Source: Leptolyngbya sp. FACHB-8
Lineage (GTDB): Bacteria; Cyanobacteriota; Cyanobacteriia; Elainellales; Elainellaceae
NCBI RefSeq assembly: GCF_014695575.1
Contig: NZ_JACJOO010000038.1
Span: forward strand, 1-64,000
Reading direction: 5' to 3'
DNA: 64,000 bases
The notes under the pieces are model-generated. The model saw only the letters and a program-made list of their open reading frames with translations, made no database searches and was not told where the DNA came from. This document shows, piece by piece, positions 1 through 64,000 of this stretch; position 1 is the first letter of the stretch, and the number at the start of each line of letters is the position of its first letter. The position numbers were made by a program, and so were the translations under genes.

Positions 1-5
1 ATCAG

Positions 6-97
6 GCCCGAAAACCGCGCGCCAAAGGCGCGCGGTTTTCGGGCATCAAAGCCAAGAGTTCACGCCCTACGGGCGTGAACTCTTGGCTTTGATGCCC
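6..97. repeat. Double palindrome, family B copy 1
   Basis: Two perfect hairpins share the bases GGGC. The first has an 18-bp stem (6-23 with 27-44) and a 3-base loop. The second has a 27-bp stem (41-67 with 71-97) and a 3-base loop. The core TCAAAGCC..GAGTT and the trailing GAGAATTGCTG recur at 33415-33525, and the core recurs at 4884-4940. It lies downstream of the cbiX stop codon and may stop transcription, but has no clear T-tract. Confidence 0.85.
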
Positions 98-155
98 ATA
101 CTGAGAATTGCTGACAACAATTCACGATGGATGCATCAATCGTCTTTGAGTGCAT

Positions 156-188
156 GAATTGTTGTGCGGCGCAGCCACACAACAATTC
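156..188. repeat. Hairpin just after cbiX
   Basis: An 11-bp inverted repeat (GAATTGTTGTG with CACAACAATTC) surrounds a GC-rich loop 17 bases beyond the cbiX stop. Its place suggests 3'-end formation for cbiX. There is no T-run, so a terminator role is inferred only. Confidence 0.5.
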
Positions 189-205
189 ACGACGGGAGTT
201 CGGTA

Positions 206-1291
206 CTAAGGAACTTGCCAGATTCGCTCATGGTACTTTGCTGGCTCAGCATAAGGATCTGGTGCCGGAGCACCATGGTCATGGCCGTGATTATGACTAT
301 GGTTATGACTATGTCCATGGCTATGGCCGTGGTCGTGGCTATGCCCATGATTGTGTCCATGGTCATGATTATGGCCGTGGCTGTGACCTGCTTCTACAGC
401 CGCTAAGCGGAACTTGCACATCTCACAGTTCATGGCGACCTGTCCTAATTGGGTTTCGATTTCTCGCTCCCGTAGAATGCTGAACAGGTGAGGGTGCAAT
501 CCCATTTCTGGGAGGCAAATCGTTGGGATGTCGGGGAACTGTGTTTGCTGTTGGGCGGTGATGTCGTAGATTTTCTTCACCAGTACACCTGTAAACAAGA
601 AGTACGGCAGAACAACGATGCGTTTGGGCTGATACAGTCGTGCTCGACGGAAGCCTTCCTCCAGACGCGGGTGGGTAATGCCAATGAAGCAGACCTCAAC
701 GGTGTTATAGCCGCTGCCTTCCCAGAGAACGCGAGCCATTTTGTATACGTCGCCGTTGGCATCGGGGTCGCTAGCTCCACGACCGACGAATAGCAAAACG
801 GTGTCTTCCCGGGCAATACCCTGAGGGTTCCATTCGGGCTTATCGAGTTCTTCGAGGCGCGATCGCCACAAATCCAAAATGCCCGGCGCGATACCAAAGT
901 GCCGCCCATAGTGGAACTTCACCTGTGGATGCTGTTGCCGAGCGCGATCTAACTCGTTGGTGATATCGAACTTGTTGTGACGGGCCGCAAACAGCAACAC
1001 CGGCAGCACCGACAAATCGGTGTACCCCAACTTCACGCACTCATCCACACCCTGCTGAATTGACGGCTCGGTCAGTTCTAAAAAGCACGGAATAATGGGG
1101 CGAGAGGTGTCCAACTGTTGGTAAGCAGCGGCAAAATCGAGCAAGCCCTGGCGGCCCGCTTCATCGCGGCTACCGTGGCCTACTAGCAGGAGGGGACGAT
1201 TTTCGGGAAGAGGGGGGAGAGCGATCGCCGTATCAATCGCCACATCAATTTCTGACAAGGAAGGGGTAACCGTTGAAAGCAAATGGGACAT
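206..1291 (-). CDS. cbiX: Sirohydrochlorin cobaltochelatase, long CbiX type
   Basis: The predicted protein (361 aa) inserts cobalt into sirohydrochlorin at the entry to anaerobic cobalamin synthesis. It has two CbiX-like halves. The first keeps GHGSR (38-42) and the metal-site region ARHNKFD (103-109). The second half, from about 164, has GRGASD and lacks the equivalent histidine, so only the first half looks catalytic. Residues 287-292 read MNCEMC, the MxCxxC motif described for the long CbiX of Bacillus megaterium, and 303-340 is a His-rich tract with 19 histidines alternating with G, S, N or D. An AGGAGAG ribosome-binding site precedes the ATG. The cobalamin riboswitch upstream supports the cobalt rather than the iron (SirB) assignment. 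The His tract probably buffers or delivers metal. Confidence 0.92.
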
Positions 1292-1340
1292 AAAACGAGG
1301 ACTCTCTCCTGTGCAACGCAGGATATAGAGTGAAAAGGCT

Positions 1341-1497
1341 CCAGGCAGGCATTCTGGCTAAGGGAATGAAAATGAAAACCAGGACAGTGGGTATCACTAT
1401 GGCAGTTTTTCCATTCATCATCCCATCACAGCTGCGGCACAGCGCCGGATTTGCACCGACCTTTCCCCACCTGTGGCTGTTCACGTTTGCCCCGTTA
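1341..1497 (-). promoter_or_regulatory. Cobalamin riboswitch upstream of cbiX
   Basis: Read on the minus strand, the leader contains GGTGCAAATCC, then GCTGTGCCGCAGCTGT, then CCACTGT and finally AGCCAGAATGCCTGCC. These correspond in order to the conserved blocks of the AdoCbl/cobalamin riboswitch, including the B12-box-like segment. It ends about 50 bases before the cbiX start, so it probably represses cbiX when cobalamin is plentiful. Boundaries are approximate because no covariance model could be run. Confidence 0.9.
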
Positions 1498-1542
1498 TCT
1501 TAGCCCAAATAGCTTGACTCATACTCTTCGCTTGATACCACC

Positions 1543-1602
1543 AAACTTCAGAAACCCAATTTTGCCGCTGTGAGCGGCGGCAAAATTGGGTTTCTGAAGT
1601 TT
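1543..1602. repeat. 26-bp perfect palindrome between cbiX and cysC
   Basis: A 26-bp perfect stem (1543-1568 with 1577-1602) has an 8-base loop. It sits between the divergent cbiX leader and cysC. GATAC-like sequence flanks both sides (TTGATACCACC and TTTGATACAG). No gene ends here, so a simple terminator role is not expected. Confidence 0.8.
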
Positions 1603-1778
1603 GATACAGTCTTCCTGACAAACAGTTGGGTCGTGCGAAGCAATAACGATAGTCTGTTTGGTTGGCTGGCACGGCCCTATGGGCCAAAAAATCAACCGGA
1701 CGGGCTCTTCTGGACGCTGAGAGCATCGGCTTCTAGAATATGAGGTTGAACTTGACCCGTCGGCGAGGAGCGAAAACA

Positions 1779-2330
1779 ATGATGCAACAGCGTGGTGTAA
1801 CGGTCTGGTTTACAGGATTGAGTGGTGCAGGAAAAACCACGATTCGGATGGCCGTAGAGAAAGCACTGCGCGATCGCCATCTCAAGGTTGAGGTTTTGGA
1901 TGGCGATATTGTGCGCCAGAACTTGACCCGAGGGCTAGGCTTTAGCAAGGAAGACCGCGATGAAAACATCCGCCGTATCGGGTTTGTGGCCCATCTGTTG
2001 AGCCGGAATGGGGTAATTGTGCTGGTGTCTGCGATTTCACCCTATCGCAACACCCGTGAAGAGGTGCGTCAGAAAATTGGTGATTTTGTTGAGGTGTATG
2101 TCAACGCCCCCCTGTCAGTTTGCGAAGAACGGGATGTCAAAGGGCTTTACAAGAAGGCAAGAGCTGGGGAAATCAAGCAGTTCACGGGTATTGATGACCC
2201 TTATGAGGCACCCCTAAACCCCGAGGTGGAGTGCCACACTGACCAGGAAACCCTGGAGGAAAGTACGGCAAAAGTTCTCGACTATCTGCAACAGGCCGGT
2301 TATCTGTCTGAAGCTTCGATAGCGGTTTAA
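1779..2330 (+). CDS. cysC: Adenylylsulfate kinase
   Basis: Phosphorylates adenylylsulfate (APS) to PAPS with ATP, the second step of sulfate activation. The 183-aa protein starts with the P-loop region GLSGAGKTT and carries DGDIVRQNL and the VSAISPYR segment around the conserved serine of APS kinases. The length matches single-domain bacterial CysC. The start is set at the ATG at 1779 because AGGAG (1766-1770) lies just upstream; an in-frame ATG at 1740 would add 13 residues that contain this ribosome-binding site. Its pathway partner sat lies about 4 kb downstream on the same strand but in a separate transcription unit. Confidence 0.95.
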   Translation: MMQQRGVTVWFTGLSGAGKTTIRMAVEKALRDRHLKVEVLDGDIVRQNLTRGLGFSKEDRDENIRRIGFVAHLLSRNGVIVLVSAISPYRNTREEVRQKIGDFVEVYVNAPLSVCEERDVKGLYKKARAGEIKQFTGIDDPYEAPLNPEVECHTDQETLEESTAKVLDYLQQAGYLSEASIAV

Positions 2331-2345
2331 CCTCCAATCGCATTC

Positions 2346-2397
2346 TGCCTATTGAGCACAAAACACCCCTATGGGGGCGTTTTGTGCTCAATAGGCA
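2346..2397. terminator. Bidirectional hairpin between cysC and ygiD-like gene
   Basis: A 19-bp perfect stem (2346-2364 with 2379-2397), extended by a short CCCC/GGGG pairing, fills the gap between two convergent genes. It begins 15 bases after cysC and ends 9 bases before the end of the opposite gene, so it probably terminates both. Confidence 0.65.
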
Positions 2398-2405
2398 AAG
2401 ACAGG

Positions 2406-3185
2406 TTAGTTGAAAGCGTAGGCTGCCATGCTCAGAGATCCATAGGTGTATCCCTGATGAATCTGCTGACCTTTGGCCTGTTCTCCGCCTGCTCCCAGTG
2501 CCACAAATAGAGGCAGTAGATGTTCGTCTGTCGGGTGGCTTAAGGCAGCGTGAGGGGCAAGCGCTCGATAATCCAACAGCCGCTCCGTAGAGGAGAGGGC
2601 GATCGCTTCTGCTAACCAGCGATCGAACACCATAGCCCAATCTGCCGGGGATGTATTGTCCTGACCATCCAATGCTCCCAAATTATGGGTTACCGCACCA
2701 CTTGCGAAGATTAAAACCCCTTCATCCCGCAATGGAGCCAGCACTTGTCCTACTCGGAGGTGATGGGCTGGGCCAAGGTAGGGCTGAATGGAGAGCTGGG
2801 TGACAGGAATGTCAGCTTCAGGATAAACGAGCAAAAGCGGATTCCATGCCCCGTGGTCTAGACCACGAGAGGGGTGAATATCAGCTTGAAATCCAGCATC
2901 CACCAGGCGTTGGGATACCTGTCTTGCCAGCTCAGGCGCACCTGGGGCTGGGTAGCGCAGCCGATACAGCGCTTCTGGAAAGCCGTTGAAGTCATGAATT
3001 GTTTTGGGCTGCGGCGCGGCACTTACCATCGGATACGGTGTCTCCCAATGGGCAGAAACCGCCAGAATGGCTTTTGGCCTGGGCAATTCTGTCGCGAGAC
3101 GACGCAAAAAATCTTGCGTTGGCCCAGTTCGTATCGGCAGATCAGGCGCACCGTGGGAGATAAAGAGCGACGGCAGACGTTGCAT
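2406..3185 (-). CDS. ygiD: DODA-type extradiol ring-opening dioxygenase
   Basis: A 259-aa member of the class III extradiol / 4,5-DOPA dioxygenase family (E. coli YgiD type), which cleaves catecholic rings using a mononuclear metal. Candidate metal and catalytic histidines are in FISHGAP near the N-terminus, VSAHWE, LDHGAWNPL and VTHNLGAL. Start chosen at 3185: GAGGT lies about 10 bases upstream, and the protein then begins MQRLPSLFISHGAP as family members do; a longer frame to 3206 adds seven residues without support. The physiological substrate in cyanobacteria is unknown, so the symbol reflects family similarity only. Confidence 0.88.
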   Translation of the reverse strand: MQRLPSLFISHGAPDLPIRTGPTQDFLRRLATELPRPKAILAVSAHWETPYPMVSAAPQPKTIHDFNGFPEALYRLRYPAPGAPELARQVSQRLVDAGFQADIHPSRGLDHGAWNPLLLVYPEADIPVTQLSIQPYLGPAHHLRVGQVLAPLRDEGVLIFASGAVTHNLGALDGQDNTSPADWAMVFDRWLAEAIALSSTERLLDYRALAPHAALSHPTDEHLLPLFVALGAGGEQAKGQQIHQGYTYGSLSMAAYAFN

Positions 3186-3303
3186 AAAATCCGACCTCAA
3201 ACACAAAAAATAAGCTAGAGATACTGGTAGATAATTTCATCTGCAATTATTCTAACACGTACTATCGCGGTATTTAAGGAGGTTTCTGCATAAGAATTTA
3301 TCT

Positions 3304-3350
3304 AGAATGTTGGTGCTTTGCCCGCGAAGCGGGCAAAGCACCAACATTCT
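3304..3350. repeat. 22-bp perfect palindrome
   Basis: The stem 3304-3325 pairs perfectly with 3329-3350 around a GAA loop. It is the first of two hairpins in the 3186-3604 gap, where no gene was recognised. It lies on the upstream side of the ygiD-like gene. Confidence 0.8.
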
Positions 3351-3417
3351 GGGGGTAATTTCATTACTGGAAATCTCCTAAGTTGATACTGAAGGTATAG
3401 CCTTACGCAATGAGGTT

Positions 3418-3473
3418 AGGACGTTTATTTCTGAAAAGCTTCGTGCCAGAGGCTTTTCAGAAATAAACGTCCT
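3418..3473. repeat. 22-bp perfect palindrome
   Basis: The stem 3418-3439 pairs with 3452-3473 around a 12-base loop. It is downstream of the CHAD gene (which ends at 3605) and may end that transcript. A short GACGCTTAGCGTC palindrome follows at about 3503. The rest of the gap holds nothing recognised. Confidence 0.75.
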
Positions 3474-3604
3474 GGTTCTGAGTATGTAGTGTCATAGCAT
3501 AGGACGCTTAGCGTCGGGCACTATACTTCTGTCCTCCAGGCTTAATAACTGCTCAGCCGAAAAGAGCTGTTTGCTAAAGCTGTTTCTCTGTCAGATTATT
3601 CCTT

Positions 3605-4621
3605 TCAAGTCGGAGCCAAAAGCATTTGATGCAGTTGATATCGAAAATCTGCCTTTAAGTAAGGCTGCCGATAAACGTCCCACTTCGACAACAGCGCTGC
3701 CTGCTTATCCTGAATGATCTGCTGGAGTTGTGGAACTTGCCTCGGATCCATCTGCTGCTTATACAGTAAATGCTTGAGCACCTCAATGTCTTGCAAGCTC
3801 CCCAGATTATCCTGCAAAATTTTTAGATCTTTGATCCACGACTTGAAAGCTTCTCCGTAAAAGGGGACAAAGAACTCGGCCTGATAGCGAACATGCTTGC
3901 AAGACTTTCGTAAATCATGGAGAACGACAACGTTATCCTCCGTGATGTCTGCTGCCGCGATCAGCCAAGCCGGATGCAGCAGTGACTCAGAGAGTAGCGG
4001 ACTGAGTAGATCAGGCAGGATAGTTTTGATCGGTAGATTGCCCAGCAGGGTAAAGCGTGGTTGGGCAAACCAACTTTCAAAAGCTGTCTTTAAGTCGCAG
4101 TAGCGGCTCTGGGATAGGGTATCTCGTGTACCTGCCAATGCCTTTTTCCGCTTCTGTTTTAGGCGTTCTAGCGTGGGCGTCAACTGCTTCTGCTCAGCGC
4201 TGTCCAATTGGACCAGATACTCCTCGCTGAGGGCTTGCAGTTGTACGTCAAGGTCTCGCAGTTGGCCCAGAACGCGGGTTAGTGTACGAACTCGCTTGGG
4301 ACTCGCTGCCTTGGGCAACTCGATAGCCGTTTCAAAAATTTGTAGTGCAGTATAAAGACGTCGACTACTCACTCGCATCTGGTGCAAGTGTTCAGGATCT
4401 TTATCGGCTAAGACGGATTTCTCTTGCTTGGTGAGCTGCTTATATTCCTGTTGCAGAATTTCTACAGCGTACTGGCCTAACGCTAAAGATTCATCAGGTG
4501 GTGTTTGCTGGTTCTTCTTTTTCGGAGTTGCCTCAGAAGTGTTGGAGACGTTCGACTCTGTCGTCTCAGAAGGTATCTTTGGTCTGGGCAATTTTTTGCT
4601 CATGGTGGGTAAACCATCCAT
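3605..4621 (-). CDS. CHAD domain-containing protein
   Basis: This 338-aa protein consists of a polar 50-residue N-terminus followed by an alpha-helical CHAD domain (from about residue 50). It has the typical conserved histidine and arginine stretches, for example HLHQMRVSSRRLYTAL near 97-112 and LRKSCKHVRYQ near 236-246. CHAD proteins bind inorganic polyphosphate and are usually found near or fused to CYTH phosphohydrolases; no CYTH gene is visible here. Start is uncertain: Met at 4621 or at 4603 (MSKKLPRP), neither with a strong ribosome-binding site. No signal peptide or membrane segment, so cytoplasmic. Confidence 0.85.
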   Translation of the reverse strand: MDGLPTMSKKLPRPKIPSETTESNVSNTSEATPKKKNQQTPPDESLALGQYAVEILQQEYKQLTKQEKSVLADKDPEHLHQMRVSSRRLYTALQIFETAIELPKAASPKRVRTLTRVLGQLRDLDVQLQALSEEYLVQLDSAEQKQLTPTLERLKQKRKKALAGTRDTLSQSRYCDLKTAFESWFAQPRFTLLGNLPIKTILPDLLSPLLSESLLHPAWLIAAADITEDNVVVLHDLRKSCKHVRYQAEFFVPFYGEAFKSWIKDLKILQDNLGSLQDIEVLKHLLYKQQMDPRQVPQLQQIIQDKQAALLSKWDVYRQPYLKADFRYQLHQMLLAPT

Positions 4622-4841
4622 TCTTTAATTTAGAAGACTACCCCAGAGGGCGCTGGAATAATTCATTCTTCGTGCGGGAAGTGCAAAGCCAATCAACGAC
4701 GTTCAGAACTTTTCAAATATCTTTGAAATTTAGGTTGGGTAATTTGTAAAAGTCATTACTCAGGAGGAAATCTTACACTTTCACATTACTATTCTCTACG
4801 CGTCCTAAAATCCTCCGGACTGACGAGGTTAGAGTGTTTGG

Positions 4842-4940
4842 ACCCGAGTTGGGGTTAAGGGCATATTGGAGAGTACGGTTTTCGGGCTTCAAAGCCGAGA
4901 GTTCGCTTCCTTAAGAAGCCAATTCTCGGCTTTGAAGCCC
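4842..4940. repeat. Chimeric palindrome: family A left end joined to family B hairpin
   Basis: Positions 4842-4862 match the left terminus of family A (ACCCGAGTTGGGGTTAAGGG). They are followed by a family B hairpin with a 17-bp stem (4884-4900 with 4924-4940) and an inner CTTC/GAAG pairing. It lies in the 4622-5035 gap between the divergent CHAD gene and mnmA, where nothing else was recognised. Confidence 0.7.
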
Positions 4941-5035
4941 AATTTGCGGTGAATACTGTTAATTTCTGAGTCCTGATTTTCAGAGACAAATGCTAGCCTG
5001 GAAAGAGTGATTTTATTTGCAAAGTCTTACCTTCC

Positions 5036-6100
5036 ATGGATAAGGTCGTTGTTGGGCTCTCGGGAGGCGTCGATAGTTCGGTTGCCGCTGCTACCCTCCA
5101 CCGTCATGGCTATGACGTCGTGGGCGTTACCCTTTGGCTAATGAAGGGGAAGGGGCAGTGCTGCTCGGATGGCATGCTAGATGCGGCGCGGCTCTGTGAG
5201 GAACTCGACATTCCTCATCACATCGTCGATAGCCGCGATGTGTTTGAAAAAAATATCGTGGATTATCTGGTGAACGGTTATGGGGAGGGCATTACGCCTC
5301 TGCCCTGCTCTCAATGCAACCGGGCCGTGAAGTTTGGCCCGATGCTGCAATATGCTCGGGAGGAGTTGGGGTGCGATCGCATCGCCACGGGCCACTACGC
5401 GCGTATCACCCACAACCCGACGAGTGGGCGCTATGAGCTGCGCCGAGCCGTAGACCCCGGCAAAGACCAGTCCTACTTCCTGTACGATCTGAGCCAGGAG
5501 ATTCTGGCCCACGTTCTCTTTCCCCTGGGTGACCAGACCAAGAGCGAAACTCGTCAGATGGCTGCTGAGTTTGGTCTGCATACTGCTGAGAAGCCGGAAA
5601 GCCAGGATCTTTGCCTTGTGGAAACTCACGGTTCTATGCAAGGGTTCCTTGACCAATTCTTGGCGCCTAAGGAAGGGGACATTGTCGATCAAACGGGTCG
5701 GGTATTGGGGCGGCATACTGGCATTCACCACTACACCATTGGTCAGCGTAAAGGGCTGGGGATTGCAGCCGCCAATCCGCTTTATGTGGTGGGTTTGGAT
5801 GTGGGGCGAAATCAGGTGATTGTAGGCGATCGCGATGCTGTCTACTTTCCCGAATGCACCGTTCAGCGAGTGAACTGGGTTTCGATTTCCCAACCGGAAG
5901 CGCCTATCCCAGTCGAGGTTCAGGTTCGTTACCGAACGAAGGCTATACCCGCGACCCTCTTTCCTTTAGCGGATAACCGTGTGCGGATTGTATTTGAGGA
6001 CCCACAATTTGGGGTGACTCCCGGACAGGCAGCAGTCTGGTACGAGGGCGATCGCGTCCTGGGGGGCGGTATAATCGAGCGTTTTCCCGAAGCTTTGTAA
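5036..6100 (+). CDS. mnmA: tRNA-specific 2-thiouridylase MnmA
   Basis: Forms 2-thiouridine at wobble position 34 of Lys, Glu and Gln tRNAs, using ATP to adenylate the base and sulfur relayed to it as persulfide. The 354-aa protein has the PP-loop SGGVDSS (9-15). The two catalytic cysteines lie in the CSQCN motif (91-95) and at Cys193 in [15 protein letters not shown] (117-124) and the C-terminal beta-barrel ending in GGIIER are also typical. Full family length, so intact. It stands alone between two palindrome-containing gaps; no sulfur-relay genes are adjacent. Confidence 0.96.
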
Positions 6101-6145
6101 GTGAAATGAGCGGCCTTTGTTCCGCTCATTTTCTTTAGGTAGGAT

Positions 6146-6196
6146 TTGTTGTGTGGTGTGCTTTGCACACCACACAACAAGAATGTGAAAGTCCTG
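6146..6196. repeat. Palindrome, degenerate family C copy
   Basis: A 16-bp perfect stem (6146-6161 with 6165-6180) has a TTT loop. It is followed by GAATGTGAAAGTCCTGTTAG, which resembles the GCGTAAGTCCTGTTAAGG right end of the copy at 14172-14232. It lies 45 bases after mnmA and could serve as its terminator. Confidence 0.65.
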
Positions 6197-6309
6197 TTAG
6201 GGTCTTTTTAAAAAAATCGCCCTTTGTCTATCGGGATTGAGTAGATTTACCCAACTCCGTAATAGGATGGACGAGTGAGGTTTTTCGCGCTGTTCTGGAG
6301 GGACACACT

Positions 6310-7488
6310 TTGAGTTTGCATACCGATGGCATCGCTCCCCATGGGGGAGAACTGATCAATCGCATTTGCACTGCTGAGCAACGGCAGGAATTTCTGGATA
6401 AGGCGGATTTTCTGCCTCGGGTGCAAATTGACGATCGCGCCTTCTCCGATTTAGTGATGATTGCGATCGGTGGGTTCAGCCCCCTTACCGGATTTCTGGG
6501 CAAAGCGGACTACGAACGCGTGGTCAACGAAATGCACCTGGCTAATGGTTTGCCTTGGGCTATCCCGGTGACGCTCTCCGTGAGCGAAGATGTGGCCGGC
6601 TCCCTGAAGGAGGGTGATCTGGTGCGTCTGGATGATGCATCCGGTCGGTTTGTCGGTGTACTGCAACTGACGGAGAAGTACACCTATGACAAGATGCATG
6701 AAGCGCTCCATGTCTACCGCACCAATGAAGAGAAGCATCCGGGTGTATCGGTTGTTTACAGTCAAGGCCCCGTGAACCTGGCTGGTCCAGTCTGGCTGCT
6801 GCAACGGGATTCTGACCCCCGCTTCCCCTCTTACCAGATTGACCCCATCGAGTCCCGCGCGCTCTTCCGTGAAAAGAACTGGAAGACTGTAGTGGGCTTC
6901 CAGACCCGCAACCCGATCCACCGTGCCCACGAGTACATCATCAAGTGTGCTCTGGAAATCGTAGACGGCTTGTTCCTGCATCCCCTGGTGGGCGCCACCA
7001 AGAGTGACGACATCGCCGCCGATGTACGGATGCGTTGCTATGAAATTATGCTGGAACATTACTTCCCGCGCGATCGCGTGATTCTGGCGATCAACCCCTC
7101 TGCAATGCGGTATGCAGGTCCCCGTGAAGCGATCTTCCACGCGCTGATTCGTAAGAACTATGGCTGCACCCACTTCATCGTGGGACGTGACCATGCCGGG
7201 GTGGGCGACTACTACGGCACCTATGACGCACAGTACATCTTCGATGAGTTCTCCCCTAGCGAGCTGGGCATTACTCCGTTGAAGTTTGAGCACGCTTTCT
7301 TCTGCAAGCGCACGCAGCAGATGGCGACGACCAAGACCAGCCCCAGCCTGCCTGAAGAGCGCATCCACCTCTCGGGTACAAAGGTGCGCGAAATGCTGCG
7401 TCGTGGCGAATTGCCGCCTCCAGAGTTCTCCCGTCCTGAGGTGGCAGCGGAGTTAGCTCGGGCAATGCGCATTCCTGTTGAGGCCTAA
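6310..7488 (+). CDS. sat: Sulfate adenylyltransferase (ATP sulfurylase)
   Basis: Makes adenylylsulfate from ATP and sulfate, the first step of sulfate assimilation, feeding CysC encoded about 4 kb upstream. The 392-aa protein has the ATP-sulfurylase PUA-like N-domain (GGFSPLTGF near 54-62). Its catalytic nucleotidyl-transferase motifs are [12 protein letters not shown] (residues about 198-209) and VGRDHAGVG (about 294-302). The start is an in-frame TTG at 6310 behind GGAGGG at 6299; the resulting N-terminus [13 protein letters not shown] fits cyanobacterial homologues, so the TTG start is well supported. No zinc-binding or kinase extension is fused. Confidence 0.96.
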
Positions 7489-7531
7489 GTGTCCATCAAA
7501 TGCGATGAGGAGCGTTAGCTCTCTCATCGTT

Positions 7532-7568
7532 GAGAAGGGTGAAAGCTTTGCTTTCACCCTTCTCTTTT
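7532..7568 (+). terminator. Intrinsic terminator after sat
   Basis: A 14-bp perfect stem (7532-7545 with 7551-7564) is followed by TTTTG, 43 bases beyond the sat stop. A shorter GATGAGGAGC/GCTCTCTCATC hairpin precedes it. Confidence 0.85.
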
Positions 7569-7649
7569 GTCGCGCTGTTCAATTTTTTATGTTCATAGCG
7601 CTACGTGCTCAGCAGGCAGTTTATTTTTGAGTTCAGGCCGCAATCGCCC

Positions 7650-7883
7650 TCACCTGCCCCGGCAAAATGCAGCTGTGGTCAGACGGGTGTAGAGCGGAGT
7701 GGGCGTTGCTCGCTGGGACTGTGCCGCTGTGACGCGGTAGCCCTGCTCCTGAAGCACCAACAGTATTGCATGGTTATATTGAGCAACGTCCCCTTCACCG
7801 GGATCATCGGTGTAAAGGAGTATGTGGCCTGTTATGGGTTCGCAGAAGTAGATGGGGCAGATGCAGGGATATTTTAAGGCTGC
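7650..7883 (-). pseudogene. Possible glycosyltransferase N-terminal remnant
   Basis: The minus strand here is open for 77 codons between two stops but has no ATG, GTG or TTG near its beginning. Its translation contains ILLYTDDPGEGDVAQYNHAI followed by LLVLQEQGYRVTAAQS. This resembles the first beta-strand and donor-side loop of GT-B glycosyltransferases (family 4 style). After that the similarity fades and a TGA follows. It begins inside the last codons of the upstream TPR-like gene in another frame. Read as a decayed gene fragment; it could also be chance coding-like sequence. Confidence 0.3.
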
Positions 7884-8254
7884 TTAGCGGACTGCTGCTG
7901 AGCGGCACTCAGTTCAGCTTTGTAGTCGGCTCGGGAAGGATAAAGTTTGACCAGGGTTTGGAGGGGCGCGATCGCTTTAGCAGGGTCATTCAGCCTCAAC
8001 CGGGCCTGAACTAACCCTTCCAGGGCGACTTGATTATGGGGCTCTCGGGCCAAAACCATTTCATAGCCCCGGGCTTGATTTTGCAATTCCTGCTCAGGGG
8101 ATACGGATTCTTCTGCGGTTGCTGACGCGGTTCCCTGTGGTACCCCTCCTCGGTAGGCTGGTAGCATGGCTGATACGAGAGAACTAACAAAGAAGAGCCC
8201 CATGACAACTTGCAAGCCCTTTCGCACCTGATCGTTACGCATCACTCGAAACAT
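7874..8254 (-). CDS. Membrane-anchored TPR-like protein
   Basis: A 126-aa protein with one hydrophobic segment (about residues 13-31). A short linker rich in Ala, Ser and Glu follows, then a helical region (about 55-115) with TPR-like spacing (YEMVLAREPHNQVALEGLV and a second unit PLQTLVKLYPSRADYK). The N-terminal segment is probably a membrane anchor or uncleaved signal, with the repeats facing the lumen or periplasm and probably binding another protein. The start could also be the Met at residue 5. No neighbour explains a specific role; the gene is divergent from the next TPR-like gene at 8719. Confidence 0.75.
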   Translation of the reverse strand: MFRVMRNDQVRKGLQVVMGLFFVSSLVSAMLPAYRGGVPQGTASATAEESVSPEQELQNQARGYEMVLAREPHNQVALEGLVQARLRLNDPAKAIAPLQTLVKLYPSRADYKAELSAAQQQSAKQP

Positions 8255-8394
8255 ATAGCCGGAACCTCGCTGTTAGGGTTGAGGCAAGGTAGTAGGCTTC
8301 CTGCGGTCTATCAACCTTCCCTGGTTTTAGCCTGCCCCTAGAATTGGATTCAGCTATCAGCGATATGACACAATCTGTTCCGATGTGGTGGTGA

Positions 8395-8496
8395 ACTAGT
8401 AGGCTGGGGCAGAAGTGTACAACCTATTTTTTGTGGTGGGTGCGAAGCACCCCACCACAAAAAATAGGCAACGAACTTAGGCCGTAGCCTACTAGT
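8395..8496. repeat. Hairpin inside an 11-bp terminal inverted repeat
   Basis: ACTAGTAGGCT (8395-8405) and AGCCTACTAGT (8486-8496) are perfect inverted termini around a 21-bp hairpin (8423-8443 with 8447-8468, one bulge, GAA loop). The layout resembles a small non-autonomous mobile element. It fills the centre of the 8255-8718 gap; no gene was recognised there. Confidence 0.7.
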
Positions 8497-8718
8497 CAAA
8501 TTAAGTTCGGGTCATAAATGTTTTTCGGTGTACAAACCGCGCTCAAAAATACCCATGAACCGAGCCTGGCTTGGTCAGGGTTGCGCACAATTTAGCTGAA
8601 TGGGGTATACAAGGGGCATGGCTGTATCAGTGCTGGTGGGCATCTGATAGCCAGATAGAGCCACTATTTTGTAGAACAAAGAATTCCATAAATTTTTCCG
8701 TTGATAGGTAACGAACCA

Positions 8719-9519
8719 ATGAATGCCCAGGTCCAGCGTCCCATAACCCAAGTTGTTGTCACTATGGCTTGTATTTTGGGCTGTGTGGGGGCGATCGCCC
8801 TACTGCAATGGCCTCAGCTTCAGCAACTCCGTACTCGTAGCCAGGAAGCTCCTATCGCTGATATTCGTCGTGACCTGGAGGCGGAGCAAGTACAGTTAAA
8901 TCTGCTAAAGAAGGCTCCTACCTTTGGTTTTGACAATGTCGTGGCAGATTGGGTATTTTTACGTTTCCTGCAATATTTTGGTGATGAGCCTGTGCGGTTG
9001 CGCACTGACTACCGCCTTAGCCCAGAATATTTTGAAGTCATTTTGGGTCGAGATCCGCACTTTTCCCTGGCCTATCTGTTTCTGTCGAACAGCACCAGTG
9101 TCTATGCTGGGATGCCAGAACGAACCATTGAACTGACGAACAGAGGGTTGTCGCAGCTGACCCCTACGTCTCCCCCTGACTCCTTTTATTTATGGCGCCG
9201 CAAAGGTATTGATGAATTGCTGTTTCTCGGAGATGCAAAAGCAGCTCAGCAATCCTTCCTGACCGCGGCTGAGTGGGCTGAAAAATCTCCTTTACCAGAG
9301 GCCGCTCAAGTCGCCGAGAGCTCCCGACAGACGGCGGCGTTTATTGCCCGGAACCCGAAGAGCCGCATAGCCCAATTTATAGCCTGGGGCACGGTACTAT
9401 CTACCGCGCAGGATAAGCTGACCCGCGAGATTGCGGTGCAGCGAATTGAGCAGGTTGGGGGAAGGGTGGTTTCTAAGCCAGATGGTACATTTCAAATCCT
9501 GCCACCTCCGCAGGATTAG
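8719..9519 (+). CDS. Conserved cyanobacterial TPR-like membrane-anchored protein
   Basis: A 266-aa protein with an N-terminal hydrophobic segment (about residues 11-32) followed by a soluble helical domain. The segment around DYRLSPEYFEVILGRDPHF and the alanine-rich helices beyond it suggest tetratricopeptide-like packing. I recognise the type as a conserved cyanobacterial hypothetical, without known function. The ATG at 8719 is chosen over the TTG at 8701 because AGGTAA (8706-8711) lies at correct spacing. It probably sits on the thylakoid or plasma membrane with its repeats exposed for protein binding. Confidence 0.8.
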   Translation: MNAQVQRPITQVVVTMACILGCVGAIALLQWPQLQQLRTRSQEAPIADIRRDLEAEQVQLNLLKKAPTFGFDNVVADWVFLRFLQYFGDEPVRLRTDYRLSPEYFEVILGRDPHFSLAYLFLSNSTSVYAGMPERTIELTNRGLSQLTPTSPPDSFYLWRRKGIDELLFLGDAKAAQQSFLTAAEWAEKSPLPEAAQVAESSRQTAAFIARNPKSRIAQFIAWGTVLSTAQDKLTREIAVQRIEQVGGRVVSKPDGTFQILPPPQD

Positions 9520-9557
9520 TTACCTGTTTTGGGTGCATCCCACTTTTGCAAATTTGA

Positions 9558-9614
9558 AATCCCACTCTTGTAAGTGAAGCGAGCTTCGCCCGCTTCACTT
9601 ACAAGAGTGGGATT
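9558..9614. repeat. 24-bp perfect palindrome after TPR-like gene
   Basis: The stem 9558-9581 pairs with 9591-9614 around a 9-base loop, 38 bases after the upstream gene. Probably a terminator or repeat. Confidence 0.75.
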
Positions 9615-9637
9615 CACCCCCTGTTTTGATTCCTCTC

Positions 9638-9684
9638 GATGATGGGATGACGTGCTCTTTTAGTGAGCATCTCATCCCGTCATC
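9638..9684. repeat. Second hairpin upstream of ftsH
   Basis: GATGATGGGATGACGTGCTC pairs with the near-complement ending CCCGTCATC, with a single mismatch. The remaining 9685-10027 stretch is AT-rich and is probably the ftsH promoter and leader; no confident promoter boxes were identified. Confidence 0.6.
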
Positions 9685-10027
9685 AAATTTCTAAACCTTA
9701 TTTTTGTGCTTGTGTCATCCCTGAGAGCAGAATTCGTTTCCGAGCCTTTCCGAATCAAGGATCTATAATTTGGAGTAATGCCTCTTAACTGGGATCAGCC
9801 CGTAAAAGCATTCCTGGAAATGCGATCGCCGGATTATGAAAGATTAGGTTAATATTAATTAACATAAATCAATACTCTGGCTTAGACATTCGGCCTTGCC
9901 GATTCAACCGAGATTGATCTCTCTTTGGTCGGTAATGACCCTAAATTCTTCAGAGAACTTTACTTTAAATCCCAGTTCTTGAGATTCATTCCATTCCACA
10001 GCTCAGTGTTCAGGAGGAAAACCCCCG

Positions 10028-11869
10028 GTGAATAAACGGTGGAGAAATGCAGGACTGTATGTTCTTTTGATTGTTGTTGTGATCTTCCTGGGATACTCCC
10101 TGTTAGATCGGCAACCTGAAGACATTCGCTCCTGGCGATATAGCCAATTTATTGAAGAGGTTCAGCAGGACCACGTTGAAAAGGTCACCATTAGCGCTGA
10201 CCGTACCTGGGCAAGGGTGACGACTGAAGACGGTCAAAAGGCTCAGGTCAACCTGTTGCCCAACGATCCTGATCTCCTGCAAATTCTCGATGACAGCAAT
10301 GTTGAAATCATTGTGTCTCCCCCCAACAATGAGAACGTGCTGGCTCGAGTTCTGAGTACTCTTCTCATTCCCTTCTTGCTCCTGGTTGTTCTGTTCTTTG
10401 TCCTACGCCGAGCCCAGAGTGGTCCTGGCAACCAGGCCATGAACTTTGGCAAGTCCAAGGCCCGTGTTCAGATGGAGCCGCAGACGCAAGTTACCTTCAA
10501 CGATGTTGCGGGTATTGAGCAGGCCAAGCTGGAACTGACCGAAGTTGTGGACTTTTTGAAAAATGCCGAACGCTTCACAGCTGTTGGGGCCAAGATTCCT
10601 CGCGGTGTGCTGCTGGTTGGGCCTCCGGGAACCGGGAAAACTCTACTGGCGCGGGCGGTAGCTGGGGAAGCCGGTGTTCCCTTCTTCTCGATTTCGGGTT
10701 CTGAGTTTGTTGAAATGTTCGTTGGGGTTGGTGCGTCTCGCGTTCGTGACCTGTTTGAACAGGCTAAGTCTAACGCCCCCTGTATTGTGTTCATTGATGA
10801 AATTGACGCCGTAGGTCGTCAGCGGGGTGCTGGTCTGGGTGGCGGTAACGACGAGCGGGAGCAGACCCTGAACCAGTTACTTACTGAAATGGATGGTTTT
10901 GAAGGGAACAGTGGCATCATCATCATTGCCGCTACGAACCGTCCTGATGTGTTGGATTCGGCTCTGCTGCGTCCCGGTCGTTTCGATCGCCAGGTAGTGG
11001 TTGATCGTCCCGACTATGCAGGTCGCCTGGAAATCCTCAATGTCCATGCTCGGGGTAAAACTCTGGCGAAGGATGTGGATCTCGACAAAATCGCTCGCCG
11101 TACTCCTGGTTTTACTGGGGCTGATCTGGCAAACCTGTTAAATGAAGCTGCGATTCTGGCGGCCCGTCGTAACCTGACGGAAATCTCGATGGATGAAGTC
11201 AATGATGCGATCGATCGCGTCCTGGCTGGCCCCGAGAAGAAAGATCGCGTCATGAGCGAGAAGCGCAAGGAACTGGTTGCCTTCCATGAAGCTGGCCATG
11301 CCCTTGTTGGGGCCTTGATGCCGGACTACGACCCTGTTCAGAAAATCAGCATCATTCCCCGTGGCCGTGCGGGTGGTTTGACCTGGTTTACCCCCAGTGA
11401 AGAACGGATGGATTCGGGTCTTTACTCCCGTTCCTATCTGCAAAATCAGATGGCGGTTGCCCTCGGTGGTCGTGTCGCGGAAGAAATCGTCTTTGGTGAA
11501 GAGGAAGTCACGACGGGTGCTTCCAACGACCTGCAACAGGTGGCACGGGTTGCCCGTCAAATGGTTACTCGCTTCGGGATGAGCGAGCGTCTGGGGCCTG
11601 TTGCTTTGGGGCGTCAGCAGGGTGGTATGTTCCTGGGCCGCGACATCATGGCTGAGCGTGACTTCTCGGAAGAAACCGCTTCTGCCATTGACGACGAGGT
11701 TCGTAACCTGGTTGAGCAGGCTTACCGTCGGGCTAAGTCGGTTTTGGCAGAAAACCGTTCGGTCCTGAATCAACTGGCTCAAATGCTGGTTGAGCGGGAA
11801 ACCGTCGATTCCGAAGAGCTACAAGAGCTACTGGCGGTTAGCGATGTGAAGATGGCTCCGATCGCCTAA
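10028..11869 (+). CDS. ftsH: ATP-dependent zinc metalloprotease FtsH (FtsH3-like)
   Basis: Membrane AAA+ protease that pulls membrane and soluble proteins into a zinc proteolytic chamber; in cyanobacteria FtsH complexes act in photosystem II repair and iron-dependent regulation. The 613-aa protein has two membrane segments (about 9-25 and 108-127). It has Walker A GPPGTGKT (198-205), Walker [13 protein letters not shown], the second-region-of-homology arginines, and the zinc motif HEAGH (420-424). The N-terminus ([12 protein letters not shown]) is most like the Synechocystis FtsH3 type, an inference from memory. The GTG start at 10028 follows a perfect AGGAGG (10012-10017). Single gene with its own terminator, close to psb30. 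Confidence 0.96.
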
Positions 11870-11890
11870 TCTTGAGTTCTAAAACCTTAA

Positions 11891-11925
11891 AAACGGGAGC
11901 AGTAAGCTGCTCCCGTTTCTTTTTT
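11891..11925 (+). terminator. Intrinsic terminator of ftsH
   Basis: A 12-bp stem (11891-11902 with 11907-11918) is followed by CTTTTTT, 21 bases after the ftsH stop. A classical factor-independent terminator. Confidence 0.93.
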
Positions 11926-11929
11926 GATT

Positions 11930-11962
11930 GTGGGTGGTGGGGTTCACATGCCACCCACAATT
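11930..11962. repeat. Short palindrome between ftsH and ykgJ-like gene
   Basis: TTGTGGGTGGTGGGG pairs imperfectly with CATGCCACCCACAA. It probably serves the convergent ykgJ-like transcript, which ends at 11990. Confidence 0.5.
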
Positions 11963-11989
11963 AGAATGCACACTGCGATGAAGTTGGGG

Positions 11990-12358
11990 TTATAAATCTT
12001 TGGGGGCATCCCAACCGAGGGCCAGGCTGAAGCGCAGCATTTCATCGCTAACGTTGCCGTAGACGCCTTCAATTTGCTGTTGGCAGCACTCGATGGCGAA
12101 GTCATTGAATTCCTCAGGCTCCACTCCAAACATGTCCTGGAAGGTGTCAGGCCTCACACGGCAGAAGCGTGGGCGATCGTCGTAAATTTGGCACTCACGT
12201 AACTCAGAGTCATAGTGGATGCACCAGCCATCTTCGCCCACCATGCTCAAGTACTGCTCAAGTTCTTCCGGGGAAAGGTATTCATCGAGATCGGGGCGAT
12301 CGCTTGGATCGAGCTGGCAGCAAGCACCGCACTTTTTAACACAGAACCAGGTAGCCAT
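11990..12358 (-). CDS. YkgJ-family cysteine-cluster protein
   Basis: A 122-aa protein with the YkgJ (UPF0153) cysteine pattern: CVKKCGACC at 6-14, then Cys46, CQIYDDRPRFC in the middle and ECC further on. These cysteines are thought to bind zinc or an iron-sulfur cluster; the biochemical role is unknown. The start is placed at the ATG at 12358, giving MATWFCVKKCGACC, the usual family N-terminus. A longer frame to a GTG at 12469 adds a non-conserved extension. It is transcribed divergently from psb30, 177 bases away, so the two may share regulation. Confidence 0.85.
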   Translation of the reverse strand: MATWFCVKKCGACCQLDPSDRPDLDEYLSPEELEQYLSMVGEDGWCIHYDSELRECQIYDDRPRFCRVRPDTFQDMFGVEPEEFNDFAIECCQQQIEGVYGNVSDEMLRFSLALGWDAPKDL

Positions 12359-12535
12359 AAAATCTTGCACAAGAAATTGGGAAATGTATGCCTGACCCTT
12401 ACAGGTCTGAAACGAGGTGAAGAATTCTGAGAAATGATCAACTTTCTTCGTAAAGAAACGCCCCACCACAGGTAGAATGGTTCTCAGCTTTACAAATACT
12501 ATCTATTAGCCACCGTCGGCAAATCTGAGGAAAAC

Positions 12536-12655
12536 ATGGATCTAATTAGCAACCTCAACTGGGAAGTCATCGCTCAACTGACCCTGGTCGGGATGATCAT
12601 GCTCGCTGGCCCCATTGTCATCTTTGTTTTGGCATTCCGTGGCGGCGATCTCTAA
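12536..12655 (+). CDS. psb30: Photosystem II protein Psb30 (Ycf12)
   Basis: A 39-aa single-span thylakoid membrane subunit found at the periphery of photosystem II, which helps stabilise the complex. The translation starts [19 protein letters not shown] and ends VLAFRGGDL. It has a central hydrophobic span (about 14-34) and the conserved FRGGDL end of Psb30. GAGGA lies 5 bases before the ATG. The gene is easy to miss because of its size. It is the best organism marker in the window. Its proximity to ftsH, the PSII-repair protease family, is suggestive but not evidence of a functional link. Confidence 0.95.
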
Positions 12656-12730
12656 AGGGGTATAAAACATCCCGAACGCTGTTAGGGTTTAGAACCTTTG
12701 CCAGCACTTGCCTGCCCTTGTCCCTTGAAG

Positions 12731-12766
12731 CACAGGAAGCAATCTTTTAAGAAGATTGTTTCCTGT
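12731..12766 (+). terminator. Hairpin downstream of psb30
   Basis: CACAGGAAGCAATCTT pairs with AAGATTGTTTCCTGTC (mismatches) about 75 bases after psb30. No strong T-run. The rest of 12656-13042 is AT-rich upstream sequence of prs with no recognised gene. Confidence 0.5.
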
Positions 12767-13042
12767 CTTGGTCAGGCAAATAAAAGGGAAGACTCTTATT
12801 ATAGAGGTGTGCGCTTCAGTCAATCTGAAGCGTTTACCTTTATTTCAATGATTTTCCTTAATTTGGTCATTTCCCTACTTTTTGACGCACACCGCACTTT
12901 AGCGTTGAGTCAATCCTTTTTTGGGTCTTTTATGGCGTTTCTGCAGAGTTTTGCAAGAACGCCACAAATTGTAATGAATTCGGATAGCCTTTTAAGTCCG
13001 GAATGATAATATTGCGGTGACTCTTCTCTGCAAGGAACTGTC

Positions 13043-14035
13043 GTGACCCGCTCTGCCACTCTTACCCTCCAACCATCATTTCCCTCCCTGGCTGAGAATA
13101 GCCGCCTGCGGCTACTCTCGGGCTCTGCGAATACAGCCCTCTCAGAGGAGGTTGCCCGCTACTTGGGAATGGATCTGTCTCCCATGGTTCGCAAGCGGTT
13201 TGCCGATGGCGAACTTTACATTCAGATTCAAGAATCCATTCGCGGCTGTGATGTGTATTTGATGCAGCCTAACTGCAATCCGGTGAATGATCACCTGATG
13301 GAGTTGCTCATCATGATCGATGCCTGTCGCCGTGCTTCGGCCCGCCAAATTACGGCGGTGATTCCTTACTATGGTTACGCTCGGGCCGATCGTAAAACTG
13401 CGGGTCGAGAGTCCATTACGGCCAAGTTGGTGGCAAACCTGATTACTCAGGCTGGCGCTAACCGGGTGCTGGCGATGGATTTACACTCGGCTCAGATTCA
13501 GGGTTATTTTGATATTCCCTTTGACCATGTCTATGCCTCCCCGGTCTTGATTGACTACCTGCTTAGCAAGCAATTACCAGACATTGTGGTTGTTTCTCCT
13601 GATGTGGGTGGTGTGGCTCGAGCCCGTGCTTTCGCGAAGAAGCTGAATGAGGCTCCTCTGGCCATTATTGACAAACGTCGACAGGCCCATAATGTGGCCG
13701 AGGTCATGAATGTGATTGGGGATGTCGCTGGAAAAACGGCAGTAATGGTCGATGACATGATCGATACTGCTGGGACCATTTGTGAGGGTGCTCGAATACT
13801 TCGCGAACATGGCGCACGGCAAGTTTATGCCTGTATTTCTCACCCTGTTTTTTCGCCTCCTGCAAGTCAGCGCTTGTCTAGCGGTTTGTTTGAAGAGGTA
13901 ATTGCAACAAACACAATTCCAGTACCCGAGGAGCGGCGTTTCCCGCAGCTCACGCTCCTTTCGGTTGCCAATATCATTGGTGAGACGATTTGGCGTATTC
14001 ATGAGGAAAGCTCTGTTAGCAGTATGTTCCGCTAA
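13043..14035 (+). CDS. prs: Ribose-phosphate pyrophosphokinase
   Basis: Makes PRPP from ribose 5-phosphate and ATP, supplying purine, pyrimidine, NAD, histidine and tryptophan synthesis. The 330-aa protein carries the class I PRPP synthetase motifs: RFADGE near 53-58, YYGYARADRK, the DLHSAQIQGYFD segment, VSPDVGGVARA, and the PRPP-binding loop VMVDDMIDTAGT. The start is GTG at 13043 with AAGGA about 7 bases upstream. The extra N-terminal 20 residues compared with E. coli are usual in cyanobacteria. Monocistronic with its own terminator. Confidence 0.96.
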   Translation: MTRSATLTLQPSFPSLAENSRLRLLSGSANTALSEEVARYLGMDLSPMVRKRFADGELYIQIQESIRGCDVYLMQPNCNPVNDHLMELLIMIDACRRASARQITAVIPYYGYARADRKTAGRESITAKLVANLITQAGANRVLAMDLHSAQIQGYFDIPFDHVYASPVLIDYLLSKQLPDIVVVSPDVGGVARARAFAKKLNEAPLAIIDKRRQAHNVAEVMNVIGDVAGKTAVMVDDMIDTAGTICEGARILREHGARQVYACISHPVFSPPASQRLSSGLFEEVIATNTIPVPEERRFPQLTLLSVANIIGETIWRIHEESSVSSMFR

Positions 14036-14061
14036 GTGTTTTCTCTTTGATTTAGAGCATG

Positions 14062-14106
14062 AAAACCATGGCTACTAATGCTTGTATAGGTAGCCATGGT
14101 TTTTTT
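14062..14106 (+). terminator. Intrinsic terminator of prs
   Basis: A 14-bp perfect stem (14062-14075 with 14090-14103) ends in a run of T that continues to 14106, 26 bases after the prs stop. Confidence 0.88.
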
Positions 14107-14171
14107 ATTTTTTAATGAAAGTTAAGGGTATTCATTGATGAATACCTGTAGCGATACCAAACTTAATTGGT

Positions 14172-14232
14172 GCATTAATGTTGTGTGTAGTGTGCTTCGT
14201 ACACCACACACAACATTAATGCGTAAGTCCTG
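14172..14232. repeat. Palindrome, family C copy
   Basis: GCATTAATGTTGTGTG pairs with CACACAACATTAATGC around a smaller GTGT/ACAC stem and apex, followed by GTAAGTCCTG. The right end GCGTAAGTCCTG is identical to the copies at 24590-24660 and 53483-53573. It reaches the stop codon of the DUF1574 gene. Confidence 0.85.
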
Positions 14233-17200
14233 TTAAGGCACAGTGGAGCTTGGTGATGGACTTGGCTCGGGTTGCTTCAAGACGTCCCACGAGATGAGGG
14301 GGTCTTGGGCGAGGCGACGGGCTACTTCATAGGCCCCGTAACGGTTGAGGTGACTGGGATCTGAGAAGTAGTCATACCCTTCTACCCAGAGTTCGGAGAG
14401 ATCGCGGAACATCAGGTCGGGTTGATTGCGGGTTTCTTTGACCATGAACTCGCGGAACTGTTGTTCGTAGGATTGGCGATCGTTATCCAGATATTCGTCT
14501 GTTAGAGGCAGGTTGACGAACACGACAGGAACTTGACGTGCCTTCATGGTTGTTACCAACTTGCGCATGGCGTCGGCTTGTATTCCGGCTAAACGAAAAT
14601 TGAGGTAATCGCCATCGTAACGGCCGGCGACTCGGGCGTATTTTTGGTAGTACGTAGCAGGGTTAAACTGCAGGGATATAGGCAGGAAGCCGTCAAAATC
14701 GACCATTTCACGCCCTTGCTCTGAGAGAGAAACCAGGGATTCTGGAGGGAGATTGGCATCCGCCAGTTGGGCACCTTGGGCCGGAATCAGGTTTTGCAAG
14801 GGCAGGAGGGCGGCAACGGTTTCCTGAAACTGTTGCTTGAGGCGATCGCGCTGAGAGTATACGGCAGAAAGATGCCCCAGACCTTCACTAATCTGCCGAT
14901 CAACGGTTTCATAGCTAGCGGCAAGCGGTGCGGTAATGCCCTGAGCTTTGGGTTCTGCTTTAGCCAGGGTTTCACTGGCCTCGTCTGTCGGGAGAGCGGG
15001 GCGTTCTAATCGGCCAGATCGTAAATCACGATAGCCGGGAGACACCGCAATGCCGTTATAGGTGACATCCACCGTGTTGCTATTGAAGGCTCGGGCTCCA
15101 TCGGCCCAAATGACCAGTTTCGGCAATTGGCCTGGTTCCAGTAGCTGATCCAACAACAATTCCACTACTTGGGCAGTAGCCCCGTTGACGCCGAAGTTGA
15201 ATACACTAATGTCTTTGTAGCCTAGCGCTGCCAGTTCTGTCTGAAGGGCCACAGGGTCAATGCCCCGTAAGGCTCGTGAGCTACCTACGATCAGCACATC
15301 CGAGGGCGCTGCTTGCTGTTTCATGCGTTCGTAGTAGAGCAACAGCTTTTCATCGAGCTGACGGCTGTTAAAGGTTGGGTAGGGTGACTTACCCGCCAAA
15401 ATTTCTGCCGTGGTGAGCTGGGATTCTACTTTAATGGGCGTATAAGGTAGCTCATTCTCGGAGCTCGGGCTGGGTTGGGTGAAACGGTCAGAACTGGGTG
15501 CCGTTGCTTTTTGCTTCTTTGCGTCCTGTTTAGAGGTTGTTTCCTGCTTCTTCGTTGAAGTCTCCGCAGGCTGATTGAGGCGCGCCTGGGTCGTTGCGGG
15601 CGATGGGGAAGGGATATCAGGCTGCTTAGGTTGAACTTGCGCTGTATTAGCGGTTTGAGTGGTTGATGGTTGCAACCATCGAGCCAGTGCCCAATCTGTT
15701 TGCAATGCCAGGAGCAGGCCCGCTGCTCCCCAGACGAAGGCCAGCGCCCAACCACTTTTTTGTTCTGTTGTGCCTGTCAGTAATGGGGTTTCCTGTGCAG
15801 GAACTAGCAGATAGCTCTGGACCAAGAGGTGGCGCAAACCCTGGGAAAGGCGATCGCGCCAGTTACTCCAGGCCTGTTGCACATCCTCGGAAGTCAGGTC
15901 GGGCCGCAGTTTGGCACCATCCCCTGGAGCAATAAGTTCGCTGACATAGGCATCGCTTGCCGCAAACTCAGGAATCGCTTCGGGTACAAGTCGGGCGCGG
16001 GAGCGGAAGTCTACACCGTGGCACCAGAGAGGATGTTTTTGTCCGGCCCGGCGGCCATAAATGCGTACTCCGGCTATATCGGGTAGCTGCAATTCCCGCA
16101 GAAAACGCTCGGCGGTTGTGGACACATCATGTTGATCGGGGCAAACGGGGGCATCAGCCATGACATGGAGCAGGGTGCCGCCGTCCCGATCGGCTTTGGC
16201 GAGCAGTTGAATGCGAATTCCACCTGTGGCGAGTTGCCGCTCCAAATCAGGGTTGAGCAGACGGCTCAGGAGGAAGGCGATCGCCCCCCAGTCACCCTTT
16301 CGTGCGCGCTCCATAGCCGATTCGGAGCGATCTTCCCGTTGGGACGCTGGCAGATGCAGCCAGAATACCCAGGCCGGGGTCTCGGCATCGAGGGGCTGAC
16401 CGTAAACGGTCGCTCCATGAATGCCTCGGGGAGCCAGGCTATCCAGCAACGGCTTAATGATGCCCCGCACTTGCTCTTCTGAGGGGGCGATCGCCGCTTC
16501 GCTGTGGCCTGACAGGGGGCTGCAAAACAGGTGCAGGGTTTGCTCCCGCAGGGATGCGGTAGAGATGGTGAGGTCTTCATGGCTCAAGGCCCGACTCACG
16601 AGCCGGGTAATGGCCTGAACATCACCCCAACGGCCCCAATCCTGCAACATCGCATCGGGCGGGGTGAGGTCGACTCGCAGCAGCCAGTCAGGGTTGGGTT
16701 CACCCCGTACCTGCACGACTACCAGGGCATCCTGAAAACTTTCCAGATTGAGCGATCGCAACTGCTGAGCAATCGGTTCTGCAAGTAGCGATGGGTCAGG
16801 GCTGTAAACTGCTTCGCAGGTAACCCAAAGACGACGAATGAGGCCCCGAGATCGAACAGAGGGGGCAGGTGGGAGCGTTTGCTCTCGCACTTGAACGGCA
16901 ATATTTTGATTGCTTAAGGTTTCGCTCAGGTAACGAGCGATCGCCTTTAGATTTCCCCGTTGCGCAGGGGAGAGGGTGGGGTTGGGAAGTACGGGAGCCG
17001 AGGTTGGCTCGGGTGGAGAGGCATCGAGTGGAGGCGCAAGCGAGGAAGATTTGGGTGAGGCTTCAGCGTGAGGATGGCTGATGGCGATCGCTTCGGATTG
17101 GGTTTCTCCTTCTTCCGGATCGGGCTGGTTAAGGGCAATTGCCTCTAACTGCATTTGCTGAAATTGCTCAATGTGGCGATCGAGTTGGCTCAGGTCAATG

Positions 17201-17496
17201 GCCGTCGTCCAACTGGGGCGTTTCTGCTTGGCGACATGGCCGTACAGGAAAATTTGATAGATTTCGGGTTGGTTCGCGGGTATCAGGTCGTTCAGGTTGA
17301 CCGTTTGGAGGGCCGGAAGCAACTGAGACAGGATGAGAGTCTGGTCTGGCGCTGGCTCCGCCTCACTCTGAATCGTAATAATGAGGTTGTTGCCCGTTAG
17401 CCGAAATTGTACCCGCGCATCATCGAGGGACACGGTTTCATGAAACCACTGCGCCAGAGGGGACTTATTTCGCTGTTGGGGAGTCGATTGAACCAT
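14233..17496 (-). CDS. DUF1574 family protein with SGNH-like domain
   Basis: A 1087-aa cyanobacterial protein of unknown function. The first 500 residues contain four diverged units, each ending in a beta pattern with Tyr-Gly or Arg-Gly, Pro-x-Trp and Asp or His-Leu: about 75-102, 255-277, 355-382 and 472-497. One membrane span lies at about 582-600, and a Pro/Ser/Thr/Gln/Lys linker runs to about 690. The C-terminal DUF1574 region has GSSRALRGIDP (738-748) like block I of SGNH/GDSL hydrolases and DPSHLNRYGA near the end, like the Asp-x-x-His block. So a membrane-tethered extracytoplasmic esterase or acyltransferase-like domain is likely. No clear ribosome-binding site at the start. Confidence 0.88.
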   Translation of the reverse strand: MVQSTPQQRNKSPLAQWFHETVSLDDARVQFRLTGNNLIITIQSEAEPAPDQTLILSQLLPALQTVNLNDLIPANQPEIYQIFLYGHVAKQKRPSWTTAIDLSQLDRHIEQFQQMQLEAIALNQPDPEEGETQSEAIAISHPHAEASPKSSSLAPPLDASPPEPTSAPVLPNPTLSPAQRGNLKAIARYLSETLSNQNIAVQVREQTLPPAPSVRSRGLIRRLWVTCEAVYSPDPSLLAEPIAQQLRSLNLESFQDALVVVQVRGEPNPDWLLRVDLTPPDAMLQDWGRWGDVQAITRLVSRALSHEDLTISTASLREQTLHLFCSPLSGHSEAAIAPSEEQVRGIIKPLLDSLAPRGIHGATVYGQPLDAETPAWVFWLHLPASQREDRSESAMERARKGDWGAIAFLLSRLLNPDLERQLATGGIRIQLLAKADRDGGTLLHVMADAPVCPDQHDVSTTAERFLRELQLPDIAGVRIYGRRAGQKHPLWCHGVDFRSRARLVPEAIPEFAASDAYVSELIAPGDGAKLRPDLTSEDVQQAWSNWRDRLSQGLRHLLVQSYLLVPAQETPLLTGTTEQKSGWALAFVWGAAGLLLALQTDWALARWLQPSTTQTANTAQVQPKQPDIPSPSPATTQARLNQPAETSTKKQETTSKQDAKKQKATAPSSDRFTQPSPSSENELPYTPIKVESQLTTAEILAGKSPYPTFNSRQLDEKLLLYYERMKQQAAPSDVLIVGSSRALRGIDPVALQTELAALGYKDISVFNFGVNGATAQVVELLLDQLLEPGQLPKLVIWADGARAFNSNTVDVTYNGIAVSPGYRDLRSGRLERPALPTDEASETLAKAEPKAQGITAPLAASYETVDRQISEGLGHLSAVYSQRDRLKQQFQETVAALLPLQNLIPAQGAQLADANLPPESLVSLSEQGREMVDFDGFLPISLQFNPATYYQKYARVAGRYDGDYLNFRLAGIQADAMRKLVTTMKARQVPVVFVNLPLTDEYLDNDRQSYEQQFREFMVKETRNQPDLMFRDLSELWVEGYDYFSDPSHLNRYGAYEVARRLAQDPLISWDVLKQPEPSPSPSSTVP

Positions 17497-17791
17497 TCGT
17501 GTTTAAGCCGAAATCACAACACAAAGCCCAGAACAGATCTGCCATTCAGGGATAACATACTCTTCTCAAATTGGTGCACTATCCCGTGGGAAAACCCAAC
17601 TTTTTTGTGAAGTTTAGCGCGATTTGGTAACGTCGTTAGACTTATATGTCATCTCACGTCCGTTGTGAACCGTTCTGGGTAGTGTTCTAGGCGTGTGTGG
17701 GCACTTCGTGCCCCTTTCACCGCACCCCATCCACCTGGTTCAACCATGACGTTGTGGGAGTAGCTGCGAGACGACTACCTTCCCACTCGAC

Positions 17792-17895
17792 TTTGGACTA
17801 AGTTGGGTTTCGCTTCGCTGAAAAGCTTGCGTAGCAAGCTTTTCAGCGAAGCGAAACCCGAAAGCCTGCCGCGCGGCAGGCAGAATTAGTCCAAA
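17792..17895. repeat. Three-way-junction palindrome
   Basis: An outer 10-bp stem (TTTGGACTAA 17792-17801 with TTAGTCCAAA 17886-17895) encloses two perfect hairpins. The first is a 26-bp stem with a 3-base loop (17805-17830 with 17834-17859). The second is an 18-base full palindrome (17864-17881). It lies in the 17497-17976 gap between the divergent DUF1574 gene and a small gene; nothing else was recognised there. Confidence 0.85.
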
Positions 17896-17976
17896 CTCTA
17901 GGTTCCAGCAAAACGGGTTTTTAGGTTTTAGTGCAAGATAGGAGGAGAAGTAGATTGCGATGTAGCAGAGGGATCT

Positions 17977-18183
17977 ATGGCTGAGCAGAAGCGTGAATTT
18001 CAGTTGGAGCCCCATGACCTGCTTCTCAGTGTTGCCACAGTGCCGCTTCTGGCGGGCTTAATTGTGGGGCGTGCTGTGAGTGAATTGATGATGGGCCTGA
18101 GTCAGGCCAGTGAAGAGGTGTTTCGGGGCGATCGCCTCCCCATTTTGCGATTTACTCAGTCTTCTGAGGTGGAAGAGCGTTAA
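17977..18183 (+). CDS. Small conserved cyanobacterial-type hypothetical protein
   Basis: A 68-aa protein. An acidic/polar N-terminus (EFQLEPHDLLLS) is followed by one hydrophobic stretch (about 17-37, rich in Ala, Leu, Gly, Val) and a soluble tail with FRGDRLPILRF. GAGGG lies about 7 bases before the ATG. HIP1 occurs within the gene and codon usage matches the neighbours, so it is probably expressed. One transmembrane helix is likely. Function unknown. Confidence 0.65.
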   Translation: MAEQKREFQLEPHDLLLSVATVPLLAGLIVGRAVSELMMGLSQASEEVFRGDRLPILRFTQSSEVEER

Positions 18184-18189
18184 TGGTCT

Positions 18190-18258
18190 CACCAAAAGCT
18201 AGAGGCCAGATTCTACTGTCGCTTAACGGTAGCAAAATCTGGCCTCTAGCTTTTGGTG
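18190..18258. repeat. 23-bp perfect palindrome between convergent small genes
   Basis: The stem 18190-18212 pairs with 18236-18258, with a further CTAC/GTAG inner pairing. It starts 7 bases after the 68-aa gene and contains the stop codon (18246-18248) of the opposite 66-aa ORF. Probably terminates the 68-aa gene. Confidence 0.8.
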
Positions 18259-18446
18259 GGTGGGCTGAATATGAAAAAGGAGGAGAGATAAGCCTCTCCT
18301 CCTTTCGTGGGGCGATCGCCCTGTAATTTTTTCTTCAGCGCTTTGAACTGTTTGCGGAGTTGTCGCTGTCGAGCACTGCCACCTCGGCCTTTATCATTTC
18401 GTCCTTCACGGCGAGGCGACTCCCACCGCTTTAAGTATTGAGCCAT
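18246..18446 (-). CDS. Small basic protein with a terminator inside its reading frame
   Basis: A 66-aa ORF, strongly basic over residues 6-43 (ESPRREGRNDKGRGG, RQRQLRKQFKALKKKL). From codon 48 the frame runs through a 12-bp stem with a T-run (18274-18305) and only then reaches its stop, inside the next palindrome. A transcript ending at the terminator would contain about 57 codons and no stop codon. Either the natural stop has been lost or the gene is built to yield a non-stop message, as E. coli arfA is. No family recognised; nucleic-acid or ribosome binding is suggested only by charge. Confidence 0.55.
   Translation of the reverse strand: MAQYLKRWESPRREGRNDKGRGGSARQRQLRKQFKALKKKLQGDRPTKGGEAYLSSFFIFSPPTKS
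18274..18305 (-). terminator. Intrinsic terminator located within the 66-aa ORF
   Basis: On the minus strand AAAGGAGGAGAG (18305-18294) pairs perfectly with CTCTCCTCCTTT (18287-18276) around a 6-base loop, and the T-run continues to 18274. It is in frame and upstream of the ORF stop at 18246. Confidence 0.8.
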
Positions 18447-18566
18447 TGGCTATCTCCAATTAACCTTTGTATTACAAGTGTAGTCCAAGAACTACAGTAT
18501 CGCTTAACAGAGTGTGCCACTTTTCCAGAAGGCTGATTTGACCGCAATACAGCATTTCCAATTGAG

Positions 18567-18618
18567 GAGGTACGAGAGAGGGATGTGGGATGATATTCCA
18601 CTCCTTCTTCCGTACCTC
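18567..18618. repeat. Family F hairpin, copy 1
   Basis: GAGGTACG.. to ..CGTACCTC encloses an imperfect stem with GAGAGGGATGTGGGA on one side and TTCCACTCCTTCTTC on the other. Related hairpins occur at 32699-32775, 50225-50270 and 60616-60663. It lies between the DUF1003 gene and the small basic ORF. Confidence 0.55.
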
Positions 18619-18643
18619 GCCAGATCGCAGAGGGTTGTAACAA

Positions 18644-19189
18644 TCAGTGTTCGTTGTCACGGTTGATTAGAAGGCTTGTTAGGTTTATCTCTAAGGAGTT
18701 TAACTTCTCCTGTTGTACGCGAAGAAGTTGAAGAATTTCAGCCAGTTCTTGTTCGCGAAGTGTAGTCAATTTGTCCTGTAATAGTTCGACTTCTAGTTCT
18801 GCTTTGAGATTAACTTCGTAGTCATGCTTCGCCTCCTGGCGATCGACGATAGATTGTCGGTTTTGACTCATCATGATGATAGGCGCGGTGTAGGCAGCCT
18901 GAAAGGAAAGCATGAGGTTAAGCAGGATAAAAGGATAAGGATCCCAATGATTAATGAAGCCTGTTGAATTTGTAATAAGCCATAGAATGAGGAGCGTGGA
19001 TTGAATGATAATGAATCGCCACGAACCAACGGCTGTTGCCACCAAATCAGCTAACCGTTGTCCTAACGTTAATGGCATTCGAGGTGGATTTTGGGCTGGG
19101 TTTCGTTGCCGCAAATCCTGAATAAGCTGATATTCTTCGGGTGTAACATTCGGCTGAACTTTACCTTGGGTTGGAGGAGATGAGTGCAT
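18644..19189 (-). CDS. DUF1003 domain-containing membrane protein
   Basis: A 181-aa protein with an N-terminal cytoplasmic stretch and two transmembrane helices (about 55-73 and 84-105). Between them is the DUF1003 signature region (NSTGFINHWDPYPFILLN), followed by APIIMMSQNRQ and a coiled-coil-prone tail (118-172, many Glu, Leu, Gln). The family is widespread and uncharacterised, probably an inner-membrane protein with a cytoplasmic coiled tail. No operon partner: hairpins lie on both sides. Confidence 0.85.
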   Translation of the reverse strand: MHSSPPTQGKVQPNVTPEEYQLIQDLRQRNPAQNPPRMPLTLGQRLADLVATAVGSWRFIIIQSTLLILWLITNSTGFINHWDPYPFILLNLMLSFQAAYTAPIIMMSQNRQSIVDRQEAKHDYEVNLKAELEVELLQDKLTTLREQELAEILQLLRVQQEKLNSLEINLTSLLINRDNEH

Positions 19190-19338
19190 ATTCAGACGCC
19201 TGAAATGGATACATCTCTGTATACAACACTCCAGAAGGTTTTGCTAAAGCCTGTAATCAATATGTGCTTAGTACACGCTGCTCATGGTTTTGCAACTAAG
19301 AACTAAAAAAACAAAAATCTTGGGTATTTCTGTTAAGT

Positions 19339-19462
19339 AACCTGAGTTCGGGTTAAGGGCGTTTTCGAGTGCCGCGCGTTGCGCGGCACTCGAAAACGCC
19401 CATTTTGGTGTGCGCAAACCGCACGCCAAAATGAGCACTTCAGCTTATCCTGAACTGAGGTT
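19339..19462. repeat. Family A element, 124 bp, copy 1
   Basis: The ends AACCTGAGTTCGGGTTAA and TTATCCTGAACTGAGGTT are imperfect 18-bp terminal inverted repeats. Inside are two hairpins: a long stem built on GCGTTTTCGAGTGCCGCGC and one built on CATTTTGG with a GTGCG core. The layout is the same as at 28225-28348 (also 124 bp). Confidence 0.9.
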
Positions 19463-19478
19463 AAGCAGGTAATTTCAG

Positions 19479-19549
19479 TTAAATATAAGACCTAAAAGAT
19501 TGTGCCATTCGCTTCACAAACAACGCAACCTTTTAGGTCTTATATTTAA
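19479..19549. repeat. 20-bp palindrome overlapping the Nudix gene end
   Basis: The stem 19479-19498 pairs perfectly with 19530-19549 around a 31-base loop. It includes the stop codon (19546-19548) of the Nudix gene, so it probably acts in 3'-end formation. Confidence 0.7.
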
Positions 19550-19986
19550 TTAGGCTGAGTAATTAGAAGCTGCATCAGTCCTTCTGGCACAAGGCGATGA
19601 TAGGAGTCAAAGCTGTCGAGCGATCGCCACCTAGCCTGAATGACATGATCGCCACTATCCATCCCTCTCAAAATAGTTTGCTGGGTAATGTCAGGATTTA
19701 CGAATTGACCATCAAAGACAAACACAATTTCATGACCCGGTTTCCCTTCGTACTCAAATAGATTTTCCAACACTCCCAGCAATTGCACCTGATGAATGGA
19801 TTCTTCAAGTTCTTCCAGGATCTCTCGTTGGATGGCAGCGATCGCCAATTCCCCTGGTTCTACTCCACCTCCAAGAGGTCGATAAAATGGTGTTTCCTTT
19901 ACGTGGTCAAACTCTTCGGCTACAAGGATTTCATCTTCACACCGAAACACACAAATTGCAATAACCCGAATCTGGTTTGCTCCCAT
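19546..19986 (-). CDS. Nudix hydrolase
   Basis: A 146-aa protein that probably hydrolyses a nucleoside diphosphate linked to another group. The Nudix box is complete: glycine of GGGVEPGE, then REILEELEE, with the expected spacing, at about residues 40-63. Start ATG at 19986 follows GAGAAG. The specific substrate cannot be told; the family includes ADP-ribose and oxidised-nucleotide hydrolases. It is flanked by palindromes on both sides and appears to be a single-gene unit. Confidence 0.9.
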   Translation of the reverse strand: MGANQIRVIAICVFRCEDEILVAEEFDHVKETPFYRPLGGGVEPGELAIAAIQREILEELEESIHQVQLLGVLENLFEYEGKPGHEIVFVFDGQFVNPDITQQTILRGMDSGDHVIQARWRSLDSFDSYHRLVPEGLMQLLITQPN

Positions 19987-20005
19987 CTATTCTTCTCTTT
20001 ATCCA

Positions 20006-20050
20006 AAACGGTAGTTTATCCTGTGTTTTGCACAGGATAAACTACCGTTT
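20006..20050. repeat. 20-bp perfect palindrome upstream of Nudix gene
   Basis: The stem 20006-20025 pairs with 20031-20050 around a TTTTG loop. It lies within the 5' region of the Nudix gene, 20 bases before its start. Confidence 0.75.
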
Positions 20051-20098
20051 CAATCACTCTTATTCGGAAGATCTAACAAACCTTTCGAGACAATTGCC

Positions 20099-20140
20099 TT
20101 AAAGAGAAAGGAGGGGCGATCGCCCCTCCTTTCTCTTTAA
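20099..20140. repeat. 42-base loopless palindrome centred on a HIP1 site
   Basis: TTAAAGAGAAAGGAGGGGCG and its exact complement meet at the central GCGATCGC octamer. It lies 17 bases after the tldD stop and probably ends tldD transcription (TTCTCTTTAA/TTAAAGAGAA arms). Confidence 0.8.
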
Positions 20141-20156
20141 AGATTCAACTCAAAAT

Positions 20157-21641
20157 CTAACGTCCACCAACGGTGATAGAATCCACTTTGATGTGGGGCT
20201 GACCAACGGTGACGTAGACGCTACCGCTGACGGAGCCGCAGAAGCCTGCTGCCAAGCTCAGGTCTTTGGAGCACATGGAGATTTTGTTCATGATCTCCGT
20301 GGCTTCACCAATGAGGGTTGCGCCTTTGAGGGGCTTAGTGATTTCGCCATTTTCGATCAGGTAGGCTTCGGAAACGGCGAAGTTGAATTGTCCCGTAGCG
20401 CCAACGCTGCCGCCGCCCATGTTTTTGCAGTAGATGCCTTTGTCAACGGAGGCAAACAGGTCTTTGACATCAAAATTGCCGGGGGCGATATAGGTGTTGC
20501 GCATGCGACTGGCGGCTGCGTAGGTGTAACCCTGGCGACGACCGCTGCCGGTGCGGGGATGACCGGTGCGCATGGAACCCGCGCGATCGCTCAAGAAATT
20601 CTTGAGGATGCCGTTTTCGATCAGCAGGGTGCGTTGAGTAGGCATCCCTTCATCATCCATATCGATGGTGCCGAAGGCGTCAGTGGAAAGCCCTTCATCC
20701 CAGGCCGTGAGATTTTCGTGAGCAATCTTTTCGCCTTTCTTATCCATAAAGGGAGTAGTCTTGCGCTCGATCTGGGTGGTTTCGAGCAGATGACCACAAG
20801 CTTCGTGGAAGATAACACCGCCGAACTCGTTGGCCATGATGATGGGATAGGTGCCGGACTCAACATAGTCGGCATAGAGCATTTTGCCAGCAGATTCTGC
20901 TACCTGATCGCCATCAGCTTCGTAGTTCCAGGTGCGAAGGAAGTCGGGTTGGCTGGTGCTACCAACGCGCTTACCAATGGAGGTACGGTGTTCGCCATCG
21001 GCACAAAGCAAGCTGTAACCCACAGATTGGGTCAGGCGAATGTCGCGGGCGAAGGTGCCATCGCTAGCGGCGACCAACACTTCCTGCCAGTCACGGAAGT
21101 AGACGGCGCGACGGGACTGAATGTGAGTGGCTTTCTTACCGACATCGGCATTGGCAGCCAGAAGCACTTCGCCCATTTCGCGCATGGGGCTACAGTTGGT
21201 GAGCCAGCTATCTTTGTTGCGAACGGTCGCGTAGTCCCGCATCAATTCCAGGTTGATTTCGGGGACAAAGGCGTTGGGGCTGGGAAGGATCAGACCAAGA
21301 ATGGACAAGCCCTTTTCTAAAGCGGCTTTGAGGCCATTAAAGGTGAGGTCGTTGGTGCTGACGTAGCAGTCAGCCAAGCCTTTGAAGACGCGCACTCCGG
21401 CACCAAGGCTGATGCTAGGGGAAATGCTGGTGATGTTGTCCTCTTCGGCCTGACAACTGATGTAGTTGGTGCGCTCCAGGAAAAACTCGATGAAGTCGGC
21501 TCCTGCAGCCCGGCCCAAGCCCAGCAGTGTGGAGAGAGGTGCACGCCAGGATTCGTCAAAGCGATCGCGCGTCGCACTATAGCTGAGTTCAGGAATTTGC
21601 TTGGAAACCAACAGAGCATCCGGCAGGGTGGCAAGTCGCAT
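20157..21641 (-). CDS. tldD: Metalloprotease TldD
   Basis: TldD and its partner TldE form a heterodimeric zinc protease that trims unfolded peptides (microcin B17 maturation and CcdA turnover in E. coli). The 494-aa protein has the zinc motif HEACGH (279-284), and glycine-rich [18 protein letters not shown] and [15 protein letters not shown] regions typical of the active subunit. Start chosen at the ATG at 21641, preceded by AAGGT at 7 bases; a TTG two codons upstream is less likely. No tldE/pmbA gene is in the window. Confidence 0.93.
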
Positions 21642-21824
21642 CGGCAATACCTTGGAAGAGGATTTCTGTAGACATTCAATGTTCAGTCTAGCAAGGGATT
21701 GGGGTTGGTAGGGGGGCGGGTTGCCCTCTAGGGGTAGGGGGGTAGATAGGTAGATGTTGCAAAAAAAGGATTCTCGGGTTTTAGGTGTAACCGGAGAATC
21801 CTGTGCTGTGTGTGAGGAAGAGGT

Positions 21825-23171
21825 TTAGCGTACGCCAAAGCCGGTTTTGGCCTTCTGTTTGGCTTTGGACTTACCTTTGTTTTTATCCCGGTTGACCTCG
21901 GCTAACGCCTCCTGGAACAGGTCATTGAGATGCAGAGGAACGCTGGCAATTTCCGGTAATTCGGGTTCTGCTGGTTTCCCGTAGGATTCCAATGTGGTTT
22001 GCAAATCCTTTTGAATATCGAAATCTGGTTTCTGAAGAACCCGACGCAGGGCATTTTCGAGGGATTTTGGATAGTCTTTGGCCAGGTTTTGCCAGATGTA
22101 AGGATTGATTGTGGCGTCTTCTAGATACTTCTTTATTTGCTTATCCAACCCCTCAGTCTCGGTGTCACTATCCTGGCTCAGGCGATCGCGCAGCAACTGA
22201 TAATCCTCCAGAAAGCTGGCACCCCAACGAGGATGCAGCATTGCCGTTAAGTGTTCAGCCCGCTGCAACGGCTTGGGCAGTTCCACTTTGGGCATGATCA
22301 TACGGATGGATTTGCCGCTATTCAGCAGTTGATTGGCCGCTTGCGCTTCGCCCAAATCCCCGGTCATTTCCTCCATTTCTTCGGGGGATAGGCCGGATTC
22401 TTCGGCTAATTCCTTAAGGGATTTGGAACCATCAATACCCGCTTGCTCCAATTGCTTCTTAGTGAGGATTTCCTGGAACTCTTTGAATTTCTTTTCAAAT
22501 TCATAGCCCGGTAATGTCACTTCAGAGCTTCCAAAGAAGTCTGCGAATTCCTGGTGATATTTCTCGACCGATTGCCAAGCTTCTTCTAATAGTTCGGGTG
22601 CATCACCGTAAAGGTGTTGCCTATATTTATCTTTAAAGTTTCCAATGGCAACGGCTAGTTTGGGTTTTCCAAGCATTCCAAGCAGCTCCATTGGCCCCGA
22701 AAAAATCCACTCCGTTTCAGAAAGGGGAGAAATTCGAGTGACCAAAATTTCGCCGGGTTTTAGTCGGGATAGTTTGGCTTCTTCCTGTAAACCATTAGGT
22801 AGAACTTGATAACGTTTTGTTGTCAGCCAGTTCATCAGTTCATAGCCTGTGGATGAACGTTCCATGACCTGGAATAAGCCATTAAAACTACGATGCCATG
22901 TTGTTAGGAGTTGACGATCGCTCTCCGTCAGCTCGGCGTACTCATCCATAAAGCAATCAATCGGGGTTTTGTTACCGACGTTCCCCTCAGTAATAAACAT
23001 ATCCATTGCCATCGTGCTTTGGCTCTGGCCTTGAAATGGCGACTTAGACCATTTCTCCAGTTGAGCTTTCGTAAAACTTTCCAACGCGACAGCAACATCG
23101 CCTTCTGCGTCAAACACAAAATCTAGTAGAGCTTGTTTGAGTTCAGCAGAACGCTCCAGGGGAGTACTCAT
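21825..23171 (-). CDS. Conserved hypothetical protein (cyanobacterial), 448 aa
   Basis: No family with a known function was recognised. The protein is soluble, mainly helical and acidic. It has a segment DLGEAQAANQLLNSGKS in the middle and a lysine-rich tail (VNRDKNKGKSKAKQKAKTGF) that could bind nucleic acid or acidic partners. No signal peptide or membrane span. The start is placed at the ATG at 23171 (MSTPLERSAELKQ); the frame extends 18 codons further without a ribosome-binding site. An AT-poor gap separates it from tldD; both are on the minus strand and could be cotranscribed. Confidence 0.8.
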   Translation of the reverse strand: MSTPLERSAELKQALLDFVFDAEGDVAVALESFTKAQLEKWSKSPFQGQSQSTMAMDMFITEGNVGNKTPIDCFMDEYAELTESDRQLLTTWHRSFNGLFQVMERSSTGYELMNWLTTKRYQVLPNGLQEEAKLSRLKPGEILVTRISPLSETEWIFSGPMELLGMLGKPKLAVAIGNFKDKYRQHLYGDAPELLEEAWQSVEKYHQEFADFFGSSEVTLPGYEFEKKFKEFQEILTKKQLEQAGIDGSKSLKELAEESGLSPEEMEEMTGDLGEAQAANQLLNSGKSIRMIMPKVELPKPLQRAEHLTAMLHPRWGASFLEDYQLLRDRLSQDSDTETEGLDKQIKKYLEDATINPYIWQNLAKDYPKSLENALRRVLQKPDFDIQKDLQTTLESYGKPAEPELPEIASVPLHLNDLFQEALAEVNRDKNKGKSKAKQKAKTGFGVR

Positions 23172-23338
23172 AGTCTTTGAATTTCGGTGTAATAAATGTT
23201 TTCTGACATATACGCACATAAGCATCTGCTAGACGTAGCAGATGCTATAGATTTGCGTGGGGAAGCAGTGCAGAAATTGACATACCGTCAACTTCTGCGG
23301 AACTTCACCGGAAACAATTATTGCTTCACTCGATCCCA

Positions 23339-23611
23339 CTAGATTGCACTACGACGCATTGCAGCATAGTAGATGAACAGTGCAATGATGGCGCCCAAAA
23401 CCGCAACAACGATGCCACCAATGCTCAGACCCGATGCTGTTAACGCTAACGTTCCTGTGGTCAGCAAGGAATAAAGGCTTCCACCAACGAACGCACCAAT
23501 AATACCAAGAATCAATGTACCCAGAAGACCGCCACTCTGATGGCCAGGATAAATAGCCTTCGCGATAGCACCAGCAATCAAACCCAATACAATCCAAGCT
23601 AAGATATTCAT
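23339..23611 (-). CDS. GlsB/YeaQ/YmgE family membrane protein
   Basis: A 90-aa transglycosylase-associated-type protein with three hydrophobic, glycine-rich helices: residues about 3-20, 27-47 and 58-82. It also has the AKAIYPGHQSGGLLGTLILG loop usual in this family. It lies in the inner membrane, and related proteins are stress-induced, though the molecular role is unknown. Start at the ATG at 23611 preceded by GGAGAGGC; a 17-codon upstream extension is not supported. Confidence 0.88.
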   Translation of the reverse strand: MNILAWIVLGLIAGAIAKAIYPGHQSGGLLGTLILGIIGAFVGGSLYSLLTTGTLALTASGLSIGGIVVAVLGAIIALFIYYAAMRRSAI

Positions 23612-23926
23612 AGTTGCCTCTCCATACAGTAGCCTAGTCGTTTGAGAAATCTCCCTAGGCATTCAACACTTTTAGAATATCAATCACACAAGCTGAATTC
23701 GTCTATCCTAGGGGCGAACATGCTGAGATATAAAGGCGTAAGCAATCTTATAGATATGTTCACTAGAAGAAGTAATCCTGAGGATACTTCGGGTTTGTAG
23801 AATTAACCCCTTCTAAAAATTAGATTCGATATATTAATGCTTATTAATAGAAGCTCTAAGGATATTTTGAAAGTAGCAAATGAGGGTTTCTGTTACTGAG
23901 TTTAGATACGCCGATGATAGGTCTAA

Positions 23927-23981
23927 AAAAAGAATCAACCCTTTGTTATTCTGACAGTACAACAAAGGGTTGATTCTTTTT
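23927..23981. repeat. 21-bp perfect palindrome downstream of zinc-ribbon gene
   Basis: The stem 23927-23947 pairs with 23961-23981 and is flanked by A/T runs, 35 bases beyond the zinc-ribbon gene end. It is a good bidirectional terminator candidate. The rest of 23612-23926 is AT-rich and shows no gene. Confidence 0.75.
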
Positions 23982-24015
23982 CGGAATCTTGTGCGGTAAA
24001 GCTCAAAGTGAGCCC

Positions 24016-24372
24016 CTAACGACCGCTAATCGCCAGAAATAGACTGACGGCAATTAACAAACCCAGCACTATCCAGGTTGCATTTCGTTGAAGCCAACCT
24101 TGTAGAGTTGTGTTGAAGGTGGGCTTGTAAGGTTTGGAATTGCTGACACGATTTACATTTAGATAAAGCGTGCACTCCTTGGCAAAAGGGCGCTGAGGGA
24201 AGTTGCAGGTGTCATCAGCATGATAGGTACAGGTATCACACAGATAGCCCTCCTGGATCGCCCGATGTAGCGTTATCCCGGGATGGCCGTGAGCTTTGAG
24301 CTCGGTGTGGCAAAAAGGGCAGGCGATCGCCTGAGCATCAACTTGCTGGTGGCAACGGGGGCAGGACGGCAT
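24016..24372 (-). CDS. Zinc-ribbon protein with C-terminal membrane anchor
   Basis: A 118-aa protein. The N-terminal zinc ribbon has paired CPRC (4-7) and CPFC (18-21). A second cysteine set CDTCTYHADDTC with a later Cys near 67 could bind another metal ion. The C-terminal span (about 97-114) is a tail anchor. The type is conserved in cyanobacteria, function unknown. Palindrome-rich sequence lies on both sides, so it appears monocistronic. Confidence 0.8.
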   Translation of the reverse strand: MPSCPRCHQQVDAQAIACPFCHTELKAHGHPGITLHRAIQEGYLCDTCTYHADDTCNFPQRPFAKECTLYLNVNRVSNSKPYKPTFNTTLQGWLQRNATWIVLGLLIAVSLFLAISGR

Positions 24373-24496
24373 AGGAAAGCGAGGATAGAAGGACAGAGTC
24401 AGCTTTTTTCAAGAACGTACTTACGAAGAAGGCTCTGTTTAGGTTCTTCACTATTACCCTAACTTACACTCCAGGCAACCCGTTGCTAGACGGAGC

Positions 24497-24540
24497 TATG
24501 AAATAGGAGGTGGAACTGTGGTTCTACCTCCCATTTCATA
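24497..24540. repeat. Imperfect hairpin
   Basis: TATGAAAT-GGAGGT.. pairs with ..ACCTCC-ATTTCATA around a GTGG apex. First of three palindromes in the 24373-24760 gap. Confidence 0.65.
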
Positions 24541-24589
24541 GCAACACGTCAAGTAATGCTTACAGCGCGTTTCAAGCGCTTAAAATCTG

Positions 24590-24660
24590 CAGGACTTACG
24601 CATTTGTGTTGTGGATGGGGTGCTTCGCACCCCATCCACAACACAAATGCGTAAGTCCTG
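24590..24660. repeat. Family C element, perfect 34-bp palindrome
   Basis: The left arm 24590-24623 and right arm 24627-24660 are exact complements around a TTC loop, with outer ends CAGGACTTACGCA and TGCGTAAGTCCTG. It is the most perfect copy of family C. No gene overlaps it. Confidence 0.92.
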
Positions 24661-24664
24661 ATCT

Positions 24665-24710
24665 GGTTGTTTTTGTAAGAGCCGCGCTCCGCGCGCTCAC
24701 AAAAACAACC
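24665..24710. repeat. Hairpin with GGTTGTTTTTGT arms
   Basis: GGTTGTTTTTGT (24665-24676) pairs with ACAAAAACAACC (24699-24710) around a GC-rich inner stem. It lies 5 bases after family C and 50 bases downstream of the TIGR03792 gene end, for which it may be a terminator. Confidence 0.7.
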
Positions 24711-24760
24711 GTGGCTGATTCAAGCGCAAAGCGCTGTAGCCATCAAGACAAGCTTTATGG

Positions 24761-25066
24761 TTATGAATACTTCCGCACTTGAAACCGTTTGGAGTCCGTA
24801 ATCCGGTAGGTTTCGCCACCCATAGCTTCCTGAAACCGGGCCTCCGTTTTGTCCAGTACCTCCTGGGGAATGGCCTGCCATTCTTCCAGGCTGGCCCACC
24901 GTATGACCAAAACGACATTAGACAGGTCATCCGGGCTAATCCATACTTCCTTGCCCAAAAAGCCAGGGTACTGGGCTAATACGGGTGTCCAAATCTCTTC
25001 ATCTTTCTGTACGTACTGTTCTCGCAAATCCGCTTGAACTGCCACATTCAGCCATTCAATGACCAC
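24761..25066 (-). CDS. TIGR03792 family protein
   Basis: A 101-aa small alpha+beta protein, probably of the dimeric ferredoxin-like fold. It has the motifs typical of this cyanobacterial family: VIEWLNVAV at the start, IWTPVLAQYPGFLGKEVW (25-42) and VVLVIRWASLEEWQ (51-64). Family members resemble antibiotic-biosynthesis-monooxygenase-like proteins but have no assigned reaction. Starts with ATG at 25066. Single gene between palindromes. Confidence 0.88.
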   Translation of the reverse strand: MVIEWLNVAVQADLREQYVQKDEEIWTPVLAQYPGFLGKEVWISPDDLSNVVLVIRWASLEEWQAIPQEVLDKTEARFQEAMGGETYRITDSKRFQVRKYS

Positions 25067-25093
25067 ACTTGATCTCCTTCACGACACACCAAT

Positions 25094-25177
25094 CAGTTTT
25101 TCTGATTTTCTGAAAGAATTCCTTGTGTGCAGGCACTTCCACCCAAAAACAACTCTTTCAGAAAATCAGAAAAACTG
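25094..25177. repeat. 24-bp perfect inverted repeat with 36-base loop
   Basis: The arms 25094-25117 and 25154-25177 are exact complements; the unusually long loop holds CCTTGTGTGCAGGCACTTCC. It is in the 25067-25432 gap, upstream of both divergent genes. No promoter was assigned. Confidence 0.75.
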
Positions 25178-25432
25178 TCCGAACTATAGCATTTGACGGA
25201 TTTCCGCACCCTCTTGGGTCTGAGAGACGCGATGGAATTTGTCAAAATAAGACTGGAAGCAGGGCCAGTGGGTCGAGAAGGAGTGCGCTCTGTCCATGAA
25301 GCACTCACATGAGCTGTCCTAATGCCGCGCTGTCAGAAAAGTTTTATCTTTAATTGCGAGGTTTATCGCAATTAACCGTTTACGTCCAACTAGAATGACT
25401 GTCGTAATGTGGGGGTTGCCAAGGTAGACGAG

Positions 25433-25756
25433 ATGGATACTAACAACGTACTCAAACAATTGCTCATGCTGGGTATCGGAACTACATCGTTAGTGGCCGA
25501 TAAGATTCGGGAGGCCACAGACCAGTGGGTGCGCGAGGGTAAGATTGACCCTGATCAGGCAACTCGGATGGTGAATGATGTTATGCAGCAATTACGCACA
25601 GACCAGAGCAGCGTAGAAGATTTAATGCAACGGCAAGTGCGGAACGTCATGCAAGATTTGGGTGTACCTCGGCAGAGTGAGATGGATGAACTGCGGGGCC
25701 GTCTAGATCGTCTGGAGCGGCAAATTCGCGATCTAGAAAACAAGCTTTGGCGCTAA
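25433..25756 (+). CDS. Phasin-like coiled-coil protein
   Basis: A 107-aa protein. It has an amphipathic N-terminal helix (VLKQLLMLGIGTTSLVADKI), a central helical region and a C-terminal leucine-zipper-like coiled coil (MDELRGRLDRLERQIRDLE). Annotated in cyanobacteria as phasin-family, i.e. similar to polyhydroxyalkanoate granule surface proteins; the DLGVPRQSEMDELR segment is highly typical. Start at the ATG at 25433 preceded by AAGGTAG rather than the GTG at 25409. No PHA synthase gene is nearby, so a granule role is unproven. Confidence 0.8.
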   Translation: MDTNNVLKQLLMLGIGTTSLVADKIREATDQWVREGKIDPDQATRMVNDVMQQLRTDQSSVEDLMQRQVRNVMQDLGVPRQSEMDELRGRLDRLERQIRDLENKLWR

Positions 25757-25971
25757 TGCAGGCTTACAAATCTAGGAGAGGGTGTGGGCTTGCTCACACC
25801 CTCTCTTGTTTGGATTTTATGAACCCGCTAAACGCTTAGACGGTAAACTGAAAAGGGCATAGGCGGAAAATGGAGATAGGGGCTGTTGAGCTGTCTAAAA
25901 AGTTCGAGCCTCGTTCTTTGATTGTCATTTCCAACTTTGCTATCTTGTTCACCGTGCTACTGGAGGTTGCT

Positions 25972-26505
25972 GTGCGTGAGATTTTGATTAGCTTTGGCGT
26001 TATGGTGGTGTGCCTGGTGGTGATTGTGGTTGCACAGGTTGCCGGAAAGACCCAGGAGGCGATCGCCGCTCCCCAATCTGAGTCGTCTATCTCGCAACCA
26101 GCCGCTACAAAAATTGTTGATTCATCCACCCCTCAGGTAATTGCTATGGCGGAAAACGAAAATGTTGTGACCACTGATTCTGGTCTCAAATACACGGATG
26201 AGGTCGAGGGTACCGGAGCGATGCCTGAAGCTGGGCAAACGGTATTCGTCCATTACACGGGCACCCTGGAGGATGGCACCAAGTTTGATAGCTCGCGCGA
26301 TCGCAACCAACCTTTCTCCTTCCGGCTGGGAGCTGGTCAGGTTATTCGGGGTTGGGATGAAGGGATTGCTTCTATGCGTGTTGGTGGTCAGCGCAGACTG
26401 ATTATTCCCCCCGAATTGGGCTATGGTGCTCGGGGTGCAGGTGGTGTGATCCCCCCCAATGCTACGCTGATTTTCGATGTCGAATTGCTGCGTATTGGCG
26501 GCTAA
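25972..26505 (+). CDS. FKBP-type peptidyl-prolyl cis-trans isomerase
   Basis: A 177-aa lumenal or periplasmic proline isomerase. An N-terminal hydrophobic signal/anchor (about 3-22) is followed by a low-complexity linker. The FKBP domain covers the last 110 residues with [41 protein letters not shown] and the final [15 protein letters not shown]. The GTG start at 25972 is preferred: GGAGGT lies just upstream and the product then begins (M)REILISFGV like relatives. The frame reaches back to an ATG at 25870, but that extension is not conserved-looking. Confidence 0.92.
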
Positions 26506-26581
26506 GCTGCGCTTTAAAGCTCACTGGAAGTTTTTTGCAAGGCGCAAAAACCTTTAAAGCAGGCTCTAGAACAATTCAAAA

Positions 26582-26637
26582 AGCCAAATATAAAACGTGC
26601 GCGGTGTAATGCATTGCGCACGTTTTATATTTGGGCT
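26582..26637. repeat. 21-bp palindrome before CPXCG gene
   Basis: AGCCAAATATAAAACGTGCGC (26582-26602) pairs with its complement at 26616-26637 (one bulge). It is between the FKBP stop and the CPXCG start, 21 bases before the latter. Confidence 0.75.
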
Positions 26638-26658
26638 CTGTACCTATTCTCGGTTGCT

Positions 26659-26847
26659 ATGGAAAACACGGCTGAATATATCTGCGCTTATTGTGGCGAG
26701 CCCAACCTGACTTTTGTGGACTGGAGTGCCGGAAGCCAGCAATCTTATGTGGAGGACTGTCAGGTGTGCTGTCGTCCTAACATTCTCTATATCCGCTTTG
26801 ATGAAGATACCCTGGAAGTAGAAATCGACACGGAGTACGAGGGGTAG
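26659..26847 (+). CDS. CPXCG-motif cysteine-rich protein
   Basis: A 62-aa zinc-ribbon-like protein with paired cysteines CAYCG (9-13) and CQVCC (36-40), acidic overall, cytoplasmic. The family is small and widespread, with unknown role. ATG at 26659 gives the usual N-terminus MENTAEYICAYCGE. It begins a tight cluster with the 53-aa membrane protein (3 bases later) and the DUF4336 gene. Confidence 0.85.
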   Translation: MENTAEYICAYCGEPNLTFVDWSAGSQQSYVEDCQVCCRPNILYIRFDEDTLEVEIDTEYEG

Positions 26848-26850
26848 GCC

Positions 26851-27012
26851 ATGTCTGTTCTGCTAAGTTGTGTGTTGTTAGTCGCCACGATTTTAATGTT
26901 TCGCCTGCTGGTGGTGTGGCCTGCGACGTTCCTTTCCTGGCTACACATTCCCCTCTGGCTGACATTAGGTATTGTGGGCGGTATCCTGGCCTGGTGTATT
27001 GCAGATGACTGA
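26851..27012 (+). CDS. 53-aa two-span membrane protein
   Basis: Starts ATG at 26851, 3 bases after the CPXCG stop, and ends at TGA 27010-27012. It overlaps the next gene's ATG (27005) by eight bases, which indicates translational coupling. The product has two hydrophobic helices (about 2-22 and 31-48), a WPATFLSWLH connecting loop and an acidic ADD end. No family recognised. Supported by its position inside a compact three-gene unit rather than by similarity. Confidence 0.6.
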   Translation: MSVLLSCVLLVATILMFRLLVVWPATFLSWLHIPLWLTLGIVGGILAWCIADD

Positions 27013-28180
27013 TCAAAGAGATTGGGAGTGGCGTTTCTGGCCCCTATTACCCCTCTACCCCTACGGTAGACGTCGAACTCTCCGTACCGAAATATTGCCA
27101 GATCGTATCTGGACGTTTGACCAGATGCACGGCATCCTTTACGCCGTGGTGCCCATCCGCATGACGGTGATACGGCTCGATTCCGGTGGGCTATTTGTTT
27201 ATGCGCCTGTTGCGCCCACTCGGGAGTGTATTCGTCTGGTACAGGAGCTGGTGGCACAGTACGGCGAAGTCAAATACATTCTGTTGCCGACTAGTTCTGG
27301 ACTGGAACACAAAATATTTGTGGGGCCGTTCGCCCGTTACTTCCCGCAGGCTCAAGTATTTGTTGCACCCAGACAGTGGAGCTTTCCCTTTAACCTGCCC
27401 CTGAGTTGGTTAGGGTTTCCGGCCCAGCGAACGCAAGAATTACCAACGGACAGCTCTCTGGCTCCCTTTGGGCGAGAAATCGACTATGCCGTGTTAGAAC
27501 TCGATTTGGGTCGGGGCGCGTTTGTGGAGGTGGCCGTATTCCACCGTCCTTCTCATACGTTACTAGTAACGGATACGGTGCTGTCGGTACCCGAAGAACC
27601 ACCGGCGATCGCCCAACTGGATCCCTACCCGCTCCTCTTCCACTCCCGAGACACTGCTTTGGAGCCGATGGAAGATACAGAGGCAAATCGGCGCAAGGGT
27701 TGGCAGCGCATTTCCCTATTTGCCATTTACTTTGGCCCCAGTCGCCTCGAAATTGTGGGGTTAGGGCAGGCATTACGGGAGGCATGGAAGGCGGGCGATC
27801 GCTCCCGCAAAGCCTACTTTGGCTTCTATCCGTTCCGGTGGCGGCCCGACTGGCCGCAATCCTTTGAGGGGTTGCGAGCGGGTGGGCGGCCGTTCGTTGC
27901 GCCTATTTTGCAAACGCTAATTTTTCCGCAAGCGCCTAAGCTGGTGCACGAGTGGGTGCAACGGGTGGCGGGTTGGTCGTTTGAGCGGATTATTGCGGCT
28001 CATTTTGATGCACCCATTCATGCAACACCGCAGCAGTTCCGACAGGCCTTTGCCTTTCTGGAGCCCAATGCACTTGCTCAGACTCAGCATTCATTGCCGG
28101 AGGATGACTTGCAATATGTGAAGGCGATCGAGGCAACGTTGCTAAGATTGGGGGTTGCGACAGCCCCCAGAAATCCTTGA
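27005..28180 (+). CDS. DUF4336 domain-containing protein
   Basis: A 391-aa protein of the DUF4336 family, found in cyanobacteria and plants and distantly like metallo-beta-lactamases. It keeps LLPTSSGLEHKIFVGPFARY (about 90-109), APRQWSFPFNLPLSW and the late HFDAPI motif. No signal peptide; the reaction is unknown. The start at 27005 (MTDQRDWEWRFWPLLPLYP) matches the usual N-terminus and is coupled to the preceding 53-aa ORF. Contains several HIP1 sites. A family A palindrome follows. Confidence 0.9.
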   Translation: MTDQRDWEWRFWPLLPLYPYGRRRTLRTEILPDRIWTFDQMHGILYAVVPIRMTVIRLDSGGLFVYAPVAPTRECIRLVQELVAQYGEVKYILLPTSSGLEHKIFVGPFARYFPQAQVFVAPRQWSFPFNLPLSWLGFPAQRTQELPTDSSLAPFGREIDYAVLELDLGRGAFVEVAVFHRPSHTLLVTDTVLSVPEEPPAIAQLDPYPLLFHSRDTALEPMEDTEANRRKGWQRISLFAIYFGPSRLEIVGLGQALREAWKAGDRSRKAYFGFYPFRWRPDWPQSFEGLRAGGRPFVAPILQTLIFPQAPKLVHEWVQRVAGWSFERIIAAHFDAPIHATPQQFRQAFAFLEPNALAQTQHSLPEDDLQYVKAIEATLLRLGVATAPRNP

Positions 28181-28224
28181 AGGAAAGAGTGGGGTGCTAA
28201 CACCTCGCTCTTTCAGTATTGATT

Positions 28225-28348
28225 AACCTGAGTTCGGGTTAAGGGCGTTTTCGAGTGCCGCGCAACGCGCGGCACTCGAAAACGCTCATTTTGGCGTGCG
28301 CAAAGCGCACGCCAAAATGAGCACTTCAGCTTATCCCGCACTGAGGTT
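28225..28348. repeat. Family A element, 124 bp, copy 2
   Basis: Begins AACCTGAGTTCGGGTTAAGG and ends TTATCCCGCACTGAGGTT. The first hairpin has arms on either side of GCGCAACGCGC; the second has CATTTTGGCGTGCGC and its exact complement with an AAA loop. It fills the gap between the convergent DUF4336 and ABC genes and probably separates their transcripts. Confidence 0.92.
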
Positions 28349-28364
28349 GATTAATTGGCATTAA

Positions 28365-30290
28365 TTAACTGGCATCGCGTTGTAATTGTTGCTGACGAAT
28401 TGCATCAATGCTGCCGGTGGGAATGGCGGCGATGAGCTTTTGGGTATAAGCGGCCTCAGGATGACGATACACCTGGTCAGCCGGGCCGATTTCTTCGACC
28501 CGGCCTCGGTTCATGACCATAATGCGATCGCTCATAAATTTCACTACACTCAAATCGTGGGAAATAAAGATATAGGTGAGTTTGAACTCATCCTGTAAGG
28601 CTTTTAGCAGGTTTAGAACCTGGGCCTGTACCGACACATCCAGGGCTGAAACGGATTCATCGCAAATGATGAATTTAGGGTTAAGGGCAAGGGCACGGGC
28701 AATACAGATGCGCTGTCGCTGACCACCGGAGAACTCATGGGGGAAGCGATCGCCCCAGGCCGGGTTCAGCCCGACTCGCTCTAGCAGGTAGGCGACACGT
28801 TCCTCTAGATTTCGTTTACTGCGCGCTACCTTGTGAATTTTCAGAGGTTCCATGACCGCAGCTTTAATGCTCATGCGCGGGTCGAGGGAACTGAAGGGAT
28901 CCTGAAAGATAATCTGCATGTCCCGGCGAATCTGGCGCAGTTGCTGCGATGAAGCCTTGGTGATGTCGCGACCTTCAAACTCGATGCTGCCACCCATGGA
29001 TGGAATGAGTCGCAATAGCGTCCGCGATAGAGTTGATTTACCGCATCCAGATTCACCCACTAACCCTAAGGTTTCGCCGGGGTAAACCTCAAAAGACACC
29101 CCATTCACTGCCATAAAGTATTGCTGGGTACGTCCCAACACGCCACGAATGGGAAAACCGACTTGCAGATCTTTGACGTTGACAAGCGGCGTCTGGGTTT
29201 GGAGTTGGGTGAGGCGATCGCGCACCTCTCCATCCTCTACTTCAGCAAAAATCCGTAACGCCTGACTGGCATCCTGGGGCTTCTCGCGAATGATGATTTG
29301 TCCGTCTACTCCGGTCTCAACCTCCATGAAATCAGACACGGTGGGTAGGTAGCGCAACCGCCGATCGGGTTGGGGACGGCAGGTGAGCAAGCCTCGCGTG
29401 TAGGGATGCTTGGGGTTGGAAAAGATCTCGAGTACCGGGCCAAATTCCACAATTTTGCCGCGATACATGACCGCTACCACATCGGCAATTTCTGCCACGA
29501 TGCCCAAATCGTGGGTGATGAACATGATGGACATATCCCGCTTGGCCCGCAACTCTCGCAGTAAGTCGAGAATGGTGGCCTGGACGGTGACATCCAGAGC
29601 GGTAGTGGGTTCGTCGGCAATAAGAATGCTGGGGTCGCAGGCGATCGCCATGGCAATCATCACCCGCTGAATTTGCCCGCCAGATAGCTCGTGGGGGTAG
29701 CGTTTGAGGATGGCTTGCTTGCGCTCGTTGACGGCAAGCATGAGGTCGCGATCGCTCATTTTCGCGCCGGAATCTGCACTGATGGGCCGGCTCGAATACC
29801 AGTCCTGCCGCACCTGCTCTTCCAAGTCTTCATCGCTGGGCAGCAGCTTTACCTCTTGCAGCAGATTAATGGCCTGACGGCGTGCTTCTGGCTCCGGCAT
29901 ATCCGGGTTGTGGAACCGCAGCGCTTCCACTAACTGAAAGCCACAGGTATAAACAGGGTTCAGGGAGCTCATGGGTTCCTGGAAAATCATGGAGATTTCC
30001 CCGCCCCGATACTGCCGTAACTGCTCTTGAGATAGCGCCACCAAATTTACAGGCTCCCGCCCTTCTGGCCGAAACCAAATCTCTCCGCCAGCAATGCGTC
30101 CGGGAGGATTGGGCACTAACCCCATCACGGATAAAGCTGTCACCGATTTTCCTGAACCTGACTCTCCCACAATCCCCAGGGTTTGCCCTCGCTGGAGCTG
30201 AAAGGAGATGCCGTCGATAGCCCGCACTAAGCGACCATCGTTGCGAAAGTGAACTTCCAGGTTGCGAACGTCGAGAACGGTATCACTCAT
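28365..30290 (-). CDS. Fused double ABC transporter ATPase (dipeptide/oligopeptide type)
   Basis: A 641-aa protein with two complete ATPase domains like DppD and DppF joined, or GsiA. Domain 1 has Walker A GESGSGKS (42-49), signature LSGGQIQRV and Walker [12 protein letters not shown]. Domain 2 begins at about 370 with [17 protein letters not shown] and [11 protein letters not shown]. Both end in the oligopeptide-binding-type C-terminal extension ([18 protein letters not shown]). It would energise uptake of a peptide, nickel or similar substrate. No permease or binding-protein gene is adjacent, so its partners must be encoded elsewhere. Confidence 0.94.
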
Positions 30291-30431
30291 GGGAGGTAGG
30301 GCAGGAACCCGTGAAATGGAAGGAGAGATTCACAAATTCTAGCAGCCCTGGCCAAAATCCAAGGTTTGTCGGGAATCTGAATGAGATGAAACAGTTCTAT
30401 TGCCAGTACTTTACTGTGGAAATCAATCTAT

Positions 30432-30463
30432 GTTTGGTGGTGTGGGCGCTCACACCACCAAAC
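30432..30463. repeat. 13-bp hairpin
   Basis: GTTTGGTGGTGTG pairs with CACACCACCAAAC around GGCGCT, 16 bases after the ferritin-like gene end, and may terminate it. Confidence 0.7.
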
Positions 30464-30479
30464 CCGGAGACTGTTGTGA

Positions 30480-31235
30480 TTAGACCGCAACTTCGGCGGC
30501 CTCAGCCATTCCTTCAGACATTTCAGCAGGGACACCATCGGTTGCTAGAGAAGCCATTTTGCCGCCTTTCTCCATAAGATTGCGAACCATCGCCAGCAAC
30601 GCGTTCACTTTCCGAGTGCGCCACTCGTCAATCAGGTCGTTCACTTCGTTATAGGAAAGGCGACGTTCCATCGCTTCCTTTAAATAACGAGCATGGCCTG
30701 TTTCGTCTTGCGCGATGCTCAACAGTCCCTTGTTCAAGCTGCCATTCACGGCGTCACCCTCAAATACTCGGGCCATCCGTACAAAATCACGGCTGGCGTC
30801 TAGCTCCAGGATGTAGGTGCTAGCGAAGAAGACGGTCCAGTCCATGTTTTGAGGGCTCAGTTGCTCTCGGGTGTAATTGGCAAAGTAGGCATCGAAAAAG
30901 GGACTGCGGCGATCGCTAGAATTCTCGTCGGTCTGTTCAGGCATTTTGGAGAAATCGATCGCCTGCTTATTCAGTTGCTTCAGAGCCTGGGCGAAGATTT
31001 GACCGTGGCGGCGTTCGTCCTGGGCGTGTTTTGTGAGTCGTTCAGAGAGCCAGCGATCGCCCTCTCGCTCAGCCCGCTCGGCCAATGCTTCCAGGAAAGG
31101 AACGGAGCCGGATTCTGCTAACTGAAAGCCCGCAAGCATGGTGGGCCGGGTTGGTAAGTGCCGCAGATTATACGCAGTAATGTAAGCGGATGCACCCGAA
31201 CCCACCAAATGAAGCAATTGCGTCAGAAAGTTCAT
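30480..31235 (-). CDS. Ferritin-like di-iron protein
   Basis: A 251-aa all-helical protein. Candidate iron ligands are Glu in LAESGSV, the DERRH motif (about 73-77), a Glu in ILELDASRDF and the DETGHARY motif (about 177-184). This is the E..DExxH..E..DExxH scheme of ferritin-like oxidases and hydroxylases. Annotated broadly as ferritin-like in cyanobacteria; whether it stores iron or oxidises a substrate (MiaE- or rubrerythrin-like) is unknown. No signal peptide. Its upstream neighbour is an iron/2-oxoglutarate oxygenase on the same strand, 129 bases away. Confidence 0.82.
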   Translation of the reverse strand: MNFLTQLLHLVGSGASAYITAYNLRHLPTRPTMLAGFQLAESGSVPFLEALAERAEREGDRWLSERLTKHAQDERRHGQIFAQALKQLNKQAIDFSKMPEQTDENSSDRRSPFFDAYFANYTREQLSPQNMDWTVFFASTYILELDASRDFVRMARVFEGDAVNGSLNKGLLSIAQDETGHARYLKEAMERRLSYNEVNDLIDEWRTRKVNALLAMVRNLMEKGGKMASLATDGVPAEMSEGMAEAAEVAV

Positions 31236-31363
31236 GGGAGATTCTGCTGTAGGGAGTCACGGTGATTCTAAACGATTTCAACAAAGAAGGCAGAGAGCAG
31301 TAAGCAGAAGGGAATACCCCATCCACTCATACTCACCCTTCTGCCCTCTGTCTCCGGCCTGCC

Positions 31364-32377
31364 TCAATTAAAAGCAGTACGGATGATGCGATCACCTTTC
31401 CGGTCAACAGCGGATAATCCCAGGTCGCGCACGACGAAGGAGCGTTGGAGCCAGCGATCGAAGCCGTCGTAGCGGGGGACGAAGGAGGAGCGCCCATGAG
31501 CTGTGCGGCGATTGTCGATGCAGAGGAGGTCGCCGACGCCGAGTTTGACGCCCCGGTAGACGGAGGCGATCGCGGCTTTTAATGCCTCTAAGGCTTCCTG
31601 AGCTTCGGGGGTCATGGCTTCCATCAGGTCTTCATCGTAGTTGAGGAAGGGGTCGTTGCGATTACCGTAGAGGACGGGAAGCACTTTGCCGTTGGTTTTG
31701 TCGCTTTGGATGTTGCCAAAGGAATAATCCACACCCGTGCGGTAAAGGGGTTGGAAGAGCAAATCTTTGTGGGTGTCAGATAGCAGCGGCAGGGCGTGAG
31801 TGATGCTGGCGTAGGTTGTTTCGGCAAGGCGATCGTGATCGGGGCGGAGGCAGAAGAGGAGCAGGAATTCAGGAGGGTAGGGGTGGAAGACGGTTTCGCG
31901 GTGGAATTGCAGACGGATTTGAGAACCGCTGGAGGCCTGAACACGTTCATTACCCTGAACGGGCACGAGGTTCTGGAAGAGGTCGCCGTTTTTCTCCTGG
32001 ATGTAGGAGACAAGGTGGCCCAGGCGACTGCCAATCATGGAAAGACAGCGTTCGCTGACGTAGGTGGTTTTGCTGGCAGAGCGCAGGCCATCAGAGGGGG
32101 TGGGGGTGCGATAGAGGCCGGGGTCAATGGGGAGGCCGCGAATCAGTAGAATTCCTTCAGGGTTGGAGCGAACTTGGAATTCTAATAGCATCCGGCGGAC
32201 GAAGCGGGGCATTTCGTCGGCACGCATTTCACAATCTAATAAAAATTCTTCGGTGTCTTTGTAAGGGTTGGGGCCGGGTGCGAGGAACAGGTTCATGGTA
32301 GTTTCATCGAAGCTGCTGCAATCGATGATTTGCACATCAGGGGTGACGGAGGTGGGTGATGCGATCGCCTGCTGCAT
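31364..32377 (-). CDS. Fe(II)/2-oxoglutarate oxygenase, clavaminate synthase/arginine hydroxylase type
   Basis: A 337-aa TauD/TfdA-superfamily protein. The metal triad is read as His159 and Glu161 in FHRETVFHPY and His294 in RRTAHGRSSF. The His-x-Glu variant (rather than His-x-Asp) is characteristic of clavaminate synthase, VioC and AsnO, which hydroxylate amino acids. The PRYDGFDRWLQRSFV end also fits that group and contains the 2-oxoglutarate-binding arginine. So hydroxylation of a free or carrier-bound amino acid such as arginine is likely, substrate unknown. No NRPS or siderophore genes adjacent. The gene is HIP1-bearing and not obviously foreign. Confidence 0.82.
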   Translation of the reverse strand: MQQAIASPTSVTPDVQIIDCSSFDETTMNLFLAPGPNPYKDTEEFLLDCEMRADEMPRFVRRMLLEFQVRSNPEGILLIRGLPIDPGLYRTPTPSDGLRSASKTTYVSERCLSMIGSRLGHLVSYIQEKNGDLFQNLVPVQGNERVQASSGSQIRLQFHRETVFHPYPPEFLLLFCLRPDHDRLAETTYASITHALPLLSDTHKDLLFQPLYRTGVDYSFGNIQSDKTNGKVLPVLYGNRNDPFLNYDEDLMEAMTPEAQEALEALKAAIASVYRGVKLGVGDLLCIDNRRTAHGRSSFVPRYDGFDRWLQRSFVVRDLGLSAVDRKGDRIIRTAFN

Positions 32378-32530
32378 AGGGTTTCCCTCAACGGTTTAAG
32401 CGCTAATTTAATGGATTTATCGCCTGCAGATTGTATATTTTGACCTGTTAGCGATAGAAGCCTTCATCGTAGCTGTTTAATTCTTGGATTTTGGGTAACT
32501 TTGCTAATTGTTTGTAATATCATGTCGGTT

Positions 32531-32595
32531 TAAATGCTGATGATAAAAAGTGGTGCAGTGCTTCACGCTGCACCACTTTTTATCATCAGTATTTA
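32531..32595. repeat. Family D palindrome, copy 1
   Basis: TAAATGCTGATGATAAAAAG.. (32531-32558) pairs with 32568-32595 nearly perfectly over 28 bp. A related copy is at 41017-41083. First of three structures in the 32378-32971 gap between divergent genes. Confidence 0.88.
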
Positions 32596-32698
32596 GCCTT
32601 ACTACTTAAGCCTAAGGCCCAAAAGGCGGGATCTTCTGTTTTGCGGGCTGCACAACCGTTTGGGTCTTATGTTCATCACAATGCTCTACGAATAACCC

Positions 32699-32775
32699 TT
32701 TCCGAACTGTGAGACACGAGAGATCTATGTGGGGCACTGTCCCGTATTTATCTCTCATACCTCACCAGTTCGAAC
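32699..32775. repeat. Family F hairpin, copy 2
   Basis: An outer TTCCGAACTG..CCAGTTCGA inverted repeat encloses CACGAGAGATCTATGTGG.. paired with ..CCGTATTTATCTCTCATAC. It matches the consensus seen at 50225-50270 and 60616-60663. Confidence 0.6.
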
Positions 32776-32779
32776 GGTG

Positions 32780-32876
32780 CTATATAGCGGTATGTAAGTT
32801 TAAGTACAGCAACGGTGGTGTGGGGCACGAAGTGCCCCACACCACCGTACTTAATCAACATACACAGCGCTATATG
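32780..32876. repeat. Family G element, copy 1
   Basis: ATATAGCGGTATGTAAGTTT and ACATACACAGCGCTATAT form long imperfect terminal inverted repeats. Between AAGTAC and GTACTTAATCAA lies a 16-bp perfect hairpin (32813-32828 with 32832-32847, GAA loop). The same ends frame a family A element at 38092-38260. Confidence 0.85.
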
Positions 32877-32971
32877 TCTTTCGGCAGAAGAATTTGTATT
32901 CGGGTTTAGAACAAATCTGAGTCAAAATAGGAGAAATATGGGCTTTGGCTTTGTTGTGGTGTTTAGATCTC

Positions 32972-33388
32972 ATGCTGAAAATATCAAATACAGTGAGTAT
33001 TCCAGACAATGAGATTGAGATGAGTGCGGTGCGTTCGCAGGGGGCGGGCGGGCAAAATGTAAATAAGGTTGCAACTGCCATTCATTTACGATTTGATATT
33101 CCGGCTTCGTCGTTGCCAGAGCGCTATAAAGAGCGTTTGTTAAGCCGTAGTGATCAGCGCATTACGAAGGATGGCGTAATTGTGATTAAGGCGCAGGAAT
33201 ATCGCAGCCAGGAACAGAATCGAGAGGATGCGCTACAACGCCTACAGGAGCTTATTCGCAGTGCGGTGACGGTGCCGAAGCCACGTAAACCGAGTAAGCC
33301 GACTGCTAGTTCTAAGCGAAAACGATTGGATAGCAAAACTCGGCGATCGCAGGTCAAGTCCCTGCGAGGTAAAGTCATCGAGGAATAG
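32972..33388 (+). CDS. arfB: Alternative ribosome-rescue factor ArfB (YaeJ)
   Basis: A 138-aa peptidyl-tRNA hydrolase that releases nascent chains from ribosomes stalled on non-stop mRNA, a back-up to tmRNA. The catalytic GGQ is at 26-28 within [12 protein letters not shown]. The C-terminal tail (about 104-138: [15 protein letters not shown] and onward) is strongly basic, as required to enter the empty mRNA channel. Start at the ATG at 32972 gives [16 protein letters not shown], the usual N-terminus; the frame extends nine codons upstream. It lies before polA but a family B palindrome separates them. Confidence 0.93.
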
Positions 33389-33414
33389 GTTTTCTTGGCT
33401 GCTGTTTTTGAATT

Positions 33415-33525
33415 GAGTCCTGAAAATAGCCCGCCGAAGGTGGGCTATTTTCAGGACTCAAAGCCGAGAGTTTGCGCCCGGCGGGCGCAAACTCTCGGCT
33501 TTGAAGCCTATAACGAGAATTGCTG
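33415..33525. repeat. Double palindrome, family B copy
   Basis: First hairpin: 18-bp stem 33415-33432 with 33442-33459. Second: 22-bp stem 33458-33479 with 33483-33504, sharing TC with the first. It is followed by CGAGAATTGCTG, as at 101-112. It starts 26 bases after arfB and may terminate it. Confidence 0.9.
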
Positions 33526-33628
33526 GTGCCCCGGCCCTGCTTCTGCCAACATCCCCTTTCCTGGTATAAGCTACATGGGTTAGGCCCATTCACTCGCCCA
33601 CTCGTCCACCCATCCACTCAACGTCCTC

Positions 33629-36514
33629 ATGTCTTCTCAACCGCTGCTGATTCTCATCGACGGTCATTCCCTCGCATTCCGCTCTTACTTTGCTCACGCT
33701 AAAGGAAAGGATGGCGGCCTGCGCACCTCTACGGGAATCCCCACCAGCGTGTCCTACGGCTTTCTAAAAGCACTGTTGGACATGATGAAAATTGAGAATC
33801 CGCAGTATGTAATGGTTGCGTTTGACCCCAGCGAGCGTACCTTCCGCCACGAGGCAGACGAAACGTACAAGGAAGGTCGTCCCGATGCGCCCGAAGATTT
33901 TATGCCGGACCTGAAGAACTTGCAGGAGTTGTTGCGATCGCTCAATCTCCAGCTCTGTAGTGTTCCCGGTTATGAGGCAGATGACGTGATCGGGACGATG
34001 GCCCGAAAAGCGGTGGCGGAAGGGTTTCGGGTGAAGATCTTGACGGGCGATCGCGATTTGTTTCAGCTCATTGACGAAAACGAGCAAACCACCATTCTCT
34101 ACCTCAGCACCGTCTTTGGTAAAAGCACACCGCCGCCTCGGGAGTTTGGCGTGGAACAGGTGCGTGAGAAAATGGGCGTCGAACCGTCTCAGATCGTTGA
34201 TTACAAAGCCCTATGTGGGGATAGCTCCGACAATATCCCGGGCGTGAAGGGAATCGGGAACAAGACGGCAGTAGAGTTGTTGAGGCAATTTGGTTCCCTG
34301 GAAGAAGTCTACTCACGGCTGGATGAGGTGCCGAAGAAGGCAGTACGGACGAAGTTGGAGACTGGGAAGGATGATGCGTTGCGATCGCAATACCTGGCCC
34401 AAATTCATCTGAATGTGCCGGTGGATGTCAATCTGGAGCAGTGCAAGCTGCAAGGGTTTGACGAGGAAACCATTGTTCCTATGTTTGAGAAGCTGGAGTT
34501 TCGCTCGTTTTTGGGGCAGTTGCGGCAGTTGCGCGATCGCTTTAACGGCTTACCTCCTGCTGATGAGAAGGTAGAAGTGACTCCTATTAAGGAAGAGGAA
34601 CCTGAGGATAGCGATCTCTGGTTCTTCAGTGCAGAAGATACAGACACAACCAGCACTGCCAATATCCAGCCTCAAATTATTGATACCAATGAGAAGTTAG
34701 AAGAACTGCTGGCCCTTCTAATCACCTACACCGACCCCGATAAGCCTGTCGCCTGGGACACGGAAACGACTTCGTTGGAACCTCGGGATGCAGACCTGGT
34801 CGGTATTGGCTGCTGCTGGGGGCCGGGACCATCGGACTTGGCTTATATCCCGGTTGGTCATACCCATGGCACGAATCTAGATAAAGATGTTGTGCTAGAA
34901 GTGCTGCGTCCGATTCTAGAAGACAAAGCCTATCCCAAGGCGTTGCAGAATGCTAAATACGATCGCCTGGTGTTGCGCTGCCAGGGTATTTGCTTGGCTG
35001 GAGTGGTGTTTGACACGATGCTAGCCAGCTACGTGCTCAACCCAGAGGAGAAACACAACCTCGGCGAACTGAGCCTCAAGTATTTGGGCCTGATCACCAA
35101 GAGTTATACCGATCTGGTCCCCAAGGGAAAAACGATTGCGGATGTCAGCATTGCGGATGTCGCTGATTATTGTGGCACCGATGTCCACACAACGTATCTG
35201 CTCGTGTCGAAGCTACGGACCAGGATGGAGCCTCTACCTCAACTCCGAAGACTACTGGAAGCTGTTGAACAGCCTTTGGAGCCTGTTCTGGCGGAGATGG
35301 AATATACGGGAATTCGCATTAATCAGGAGTACCTGGCGGATTTCTCGAAGCAGTTAGAAGAAGACCTGGCCATGATTGAAAAACACGCCTACGAGGTAGC
35401 GGGCGAAAAGTTTAAGCTGGGTTCTCCTAAGCAATTGAGCGAATTGCTCTTTGAAAAACTAAAGCTAAACCATCGAAAGTCTAAGAAACGGGCAACAGGT
35501 TACTCCACAGATGCGGCGACCTTAGAGAAATTGCAGGGTGATCACCCGGTAATCGACTACATCATCGAATATCGCTCGTTGTCCAAGTTGAAATCCACCT
35601 ATGTGGATGCGCTGCCTGCTCTGGTACGGCCCGATACCCATCGTGTGCACACCGACTTTAACCAGGCTATTACGACAACAGGGCGGCTTTCGTCCTCTGA
35701 CCCGAATCTACAAAATATTCCCACTCGCACGGCCTTCAGCCGCCAAATCCGCAAAGCCTTTTTGCCTCGGGAGGGTTGGCTGTTGGTGGCGGCCGACTAT
35801 TCACAGATTGAGTTGCGGATTCTTGCTCACCTGAGCCAGGAGCCGATTCTCATCGAAACATATCAAAACAACGAAGATGTCCATGCGTTAACCGCGCGTC
35901 TTTTATTTGAGAAAGATGACGTCACCTCCGATGAACGACGGTTAGCGAAAACTATCAACTTCGGTGTGATCTATGGCATGGGAGCGCAGCGGTTTGCGCG
36001 AGAGTCAGGCTTTAGCACGGCTCAAGCAAAAACGTTTATCGATCGCTTCTACGAACGTTATTCTAAAGTTTTTGAATATCTGCAACAAATGCAGCGGGAG
36101 GCACTGGCTCAGGGGTACGTCGAAACTATTTTGGGTCGCCGCCGGTACTTCAACTTCAACACAACTGATATGCAGGTTTTGCGCGGTCGGGATCCTGATT
36201 CGATTGACTTGAACAAGATTCGTGCTCGTGACCAGTATGATGCTCAGCTTCTACGAGCTGCTGCAAATGCCCCGATTCAGGGTTCTAGTGCTGACATTAT
36301 TAAGATTGCGATGATTCGCCTCCACGAGATTTTGAAGCAGCATCAATCGAACCTGCTACTACAGGTTCACGATGAACTGGTCTTTGAGGTAGCGCCTGAA
36401 GAATGGGAGACCTTAAAGCCAGAAATTCAGTCTGCGATGGAGTCGGCTGTTAGTTTAAGCGTTCCTCTCAAGGTGGAGATGAATGCGGGGCCAAATTGGA
36501 TGGAGGCGAAATAG
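33629..36514 (+). CDS. polA: DNA polymerase I
   Basis: A 961-aa repair and Okazaki-fragment processing polymerase with three domains. The 5' nuclease (1 to about 300) has LIDGHSLAFRSYF, GYEADDVIGT and GDSSDNIPGVKGIG. The 3'-5' exonuclease domain (about 345-550) keeps WDTETTSL and later DYCGTDV, so proofreading residues appear intact. The polymerase domain (about 560-961) has DYSQIELRILAH, the KTINFGVIYGMG O-helix and the LLQVHDELVFE motif. Full length for the family. Upstream 33526-33628 has no clear ribosome-binding site. Confidence 0.96.
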   Translation: MSSQPLLILIDGHSLAFRSYFAHAKGKDGGLRTSTGIPTSVSYGFLKALLDMMKIENPQYVMVAFDPSERTFRHEADETYKEGRPDAPEDFMPDLKNLQELLRSLNLQLCSVPGYEADDVIGTMARKAVAEGFRVKILTGDRDLFQLIDENEQTTILYLSTVFGKSTPPPREFGVEQVREKMGVEPSQIVDYKALCGDSSDNIPGVKGIGNKTAVELLRQFGSLEEVYSRLDEVPKKAVRTKLETGKDDALRSQYLAQIHLNVPVDVNLEQCKLQGFDEETIVPMFEKLEFRSFLGQLRQLRDRFNGLPPADEKVEVTPIKEEEPEDSDLWFFSAEDTDTTSTANIQPQIIDTNEKLEELLALLITYTDPDKPVAWDTETTSLEPRDADLVGIGCCWGPGPSDLAYIPVGHTHGTNLDKDVVLEVLRPILEDKAYPKALQNAKYDRLVLRCQGICLAGVVFDTMLASYVLNPEEKHNLGELSLKYLGLITKSYTDLVPKGKTIADVSIADVADYCGTDVHTTYLLVSKLRTRMEPLPQLRRLLEAVEQPLEPVLAEMEYTGIRINQEYLADFSKQLEEDLAMIEKHAYEVAGEKFKLGSPKQLSELLFEKLKLNHRKSKKRATGYSTDAATLEKLQGDHPVIDYIIEYRSLSKLKSTYVDALPALVRPDTHRVHTDFNQAITTTGRLSSSDPNLQNIPTRTAFSRQIRKAFLPREGWLLVAADYSQIELRILAHLSQEPILIETYQNNEDVHALTARLLFEKDDVTSDERRLAKTINFGVIYGMGAQRFARESGFSTAQAKTFIDRFYERYSKVFEYLQQMQREALAQGYVETILGRRRYFNFNTTDMQVLRGRDPDSIDLNKIRARDQYDAQLLRAAANAPIQGSSADIIKIAMIRLHEILKQHQSNLLLQVHDELVFEVAPEEWETLKPEIQSAMESAVSLSVPLKVEMNAGPNWMEAK

Positions 36515-36532
36515 AACAGAGGGTATAGCGCT

Positions 36533-36609
36533 GCACTCGAAAACACCCATTTTGGCGTGCGCAAAGCGCACGCCAAAATGGGCACTTCAGCTTATACCGG
36601 ATTGAGGTT
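36533..36609. repeat. Family A half-element
   Basis: Only the second hairpin remains complete (36546-36582, 17-bp perfect stem, AAA loop) with the right end GCACTTCAGCTTATACCGGA. The first hairpin is reduced to GCACTCGAAAACA. It is preceded by TATAGCGCTG, which recalls the family G end. The rest of 36515-36826 shows no gene. Confidence 0.82.
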
Positions 36610-36826
36610 AGCTACCCAGGCAAAGGTTTATAGCAGGGAAGGGGGAGGCGAAGTTTGGATAGGGGGTTCCAACTCCCTCGGGGGTTGGGGGAGTTGGAAT
36701 GGGGATACAGCAACGTCGTATTCTTTAGTGACTTTCTTTTTATGGCAATGAGAGACGCTCTCGACTCAGCGTTGTGAGGGAGCTTTGGCTTGAGCTGATG
36801 TTAATCTACTCTGTACCTCGTGAGTT

Positions 36827-37858
36827 TTATCGTAGGGCTTGGGGTGGGACGGTTTCAGGGCTGGCGATCGCGCCTCCCCCTCCGGCTGCCTGGGGTGCCC
36901 CAATGTCATCGATATCGGCAGACGGTTGCACGACGGAGCTTGGTTGTAGATCGGGGCTCCATTGGACGGCATGAGGCTGTTGAGACATCCACATTAAGCC
37001 GCCAGCGGCTCCGGCCATGAGGGCAGCGTAACCCATATAGAGATGAACCGGTTGCAATTGAGCCGGAGAGGATTCGTCCTGGTACCAGGAGGGAACAGCA
37101 CTCCGAGGAGTTTGTAAGGGTTTCAAATATCCTTGCAGCTCAGTGGCTTCTACCTTCAACACAGGTGCAAGACGACGCAAAAATCCTTGGATATAAACAT
37201 CTTCGGGTAGTTTATCGGTCTCGCCCAGTTCTAGTGCCCGCAGTTGATGAATGGGTACCCAGGTTTTGAGGTGAAGCTGTTCCAGGGAGATGCCTTGTGC
37301 TTCTCGTGCTTCGCGGAGGGCCTGCCCAATTTGCTGCAACATCTCGGCCCGTTTTTCGGCTTCGAGAGATAGAGGTGGCTTTAAAGCGACCCGTTGAATG
37401 GCACGAGGAGGCGGAGGGGGTGGTACTAGCTGAGATGGGCCGGCAGAGGGTGCCGTTGTGGGCTGGGTATGTTGTGGTTCAGGAACACGAATGAAGTGAG
37501 CAGGTTCTGAATGGGCGGAGGTATTGTTGGTGCTTAGCTCTGGTTCCAGGGAAGGCGCAACCAGTGGGGAAGGGGCTTGCTCAGGCAATGGCGAGGCAGA
37601 CGGAGCCGTACGGTATTGGCGCACGACCTGTCGTAGAGCGAGACGAATGGCTTCTCGCCCAACGGCGCGAATCATTAATTGGCAAGATTGAGCTGTTTCC
37701 TCGACGCCCTGACCAAAGCGGTTGATTGCCTCTTGATAGGTTTCACTGCGATGCAATTCTGCTTCCACTTGTACCAGTAGTGCGCTCAGCCCTTCGCGAG
37801 TTAATGCAATTCTGGCCTGATCCTGGCCTTCCAGGTAAAACGTCGTTGTGGCAACCAT
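36827..37858 (-). CDS. RodZ-like protein with XRE-type HTH and membrane anchor
   Basis: A 343-aa protein. The N-terminal domain (1-85) is helical and unassigned. A Pro/Ala/Ser-rich linker follows (about 85-160, with a run of prolines PPPPPP). Then comes a RodZ-type helix-turn-helix (about 175-245: IGQALREAREAQGISLEQL and LPEDVYIQGFLRRLA), one membrane span (about 274-292) and a short Gly/Ala/Pro tail. RodZ links MreB to the cell envelope and shapes the cell. The extra N-terminal domain and very short C-terminal side differ from classical RodZ, so a regulator role is possible. Confidence 0.82.
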   Translation of the reverse strand: MVATTTFYLEGQDQARIALTREGLSALLVQVEAELHRSETYQEAINRFGQGVEETAQSCQLMIRAVGREAIRLALRQVVRQYRTAPSASPLPEQAPSPLVAPSLEPELSTNNTSAHSEPAHFIRVPEPQHTQPTTAPSAGPSQLVPPPPPPRAIQRVALKPPLSLEAEKRAEMLQQIGQALREAREAQGISLEQLHLKTWVPIHQLRALELGETDKLPEDVYIQGFLRRLAPVLKVEATELQGYLKPLQTPRSAVPSWYQDESSPAQLQPVHLYMGYAALMAGAAGGLMWMSQQPHAVQWSPDLQPSSVVQPSADIDDIGAPQAAGGGGAIASPETVPPQALR

Positions 37859-38091
37859 AACTAATGACCTCAGTGCTACTCTTCAGTTGGATAAAGACCG
37901 ACGAACAGAATGGAACCTATATCCACACCTGTAGGCATTCACCCACTCATCGAATAGTCTTTCGCTATGTGCGATCGCTCTTCCGGATATCTGGTCAGGA
38001 AATCTACGTATAAATTCCCTCTAGAACGATAAAAAATTAACAGGAAGTATGTCAGACCGGTCGAATAACCATAAAATCCTTAACATTGGCT

Positions 38092-38260
38092 TTATAGCGC
38101 TGTGCAAGTGCGTTAAGTACGGGATAAGCCGAACCGCCCATTATTGCGTGCGCATCGCGCACGCAATAATGGGCTTTTTCGAGTGCCGCGCTTCGCGCGG
38201 CACTCGAAAAAGCCCTCAACCCGAACTGAGGTTACTTAATCAACCCGCACAGCGCTATAT
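38092..38260. repeat. Family G element interrupted by family A
   Basis: TTATAGCGCTGTGC..GTTAAGTAC (38092-38120) and TTACTTAATCAA..GCACAGCGCTATAT (38232-38260) are the family G ends. In place of the usual short hairpin they enclose an entire family A element. The 37859-38485 gap holds no gene. Confidence 0.8.
38110..38233. repeat. Family A element, inverted copy 3
   Basis: Lies in the opposite orientation to copies 1 and 2. Read in reverse it starts AACCTCAGTTCGGGTTGAGG and has hairpin arms GGGCTTTTTCGAGTGCCGCG and CATTATTGCGTGCGC, each with its exact complement. Relative to copy 2, paired substitutions keep both stems intact. Confidence 0.85.
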
Positions 38261-38292
38261 AGCCGTCTAAATTTCCTTAAGAGATAAAAAAG

Positions 38293-38378
38293 CTTGAGCT
38301 CGGGTTAAGGGCGAGTTCGAGTGCTGCGTGTTGTGCGGCACTCGAACTCGCCCATTTGGCTTGCCCCAAACTGAGATT
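38293..38378. repeat. Family A, shortened copy
   Basis: GAGCTCGGGTTAAGGGCGAG opens the copy and GCACTCGAACTCGCCC closes the first hairpin. The second hairpin is deleted and the right end is CCCCAAACTGAGATT. Confidence 0.75.
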
Positions 38379-38419
38379 AAAAATGGGTTGTCTCACTTAA
38401 CATGGGACAACCCATTTTT
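38379..38419 (-). terminator. Hairpin with A/T runs, downstream of prk-like gene
   Basis: AAAAATGGGTTGTC pairs perfectly with GACAACCCATTTTT (14 bp). Read on the minus strand it ends in a T-run and lies 67 bases after the prk-like gene. Confidence 0.75.
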
Positions 38420-38485
38420 GTCCTTTGGGCTTCAGGATGAAAACATGCAACCCAAAACTTCAATCAAATAAGAATAGCTAAAGAA

Positions 38486-39430
38486 CTATACCTTTTGATT
38501 AATGTTAGCTTCCTTAATGACATGGTAGGTGATGAGCAATTGCGTAATGGCAAGAGGATAGCTTTGTAAGGTTTCCCCGGTCGTACCGATGACCTTGCCA
38601 ATACCTGTGTTGCCATTCAGAGAGCAGAATTGGCTCAGTTCTTCTACTTCATTGCACATCATCCGTTCCAGTTCATGTACCTGTTCGTCTGTAGCATGGC
38701 CGTCAATTTCTAGTACATCTACGGGTTTGCCCATGTCGCGGTCTAATCCCAGACGTACGGCTGAGCCTAAGTGGCTGCCGGGCTCATCCAATAACAAACT
38801 GAAGTCAGGGTGAGGAATGGTCGGTCGGAGTACCAATCGCACATTCAGCAGTAAGTCGTCTTTTGCTTCTGTTTCTGACGGGTAAAAAGTCACCACCACA
38901 TCGGCCCACTGACGTTGGGGACGGATAAAAGCGTCTGAATCGGGTTCGCGCTTGCGGAGTTGCTCTAGCACCTCGTCGACGTTATAGCCGCGTTTCCGGG
39001 TGTCTCGAGTAATTTTCCAGTTGGCTCGCAAATCTTCAGGTGGTGCAAGATAAACCTTGGCATCATAGCTATCGCGCATACCACGGGTACTGTAACCCAG
39101 GAGCCCTTCAACAATCACATACTGAGCCGGTTTAATGTACTCTGGCGGGTCAAACATCCCGGTGCTGTGGTTGTAGATGGGTTTGAGAATGGGTTGCCCG
39201 GCGCGCAACAGACTCAGGTGTTGTTGAATGATGTCTAGATAATTGCAATCAGGGTGAAGCGCTGAAATTCCCATTTCTGCCCGCTGTTTGCGATCGTAAC
39301 GATGGTAATCATCGGTGCAGATAACCGTGACGTTTTCCTCACCCAGTACTTGAGCAATCCCTCGGGTTAAGGTTGTCTTTCCGGCAGCACTATCACCGAC
39401 GATGCCGAGAATAATGGGGCGCTGATTCAT
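38486..39430 (-). CDS. Phosphoribulokinase-family kinase (second type)
   Basis: A 314-aa P-loop kinase with GDSAAGKTTLTRG (12-24), CTDDYHRYDR (38-47), the PIYNHSTGMFDPPE region (84-97) and VIVEGLLGYST. These match phosphoribulokinase, which makes ribulose 1,5-bisphosphate. The P-loop and N-terminus differ from the main Calvin-cycle PRK of cyanobacteria, and the C-terminal half is also divergent. It is probably a paralogue, either a PRK variant or a kinase for a related sugar phosphate. The regulatory cysteine pair of light-controlled PRK is not obvious. No Calvin-cycle genes adjacent. Confidence 0.85.
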   Translation of the reverse strand: MNQRPIILGIVGDSAAGKTTLTRGIAQVLGEENVTVICTDDYHRYDRKQRAEMGISALHPDCNYLDIIQQHLSLLRAGQPILKPIYNHSTGMFDPPEYIKPAQYVIVEGLLGYSTRGMRDSYDAKVYLAPPEDLRANWKITRDTRKRGYNVDEVLEQLRKREPDSDAFIRPQRQWADVVVTFYPSETEAKDDLLLNVRLVLRPTIPHPDFSLLLDEPGSHLGSAVRLGLDRDMGKPVDVLEIDGHATDEQVHELERMMCNEVEELSQFCSLNGNTGIGKVIGTTGETLQSYPLAITQLLITYHVIKEANINQKV

Positions 39431-39816
39431 GAGTCCTCCTGAGGCGGGCAGAGCATTCTCTTTGGGCGATTAGGGTTTTCATTATCTAATGCGGAGGGAG
39501 TAAGAACAAGAATGCGATCGCCCCAATATTCGCGATGAATCTTCAGCTCATCACAAAAAAAGCTGTTGGAATTGCTAATTGCGCTTCTGTACAGCAACGA
39601 CTAACCAACTATTTCCGGGCTTTTAATGCCTTTGCGAACTCATAAGAAGAATGCAGTTACCTCAATAGCTCCTGAACCATTTCGTAATAGAACGTTACAC
39701 CTACCTCATCAAATCTTTTTAGGGCGCGCTCTAAAACTCCCTAGAAGGGTTGTTTTTTGTGCAAAGCGCACGAAAAAAATAACTTTCGACGGTCTGGTTA
39801 TTCAACTAAAAGCGCG

Positions 39817-39845
39817 AGACCCAGTGTTTTAGGAACACCGGGTCT
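39817..39845. repeat. Family E palindrome, copy 1
   Basis: AGACCCAGTGTTTTAGGAAC continues to ACCGGGTCT, an imperfect palindrome of the ACCCGGTGTTT type. It is 47 bases after the metallo-hydrolase gene end (minus strand). The 39431-39891 gap also contains a GTGCAAAGCGCAC hairpin near 39756 but no recognised gene. Confidence 0.7.
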
Positions 39846-39891
39846 GCTTCGGTTAGGCGATCGCCAACCAACCATCGATAGAAGGGAGATT

Positions 39892-40890
39892 CTACAGATC
39901 TTTCAGCTCGCGGGGTTGGGCGGCAAAGTATTGTTGAATTGAGGCTGCATCATCCTGGCCAAGGGTGATTTGCTTGTAGGCCACCTCTAAATTGTTGGGG
40001 TACATGGCCTGGAAAAGGTACTCTGCATAGCGTGTTGGGACAGTCGCTTGGGCCAGGGCTTCTTCCTGGGAGAGGCCTGCCTCTCGCCAACTCAGGGCGA
40101 GGGTTTCTAAATCGGTGAGATAGGTTTTGAGTTCTTCTAGGGTGGCGCGATCGCCCACAGGCCCATGACCCGGCACCACTTTGGCCGTGCCATACGCGGC
40201 GATCAGTTGCGTCAGGTTATCTCTCCAGACTCGAATATTGCCATCGCCTACATAGGGAATACGCTTTGAAAACAGTAGATCACCAGCTACCAATACATCC
40301 GCATCGGGAATGTAGGCCACCATATCGGTTCCACTGGAATGGCCTTCAAACTCGGCTAGTCGAACTTGGCGATCGCCCAACCACAGCTCTTCCTGTCCAT
40401 TCACCACAATGTCGGGAGGGGTTACGTTCGGATCTGTTTCCCGGTTGCGGGTGAGCATGAACTCGCGAATGGGGCCACGTCCAACAATGGGAAAACCCCG
40501 CTCGTCAGCTGCTGCGTTGCCGCCGGAGTGGTCGAAGTGATAGTGGGTGTTGACTACATAGCGGATCGGTTGATCGGTGAGGGTCGCCACCGTCGAGAAT
40601 ACAAGGTTGGCGAGGGCTTCATTTTGGAAGGGATCAATGACCAGAACGCCGTCGGAGCCAATGACGATGGTAGCGTTGCAAATGGCGATGTTTGCCGGGT
40701 CGGTGGGGGGAAAGTCAGTGCTAGCAATTAAGCTGTAGACGCCATTGGCAACCTGCTGCACGGTTACCCCTGCCGATTCCAGGGTTACTTCAGGTGACTG
40801 AGCAGAGGTTTGGGGTTGCAAGCTCACAACTCCTAGCACGGTGGCTAGGGTGATGGCGAGACCTACAATCCATCGACGAAATTGTTTCAT
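39892..40890 (-). CDS. Secreted metallo-beta-lactamase-fold hydrolase
   Basis: A 332-aa protein with an N-terminal signal peptide (positive MKQFRRW, hydrophobic 8-26, likely cleavage after TSAQS). The MBL fold has NTHYHFDHSGG (zinc ligands, about 114-124), EGHSSGTD, AGDLLFSKR and VPGHGPVG. Substrate cannot be told from sequence; related proteins include quinoprotein-relay and SoxH-like hydrolases. It probably acts in the periplasm. It follows fadE on the same strand but is separated by 397 bases with two palindromes, so it is probably not in the fad operon. Confidence 0.88.
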   Translation of the reverse strand: MKQFRRWIVGLAITLATVLGVVSLQPQTSAQSPEVTLESAGVTVQQVANGVYSLIASTDFPPTDPANIAICNATIVIGSDGVLVIDPFQNEALANLVFSTVATLTDQPIRYVVNTHYHFDHSGGNAAADERGFPIVGRGPIREFMLTRNRETDPNVTPPDIVVNGQEELWLGDRQVRLAEFEGHSSGTDMVAYIPDADVLVAGDLLFSKRIPYVGDGNIRVWRDNLTQLIAAYGTAKVVPGHGPVGDRATLEELKTYLTDLETLALSWREAGLSQEEALAQATVPTRYAEYLFQAMYPNNLEVAYKQITLGQDDAASIQQYFAAQPRELKDL

Positions 40891-41016
40891 GGATTTATAG
40901 AAACCTTACGGGATTTATGTCGCCACCCATACTACTGTGGCTGTAAGATTTGGACTATCGCCGGATGGGTGATTGTTATGGAGGCAGGACAATGCCCTGT
41001 CTTATAACAAGTAAAG

Positions 41017-41083
41017 TTAAATGCTTATGATAAAAAGTGGTGCGGCGCAAAGCACCGCACCACTTTTTATCATAAGCATTTAA
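41017..41083. repeat. Family D palindrome, copy 2
   Basis: TTAAATGCTTATGATAAAAA.. (41017-41045) pairs perfectly over 29 bp with 41055-41083. It is the same design as 32531-32595, with paired differences in the arms (CTGATG/CATCAG there, CTTATG/CATAAG here). Confidence 0.9.
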
Positions 41084-41203
41084 CCCGATGTGATATTAAC
41101 TTGGTGATACTTTTTGACCTGTATTAGGGATGCGAATTGTGTCAGGTGGCGATCGCCCATTTCAATGTTCATTGACGTGAATTGAGTAAGCCAGAAAAAG
41201 CCT

Positions 41204-41237
41204 AGAAACCCGGTGTTTCTAGAAACACCGGGTTTCT
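41204..41237. repeat. Family E palindrome, copy 2 (perfect)
   Basis: AGAAACCCGGTGTTTCT and its exact complement form a 34-base loopless palindrome, 51 bases after fadE, and may end the fad operon. Confidence 0.88.
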
Positions 41238-41287
41238 GTATCTAGGGAACTGTGACTTCTAAATCTAGCCTCTCAAGGGTCGCTTTA

Positions 41288-43711
41288 TTAAACGACCGTT
41301 GTATTAATCGGCATAAGGCGTTCTCGCTGATACTCTTCTGTGGTGAAGGCATCTACTTGAATTGCATCATTGCGGGCAGTTTCGGCTTCTCGGAGCAGGT
41401 TCTTTTCAGCGTCGCTAATGAGACCTGATGCATAGGCCGTTTCGATCGGATCGAGGGGGCCGGAGGAGCGACTGGATGCCTTGATCCGTTTGAGAATGGG
41501 GTCGGCTTGACGAACCCGATCAAAGGCGTGCTCCAATCGGCCCAACGCCTGGTCGACATCGGTGGGGATGTGAATGCCTGTGGTGAGGCGATCGCGCACC
41601 ACTCCACCTTTCTGTAAGTTCTGCGCGACCTGGCTCCCCAACTTATCGGAAGGAACGGTGCCGAGAGGATTCAATCGCCAAAAAGTCAAAGCAGGGCCAC
41701 GCAGGAGGCTCCCAAGGATGGGAATATCTAGATTGCTGAAGATGCCCTCAAAGGCTTCCTGCATTTGGGCGAAGGCATATTGCATGACCCAATGCACCAT
41801 GGGTAAGTCTTCGGCTTGCTGGCCTTCGGCCTCAAATCTCCGCAGGGTAGCGGTGCCCAGGTACAGCCAGGAGAGAACATCGGCAAACCGTCCAGTCAGT
41901 TTTTCCTTGCGTTTCAGAGAGCCACCGAAGGCAATGAGCGCAATATCAGTGAGTAGTGCAAAGGTGGCCGAGGCCCAGGTGAGTTTGCGATAGTACTGTG
42001 CAGTGGGGCCAGAAACGGGGGAATGGGCCAGTCGTCCTCGGGTTAAGTAAAGCAGTTTTGCTCGAAATACGTTGCGTACCAGCGAACCCATGTGCGGCCA
42101 GAAGGCCTGGTCAAATGCGGCGACATCGCCAGTGTGTAGAGCTTGCGTTTCTGCATACACGTAAGGATGGCAGCGGATTACACCCTGTCCAAAGATCATC
42201 AAGGTGCGCGTGAGGATGTTAGCTCCTTCGACCGTGATGGAAATGGGAGTGGCAGTGTAAAGGTTGGCTAAGAGGTTGCGGGGGCCACGACAAATCCCGG
42301 AGCCGCCCAGAATATCCATGCCGTCGTTGATGATGCGGCGGTAGAGTTCAGTGGTGTTGTATTTGGCGATCGCCGACACCACTGCCGGTTGTTCGCCTCG
42401 ATCTACGGCACCGCAAGTGTAGAGTCGCACAGCGTCCATCATATAGGTGAAGGCTGCAATACGGGCCAGGGGTTCTTCAACACCTTCAAATCGGCCAATG
42501 GATAAGCCAAACTGCTGGCGCACAACACTGTGGGCACTGGCAACGCGAGATACCAATTGTGCAACCCCAGTACAGCTTGCCGGGAAGCTAATGCCCCGTC
42601 CGGCAGCGAGGGATTGCATGAGCATTTTCCAACCCTGACCTGCTTGCTCTACGCCACCGATAATTTGTTCGATGGGCAGGATGACGTTATGGCCTTCTGT
42701 GGGAGAGTTGTAGAAGGGAACTCCCATGGGATCATGGCGTTTATTGATGAGGACACCAGGGGTGTTGGTGGGAACGAGAACGCAGGTGATGCCAACATCC
42801 TGACCTTTGCCCAGCAGGTTATCGGGGTCGCGCAGGCGGAAGGCGAGGCCGAGGAGGGTGGCGATCGCCCCCATGGTAATGTACCGCTTACGCCAGTTCA
42901 GCCGTAGATACAGCTTGCCATCCTCACCCCGGAACACGTCACCGTGGGAGGTAATGTTGGCTGCATCGGAACCGGCTGTAGGTTCCGTTAAGGCAAAGCA
43001 GGGAATGTCTTCGCCGCTGGCAAGTCGTGGCAGGTAGTGCTGTTTCTGCTCGGTTGTGCCGTAGCGGAGGAGGAGTTTCGCGGGGCCGAGGGAGTTGGCA
43101 ACGCCCACCGTGGCAATGTAGGTGAAGGAACGTGAGGAGAGTTTCACCATGACGGCACTGTAGGCCAGGTTTGAGAAGCCCAATCCACCGTACTCTTTGG
43201 GAATCATCATCCCAAAGAAGCGTTCTTGCTTCAGGTAATCCCAAACTTCTGGTGGCAGGTCTTTTCGTTGATAGATGTCCCAGTCTGTTGCCATTTGGCA
43301 GACTTGTTCCACTGGCCCATCGAGAAATGCCTGTAACTCGGGTGATAATTCCGGATAGGGTTCGTTGAGAATGCGATCGAAGTTGGGTTTTCCAGTAAAA
43401 AACTCCCCTTCAACCCACACGTTGCCCGCCTCAATCGCGGCCCGCTCTGTATCAGAGATTTTGGGCAACAGCTTCATGCGGTGAATCAGCTTGACCAGCG
43501 GCGCGGTCACGAGCCGTTGTCTGAGGGCTGGAAGGTTGAGGATCAGGGCGATCGCCCCACATATACCCCACACAGCAATGGGTGGGTTGAACATGGCGAG
43601 AACGGCGATCGCATACACCGTCCATATCCACAGCGACACACCTAAATAACCCAACACGACTAATAAAATCAGCAGTGTTGGGATCGTAAATATGAACGGT
43701 AGGGAGATCAT
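41288..43711 (-). CDS. fadE: Acyl-CoA dehydrogenase, FadE type
   Basis: Catalyses the first oxidation of fatty acyl-CoA to trans-2-enoyl-CoA with FAD. The 807-aa protein matches the size and plan of E. coli FadE: two or three hydrophobic N-terminal segments (about 4-60), a dehydrogenase core from about 110 and the long C-terminal DUF1974-like extension. Core motifs include PKEYGGLGFSN, FALTEPTAGSDA (about 239-250) and AGQGWKMLMQSLAAGRG. No electron-transfer flavoprotein gene is nearby. It is the last gene of the fad cluster, 151 bases after fadA with a family E hairpin between. Several HIP1 sites lie inside. Confidence 0.93.
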   Translation of the reverse strand: MISLPFIFTIPTLLILLVVLGYLGVSLWIWTVYAIAVLAMFNPPIAVWGICGAIALILNLPALRQRLVTAPLVKLIHRMKLLPKISDTERAAIEAGNVWVEGEFFTGKPNFDRILNEPYPELSPELQAFLDGPVEQVCQMATDWDIYQRKDLPPEVWDYLKQERFFGMMIPKEYGGLGFSNLAYSAVMVKLSSRSFTYIATVGVANSLGPAKLLLRYGTTEQKQHYLPRLASGEDIPCFALTEPTAGSDAANITSHGDVFRGEDGKLYLRLNWRKRYITMGAIATLLGLAFRLRDPDNLLGKGQDVGITCVLVPTNTPGVLINKRHDPMGVPFYNSPTEGHNVILPIEQIIGGVEQAGQGWKMLMQSLAAGRGISFPASCTGVAQLVSRVASAHSVVRQQFGLSIGRFEGVEEPLARIAAFTYMMDAVRLYTCGAVDRGEQPAVVSAIAKYNTTELYRRIINDGMDILGGSGICRGPRNLLANLYTATPISITVEGANILTRTLMIFGQGVIRCHPYVYAETQALHTGDVAAFDQAFWPHMGSLVRNVFRAKLLYLTRGRLAHSPVSGPTAQYYRKLTWASATFALLTDIALIAFGGSLKRKEKLTGRFADVLSWLYLGTATLRRFEAEGQQAEDLPMVHWVMQYAFAQMQEAFEGIFSNLDIPILGSLLRGPALTFWRLNPLGTVPSDKLGSQVAQNLQKGGVVRDRLTTGIHIPTDVDQALGRLEHAFDRVRQADPILKRIKASSRSSGPLDPIETAYASGLISDAEKNLLREAETARNDAIQVDAFTTEEYQRERLMPINTTVV

Positions 43712-43807
43712 AACTAACCATCCTAGGGAGATGTACGAATGAATGAGTTTAGTGAAGGGATAAAACTCATCTACAAATTGACTTTTAGATTGTGGAGTGT
43801 GGAGTCC

Positions 43808-43841
43808 AGACGCCCGGTGTTTTCAAAAACACTGGGCGTCT
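43808..43841. repeat. Family E palindrome between fadA and fadE
   Basis: AGACGCCCGGTGTTTT pairs with AAAACACTGGGCGTCT (one G-T change). It is 22 bases after fadA. It may partially terminate or protect the fadA end of a polycistronic transcript, lowering fadE expression. Confidence 0.8.
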
Positions 43842-43862
43842 TAGCGGCTATTCCTGGTTGGG

Positions 43863-45041
43863 TTACAGCATCAACTCGAATACGCCTGCTGCACCCATAC
43901 CGCCGCCAACGCACATGCTAACCAGACCGTAGCGTACGCCACGTCGCTTCATTTCATGGAGGAGGGTGGCGGTGAGTTTGGCTCCGGAGCAGCCGAGGGG
44001 GTGGCCAAGGGCGATCGCCCCTCCATTGACGCTCACGATCTCGTCATTCAGACCCAGTTCGCGGATGACGGCTAGCGCCTGGGCGGCAAAGGCTTCGTTG
44101 AGTTCAATTAAGCCGATGTCGCCCAGTGTCAGCCCCACTTGCTGTAACACCTTGGGAATCGCAACCGCTGGGCCGATGCCCATTATTTCAGGTGCGACTC
44201 CCGCAACGGCGTATCCCAGCAAGCGTCCCAGGGGTTTAACCCCAAGCTCGTTGACCATGCGTTCGCTCATGACGACCGTGGCGGCGGCGCCGTCCGACAT
44301 TTGGGAGGCGTTACCAGCGGTGACAGTGCCGTTCAAGCGAAAGGCGGGTTTGAGATTGGCAAGGGCTTCCAGGCTGGTGTCAGCCCGTGGCCCCTCGTCA
44401 GTATCGAAGATGATTTCGTGGGTAACGGGTTGGCCGTTCTCGTAGAGGGTTTCGCGAACGGTGAGAGGAATGATTTCATCCTTGAAGTGACCAGCGGCGA
44501 TCGCCTTCAACGCCCGCTGGTGCGATCGCAATGCATAGGCATCCTGATCCGCGCGAGACACATGGAAGCGTTCTGCCACGTTCTCGGCGGTGAGGCCCAT
44601 GGTGATGTAAGCGCCAGGGGCATCCGCCAACAAATCGGCGTTGGGCAAGAACTGGTGACCGCCCATGGGAATCAAGCTCATGGATTCCACGCCACCCGCT
44701 ACTATGACATCGGCCTGGCCGAAGGCGATTGCCTGAGTCGCCATAGCGATGGACTGCAAGCCTGACGAGCAGAGGCGATTGACGGTGCAGCCGGAAACGG
44801 AGTCTGGAAGACCCGCTCGCATAGCAACGATACGGCCCAGGTTGAAGCCCTGCTCGGCTTCGGGCATGGCGCATCCCAGAATAACGTCATCGATCTGGTT
44901 GGAGACCAGGTTGGGAATTTGGGCGATCGCCCCTTTCACGGCTGTGGCTCCCAAATCGTCGGGGCGGGTGTGGCGGAGCGTGCCTCGAGGTGCCTTGCCT
45001 ACCGCTGTCCGGACGCTGCTCACAATGTAGGTGTTGTTCAT
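43863..45041 (-). CDS. fadA: Acetyl-CoA acyltransferase (thiolase)
   Basis: Cleaves 3-ketoacyl-CoA with CoA to acetyl-CoA and a shortened acyl-CoA. The 392-aa protein has the nucleophile cysteine in NRLCSSGLQS (about 88-97), NEAFAAQAL, the GGAIALGHPLGCSGA histidine motif and the C-terminal CVGGGMGAAG cysteine. This is the degradative, broad-specificity thiolase I arrangement rather than the PHB biosynthetic type, although sequence alone cannot exclude the latter. Its ATG is two bases after the fadN stop and its ribosome-binding site (GAGGAAT) lies inside fadN, so the two are translationally coupled. Confidence 0.94.
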   Translation of the reverse strand: MNNTYIVSSVRTAVGKAPRGTLRHTRPDDLGATAVKGAIAQIPNLVSNQIDDVILGCAMPEAEQGFNLGRIVAMRAGLPDSVSGCTVNRLCSSGLQSIAMATQAIAFGQADVIVAGGVESMSLIPMGGHQFLPNADLLADAPGAYITMGLTAENVAERFHVSRADQDAYALRSHQRALKAIAAGHFKDEIIPLTVRETLYENGQPVTHEIIFDTDEGPRADTSLEALANLKPAFRLNGTVTAGNASQMSDGAAATVVMSERMVNELGVKPLGRLLGYAVAGVAPEIMGIGPAVAIPKVLQQVGLTLGDIGLIELNEAFAAQALAVIRELGLNDEIVSVNGGAIALGHPLGCSGAKLTATLLHEMKRRGVRYGLVSMCVGGGMGAAGVFELML

Positions 45042-45043
45042 GA

Positions 45044-47371
45044 TTAATTCCTCAGCGGCTTCTTGGTCGTCAGCATGTGTAAGATTCGTTCTTTCGTCTT
45101 GGGCTCATCCACCAGCGGCAAGAAGAGTTCTCGCTCTAACCGCAGCAGATAGTCCTCATCTACCAGGGAGGAAGCCGTCAACTCGCCTCCGGTGAGGACG
45201 TAAGCTAACCGATGGGCCAAGGCATGGTCGTATTCGCTGATGTAGCCTCCCTGCTCCAGGGTTTGGGCCATGTGCTCAAATACGGCTCGGGCGGGTTGTC
45301 CCAGTACGTGAATGGGGTTACGGGGTGGGGCCGTGTAGCCCAGATAGTCGAGGTCGAGAACCTCCTGTTTGGCAACGTAGAGGCGGCGATCGCCATTCAC
45401 CACCACTTTTGTCATCGGGTTCAGGAATCCTAACGCCACCCCTTCATAGGCACTGTTCGCGACTTTCGCCATGCCGATGGTTTCAAAGACCCGCTTCAGG
45501 AATGGCAGGATGTCGCCGGGGGTGTCTGTTGCGGCACGACTGGCCGCCCAGCGAGCCATCCGCATCAAACCACCGCCTGCGGGAATCAGGCCAACGCCCA
45601 ACTCCACTAAACCAATATAGGTTTCTGCGTCAGCGACGATGTGAGGACAGGCCATCGCCAGCTCACAACCGCCACCCAGCACACGTCCTTGAATCGCCGC
45701 CACGATCGGCTTATGGAAGTAATGAATGCGCTGTACCAGCGTTTGGAATTTGATGATCAGGTCGGTGAGGGCACGGTGATTGCGGTTGAAGGGATTCAGG
45801 TTTTCCCATTGGACAATTTTGCCGACTTCCGCCAGGTTAATGCCGACGCAGAAGTTCTCACCCTCGTTGCCAATCACCATGCCCCGGTAATCGTGGGTTT
45901 CCAACCAATCTAGAGCCGCAATCAACCCATCGATTACCTGAACGCTGAGTGTGTTGGCTTTAGAACGGAACTCGAACAGGGTGACGCCATCTCCTAAATC
46001 CAACAAAGCTGCTTCGGAATTGTGCCAGAGGGTCGCTTTGGGATTAGCTTTGATGTCGGCCAGGTGAATTTCATCGATGGGTTTTGCGGCGATCGCCCCC
46101 ACTTGCCCATAAAACCCACCAGACATCGACATCACCCAGTCTGGTACGGTGAGGCCAGCCTTTTGCATATCGGCACGAACCATTTCAAAACCCAGGGCAT
46201 CCCAGATTTCAAACGGTCCCATCTCCCAACCAAAGCCCCAGCGCATGGCCTGATCAACGTCGATAGGACGATCGGCAATTTCGGGAATGCGGTTGGCACT
46301 GTAGGCCAGGGTGGCCAGGGTGGTTTGCCGGAAAAAGTCTCCAGCGCGGCCTTTTTGGTGATAGAGCTTGCGCAGGCGATCGCTCAGATCTGGGAGTTTG
46401 GCAATTCCATCCAAATTGCCCAAATTCATTGGTTTTGCAGGTTCATAGGCCAGGGTATGAATGTTAACAGAATGGATTTCTCCTTTCACTTTCTTGTAAA
46501 ATCCCTGCCCAACTTTGGCTCCCAATGATCCAGTTTCCGTCAACTTTCGCATCAACTCCGGGATGCGAAACATTTCTCGCTGTTCATCATTCGGAACAAC
46601 TGGATATAGGTTATCGGATACATAGGTAAGCGTATCCAACCCCACTAAATCAGCGGTGCGGAAGGTGGCGGATTTGGGCCGACCAACTACGGTACCCGTC
46701 AACTGATCGATCTCTTCAATGGTGTAACCCTGCTCCGTCAAAGCTTTCAGCCCCAGCATGGTGACAAATACGCCGATGCGGTTGGCGATGAAGTTGGGCG
46801 TATCCTTCGCGATGACAATACCTTTGCCCAGGTGCATCCGCCCGAACCACTGCATCCGTGCCAGCACCTCTGGATCGGTATCAGCGGTGGGAATCAGTTC
46901 TAATAGCTTCAGGTAGCGGGGTGGGTTGAAGAAGTGGGTGCCCAGGAAGCGCTTCCGGAAGGATTTGGAACGGTGTTGGGCGATCGCCCCAATGGACAAC
47001 CCGCTGGTATTGCTGGAAATAACGGTGTCGGGGCGAACGGTCTTTTCGACCCGTTCCATCAACTGTTGTTTAACAGCTAAGTTTTCCACGACGACTTCAA
47101 TCACCCAATCCACCTGAGCCAAGCGATCGAAATGATCTTCATAGTTGCCCAGAATCACCCGCTGAGCGATTTGCTCGGTATAAAAAACAGGGGGGGATTG
47201 CTTTAACGCTTTTTTGAAAGCTCCTTCTACCAGGCTGTTGCGATCGCCCGATTGGGCTGGAAGTTCTAGCAGGTGCACGGTTAAACCTGCATTGGCTAGA
47301 TGGGCGGCAATCTGGGTTCCCATTACCCCCGCACCCAATACAGCAGCTGTTCGAAATGGTTTAAACATCAT
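45044..47371 (-). CDS. fadN: 3-Hydroxyacyl-CoA dehydrogenase / enoyl-CoA hydratase
   Basis: A 775-aa bifunctional beta-oxidation enzyme. The N-terminal NAD-dependent dehydrogenase has the Rossmann motif GAGVMGTQIA (14-23), SSNTSGLSI and THFFNPPRYLKLLE. The C-terminal crotonase-fold domain (about 450-640) has NFCVGINL, VLGGGCELAMA and VELGVGLIPAGGG, keeping both catalytic glutamates. The order dehydrogenase-then-hydratase is that of Bacillus FadN, opposite to E. coli FadB. AGGAAA precedes ATGATG at 47371/47368. It starts 36 bases after fadD and is coupled to fadA. Confidence 0.94.
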   Translation of the reverse strand: MMFKPFRTAAVLGAGVMGTQIAAHLANAGLTVHLLELPAQSGDRNSLVEGAFKKALKQSPPVFYTEQIAQRVILGNYEDHFDRLAQVDWVIEVVVENLAVKQQLMERVEKTVRPDTVISSNTSGLSIGAIAQHRSKSFRKRFLGTHFFNPPRYLKLLELIPTADTDPEVLARMQWFGRMHLGKGIVIAKDTPNFIANRIGVFVTMLGLKALTEQGYTIEEIDQLTGTVVGRPKSATFRTADLVGLDTLTYVSDNLYPVVPNDEQREMFRIPELMRKLTETGSLGAKVGQGFYKKVKGEIHSVNIHTLAYEPAKPMNLGNLDGIAKLPDLSDRLRKLYHQKGRAGDFFRQTTLATLAYSANRIPEIADRPIDVDQAMRWGFGWEMGPFEIWDALGFEMVRADMQKAGLTVPDWVMSMSGGFYGQVGAIAAKPIDEIHLADIKANPKATLWHNSEAALLDLGDGVTLFEFRSKANTLSVQVIDGLIAALDWLETHDYRGMVIGNEGENFCVGINLAEVGKIVQWENLNPFNRNHRALTDLIIKFQTLVQRIHYFHKPIVAAIQGRVLGGGCELAMACPHIVADAETYIGLVELGVGLIPAGGGLMRMARWAASRAATDTPGDILPFLKRVFETIGMAKVANSAYEGVALGFLNPMTKVVVNGDRRLYVAKQEVLDLDYLGYTAPPRNPIHVLGQPARAVFEHMAQTLEQGGYISEYDHALAHRLAYVLTGGELTASSLVDEDYLLRLERELFLPLVDEPKTKERILHMLTTKKPLRN

Positions 47372-47406
47372 TGATTTTCCTCACAATGCAGCAGTTGATG
47401 ATGCGT

Positions 47407-49470
47407 TTAGTAATGGGTTAGGGACTGAGCATAGGCAGGGCAGGTAGCAGCGGCCATCGGTGGACAAACCACATTGGGATCATCTGATTGCAACTCAATT
47501 TCGTTGCTATAAAATGCGCCAATCTCACTGGCAAACGCGTCTAGAACCTGTGCACGATTCAGTGTTCCATCCGCATTGAGGAATCCGTTTTCGATGGTTA
47601 ATTCGACTGGAATGAGTTTGAATTTACGCACCGTTGACCAATACGGTAGATGACAGTTGGCTGCATCGATTAATGCTTGATACCGTGTCAGCAGACAAGG
47701 ATGCTGCAAGCTTGTCAATGACGATGCAGCACCCAGCAAGGTTAGTTCCCGCTGTACCCAATCCAGATTTGGGAAAATCAGGAGAGCGCAGAATTTATGA
47801 TTGGCACCGACAATAACAGCATGGCTTATCAGAGGAGATTGATTGAGTTCTTGCTCCAATGGCAGGGCTGAAACATACTTGCCGGTTGACAGTTTGAATA
47901 GCGATTTTTTCACTCCAGTTAGACGTAGAAATCCATCCGGTGTGATTTCGCCTAAATCGCCCGTATGTAACCAACCTTCGCTATCGATCGCCCGCTTTGT
48001 TGCTTCTGCATCCCGATAATATCCCTGCATCACAAACGGGCCACGAATGAGAACTTCGCAATCGGGGGCGATCGCTATCTCGACTCCCGGAATCGGTACT
48101 CCTACAGTCCCTGCCCGGTTATGGCTGCCCCGGTTGTAGCAGAGTACAGCACTGGTTTCTGTTAGACCATATCCCTGTAGAAGTGGAATTCCTGCGGCTG
48201 AGAGTGCGTTGGCTAAGTCAGGACGTAGTGCGGCTCCACCACAGATTAAGGCTTTCATGCGATCGCCAAATACAACTCGCCATTTGCTAAACACCAACCG
48301 ATCTGCCAGTTTCAGTTGAAGCCCATAGAGCCGCTTAGGAGGTTCGCCAAGTTCATATCGCTGTGCAACTTTGAGTGCCCAGGTGAACACAGCGCGATCA
48401 AATTTTTGCAGCCGTTTACCTTGTTCCAAAATGCGCTCGTATATCTTTTCAATTAAGCGTGGAACCGTAATTAGGATCGTTGGATTAACGGTTTTGAGAT
48501 GCTTAACGATATGGTTAGGGTCTGAAAAATAGATACTGTGGCCGTAGGCTAAATGTCCATAGAAGAAGGCACGGGCAAAGATATGAGTGAGGGGTAGAAA
48601 CAACAGAGCGGTTTCCTTTTCACCTGTCTCTAAGCCGGGAAAGCAACTGAAGGCAGACAGAATATCGGCCGAGATGTTTTCATGGCTGAGCATGACGCCA
48701 CGGGGGCGTTTCGTTTCGCTGGCGATATAGAGGATGGTGGCTAAATCAGAAGGGGCGATCGCCTCTCGCAACGACTGTAAGCGTTCCTCAGACCATCTCT
48801 CTCGCCCTATTGTTCTCACCTCATCCAGTGACCAGATTTGCAATTGAGAGGGCAACCCCTCCACCTGACCAACGGGTTCTAATGGAGCGGCATTGAAGAT
48901 TTGTGGTTCATGCAGGCAGTCGTCATCAAGAGGACCATGGGCCTTTTGCCCTGGCTGCTCCTCATTGTTTTTGAGGTGTCGTCGAATCTGCTCCCAGTCC
49001 CCCGGAACATCTACTACAAGAACGGCTTGTAGCGATGGAGCTTCCTGTAAATGGGGTGCAATCTGGTAAAACAGATCCACATTGGAAATAACTAGAATCT
49101 TCGCATCCGAGTGTTGCAGGATAACCAGGATGTTCTCAATGGTTTGAGTGAGGTCAATGGGAACATCTACCAGACCCGCCAGTAAGCATCCCATGTCGGT
49201 AATGCAAAAGGGCAGATCACTGTGCATTACGAATGCAACGCGATCACCTCGTTGCAAAGCAAATGATAATAACCCTAATGCAAATTCTTCAGCAGCAGTA
49301 CGAAATTCTCCATTAGAAAGGGATTGCCAACGGCGTTTTTGCCACTGGTTTAAGGCATGGTCATTGGGATAGCGATCGCACGCTTCATCCAACAATGAAG
49401 GCAACGTACGCCCCAAGCTCAGGCTACCGGTATCCGGTGGGGCATGGTAGAGGGTTAATAGTCCAGCCAT
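47407..49470 (-). CDS. fadD: Long-chain acyl-CoA synthetase-like enzyme with altered P-loop
   Basis: A 687-aa adenylate-forming enzyme, first gene of the fad cluster, expected to activate fatty acids to acyl-CoA. Motifs present: GYGLTETSAV, GWLHTGDLGEI, the hinge region LRLTGVKKSLFKL and STGKYVSALPLEQ. But the ATP-binding loop, normally TSGTTGxPKG, reads IASETKRPRG (249-258): both glycines and one threonine are gone and Lys is Arg. The frame is intact on both sides, so this is not a sequencing frameshift. Activity may be reduced, or the protein may bind acyl chains differently. Residues 165-215 form an insertion with low complexity. No membrane span. Confidence 0.85.
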   Translation of the reverse strand: MAGLLTLYHAPPDTGSLSLGRTLPSLLDEACDRYPNDHALNQWQKRRWQSLSNGEFRTAAEEFALGLLSFALQRGDRVAFVMHSDLPFCITDMGCLLAGLVDVPIDLTQTIENILVILQHSDAKILVISNVDLFYQIAPHLQEAPSLQAVLVVDVPGDWEQIRRHLKNNEEQPGQKAHGPLDDDCLHEPQIFNAAPLEPVGQVEGLPSQLQIWSLDEVRTIGRERWSEERLQSLREAIAPSDLATILYIASETKRPRGVMLSHENISADILSAFSCFPGLETGEKETALLFLPLTHIFARAFFYGHLAYGHSIYFSDPNHIVKHLKTVNPTILITVPRLIEKIYERILEQGKRLQKFDRAVFTWALKVAQRYELGEPPKRLYGLQLKLADRLVFSKWRVVFGDRMKALICGGAALRPDLANALSAAGIPLLQGYGLTETSAVLCYNRGSHNRAGTVGVPIPGVEIAIAPDCEVLIRGPFVMQGYYRDAEATKRAIDSEGWLHTGDLGEITPDGFLRLTGVKKSLFKLSTGKYVSALPLEQELNQSPLISHAVIVGANHKFCALLIFPNLDWVQRELTLLGAASSLTSLQHPCLLTRYQALIDAANCHLPYWSTVRKFKLIPVELTIENGFLNADGTLNRAQVLDAFASEIGAFYSNEIELQSDDPNVVCPPMAAATCPAYAQSLTHY

Positions 49471-49965
49471 GTTTTTAGGAAGCGTCCATTGCGCTTCGCA
49501 TCATTGTGGAGGGTGAGGGAATTTTGAAAAGCCTTAGAATAGGATTATTTCCCGCCCACATAACAAACGGAAAATAACTTTTCAAGCACCCCTTCAAACA
49601 AAGTAGATACTCAATACGGCTACGGGAATTAAATGGCTCTTGAGAAGCCACAGAATTCAATTGACGGAGAGGAGGGATTTAGTTTAGGGGATATTCCCGC
49701 AGCGACTCCAAATGCCTTTAAGCAACTTCTATGGAGTTAAGCAAAAGTGCCTCAAGCAAATGGATGAATCGTGAGTTCACACCATGATAGTGAGCTAGGC
49801 TATTAAAAAACAAAGCCTATAGCGGAGTCTTAAGAACTAAAATCAAGTTCTAATTTTAATCAACTTACTCACGTTCGAAGTAGCAGAATGAACTTCGAAG
49901 AGAGCATTCTGTTGATAGGAAACTCATATCCTTTAAATCAACAGAAGCCGCTATTTAGATGTGAT

Positions 49966-50089
49966 CCCAGTATATCTCAGGCATTTCGAATCTGTGTTAA
50001 ATGATACCGATTGTAAACATCTCTCATAAACAGGCTGAATACAAGCCAGATGAATCGTGTTTACGTGGATACGTCTGAGATAAGTATGG
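49966..50089. repeat. Putative 124-bp element with 17-bp imperfect terminal repeats
   Basis: CCCAGTATATCTCAGGC at 49966-49982 and GTCTGAGATAAGTATGG at 50073-50089 are imperfect inverted repeats. The interior is AT-rich and without an ORF. It lies in the 924-base gap upstream of the fad operon. No promoter or operator could be assigned with confidence. Confidence 0.35.
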
Positions 50090-50224
50090 AAAATCAATAT
50101 ACTTTTGTAAGGGGTTCACATAACTTTATGAAGAACTCATTTTTATGTTTTTTCAGATAGTGCTTTTGTAGGATTACTTAATCTTTGAAAAAGTTGTTTT
50201 ACGTTATTTTCCATTCTGATTAAG

Positions 50225-50270
50225 TACGAGAGATGAATATAAAACGAAATCCCATATCTATCTTTCGTGC
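50225..50270. repeat. Family F hairpin, copy 3
   Basis: TACGAGAGATGAATAT pairs with ATATCTATCTTTCGTG. It is downstream (minus-strand sense) of the 293-aa hydrolase region. Confidence 0.55.
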
Positions 50271-50340
50271 TTTACCAGACTAAGAGAAGTTAAAAGTGTG
50301 GCATACCTGCCTATCTATTAAAATATTTCGCTGGGCTGTA

Positions 50341-50396
50341 AAAGACTTAGAAACCCGGTGTTTTTCAACTACCGGGTTTCTAGAAGCTAAGTCTTT
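50341..50396. repeat. Family E palindrome inside a larger stem
   Basis: The outer arms AAAGACTTAG and CTAAGTCTTT enclose the ACCCGGT..ACCGGGT core. It overlaps the first bases of the stop codon of the 293-aa hydrolase (50395-50397), so it is placed to end that transcript. Confidence 0.78.
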
Positions 50397-51276
50397 AGCT
50401 GATAGAAATTAGGCGACCGCTCAATCGACAAACATGTAAGTCTCCATCGATATGTCGATCTAACCAATTCGAAATATCTACGATTACTTGAGGCATATCC
50501 AGGTCATTGTGTAAGTCGTGGTAAGCATCTGGGTATTCGCGATACTCTTTGTCTACAATGGCTAGTTTTTCGAAGAGTTCATGGCTGTTGGCCGGTGGTG
50601 TAACAATATCGTTTCCGCCATGGAGAACTAGGACGGGGATTTGTAGCTGAGCCAGGTTCGTATCGATCCACCGAATTGTTTTTAGAAACTCGGAAACCAG
50701 ACGAGCCGTGCCTCTGCGATGGCGAAGAGGGTCCTGGGTGTAGGCGGTGATGACATTTGGGTCACGGGAGCCTGCATTTTGAGGAATACCCGTGTCGAGA
50801 GAGAAGCGGGGGTAGACCCAGGAGAGGATTTGCCCGGCAGCTAAGCGCCACGCTGGGACGCCAGAGGGGTTAAGGGATGGGGCCATGAGAATGAGGCCGG
50901 ATAGGGCCTGGCGATCGCGCAGGGCTACGTCGAGCAGAATGATGGCTCCCAGGCTGTGGCCCAATGCGAAGCAAGGGATATCGGGGTGTTGATCTGCCAT
51001 TAATTGCTGAAAGCGATCGATGTCGCCCCGGAATTCTGACCAGTGGTTAATATAGGCGCGTTGACCGGGCGATCGCCCGTGACCCCGTAAATCGAGGTTA
51101 TAGGCGGCGTACCCCTGGGATGCTAAGTTTTCTGCTATGCCTTGAAACCATCCGCTGTGGCTGCCGAGGCCGTGGATGATGCCAATCGTAGCTTTGGGGG
51201 TGGTTGAGGGCTGCCAGCTTTGGTAATAAAGGTCAATTCCGTTTGTGCCCTTGAAGGTTCCTTCGGAGTGCGGCAT
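50395..51276 (-). CDS. Alpha/beta hydrolase, monoacylglycerol lipase/lysophospholipase type
   Basis: A 293-aa serine hydrolase. Motifs in order: oxyanion region IHGLGSHSG, LRGHGRSPGQR, nucleophile elbow GHSLG, the acid in LHGGNDIVTP and the histidine in DAYHDLHND. This set is typical of monoglyceride lipase and lysophospholipase. Start placed at the ATG at 51276, after AGGAAAC; the open frame continues 62 codons upstream, but that part is low-complexity and includes a hairpin at 51297-51336. Release of fatty acids from glycerolipids would supply the adjacent acyl-CoA synthetase, an inference from location only. Confidence 0.85.
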   Translation of the reverse strand: MPHSEGTFKGTNGIDLYYQSWQPSTTPKATIGIIHGLGSHSGWFQGIAENLASQGYAAYNLDLRGHGRSPGQRAYINHWSEFRGDIDRFQQLMADQHPDIPCFALGHSLGAIILLDVALRDRQALSGLILMAPSLNPSGVPAWRLAAGQILSWVYPRFSLDTGIPQNAGSRDPNVITAYTQDPLRHRRGTARLVSEFLKTIRWIDTNLAQLQIPVLVLHGGNDIVTPPANSHELFEKLAIVDKEYREYPDAYHDLHNDLDMPQVIVDISNWLDRHIDGDLHVCRLSGRLISIS

Positions 51277-51296
51277 GGTTTTGTTTCCTGAATAAG

Positions 51297-51336
51297 GCGG
51301 TTGTTTTTGGGTGGAAAGCACACGAGAAAAACAACT
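51297..51336. repeat. Hairpin in the hydrolase leader
   Basis: CGGTTGTTTTTGGGTG pairs with CACACGAGAAAAACAAC (mismatches) about 20 bases before the chosen hydrolase start. It supports the shorter start. Confidence 0.5.
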
Positions 51337-51620
51337 TTGAGTTTTAGAGAAAGCTGTGGGTTGATTGAAAATCGTGATGGATGTTAAGGGTTGCTGCTTG
51401 GGGGTGCGTCGCCCCTCCCCCCACTGAGGGGCGGTTGCCCGTTCCCCAGACCTCCTTGGCAAAAGGAGTTTTGGATGGGAGGCGTTAGGCCACTTCGCAT
51501 CTGTGGGGTTTTTGATCCGGCTTGGGTGGGGTATTTATGAGGGAATGATTGGAGTATGTAGTGTTGGGGGCTGTTGGGCTCTGCATGATGAATTGGGGTT
51601 GGAGACGTTTTTTAGGCAGC

Positions 51621-53270
51621 TTATGAAGGGGGGGAATTGGGTGCTGTGGTTATGGCTGTTAATGTTTCGTTAAGTTCTTGGAGGAGCGTCTGAAGTTGAG
51701 AGCTGGAGCGATCGCTGATTAATGATAGCCCTAGAGGGGGTTGGCTAAGGGCAGCGGCGAAGGTGGCGCTAAGGGTGGGGGTAAGTGGGACGCCAGAATG
51801 TAGGTGTTGGTTGAAGAAGGCGAGGCTGAGAACGTTGGTGTAGGTGTCAAAGGGGGTTGGCTCCTGCGTGGTGGCAAGGGGTAGGGTGGGGGGCAATAGT
51901 TTGATGTGTAATTCTAACTGTTGAACGAGGCGTTGTAGGTCGCGTAGGTGCGATTTTCCTTGCATGAGGGCAAGGTAGCGGTGAGGAGCCGTGAGCCATT
52001 GAAATAGGCGGGCTTGTTCTAGTACAAGGGGAGTGACGGCATCATGGCTTCCGGCGATAAATAGTACGGGGATTTGAATATGGGCCATGCCTTCTGCGCC
52101 AAACATCTCACTACCCAGAGGTTCCATGGCCAGGATGGCTTGGACACGCGGATCTCGCAGGTTATAGATATGGCGAGGTAAACGGAGGGCCTGACATTGC
52201 AGTAACAGTGAGGGGTTATGGGGATGGCGGACGTGAATATGACAGGTGTTTTCCAGAGCTTCAAAGTGTAGCTCGGCACCAGCCAGGGCAAAGGTGGTAT
52301 AGGCTCCGAAGGAGTAACCTAGAACACCTACAGATGTGAGGTTCAAGCGATCGCCAAACTGGCTCTTGTTCCGCTGTTCTAGCTCATCAAGAAGGGCACT
52401 GATATCGTGGGGTCGATGAATAAACTCGGCTTGTTCAAAGACTTCGGGCGATCGCCCCGCTAACATCTCCCGTGCATACACGCTGTCGCTACCTGGATGT
52501 TGGGGGGCGGCAACAAAATAACCATGAGATGCGAGATGGTGGGCATATTCCGCGAGGTCTTCTGGGTTGGAGGCTAACCCATGGGATTGAATGACAACGG
52601 GAATCGAGGAATTGTCGCAATCTTGCGGTTGATAACAGATAACCCGCATCGTTCCTCGTGACCCCCGCTCGACTACCAGATCGTAGGCTTGCACTGCCCA
52701 GGGGCCGGGTTGCTGAAGCGCGGACAGTACGCTGGCATCAACTACCGCGTCGAGAATGGCTTCGGCTTCGGCTAGTTCTCCGATGGTGGCGATCGCCTTT
52801 TCAGTTACTTCTAGAAGTAATCTCACTCGGTTGGTGGTCATTAAAAGGTGATCGACGTTCACCTGCAATGCGTTTGGACCATACCGCAAAATGCTCAATA
52901 GGGAGAGGCCATCGGGGTCGGCAGCTAGCTGGAGTAGCACCTCTGCGATCGCATCATCCGATAAGTGAAAGAAGGGGGCGAGCCATTGCAGTAGATAACC
53001 ACCCAGGCCTGTTTGCAGGAAATACTGAAGTTGCTTTGGGTTGAGTTCCACGCGCGATCGCAAAATTCGACGGCAACTCGACAGATATTGGGGGTCGCTT
53101 TTACCAAAGTAAACTTGACAAACCTGATTCGCGACGTAGGGTAATTTTTTAGAGTCGAAGAATTCTTGCGATCGCCGTAATGCCCTCAGAATCAAAACTT
53201 TAAGGCGATTAAATGCAGCTTCACGAAAACTAGAAGATGGAGAATCGGGCGGAGAGTCAACGTAACCCAT
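51621..53270 (-). CDS. DUF1400-type alpha/beta hydrolase
   Basis: A 549-aa cyanobacterial esterase- or PAF-acetylhydrolase-like protein. The N-terminal 140 residues carry a DUF1400-like helical segment (LSLLSILRYGPNALQVN near 133-149). The hydrolase domain (about 205-460) has VIQSHGLASNPED, the nucleophile elbow LGYSFGAYT (about 314-322), the acid in IAGSHDAVTP and a histidine in GKSHLRDL. Usually these proteins have a signal peptide; none is obvious here, so it may be cytoplasmic. It is on the same strand as the next hydrolase but 344 bases upstream. Confidence 0.85.
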   Translation of the reverse strand: MGYVDSPPDSPSSSFREAAFNRLKVLILRALRRSQEFFDSKKLPYVANQVCQVYFGKSDPQYLSSCRRILRSRVELNPKQLQYFLQTGLGGYLLQWLAPFFHLSDDAIAEVLLQLAADPDGLSLLSILRYGPNALQVNVDHLLMTTNRVRLLLEVTEKAIATIGELAEAEAILDAVVDASVLSALQQPGPWAVQAYDLVVERGSRGTMRVICYQPQDCDNSSIPVVIQSHGLASNPEDLAEYAHHLASHGYFVAAPQHPGSDSVYAREMLAGRSPEVFEQAEFIHRPHDISALLDELEQRNKSQFGDRLNLTSVGVLGYSFGAYTTFALAGAELHFEALENTCHIHVRHPHNPSLLLQCQALRLPRHIYNLRDPRVQAILAMEPLGSEMFGAEGMAHIQIPVLFIAGSHDAVTPLVLEQARLFQWLTAPHRYLALMQGKSHLRDLQRLVQQLELHIKLLPPTLPLATTQEPTPFDTYTNVLSLAFFNQHLHSGVPLTPTLSATFAAALSQPPLGLSLISDRSSSQLQTLLQELNETLTAITTAPNSPPS

Positions 53271-53386
53271 GGCACAACACCTTGCAGACCAGCATTGCCG
53301 TCCTGCCTCTCCTGATCTTGTTATAAACCACGCCTGGCCCGAATAGGGGCGTCGATATAATAAGCAACACTCTGAGCAATTAGGAT

Positions 53387-53443
53387 CTCTTTCAAAGTCA
53401 TTTTTTTGTATGTGGAGTGTACGAAAACATGACTTTGAAAGAG
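53387..53443. repeat. 15-bp inverted repeat with 27-base loop
   Basis: CTCTTTCAAAGTCAT (53387-53401) and ATGACTTTGAAAGAG (53429-53443) are exact complements. It is upstream of the DUF1400 gene. Confidence 0.75.
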
Positions 53444-53482
53444 AGTTGGGCGATCGCTATAAATTGCATCCACCAGCTTCAT

Positions 53483-53573
53483 CAGGACTTACGCAAGCCC
53501 GCTATATGTAGTGTATTTGTGTTGTAGGTGGGGTGCTTTGCACCCCACCTACAACACAAATGCGTAAGTCCTG
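53483..53573. repeat. Family C element with an insertion in the left arm
   Basis: CAGGACTTACGCA and TGCGTAAGTCCTG are the ends; the 22-bp inner hairpin is 53515-53536 with 53540-53561. The left arm carries about 19 extra bases (53496-53514, with GCTATATGTAG) absent from the copy at 24590-24660. Confidence 0.9.
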
Positions 53574-53750
53574 TTCATCATTCATGAGCCAAAACCCGGA
53601 TTTTGGTTTGGTAACTGGAATACGGGAGTAGACCTTTTAAAGCCTCCACCTGACCTAAACCCCCATACCTGTGAGTCCAGGCAGTCCTTCTAGGACTGTC
53701 TCGATTCCCTTTGTTTATTTCAGCTGCTTCCCTTACTAGAGGTGATTATT

Positions 53751-54710
53751 TTGACTGCACTCCTCCGCCATCTGAAACAACGCGGTCATCTTGACGGTCT
53801 TCATTTCAACGTTTGCTCGGTTGGTGCCCGTAAGGTGGCCGATGGAGATGACTTTGAGGCACAGGGATGGGGTATCTTTGCGCCTCATCTCACTGTCTAT
53901 GGATTTGATGCCGATGCCGACGCCTGTGATATAGCCAGCCTTGATTTTGCCACACGTCATTTAGATTGGCAGGAACACTATGTTCCGCTAGCTCTCAGTG
54001 ATACTGCTGCAAACAAGGCTCTGTATGTAACGCAGGACCCCATGTGCACATCTCTTTATCCTCCGAATGAACCCCTGCTGGCCCGCTTTGAGAAGTTGCC
54101 AGAGTTTATGAATCTGGACTTTGCCTTAGAAGTCGAGACGACCACTCTTGACGCTTTCTGCGAAGCCGAGCAAGTGCCATTCATCGACTTTCTTCAAATT
54201 GATGTGCAGGGTGCTGATTTGCATGTTTTACACGGTGCGCGTCAGCTTCTGTCTACCGTTCTGATGATTCAGATTGAGGTGGAATTTGCTCCACTCTATG
54301 AGAACCAACCTCTCTTTGCAGATATTGATACGTTTCTTCGGTTAGAAGGTTTTAGTCTGTTTGATTTGATCGGCACTCGCTGCAAACGCGCACACTCACC
54401 CATTTTTAACCGCAATCGTCCTGGCCAGTTGTTGTGGGGAGAAGCTTTCTACTTGCGTGACCCTCTGCTACTTTATCCACAGGAATCAAAGCTAAGCTCT
54501 GAGCGAACTTTAAAGCTTGCCTGTATTGCTTTTTTATCTGGATTTTTAGACTTTGCTTTCGAGTTGCTGGAACATCTGACCCTGACGGTAGGGCAAAGCG
54601 ATCCGCGTTACAATTTCACCGCAGCGATCGAAGATTTTCTGCTGGAGTTGAATATGTCGAATGATGCGATCGCCAATCTTCGACTCATGCAAAACCTCCG
54701 TTCTGCTTAA
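53751..54710 (+). CDS. FkbM family methyltransferase-like protein
   Basis: A 319-aa SAM-dependent methyltransferase-type protein. The Rossmann core includes NVCSVGARKVADG, VYGFDADADACD (motif I acidic end), the FLQIDVQGADLHVLHGA region diagnostic for FkbM, and IQIEVEFAPLYE. About 70 residues after this form a helical tail. Start placed at TTG 53751 with AGAGGTGA just upstream; a GTG at 53742 is the alternative. FkbM proteins often methylate sugars or polyketides in glycan clusters, but no such genes flank it. Confidence 0.85.
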   Translation: MTALLRHLKQRGHLDGLHFNVCSVGARKVADGDDFEAQGWGIFAPHLTVYGFDADADACDIASLDFATRHLDWQEHYVPLALSDTAANKALYVTQDPMCTSLYPPNEPLLARFEKLPEFMNLDFALEVETTTLDAFCEAEQVPFIDFLQIDVQGADLHVLHGARQLLSTVLMIQIEVEFAPLYENQPLFADIDTFLRLEGFSLFDLIGTRCKRAHSPIFNRNRPGQLLWGEAFYLRDPLLLYPQESKLSSERTLKLACIAFLSGFLDFAFELLEHLTLTVGQSDPRYNFTAAIEDFLLELNMSNDAIANLRLMQNLRSA

Positions 54711-54742
54711 ACTAGACCTCCTGCATGAATCAGTTTTTGAGG

Positions 54743-54783
54743 GCGTGGGTCGTTGCGCGGCGAAACCGCGCAACGACCCACGC
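54743..54783. repeat. 18-bp perfect hairpin
   Basis: The stem 54743-54760 pairs with 54766-54783 (loop CGAAA), 33 bases after the FkbM gene. Probably its terminator. Confidence 0.8.
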
Positions 54784-54786
54784 AGG

Positions 54787-54829
54787 AAGGTCAGTGGTTT
54801 GTGTCCACTGCACACAAACCACTGACCTT
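54787..54829. repeat. 18-bp perfect hairpin
   Basis: The stem 54787-54804 pairs with 54812-54829, 5 bases before the end of the SDR gene on the opposite strand. Probably its terminator. Confidence 0.8.
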
Positions 54830-54834
54830 TCAAG

Positions 54835-55695
54835 TTAGGCGTTAACCACAACGCCACCGTTGGGATGGAGCACCTGTCCTGCCATGTAGGATGAGTCCTC
54901 GGAGGCAAGAAACACAAAGCTGGGAGCAACTTCCCGGGGCTGACCGGGGCGCTTCATCGGTACCTGTTGACCAAACTCGGAAACCTTATCCGGTGGGAAG
55001 GAGGCGGGGATGAAGGGTGTCCAGATGGGGCCAGGAGCAACGCCATTAACTCGGATGCCTTTTTCTAGCATAGGTTGGGCGAGCGATCGCGTAAAGGCCA
55101 GAATAGCTCCTTTGGTAGTGGAGTAGCTGAGCAGACTAGAGTTGCCCTTGTAAGCATTCACTGAAGTCGTGTTAATGATGGTGCTGCCGGGTTTGAGGTG
55201 GGGCAGAGCTGCTTTAGCAAAGTAGAACATCGCGAAGATGTTGGTGGCGAAGGTATCGCCCAGACGAGCCGGGTCGATGTCTTCGATGCTCTCTTCCATA
55301 TACTGGACAGCGGCGTTGTTCACCAGAATGTCGAGTTTGCCCAGTTCTCGTACGGTTTGCTCAACGGCTTCCTGACAGAACTTCTCGCCCCGAATATCAC
55401 CAGGGATGGTAATACAGCGACGTCCGTAAGCTTCAACGGCTTGCTTGGTAACTTGAGCATCTTCGTGCTCGTCGAGGTAAACAATGGCAATGTCGGCGCC
55501 TTCTTTAGCGTAGAAAACGGCAACGGATCGGCCAATGCCACTGTCGCCACCTGTAATCAGGGCAACTTTGCCTTGTAATTTACCGCTACCCCGATAATTG
55601 GGGTCATCGTATTCAGGGGCCGGATTCATTTCAGATTCCAAACCCGGCATGCGGTTTTGAGATTGAGGAGGAAGTTTGTCCGATGTAGCGGTCAT
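54835..55695 (-). CDS. Stress-type short-chain dehydrogenase/reductase
   Basis: A 286-aa SDR with an N-terminal extension, like glucose/ribitol dehydrogenase-type general stress proteins (YhdF, GspV group). Motifs: ITGGDSGIGRS (46-56), NNAAVQY (about 126-132), the serine of NTTSVNAY and catalytic YSTTKGA. The C-terminus HPNGGVVVNA is usual. Cofactor and substrate unknown; an Asp-like residue after strand two suggests NAD(H). It is followed upstream by the hemerythrin-like gene on the same strand, which fits a stress-response role. Confidence 0.9.
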   Translation of the reverse strand: MTATSDKLPPQSQNRMPGLESEMNPAPEYDDPNYRGSGKLQGKVALITGGDSGIGRSVAVFYAKEGADIAIVYLDEHEDAQVTKQAVEAYGRRCITIPGDIRGEKFCQEAVEQTVRELGKLDILVNNAAVQYMEESIEDIDPARLGDTFATNIFAMFYFAKAALPHLKPGSTIINTTSVNAYKGNSSLLSYSTTKGAILAFTRSLAQPMLEKGIRVNGVAPGPIWTPFIPASFPPDKVSEFGQQVPMKRPGQPREVAPSFVFLASEDSSYMAGQVLHPNGGVVVNA

Positions 55696-55742
55696 AATGT
55701 GAGCTCCTGTTAAATAGTGTTTTGAAGGTCTGCATGAAGGAG

Positions 55743-55775
55743 AGTGGTGTGGGACGCATTGCGTCCCACACCACT
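55743..55775. repeat. 15-bp perfect hairpin
   Basis: AGTGGTGTGGGACGC pairs with GCGTCCCACACCACT around ATT, between the hemerythrin-like gene and the SDR gene. Confidence 0.8.
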
Positions 55776-55808
55776 AAGCTATCTATCTAATCAGCAATTT
55801 CAGCGTAA

Positions 55809-56837
55809 TTAGACTTTGGGCTGAAGTTGCTTTTTGGCTTCCTTGAACTGGGTCGCCATTTGTTCACGCTGCTGTTCGCTCAGGTTGCGGCGAATTGCAG
55901 GGAACATGCCATTTTCTTCCTGGCTGGTGTGGTGGCTCACCATTTCCCGCAGCTGACGGATACCATCCTTGAAGCGAGAATCGTTGGGGCCAACGGCTTT
56001 GATCTGGTTCAACAGAGTTTCCATTTCGGCTTGCTCGTTGTACAGATCCTGGGTGTCGTTCTCACCATAGAAGGAGCGAACCATGGGATATACGGCCTGC
56101 TCTTCAGCTTTCGCGTGAACCAGCAGATCGGTGTACAGCTGATTGAACAACTCCAAGCAGCGAGCGCTGTCATTGGAGCCCTTGATTTCGTTCATCAAGG
56201 TCTTGGCTTTCTGGTGATCCATGAAGATGACATGGGTGATGTCCATGTCAGACTTGTCGGAGGACTGAGTTACAGCACTACCAACAACGCCGGTCATAGC
56301 AGCCAGAGCATCCTGAACGCGGCCCCACAGGCTTTGATCAGGCTCTTGACCTGTCAGTTCGCGGGTACCTACGTACTCCATTACGCCTTTCAGTTGTTCC
56401 TGGTGGGCGCGGTTTTCGAAGTTAACGGTGTTGAGAGGGGCGATCGCCTGCTCAACATCTGCCCCAACTAACTGAGCAGCCTTATGAATGACAATACCCG
56501 TCATACACTGGCCGTGCTTCAGCAGTTCATGCTGAGTCACTTTGGCATACAGGCTTATATCAGAACCCTGCATTTGCTTCTGGGTTTGATCGATCAGTTG
56601 CTGAACTTCGCGCTTAGGGTCAGACTGAATACCATATTGGGTAATAACGGTTTCGATAATGCCCTTGTTCTTCTGGTCATCTTCCAGCATGTCCTGGAGA
56701 CGCTCACGAAGATGGCTTTCCTGGATCTCACTCAAGAGCCGCTGTTCGTTTGCGATGAGAAGATTTTGAACGGCTAGCATATCCGCCAATTTTTCGGCGA
56801 TCGCAGCACGCTTTTGATCTGTAAGAGTTGCAGTCAT
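55809..56837 (-). CDS. Hemerythrin-domain protein
   Basis: A 342-aa protein. The N-terminal half (1-180) is helical with ferritin/DUF892-like spacing (LADMLAVQNLLIANEQ). The C-terminal half (about 200-320) is a hemerythrin HHE domain with MDHQKAK, LVHAKAEEQAVYPMV and VSHHTSQEENGMFPAI supplying the His and Glu ligands of a di-iron site. It probably senses or binds oxygen, NO or iron. Start at the ATG at 56837 behind GGAGA. Single gene or cotranscribed with the SDR gene downstream. Confidence 0.88.
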   Translation of the reverse strand: MTATLTDQKRAAIAEKLADMLAVQNLLIANEQRLLSEIQESHLRERLQDMLEDDQKNKGIIETVITQYGIQSDPKREVQQLIDQTQKQMQGSDISLYAKVTQHELLKHGQCMTGIVIHKAAQLVGADVEQAIAPLNTVNFENRAHQEQLKGVMEYVGTRELTGQEPDQSLWGRVQDALAAMTGVVGSAVTQSSDKSDMDITHVIFMDHQKAKTLMNEIKGSNDSARCLELFNQLYTDLLVHAKAEEQAVYPMVRSFYGENDTQDLYNEQAEMETLLNQIKAVGPNDSRFKDGIRQLREMVSHHTSQEENGMFPAIRRNLSEQQREQMATQFKEAKKQLQPKV

Positions 56838-57272
56838 GGTGTTCTCCAACTTCGGTATGAGAAATTATCACTAAGCTTTTTGTGAGGGCTTTCGTGCCCA
56901 ATACAAACTAACGTTTGCGATTGATGAAAATTATCTACCCGTAGTTGAAGATTTTTAAGGGAAAGTTCCCTCAAAGCGCTAAATTTTTATCAATGGGTCT
57001 AATGGAATACTTCAAAGGTTAGATAACGAAGTCAGTAAACAGAGCGAATGGTTTAATACATCAACTCAGCAAGCTCTTGTATATAAATTTAATACTATCA
57101 TATGTAATAGTGCGGTGTATTATGCCACGCCACTACATATTATGGTTCTTCAACTGAGTTTGATATTATTTCACGGTTTCTGAAGGCTAGATGATTGAAT
57201 TCATATGCAGCTCTGGATATGTGTTTTGGCGGGCTGATGCATAATTCTAATCATCATACTTTTTGATCTTAA

Positions 57273-57334
57273 TTCGGGTTAATGGCTTTTTCGAAGAGCT
57301 GCAAAGCACTCTTCGAAAAAGCCATTAACCCGAA
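57273..57334. repeat. Family A-related single hairpin
   Basis: A 26-bp perfect stem (57273-57298 with 57309-57334) contains TTCGGGTTAATGGCTTTTTC, the left end of family A, but here both arms are symmetrical and there is no second hairpin. It lies in the 56838-57414 gap; the remaining AT-rich sequence shows no gene. Confidence 0.8.
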
Positions 57335-57350
57335 CTCAAGTTTTTACTGC

Positions 57351-57404
57351 CGTACAGTGAAAGCCCATTTGCCACTTGGAGACGAAATGGGCTTTCACTG
57401 TACG
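57351..57404. terminator. 20-bp hairpin after the PKD/LamG gene
   Basis: CGTACAGTGAAAGCCCATTT (57351-57370) pairs perfectly with 57385-57404, 10 bases from the end of the minus-strand gene. Probably its terminator. Confidence 0.75.
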
Positions 57405-57414
57405 ATTCGACAAA

Positions 57415-60222
57415 TTACTGAGGGATGCCCGCTTGAAAGTTTTGAGTGACTTCTTGAGCCGTTAGCGCCCGGTTGTAGATGGCAACTAATTGAAATTCAC
57501 CGCGACCTGGACGCAGGCCATCTGGGTCTTTGCTCAGGGCGAGTGGATAGTGCTCATTCCAGTCTGCAAGACTTCTGGCCCACCCTCCTTTGGGTGCTAC
57601 AAAACTTTTTCTTGCTTGTGGCACGCCATCTATATAAAGTCGTGCATTTCCATTTGCATCCCATGTATAAACAATGTGATTGACCTTCCAACGGTTTAGA
57701 AGATTTCCATTCTGCTGAGTAGCAGGGTTGGGTTGAATCACAGTAGCTGTTTTTAATCCATCTTCTGCATTGGTTGTGTTATTAGTTGAGCGCAGACGAG
57801 CATGGTAAAAGTTGGCCTGGGTTGTCTGCCACTGCCCCTGTTGCAGCGTGAAGTTGCGATTCTCATGAGCGTTTTGTCCTCGGGCGGCGATAGATAGAAT
57901 ACGGATAGGGTTGTTGGTTTGATAGATGGGGCGATCGCTCCTTGGGCGATACCACACCTCTACGGTCAATTGGTTGGTAGCTTTGACAGCCCGAATCACT
58001 TTTGTTGCAGGGCCATTTGTTTGGATGCTGGGGGATTTGGGTACCTGTCCTTTTGGGGGGTTCGATTGCTCTTCCACTGCTAATCCACCAGAGGGTAGCC
58101 ATACGGCTCGCCCACAGTTGGTGTCTGTGATTTGTAAATGCATTGGGGAACCAACACCCGATACATCTTGCACAGTGGAGCCTCGGCCTTCCTTGAAGGT
58201 GTAGAGCACTACGAGATCTTGGATCACACGCGTTACGGCCGTTGTGGCGGTAACCGTTACTATTACTTCATCACTGGCGGTGGTAATTCCGTCCGTGGCG
58301 GTTAAGCGTAAGGTATAAACCCCAATTTCTGAAAAGGTGGCTCGGGTGCGTGGGCGTTGCGACTCGAAGGTTGCCTGTCCTGGGCCTTCTACTTTGGCCC
58401 ACTGAATTTGTAAGGGACGCGATGAGGGCCAGTCTTCGGTTTGTACTTTTCCATCCAGGGTAACGGGGAGGGGGAAGGCAATGCTCTGGTCAGCTCCCGC
58501 TCGCACCAGGGGTGATAGGCAGGCTATCACGGTTACATCTTGAACCGCCGTTAAGCAGCCATTACTGACGATGTAGCGTAGGACGTAGCGTCCTGGTTCG
58601 GAGAAGGTAGCGGTTATAATATCTGAGCTTTGTGGGGTCGAGGATGGAACGTCTGTAAAGGTGACAGAACCTGGACCGCTGACTTTAACCCAAAAACTAT
58701 GGATGGTTCCACTTTCTGGAGAACCTAAGCCATCATCTAAGATGTGACCGGAGAGGGTGGCTGTGTTGGGCAATACGACAACACCGGGGGCGATCGCCTG
58801 AATCACGGGTGTTTTATTCACCATCACAATCATTTCGTCGCTACCTTCAGCGGCTCCATCGTGAGCCGTCAAGGTTAATATGTAGCGCCCTTTATCGGAG
58901 AAGATTGCTGGAGTTTCAGTTAGAGTCGGGTTGCTGAAGACAACCTGACTACCCCCACCCACGTGCCGCCATAGTACCGTAACTCGCCCTGGCGGGTTGG
59001 GTAATCCATCATCGGTGACGGTGCCTTTCAGGAGAGCGGCATTGGGTAGATTGACGATCGCATCTGGGCCAGCGTTAACCTGGGGAGGCTGGTTCAGTGG
59101 CATTGGCCGGACCAGAATACTGAAGATTTGGGAATCGATGCCTACGGTTACTTCGAAGACATAAACTCCAGCGACAGGGAAGCGAATGGTGGGAATAGCC
59201 CCGGCTTCCCACTGGCCTCCGAAGATGGCTTGGCCTGGGCCACTGACCTGTCTCCATGTGGGTTGAATGGTTGGTTGTACCAGAAAGGGTACCTGGGCCT
59301 CGTTGGGTAGGGTAACTTCGGTGGGAGGGGTAACCAGTTGTGGTGCCGGAGGCTCTTCTTTAACCAGTACAGCAAACTCCGTTTGAAGGGGATCTGGGTC
59401 GTGCTGCACCAGGACTCGGTAGGTATAGCGACCCGGTTGCAGAAATTCAATGGTGGTTTGTGGAAATGATGTACCCGGGAAAGGTAATGGTCCACCATCT
59501 TCGCTACTCCAGGTCTGCTGTGAGGGAGGGACGAGCGATCGCCCACGTTCCGAAACCTTTTCAACGGTGAAGGTGGCATAGGAGCCGTCTAGAAATACTT
59601 CCGTTGGGCTAATTTCTAACGTGGGAGGTGGCCCTTCAGGCACAACCTTGTCGGTCACCGTAACAGTGACTATTTTCTGTAGGAGTGTAGATTCGTGGGG
59701 TACGACGATGAGGTAGGTGTAGGTGCCCGGTTTTAGAAATTGAATCGTAGTCTGTGGAAACGATGGATCGGGAAAGGGAAGGGGGGCGTCTGGGCTACCC
59801 TGTCTGGTCCAGGTCTGTTGGGACGACGGTACCAGTGTTCGTGTGTTGCCTTCCACAATCTTTTCAACGGTAAAGGCGGTATAAGACCCATCCAACACCA
59901 CAGCCGTTGGCGAAACGATTAGACGCCCCAAAATGGTGACCGCAAAGGTGCGTTCTAGACGTGTATCGTTAACCCACGGAACTGAAACTTTGTAGCTATA
60001 AGTTCCTGCCCGTTGAAAGCGAATGAATGGGTTGGTGTTAATTTGCTGAGGAACAGGGGCATCACCTACAGGCTCAATGGATAGCTTATTTTCGGGGGGG
60101 ATTTCTTCGCCATTTAAGCGGATTGTTAAGAGAACGTCTTGTGTCAGATCAACATCGGGTAGCTCAATCTTGGGGGGCGGATTCTGGGAAGGAATAAGAT
60201 CGAACGTTAGACGGTTCACCAT
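57415..60222 (-). CDS. Large PKD-like repeat protein with LamG-type C-terminal domain
   Basis: A 935-aa protein of tandem immunoglobulin-like/PKD-like modules. Two units near 105-195 and 200-290 are close duplicates: EVFLDGSYATFTVEK and AVVLDGSYTAFTVEK, both with LVP.SQQTW and SFPQTTI. Four PKD-type modules follow (GRYILTLTAHDGA, GVYTLRLTATDGI). The last 265 residues (from about 670) look like a concanavalin/LamG fold (VVLYTFKEGRG, VEVWYRP, RLYIDGVPQ, LVAIYNRALTAQEV). This is typical of cell-surface carbohydrate-binding proteins, yet no signal peptide is present. Export by a non-Sec route or a tailocin/contractile-system association is possible but unproven. Confidence 0.8.
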   Translation of the reverse strand: MVNRLTFDLIPSQNPPPKIELPDVDLTQDVLLTIRLNGEEIPPENKLSIEPVGDAPVPQQINTNPFIRFQRAGTYSYKVSVPWVNDTRLERTFAVTILGRLIVSPTAVVLDGSYTAFTVEKIVEGNTRTLVPSSQQTWTRQGSPDAPLPFPDPSFPQTTIQFLKPGTYTYLIVVPHESTLLQKIVTVTVTDKVVPEGPPPTLEISPTEVFLDGSYATFTVEKVSERGRSLVPPSQQTWSSEDGGPLPFPGTSFPQTTIEFLQPGRYTYRVLVQHDPDPLQTEFAVLVKEEPPAPQLVTPPTEVTLPNEAQVPFLVQPTIQPTWRQVSGPGQAIFGGQWEAGAIPTIRFPVAGVYVFEVTVGIDSQIFSILVRPMPLNQPPQVNAGPDAIVNLPNAALLKGTVTDDGLPNPPGRVTVLWRHVGGGSQVVFSNPTLTETPAIFSDKGRYILTLTAHDGAAEGSDEMIVMVNKTPVIQAIAPGVVVLPNTATLSGHILDDGLGSPESGTIHSFWVKVSGPGSVTFTDVPSSTPQSSDIITATFSEPGRYVLRYIVSNGCLTAVQDVTVIACLSPLVRAGADQSIAFPLPVTLDGKVQTEDWPSSRPLQIQWAKVEGPGQATFESQRPRTRATFSEIGVYTLRLTATDGITTASDEVIVTVTATTAVTRVIQDLVVLYTFKEGRGSTVQDVSGVGSPMHLQITDTNCGRAVWLPSGGLAVEEQSNPPKGQVPKSPSIQTNGPATKVIRAVKATNQLTVEVWYRPRSDRPIYQTNNPIRILSIAARGQNAHENRNFTLQQGQWQTTQANFYHARLRSTNNTTNAEDGLKTATVIQPNPATQQNGNLLNRWKVNHIVYTWDANGNARLYIDGVPQARKSFVAPKGGWARSLADWNEHYPLALSKDPDGLRPGRGEFQLVAIYNRALTAQEVTQNFQAGIPQ

Positions 60223-60492
60223 GATTCAATCTTTACAATAGGGGGCGATCGCACAGAAAGGAACCAAACTCAGGTTTGTAGGCTCAATCCTGGTTCTGTC
60301 AAACCTCAAAATGGAGCCCATTGACAAACTGCTTCAAGACAGAGAGAACTTCGAATTCCACCTGTGCTATTCCGGAATCTTCTGGAATTTTCTCTGAAAT
60401 AGTCTTTGCCTTTATGAGAGTTTTCAACAGGTGTGTTTTGGATGAATTGACTTCACAAGAGCCTGCTTTCAGAGCTTGTAGCAGAATTGATT

Positions 60493-60538
60493 GAGAGCCC
60501 CCTTTTACCGTTGCTTTGAACAGCAAAAGGGGGCTCTC
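60493..60538. repeat. 14-bp perfect hairpin
   Basis: GAGAGCCCCCTTTT pairs with AAAAGGGGGCTCTC, with extra GTTGCT/AGCA inner pairing. It is in the 60223-60784 gap, where no gene is supported. Confidence 0.75.
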
Positions 60539-60615
60539 GATTGCAGATTGAAAACCCAATTTTGTAATTGTGGCGGGCGAAGCTTGCCGTAATCACAAAA
60601 CTGGAACATACCCGA

Positions 60616-60663
60616 TATAAGAGATGAATATGGAACGACGTTCTGCATTCATCTCTCGTCCCT
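60616..60663. repeat. Family F hairpin, copy 4
   Basis: AGAGATGAATATGGAACG pairs with CGTTCTGCATTCATCTCT (imperfect). Most symmetrical member of family F. It is upstream of the coiled-coil gene. Confidence 0.65.
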
Positions 60664-60784
60664 CGTTATTTCAGGTGCCGTCGAAGGCTTCTCTATATCC
60701 CTCAGGTTAATATTACTAACACTCCCTCACAGGAGCATCGTACTGCGGTATTTTCTCCTGTATAGCTGAAACTTGGGTTCAAGT

Positions 60785-63700
60785 ATGGTACAGCGATCTT
60801 CAGCTCCCGATAGTTCACTCGTCTGGTCGAAATTGGGGTTATGGGGGCTGCGGCTGGCGATCGCCTGCTGGCTAATTCTGACCCCTCTCACCTGGGCTAG
60901 GAGTGCCTGGGCGCAACCGTCTGTAGCGCAAATTCCTGGGCTACCTGAACTGTCGGGGATGCCAGTCGGTGAAGGGGGGGTAGCATGGCTAATTTGGTTA
61001 GGACTGGTGCCTGGGTTAGCACTCATCCTACGGTGGATATGGCAACGGCAACGTTCTGAAGTGCTATCTGGGGTTGTTGGGATAGGTTTTATGTCCGCTC
61101 AAACACGGGATCGTCTGCCCCTCACAAATGATTTAACAAATGTTTCAGCTCAGCCAGAATCCCAGGAGTACACCGCTTCAGGTGCGAATGGCAGTATGGC
61201 CCAGGAGGCGAAAATCCGAGAGGCTGATAAGCGAGTAGCAGAGTTGGAGGCTGAAGGCGATCGCAACCGCGCAGCTCTGGCAGCGGTCGAGCAAGCATTA
61301 GAAACAGCCCATATCCAACATCAAAAGGTTGAAGCTGAGCTAGAGACATTGCGGAAACAACTCCAATCCAGTCTGATTCAGTATCAGGAAACAGAAGAAC
61401 ATTTCCATCACCGACAGGCGGCCTTAATGACTCAGGTAGCCGAACTGGAAGGGCAGCGAACAGCCCTCACAGCCCAGGTTGCGGATTTAGAGCAGCGACA
61501 GGAGACACTGAAGGCTGATCATGGCCAGTTACAAGCCGAGGTATTGCGGCTCCGCCAGGTGATACAGGATTCAGAGGCCGGGGCGTTACAAGCTGCCCTG
61601 GAGTATGCGGAGGCAGAAACCTTCCGGATGCAGCAGGAAGTGGCTGCTGTGCGATCGCATCTCTCGTTTACCCAAGGAGAAACAGCGGTTGCCGAAGCTG
61701 ATCGTGCAGCCCTGGCGGAACAGTTGGCAACGGTAGAAACCATCCGGGATGCTCTACGGATAGAGTTGGCTACGTCTGAAGCTCAACGGGCTGAATTGCA
61801 AAAACAGGTAGCGGCGGCAGTGGCCGAGCGTCTGGTATTTCAAGAACAACTGTCAGAGGTAGATGGCGATCGGCAGCAATGGCAGGAGCGTCTGTCGGAG
61901 GCCGAAGCCTACCGAAGTAGCTTGCAAAAACAGCTGGATGTAGTGGAAGCCCATCGGGTTGTCTTGCAGGACCAGTGGACCACCTCTGAAGCTAACCGAG
62001 AGCGCCTTCAGGCCGCTCTGGAACAGGCAGAGAACCATCGAACGGAGTTACACCATCAATTCGAACTGGCTCAAACCGCGCAGGTCGTAGCGGAATCTAC
62101 CTTGACTGAAGTTCAGCGACAATTGGTGACAGTGCAGGAGGAGCGAGATACGGCGATCGCCCAACTCGCCTCCTTACAGGAACAACTTCAAACCGCTCTG
62201 GCTGAACGAACTTGCGATCGCGAAGAGCTGAACCGCTTACGGGGACAACTGGTCACTCTCCAGGCCGAACATGCTCTATCGCCAGAACGGGCAGACCTTC
62301 TAGCACAATTGGAGGGGGCTCACACTCTCCAAGCGGATCGGGATGCTCAGATTGATGCTTTACATCAGGCTCTAGAGACTGCTCAGTTCGATAATCTAGT
62401 GCTGCGCCGTAGCCTTACTCAGGAGCAAGAGCAGACGGCGATCGCCCGCAATGAAGCCGAACAAGCTCTGAAAATGTTGGAAGGGCTCCAGGCCGACTTG
62501 ATGGCGGCACGGTTGGAAAGCACCAGCTTGTTAGCGGCAGCAGAGGTGGCGCAGTGGGAGCGCGATCGCCTTCAACAAACTCTGGGCAGTTTACAAGAGG
62601 CATTATTGGGTTATCGCCCTGAGCATGGGGTCGAGGTAGATGTTGCCGCACTGAATGAGGCAGCGGCTCAGCAACGGGAGCGGGTGCAGATGTTGGAAGC
62701 AGCGATCGCTCGACAACAAGCTGACCAACTTCAAATGGAGGCAATTTTGTCAGATTTGCGTCACCAGTTGGAAGCGGCGCACGTGACTAGAGCCCAACTC
62801 GAAGAGGAAACTGCATCCTTACGAACCCAATGGGAGCAAGGCTTAGATCATTACAGTAGCCTGGAGGCCGAATGTACGGCTCTACACCGACAACTCCTCA
62901 TGCTTCAGGCTGAACGCTGGGTTTTAGAAGCAGATTTCGCAGCGGCTCAGGAGCAAATTCAAAATTTTGCCTTGGAACGAGCTGCTGCTGTTGCAGAACA
63001 AGCAGGCTTGCAGGGGTTGACAGTGGCACTGCAAACAGAAAAAGCGGATTTAGAATTTTCTCTGGCTTTGTTGCAGGAGCGTATTGCAGAAGTAGAAGCC
63101 GCTTTGGCTGCTGCTGAGAGCGACCGTAAAGCCTTTCAGGAACAGGTACAGCGCTTACAAGGGGAACAAGCGGACTTGCAGAATGAAAAAGCTGACCTGG
63201 AGGTAGGGTTGGCGATCGCTCAAACCCAAATTTCTGAGTTGGATACCCTTGCCCTAACAGCGAGTCAGGAACAGGCTGAGATTCTGACAAAACTTGATGG
63301 GCTACAGCATAAAAATGCAGAACTAGAAACTGAGAAGATGAATTTGGAACGCGATTATGGTGTCCTCTTAGAACAGAGCCAGATACTTGAGGAGAGTCTA
63401 AATCAGGCCACAACAGAACAGCAAAAACTCCTGCAAATTAAACAGTTACAGGAGCAGGAGAAAGTCACTTTAGAAGCAGAAAATGTATCATTGCGCGATC
63501 GCTCTCAATATCTTGAATCACAAATATTTCAAATATCGTATGAACGTGATGAATTACAGAATCGCTTAAAATATTTGCAAATAGAAAAGAATAGTTTAGA
63601 ACAACAGAATTTTACACTCAAAGCTCATTTTGAAGAGATGCAACGGCTTCAAGATGAGTTATCAAAAACACAAACACTGGTAGAGGCGAGCGTTCGCTTA

Positions 63701-64000
63701 CAGGCTGCTACTAAAACTGCAACGCCCACTCCTACCCCTAATACGGCGTCTACAAAGAAAACATCTGGTAAAAAGGCGGAGGTTTCGACCTCTGATCGGG
63801 ATTCCTTCCAACAGATTCGAGGGATTGGCCCAATTTACGAAAAACGCCTGTACGACGCTGGAATAACTACTTTTGCAGCATTAGTCGCTCAAAGTCCTGA
63901 ACGAATCCGCGAAATCATCCAATCCAAATCACCGAAAGTTAACCCCGAATCGTGGATTGAGGATGCCCAAAAACAGCTCGGTAATGCAGAGCAAAACTAA
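60785..64000 (+). CDS. Membrane-anchored coiled-coil protein with terminal helix-hairpin-helix-like domain
   Basis: A 1071-aa protein ending exactly at the last base of the window with TAA. The N-terminus has two hydrophobic stretches (about 18-40 and 62-82), then nearly 850 residues of Glu/Gln/Ala/Leu heptad repeats. A Thr/Pro/Lys-rich linker follows (about 975-1000), and the last 65 residues (RGIGPIYEKRLYDAGITTFA, then SPERIREII) resemble the helix-hairpin-helix-like domain fused to many cyanobacterial membrane proteins. A spacer or cell-envelope structural role is likely. ATG at 60785 is preferred to a TTG at 60773; neither has a strong ribosome-binding site. Confidence 0.82.
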   Translation: MVQRSSAPDSSLVWSKLGLWGLRLAIACWLILTPLTWARSAWAQPSVAQIPGLPELSGMPVGEGGVAWLIWLGLVPGLALILRWIWQRQRSEVLSGVVGIGFMSAQTRDRLPLTNDLTNVSAQPESQEYTASGANGSMAQEAKIREADKRVAELEAEGDRNRAALAAVEQALETAHIQHQKVEAELETLRKQLQSSLIQYQETEEHFHHRQAALMTQVAELEGQRTALTAQVADLEQRQETLKADHGQLQAEVLRLRQVIQDSEAGALQAALEYAEAETFRMQQEVAAVRSHLSFTQGETAVAEADRAALAEQLATVETIRDALRIELATSEAQRAELQKQVAAAVAERLVFQEQLSEVDGDRQQWQERLSEAEAYRSSLQKQLDVVEAHRVVLQDQWTTSEANRERLQAALEQAENHRTELHHQFELAQTAQVVAESTLTEVQRQLVTVQEERDTAIAQLASLQEQLQTALAERTCDREELNRLRGQLVTLQAEHALSPERADLLAQLEGAHTLQADRDAQIDALHQALETAQFDNLVLRRSLTQEQEQTAIARNEAEQALKMLEGLQADLMAARLESTSLLAAAEVAQWERDRLQQTLGSLQEALLGYRPEHGVEVDVAALNEAAAQQRERVQMLEAAIARQQADQLQMEAILSDLRHQLEAAHVTRAQLEEETASLRTQWEQGLDHYSSLEAECTALHRQLLMLQAERWVLEADFAAAQEQIQNFALERAAAVAEQAGLQGLTVALQTEKADLEFSLALLQERIAEVEAALAAAESDRKAFQEQVQRLQGEQADLQNEKADLEVGLAIAQTQISELDTLALTASQEQAEILTKLDGLQHKNAELETEKMNLERDYGVLLEQSQILEESLNQATTEQQKLLQIKQLQEQEKVTLEAENVSLRDRSQYLESQIFQISYERDELQNRLKYLQIEKNSLEQQNFTLKAHFEEMQRLQDELSKTQTLVEASVRLQAATKTATPTPTPNTASTKKTSGKKAEVSTSDRDSFQQIRGIGPIYEKRLYDAGITTFAALVAQSPERIREIIQSKSPKVNPESWIEDAQKQLGNAEQN

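Follow-up and report, generated by a model that had tools for sequence, protein, structure and literature searches.

Organization of the gene cluster

The window, a stretch of 64,000 nucleotides from the cyanobacterium Leptolyngbya sp. FACHB-8, carries on one strand four open reading frames that code for an acyl-CoA-synthetase-like protein, a FadN-type enzyme, a thiolase and a FadE-type acyl-CoA dehydrogenase, as an earlier note on this DNA had described; the thiolase start lies 2 bp from the FadN stop, the spacing given there. Two further alpha/beta hydrolase genes on the same strand, overlooked in the earlier note, lie upstream (50395–51462 and 51621–53270). The features of the region are:

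41204..41237, minus strand: terminator-like hairpin downstream of FadE (perfect 17-nt arms; 15-pair stem and T run)
41288..43711, minus strand: FadE-type acyl-CoA dehydrogenase (807 aa; hydrophobic N-terminus and ACDH_C domain; putative catalytic Glu495)
43790..43862, minus strand: strong hairpin in the thiolase–FadE gap (RNA fold -24.8 kcal/mol, z -4.0)
43863..45041, minus strand: thiolase (acetyl-CoA C-acyltransferase; 392 aa; Cys91, His347, Cys377)
45044..47371, minus strand: FadN-type 3-hydroxyacyl-CoA dehydrogenase / enoyl-CoA hydratase (775 aa)
47407..49470, minus strand: acyl-CoA-synthetase-like protein with degenerate ATP site, a probable pseudo-synthetase (687 aa; PF00501 and PF23562)
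50335..50394, minus strand: strong hairpin immediately past the end of the hydrolase gene at 50395 (RNA fold -24.4 kcal/mol, z -5.6)
50395..51462, minus strand: monoacylglycerol-lipase-like alpha/beta hydrolase (Hydrolase_4, 230.7 bits)
51621..53270, minus strand: DUF1400 / PAF-acetylhydrolase-like alpha/beta hydrolase (549 aa; cluster membership weaker)

The listed reading frame of the monoacylglycerol-lipase-like gene begins with TTG, but translation more probably starts from the ATG at 51276. The octamer HIP1 (GCGATCGC), reported earlier to run throughout the genes, does so: 18 copies lie within 41288–49470, where 0.18 are expected from dinucleotides, and 99 across the whole window (1.07 expected).

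The hairpin downstream of FadE possibly marks the end of the transcription unit. Since hairpins also follow the lipase-like gene and part the thiolase from FadE, transcription as a single unit is not assured: that in the thiolase–FadE gap may set FadE expression apart, and that at 50335–50394, which is absent from the terminator-scan list, suggests that the hydrolase gene is transcribed here separately from the synthetase gene. Promoter and terminator scans of the region gave counts no higher than shuffled sequences.

Active sites of FadE, thiolase and FadN

Comparisons were based on the best 80 of 138 relatives, which comprise 70 cyanobacterial loci (counting L062, labelled Gracilibacteria) and 10 non-cyanobacterial ones; with the window, L021 and L029, the cyanobacterial loci number 73. 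Trees and counts exclude L019, L020, L022 and L023, which lie on the same contigs as L031, L041, L069 and L073.

The dehydrogenase scores 325.8 bits with PF09317 (cut-off 25) and 1025 bits with PRK09463 (cut-off 600), and profile searches find in it both the ACAD core and the ACDH_C domain. Hydrophobic stretches lie inside residues 1–64. Glu495, which from its family we take to be the catalytic glutamate, is kept in all 73 cyanobacterial and all 10 other rows (best 80 of 138 relatives), and the closest solved folds to the AF2 model (pLDDT 86), among 50 structures listed, are VLCAD and ACAD9. The thiolase shows Thiolase_N and Thiolase_C domains in profile searches, and Cys91, His347 and Cys377 occur together in 62/62 cyanobacterial rows. 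In the FadN-type enzyme, 3HCDH_N, 3HCDH and ECH_1 domains place the dehydrogenase first and the hydratase second, the correct order for this type, and both catalytic pairs are present: His146 is found in 58 of 59 cyanobacterial rows, and Glu158, Glu570 and Glu590 each in 59 of 59 (thiolase and FadN rows both from the best 80 of 138 relatives). Its top NCBIfam model is Staph_FadB, at 659 bits under the model cut-off of 999. The motifs had been described as intact, which holds for the catalytic residues of these three enzymes and fails for the P-loop and A8 arginine of the synthetase.

A synthetase-like protein with an altered ATP site

The synthetase-like protein contains AMP-binding and AMP-binding_C_3 domains (profile search), and its AF2 model (pLDDT 87.5) retains the fold. 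Its P-loop reads IASETKRPRG as against the canonical TSGTTGxPKG, and a valine occupies the position of the core A8 arginine. Among the cluster proteins of at least 450 aa from the best 80 of 138 relatives, the canonical P-loop (motif A3) occurs in 0/56 and the A8 arginine in 0/55 (one gapped row dropped), compared with 9/9 controls in both cases, the P-loop search pattern having been widened to let E. coli FadD through. All 56 have Pro or Ala in place of the P-loop Ser, and 17 have Gln instead of the A5 Glu. The 20 synthetases of the class-sample regions, a set that overlaps the 56, also include none with a canonical P-loop.

Judged by these losses of ATP-site residues, the cluster synthetase is probably a pseudo-synthetase, and the description of the cluster as complete does not stand for this gene. 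Because the protein lacks those residues, fatty-acid activation would probably be provided by another ligase. That it is instead an active synthetase with an altered ATP site appears unlikely. Its gene is kept along with the cluster, its modelled fold is intact and 10 of the 16 columns invariant in the family persist in at least 51 of 55–56 proteins (best 80 of 138 relatives), the TGD Asp for instance in 55/55. Some activity is also conceivable since the P-loop Lys is kept in 23/56 proteins and the A10 column holds Lys in 6/56, although this column aligns poorly, with 10 cluster rows and 3/9 controls gapped. Against this stand the replacement of the P-loop Ser throughout, the missing A8 Arg, the A5 substitutions and the loss of the A10 Lys in most proteins, whereas the P-loop Ser, A8 Arg, A5 Glu and A10 Lys are all kept in the genome's own ligase L129, and such residues are likewise retained in Lentisphaera marina (L106), which has the same gene order. 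A conserved synthetase without ATP-site residues in a catabolic cluster constitutes a separate question.

Electron acceptor of FadE

Consistent with the earlier observation that no electron-transfer flavoprotein (ETF) gene lies near the cluster, none was found there, and a genome-wide search detected neither EtfA nor EtfB in the genome, with a positive E. coli control. ETF was found in 0/49 other FadE-bearing cyanobacteria searched (from the best 80 of 138 relatives) and in 0/70 FadE-bearing class-sample genomes, namely the 74 of that sample minus four covered earlier; the two sets partly overlap and are not summed. The first of these sets was drawn from 57 of the 70 cyanobacterial relatives and comprises 50 less L034; the other thirteen relatives were L062 and loci whose cluster genes are few or broken. 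ETF-QO (PF05187) was found in 0/50 FadE-bearing cyanobacteria, this genome included, and in 2/10 non-cyanobacterial FadE genomes (best 80 of 138 relatives). ETF is present in 4/4 FadE-bearing phylum-sample genomes outside the class and in 7/10 non-cyanobacterial FadE genomes among the best 80 of 138 relatives; since it is missing from the other three, its absence is not a mark of cyanobacteria alone. Ten FadE columns separate cyanobacterial from ETF-bearing FadE; a residue signature of ETF presence was nevertheless rejected, as L102, L103 and L106, which lack ETF, mostly have the opposite state. Also discarded was the idea of an ETF or acceptor gene close to the cluster, none recurring in the 73 cyanobacterial loci (best 80 of 138 relatives).

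In the favoured reading FadE, anchored by its hydrophobic N-terminus, would have its FAD re-oxidised without ETF and would hand the electrons directly to the quinone pool of the membrane; transfer to O2, or to a carrier that escapes recognition, would fit equally. The first of these alternatives makes FadE an acyl-CoA oxidase, with FADH2 re-oxidised by the O2 abundant in an O2-producing cell and H2O2 removed by catalase or peroxidase. It agrees with the failure to find ETF or ETF-QO and with passages of PMC11495604, in which E. coli FadE increases the H2O2 formed in vivo and its likeness to acyl-CoA oxidase is remarked upon. However, the same passages call electron transfer to oxygen inadvertent, the nearest structures are VLCAD and ACAD9, and the 50 listed include no acyl-CoA oxidase and a single prolyl-ACP oxidase, at rank 36. 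An oxidase would moreover waste part of the energy and reducing power that the authors of PMC6424891, in the text available, infer for Chlorogloeopsis fritschii, and we consider this reading improbable. The second alternative, a protein carrier not homologous to ETF and encoded elsewhere, such as a ferredoxin-like or flavodoxin-like one, has likewise a small chance of being correct. The locus comparison covered only genes at the loci, which leaves room for such a carrier; yet among the best 80 of 138 relatives five families (the four genes and one hydrolase) recur in 35 to 73 of the 73 cyanobacterial loci, and every other family beside the cluster is found in at most eight. Because the redox partner of E. 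coli FadE has itself not been identified, according to the available text of PMC11495604 and PMC9329746, cyanobacteria offer natural ETF-free test cases; having FadE and no recognisable ETF gene, they make the ETF-free hypothesis testable.

Lipase-like neighbours and the proposed pathway

The best solved relatives of the 50395–51462 hydrolase are monoacylglycerol lipases, including that of M. tuberculosis. A homologue of at least 240 aa occurs at 40 of the 73 cyanobacterial loci (best 80 of 138 relatives), with the triad Ser170/Asp285/His315 in 40/40 rows; none was found at the other 33, some of which are cut by contig ends. Homologues of the DUF1400-type hydrolase occur at 8/73 of these loci and in 5/20 class-sample regions, many loci ending short of it; they adjoin the first-hydrolase homologue in L030 and L085 and are fused to it in L067, L072 and L091. 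Because lipase-like genes recur, sometimes fused, membrane or storage lipid is the probable substrate. The degradation of such lipids, as previously suggested, gains support from these genes, the function itself being read from sequence.

Taking the families and the catalytic residues of FadE, FadN and thiolase together, the earlier assignment of a beta-oxidation cluster to a true cyanobacterium is upheld, except at the synthetase ATP site. The lipase-like hydrolases would release fatty acids from membrane or storage lipids, and CoA thioesters would be made by another ligase of the genome, for which L129 and L135 are candidates. The cluster synthetase would probably bind acyl groups or pass them between lipase and beta-oxidation enzymes, and FadE, FadN and thiolase, by their families, would carry out the cycle. 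The resulting acetyl-CoA would enter the TCA cycle or re-synthesis. As a whole, this explanation, a resident lipid-catabolism cluster with activation elsewhere and FadE electrons going straight into the membrane, seems to us reasonably probable. A bolder version, in which FadE is an ETF-free membrane acyl-CoA:plastoquinone oxidoreductase and the synthetase a conserved pseudo-synthetase that has given up ATP chemistry to take over acyl groups from a partner lipase and is fused to this lipase in some lineages, is offered only tentatively; if true, fatty-acid oxidation would plug directly into the photosynthetic and respiratory quinone pool.

Isocitrate lyase was not found in this genome, and the glyoxylate shunt was rejected as a fixed partner: a full-length enzyme occurs in 5/50 FadE-bearing cyanobacteria (best 80 of 138 relatives). 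In the phylum sample, G334, which also has FadE, is the only genome of the class with isocitrate lyase, other matches in the class being partial (about positions 150–253 of the family).

Other acyl chemistry, be it chain shortening for a secondary metabolite, use of branched or aromatic acids, or operation in the reverse, synthetic direction, has a slim chance. In its favour are the unusual synthetase and the genome's very long ORFs containing AMP-binding domains, presumably non-ribosomal peptide synthetases. Opposing this are the long type of FadE, the lipase neighbours and fusions, the wide spread over families and genera and the induction of the C. fritschii genes, which in excerpts of PMC6424891 accompanies lipid breakdown.

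Distribution and origin

FadE occurs in 74/388 class-sample genomes, spread over families and genera, and in 10/386 phylum-sample genomes, only 6 of them in the class. With this frequency, and with expression already in print (PMC6424891, in part), the cluster is not the exception among cyanobacteria that it had been thought to be. A search of other cyanobacteria for the same order found one arrangement at 55/55 loci with all four genes intact (best 80 of 138 relatives), and homologues of all four genes occur in 20/20 class-sample regions, where L191 FadN and L196 synthetase each read as two ORFs. Between-gene distances agree (Mantel r 0.85–0.91; highest permutation 0.22).

In a tree of FadE with bacterial homologues (86 rows; best 80 of 138 relatives), the 73 cyanobacterial rows form one group (SH-aLRT 100), in which Nostocales, Xenococcaceae, Acaryochloris and Nodosilinea groups are nested. 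Rows labelled Leptolyngbya, Leptolyngbyaceae and Pseudanabaenaceae are dispersed across the tree, which may reflect naming or transfer. Among the relatives sampled, we infer a single entry of the cluster into cyanobacteria followed by lineage-wise retention or loss. HIP1 density, the single FadE group and the order shared by 55/55 loci argue for a long-resident cluster, and so bear out the view that it is not a fresh import. Contamination or recent import is suggested by the patchy distribution, the lack of a FadE match in G550 of the same genus and a copy on an Acaryochloris plasmid, and is practically excluded by the same HIP1 and tree evidence, a phosphoribulokinase gene on the contig, an estimated genome contamination of 0.89% and occurrences in complete-genome or chromosome records (for example CP019636.1 and AP018280.1).

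Implications

Cyanobacteria, or Synechocystis, are described as lacking beta-oxidation in passages of papers from 2021 and 2025 (PMC8047662, PMC11973298), and the former cites cyanobacterial fatty acids, in a strain that the passage leaves unnamed, as staying labelled for at least one day, which is evidence to the contrary of the present proposal. Single cases of beta-oxidation genes are nonetheless already in print: according to sections of PMC6424891, those of C. fritschii PCC 9212 rise about 10-fold after 48 h of far-red light and 15–70-fold in rfpBC mutants, which its authors interpret as supplying energy and reducing power. With a conserved cluster marked by a gene that 74/388 class genomes carry, the picture would have to be revised, with consequences for lipid turnover, for biofuel strains and for how cells survive darkness or far-red light.

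Comparison with known systems

FadE from E. coli plasmid records matches 96% of the query at 46.5% identity and shares the ACDH_C domain and a hydrophobic N-terminus, and in E. coli too no redox partner is identified in the text available of PMC11495604. Unlike the present genome, E. coli has ETF homologues (genome control; passages of PMC9329746). Its FadD has a canonical P-loop, its FadB shows the opposite domain order to FadN, and no such gene cluster surrounds its fadE.

Bacillus and Staphylococcus have FadN-type operons. Their FadN has the same domain order, in line with Staph_FadB being the best model here, and the nearest plasmid relatives of FadN outside cyanobacteria are from Paenibacillus (43%) and Priestia (42%). 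In contrast, FadE here is of the long PF09317 type, scoring 108 bits with the Bacillus FadE model (cut-off 600).

Lentisphaera marina (L106) shares the order synthetase–FadN–thiolase–FadE (identities 37% over 407 aa, 46%, 57% and 49%, respectively), and ETF was not found in its genome either; its synthetase, however, keeps a canonical ATP site and its FadE falls outside the cyanobacterial group. Among 125 genomes of its phylum, full-length FadE was found only in the centre genome, with weak partial matches in four others.

A further parallel is C. fritschii. Strain PCC 6912 (G434) differs from the window's genome in having isocitrate lyase, and carries this cluster (L100). In the same species, strain PCC 9212 has four consecutive beta-oxidation genes, UYEDRAFT_05553–05556, according to excerpts of PMC6424891, and these are probably this cluster.

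Organization of the cluster in the window

ORF calls and family scans concur with the claim of the earlier note that the window carries a same-strand, four-gene beta-oxidation cluster, given here in order of transcription.

47407-49470, minus strand: AMP-binding (synthetase-like) protein
45044-47371, minus strand: FadN-type enzyme, 775 aa
43863-45041, minus strand: thiolase
41288-43711, minus strand: FadE

Family scans place the dehydrogenase domain of the FadN-type enzyme before its hydratase domain, as is usual for FadN, and show that FadE includes the PF09317 C-terminal domain (PRK09463 score of 1025 bits). A strong hairpin separates thiolase from FadE; downstream of FadE, a hairpin of 15 pairs is accompanied by a T run. 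The cluster is real and resident: the four genes contain 18 HIP1 octamers against 0.18 expected (99 against 1.07 over the whole window), which bears out the view that it is no fresh import. Contamination is not a serious option as its source, considering this HIP1 density, a phosphoribulokinase (464 bits in the family scan) on the same contig of 79,230 bases, and the 0.89% contamination of the 6.93-Mb genome (completeness 99.5%). The contig also bears an ORF at 33629-36514 that we take, from its sequence, to be DNA polymerase I.

Two hydrolase genes precede the cluster on its strand: the first is monoacylglycerol-lipase-like, the second DUF1400/PAF-acetylhydrolase-like. Forty of 73 cyanobacterial loci carry a homologue of the first of at least 240 aa, all 40 with the Ser-Asp-His triad; the second occurs in 8 of 73, many loci stopping short of its place. 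The first hydrolase and the synthetase share one ORF in two loci (L073, L079) and both hydrolases do so in three (L067, L072, L091); single-ORF joins recur in L205-L207, two of which are probably from the same genomes as earlier loci. Co-transcription of the first hydrolase with the synthetase is doubtful in the window, because a strong hairpin lies directly 3′ of the hydrolase gene and ~925 bp separate the two genes. Long near-perfect inverted repeats flank the cluster and hydrolase genes (41016-41084, 53386-53444 and 53515-53561, with arms of 33, 25 and 22 nt, respectively).

Conserved active sites and an altered synthetase

The motifs described as intact are so in three of the four proteins. 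FadE Glu495 is conserved in 73/73 cyanobacterial rows, thiolase Cys91, His347 and Cys377 in 62/62, and FadN Glu158, Glu570 and Glu590 in 59/59, with His146 in 58/59; these are the catalytic residues of their families. Four further FadE residues, Lys212, Gln366, Phe376 and Gly464, are identical in 73/73 cyanobacterial sequences and differ in most others, Lys212 standing where E. coli and 12 other compared rows have Glu.

The synthetase, by contrast, has a changed P-loop and A8 arginine, and the description of the cluster as complete needs correction, since this protein lacks canonical ATP-site residues. Its P-loop reads IASETKRPRG in the window, and the canonical pattern, worded so that E. coli FadD fits, is found in 0/56 cyanobacterial cluster synthetases versus 9/9 control ligases (E. 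coli FadD; L129, L122 and L135 of the window genome; those of Lentisphaera marina, locus L103, Tsukamurella, Photobacterium and Paraburkholderia). It is likewise found in 0/20 regions of the class sample, whose genomes partly overlap the earlier set. Of the 16 columns invariant among the nine controls, alteration is frequent at four in the P-loop, at the A5 glutamate (Gln in 17/56) and at the A8 arginine (retained in 0/55), the remaining ten being retained in 51-56 of 55-56 sequences. The A10 position is Lys in 6/56, within a poorly aligning region where three controls, including E. coli FadD, are gapped. The rest of the protein is conserved, and the model (pLDDT 87.5) predicts that it retains the adenylating-enzyme fold, the closest solved folds being CoA ligases and the adenylation domains of carboxylic acid reductases. 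We read the cluster synthetase as a conserved pseudo-synthetase, whose sequence suggests loss of activity. Its closest relative in the window genome is L129 (31%), probably of the type that acts as acyl-ACP synthetase in Synechocystis. L129 and L135, an acyl-CoA-synthetase-like protein scoring under its model's cut-off, are other candidates for fatty-acid activation.

Distribution and history

FadE (PF09317) is present in 10/386 genomes of the phylum sample, six belonging to the window's class, and in 74/388 of the class sample (59/334 of good quality; 44/160 genera); the samples are differently composed and neither figure is an unbiased prevalence. G550, the other class-sample genome of the window's genus, has no FadE match, and the cluster thus comes or goes within the genus. 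A named-species scan (best 80 of 138 relatives) gave 10 other-phylum and 70 cyanobacterial loci, the latter including Fischerella thermalis PCC 7521, Chlorogloeopsis fritschii PCC 6912, Nodosilinea nodulosa PCC 7104 and the complete genome of Calothrix sp. NIES-4101. All 57 loci with four full-length genes have them on a single strand, and 56 share one gene order, which is common to all 55 cyanobacterial ones as well as L106; L103 differs. Homologues of all four genes are present in 20/20 class-sample regions (genomes partly overlapping the earlier set), L191 FadN and L196 synthetase each reading as two ORFs.

Plasmid pMB02 (277 kb) of Acaryochloris sp. 'Moss Beach' bears the whole cluster (NZ_CP071719.1, 4841-14370); its synthetase and FadN regions are each two overlapping ORFs, and its gene table, known to be incomplete, has no entry over FadN. 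Contig JAAUUT010000127.1 (L062), filed as Candidatus Gracilibacteria, also bears the cluster, with the synthetase in two ORFs and a FadE closest to Hydrococcus; it is probably a misbinned cyanobacterial contig.

In a quick maximum-likelihood FadE tree (86 rows, SH-aLRT support only; outgroups picked via two peptide patterns from cyanobacterial FadE, a sampling bias), a branch of support 100 sets the 73 cyanobacterial rows apart from the rest. The cyanobacterial rows include Nostocales (14 rows, 99), Xenococcaceae and relatives (8 rows, 100), Acaryochloris (5 rows, 97) and Nodosilinea-type (6 rows, 100) groups; Leptolyngbya-, Leptolyngbyaceae- and Pseudanabaenaceae-named rows are scattered, and support is weak at 25/83 inner branches. 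Two of the four f30 genomes (a family of the phylum outside the class) have a FadE that falls outside the cyanobacterial group. Pairwise distances of the four genes are concordant (Mantel r 0.85-0.91; top of 500 permutations 0.22). One entry with joint inheritance and many losses fits best, because of this single FadE group and the concordant gene distances.

Full-length isocitrate lyase occurs in 5/50 FadE-bearing cyanobacteria (G386, G391, G396, G415 and G434) and, in the phylum sample, in one same-class genome, itself FadE-bearing; beta-oxidation and the glyoxylate cycle may be linked. PMC5160925 recounts this cycle in C. fritschii.

Published sources describe cyanobacteria, or Synechocystis, as without beta-oxidation (PMC8047662, PMC11973298), credit a Phormidium pseudopriestleyi MAG with full capacity (PMC8002359), and report that in C. 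fritschii PCC 9212 four consecutive 'beta-oxidation' genes were raised ~10-fold by 48 h in far-red light, and 15- to 70-fold in rfpBC mutants (PMC6424891). Among the matches listed in open-access full-text literature, no paper on the distribution of the cluster, the missing ETF or the synthetase ATP site was found, which is weak evidence of absence as subscription papers fall mostly outside this scope. With single cases already in print and function predicted only, what would surprise a specialist is the breadth, the pseudo-synthetase and the ETF-free setting.

Electron acceptor of FadE

The lack of ETF noted near the cluster extends to the whole genome and recurs systematically across the genomes searched. 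A PF01012 search, positive in 10/14 control genomes, found no ETF in the window genome or in 49 and 70 further FadE-bearing cyanobacteria (0/49 and 0/70). ETF is present in 181/386 phylum-sample genomes, of which only G177 and G332 (family f25, genus g55) are of the window's class, neither bearing FadE; among FadE-bearing genomes it occurs in 0/6 of the class versus 4/4 of f30. Seven of the ten non-cyanobacterial FadE genomes (from the best 80 of 138 relatives) have ETF, which was not found in L103 or the Lentisphaerota L102 and L106. ETF-QO was found in 0/50 cyanobacteria versus 2/10 non-cyanobacterial FadE genomes, and row comparison revealed no FadE residue tracking ETF presence.

Direct electron transfer from cyanobacterial FadE to the quinone pool is favoured. 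The FadE model (pLDDT 86), closest to VLCAD and ACAD9, has helices 6-23, 27-41 and 45-59 within a hydrophobic N-terminus. In E. coli, according to Sirithanakorn and Imlay (PMC11495604), the natural redox partner of FadE is not identified and the enzyme may reduce quinones directly. A 2022 review (PMC9329746) knows of no ETF required for growth of E. coli on fatty acids and mentions speculation that the FadE C-terminal domain takes its role. An oxidase reaction is a less likely alternative; Sirithanakorn and Imlay state that beta-oxidation via E. coli FadE increases H2O2 formation. Transfer to an unrecognised carrier is likewise less likely, and no recurring redox-carrier gene was found beside the cluster in the cyanobacterial loci compared.

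Comparison with known systems

The FadE-bearing cyanobacterial genomes searched thus represent cells without recognisable ETF, which bears on the question of the E. coli FadE partner. The non-cyanobacterial Lentisphaera marina (L106, NZ_JAQZZL010000002.1, 4691-12406) shares the four-gene order, and ETF was likewise not found in its genome; it differs, however, in having a canonical synthetase, and possibly represents an ancestor-like state of the cluster.
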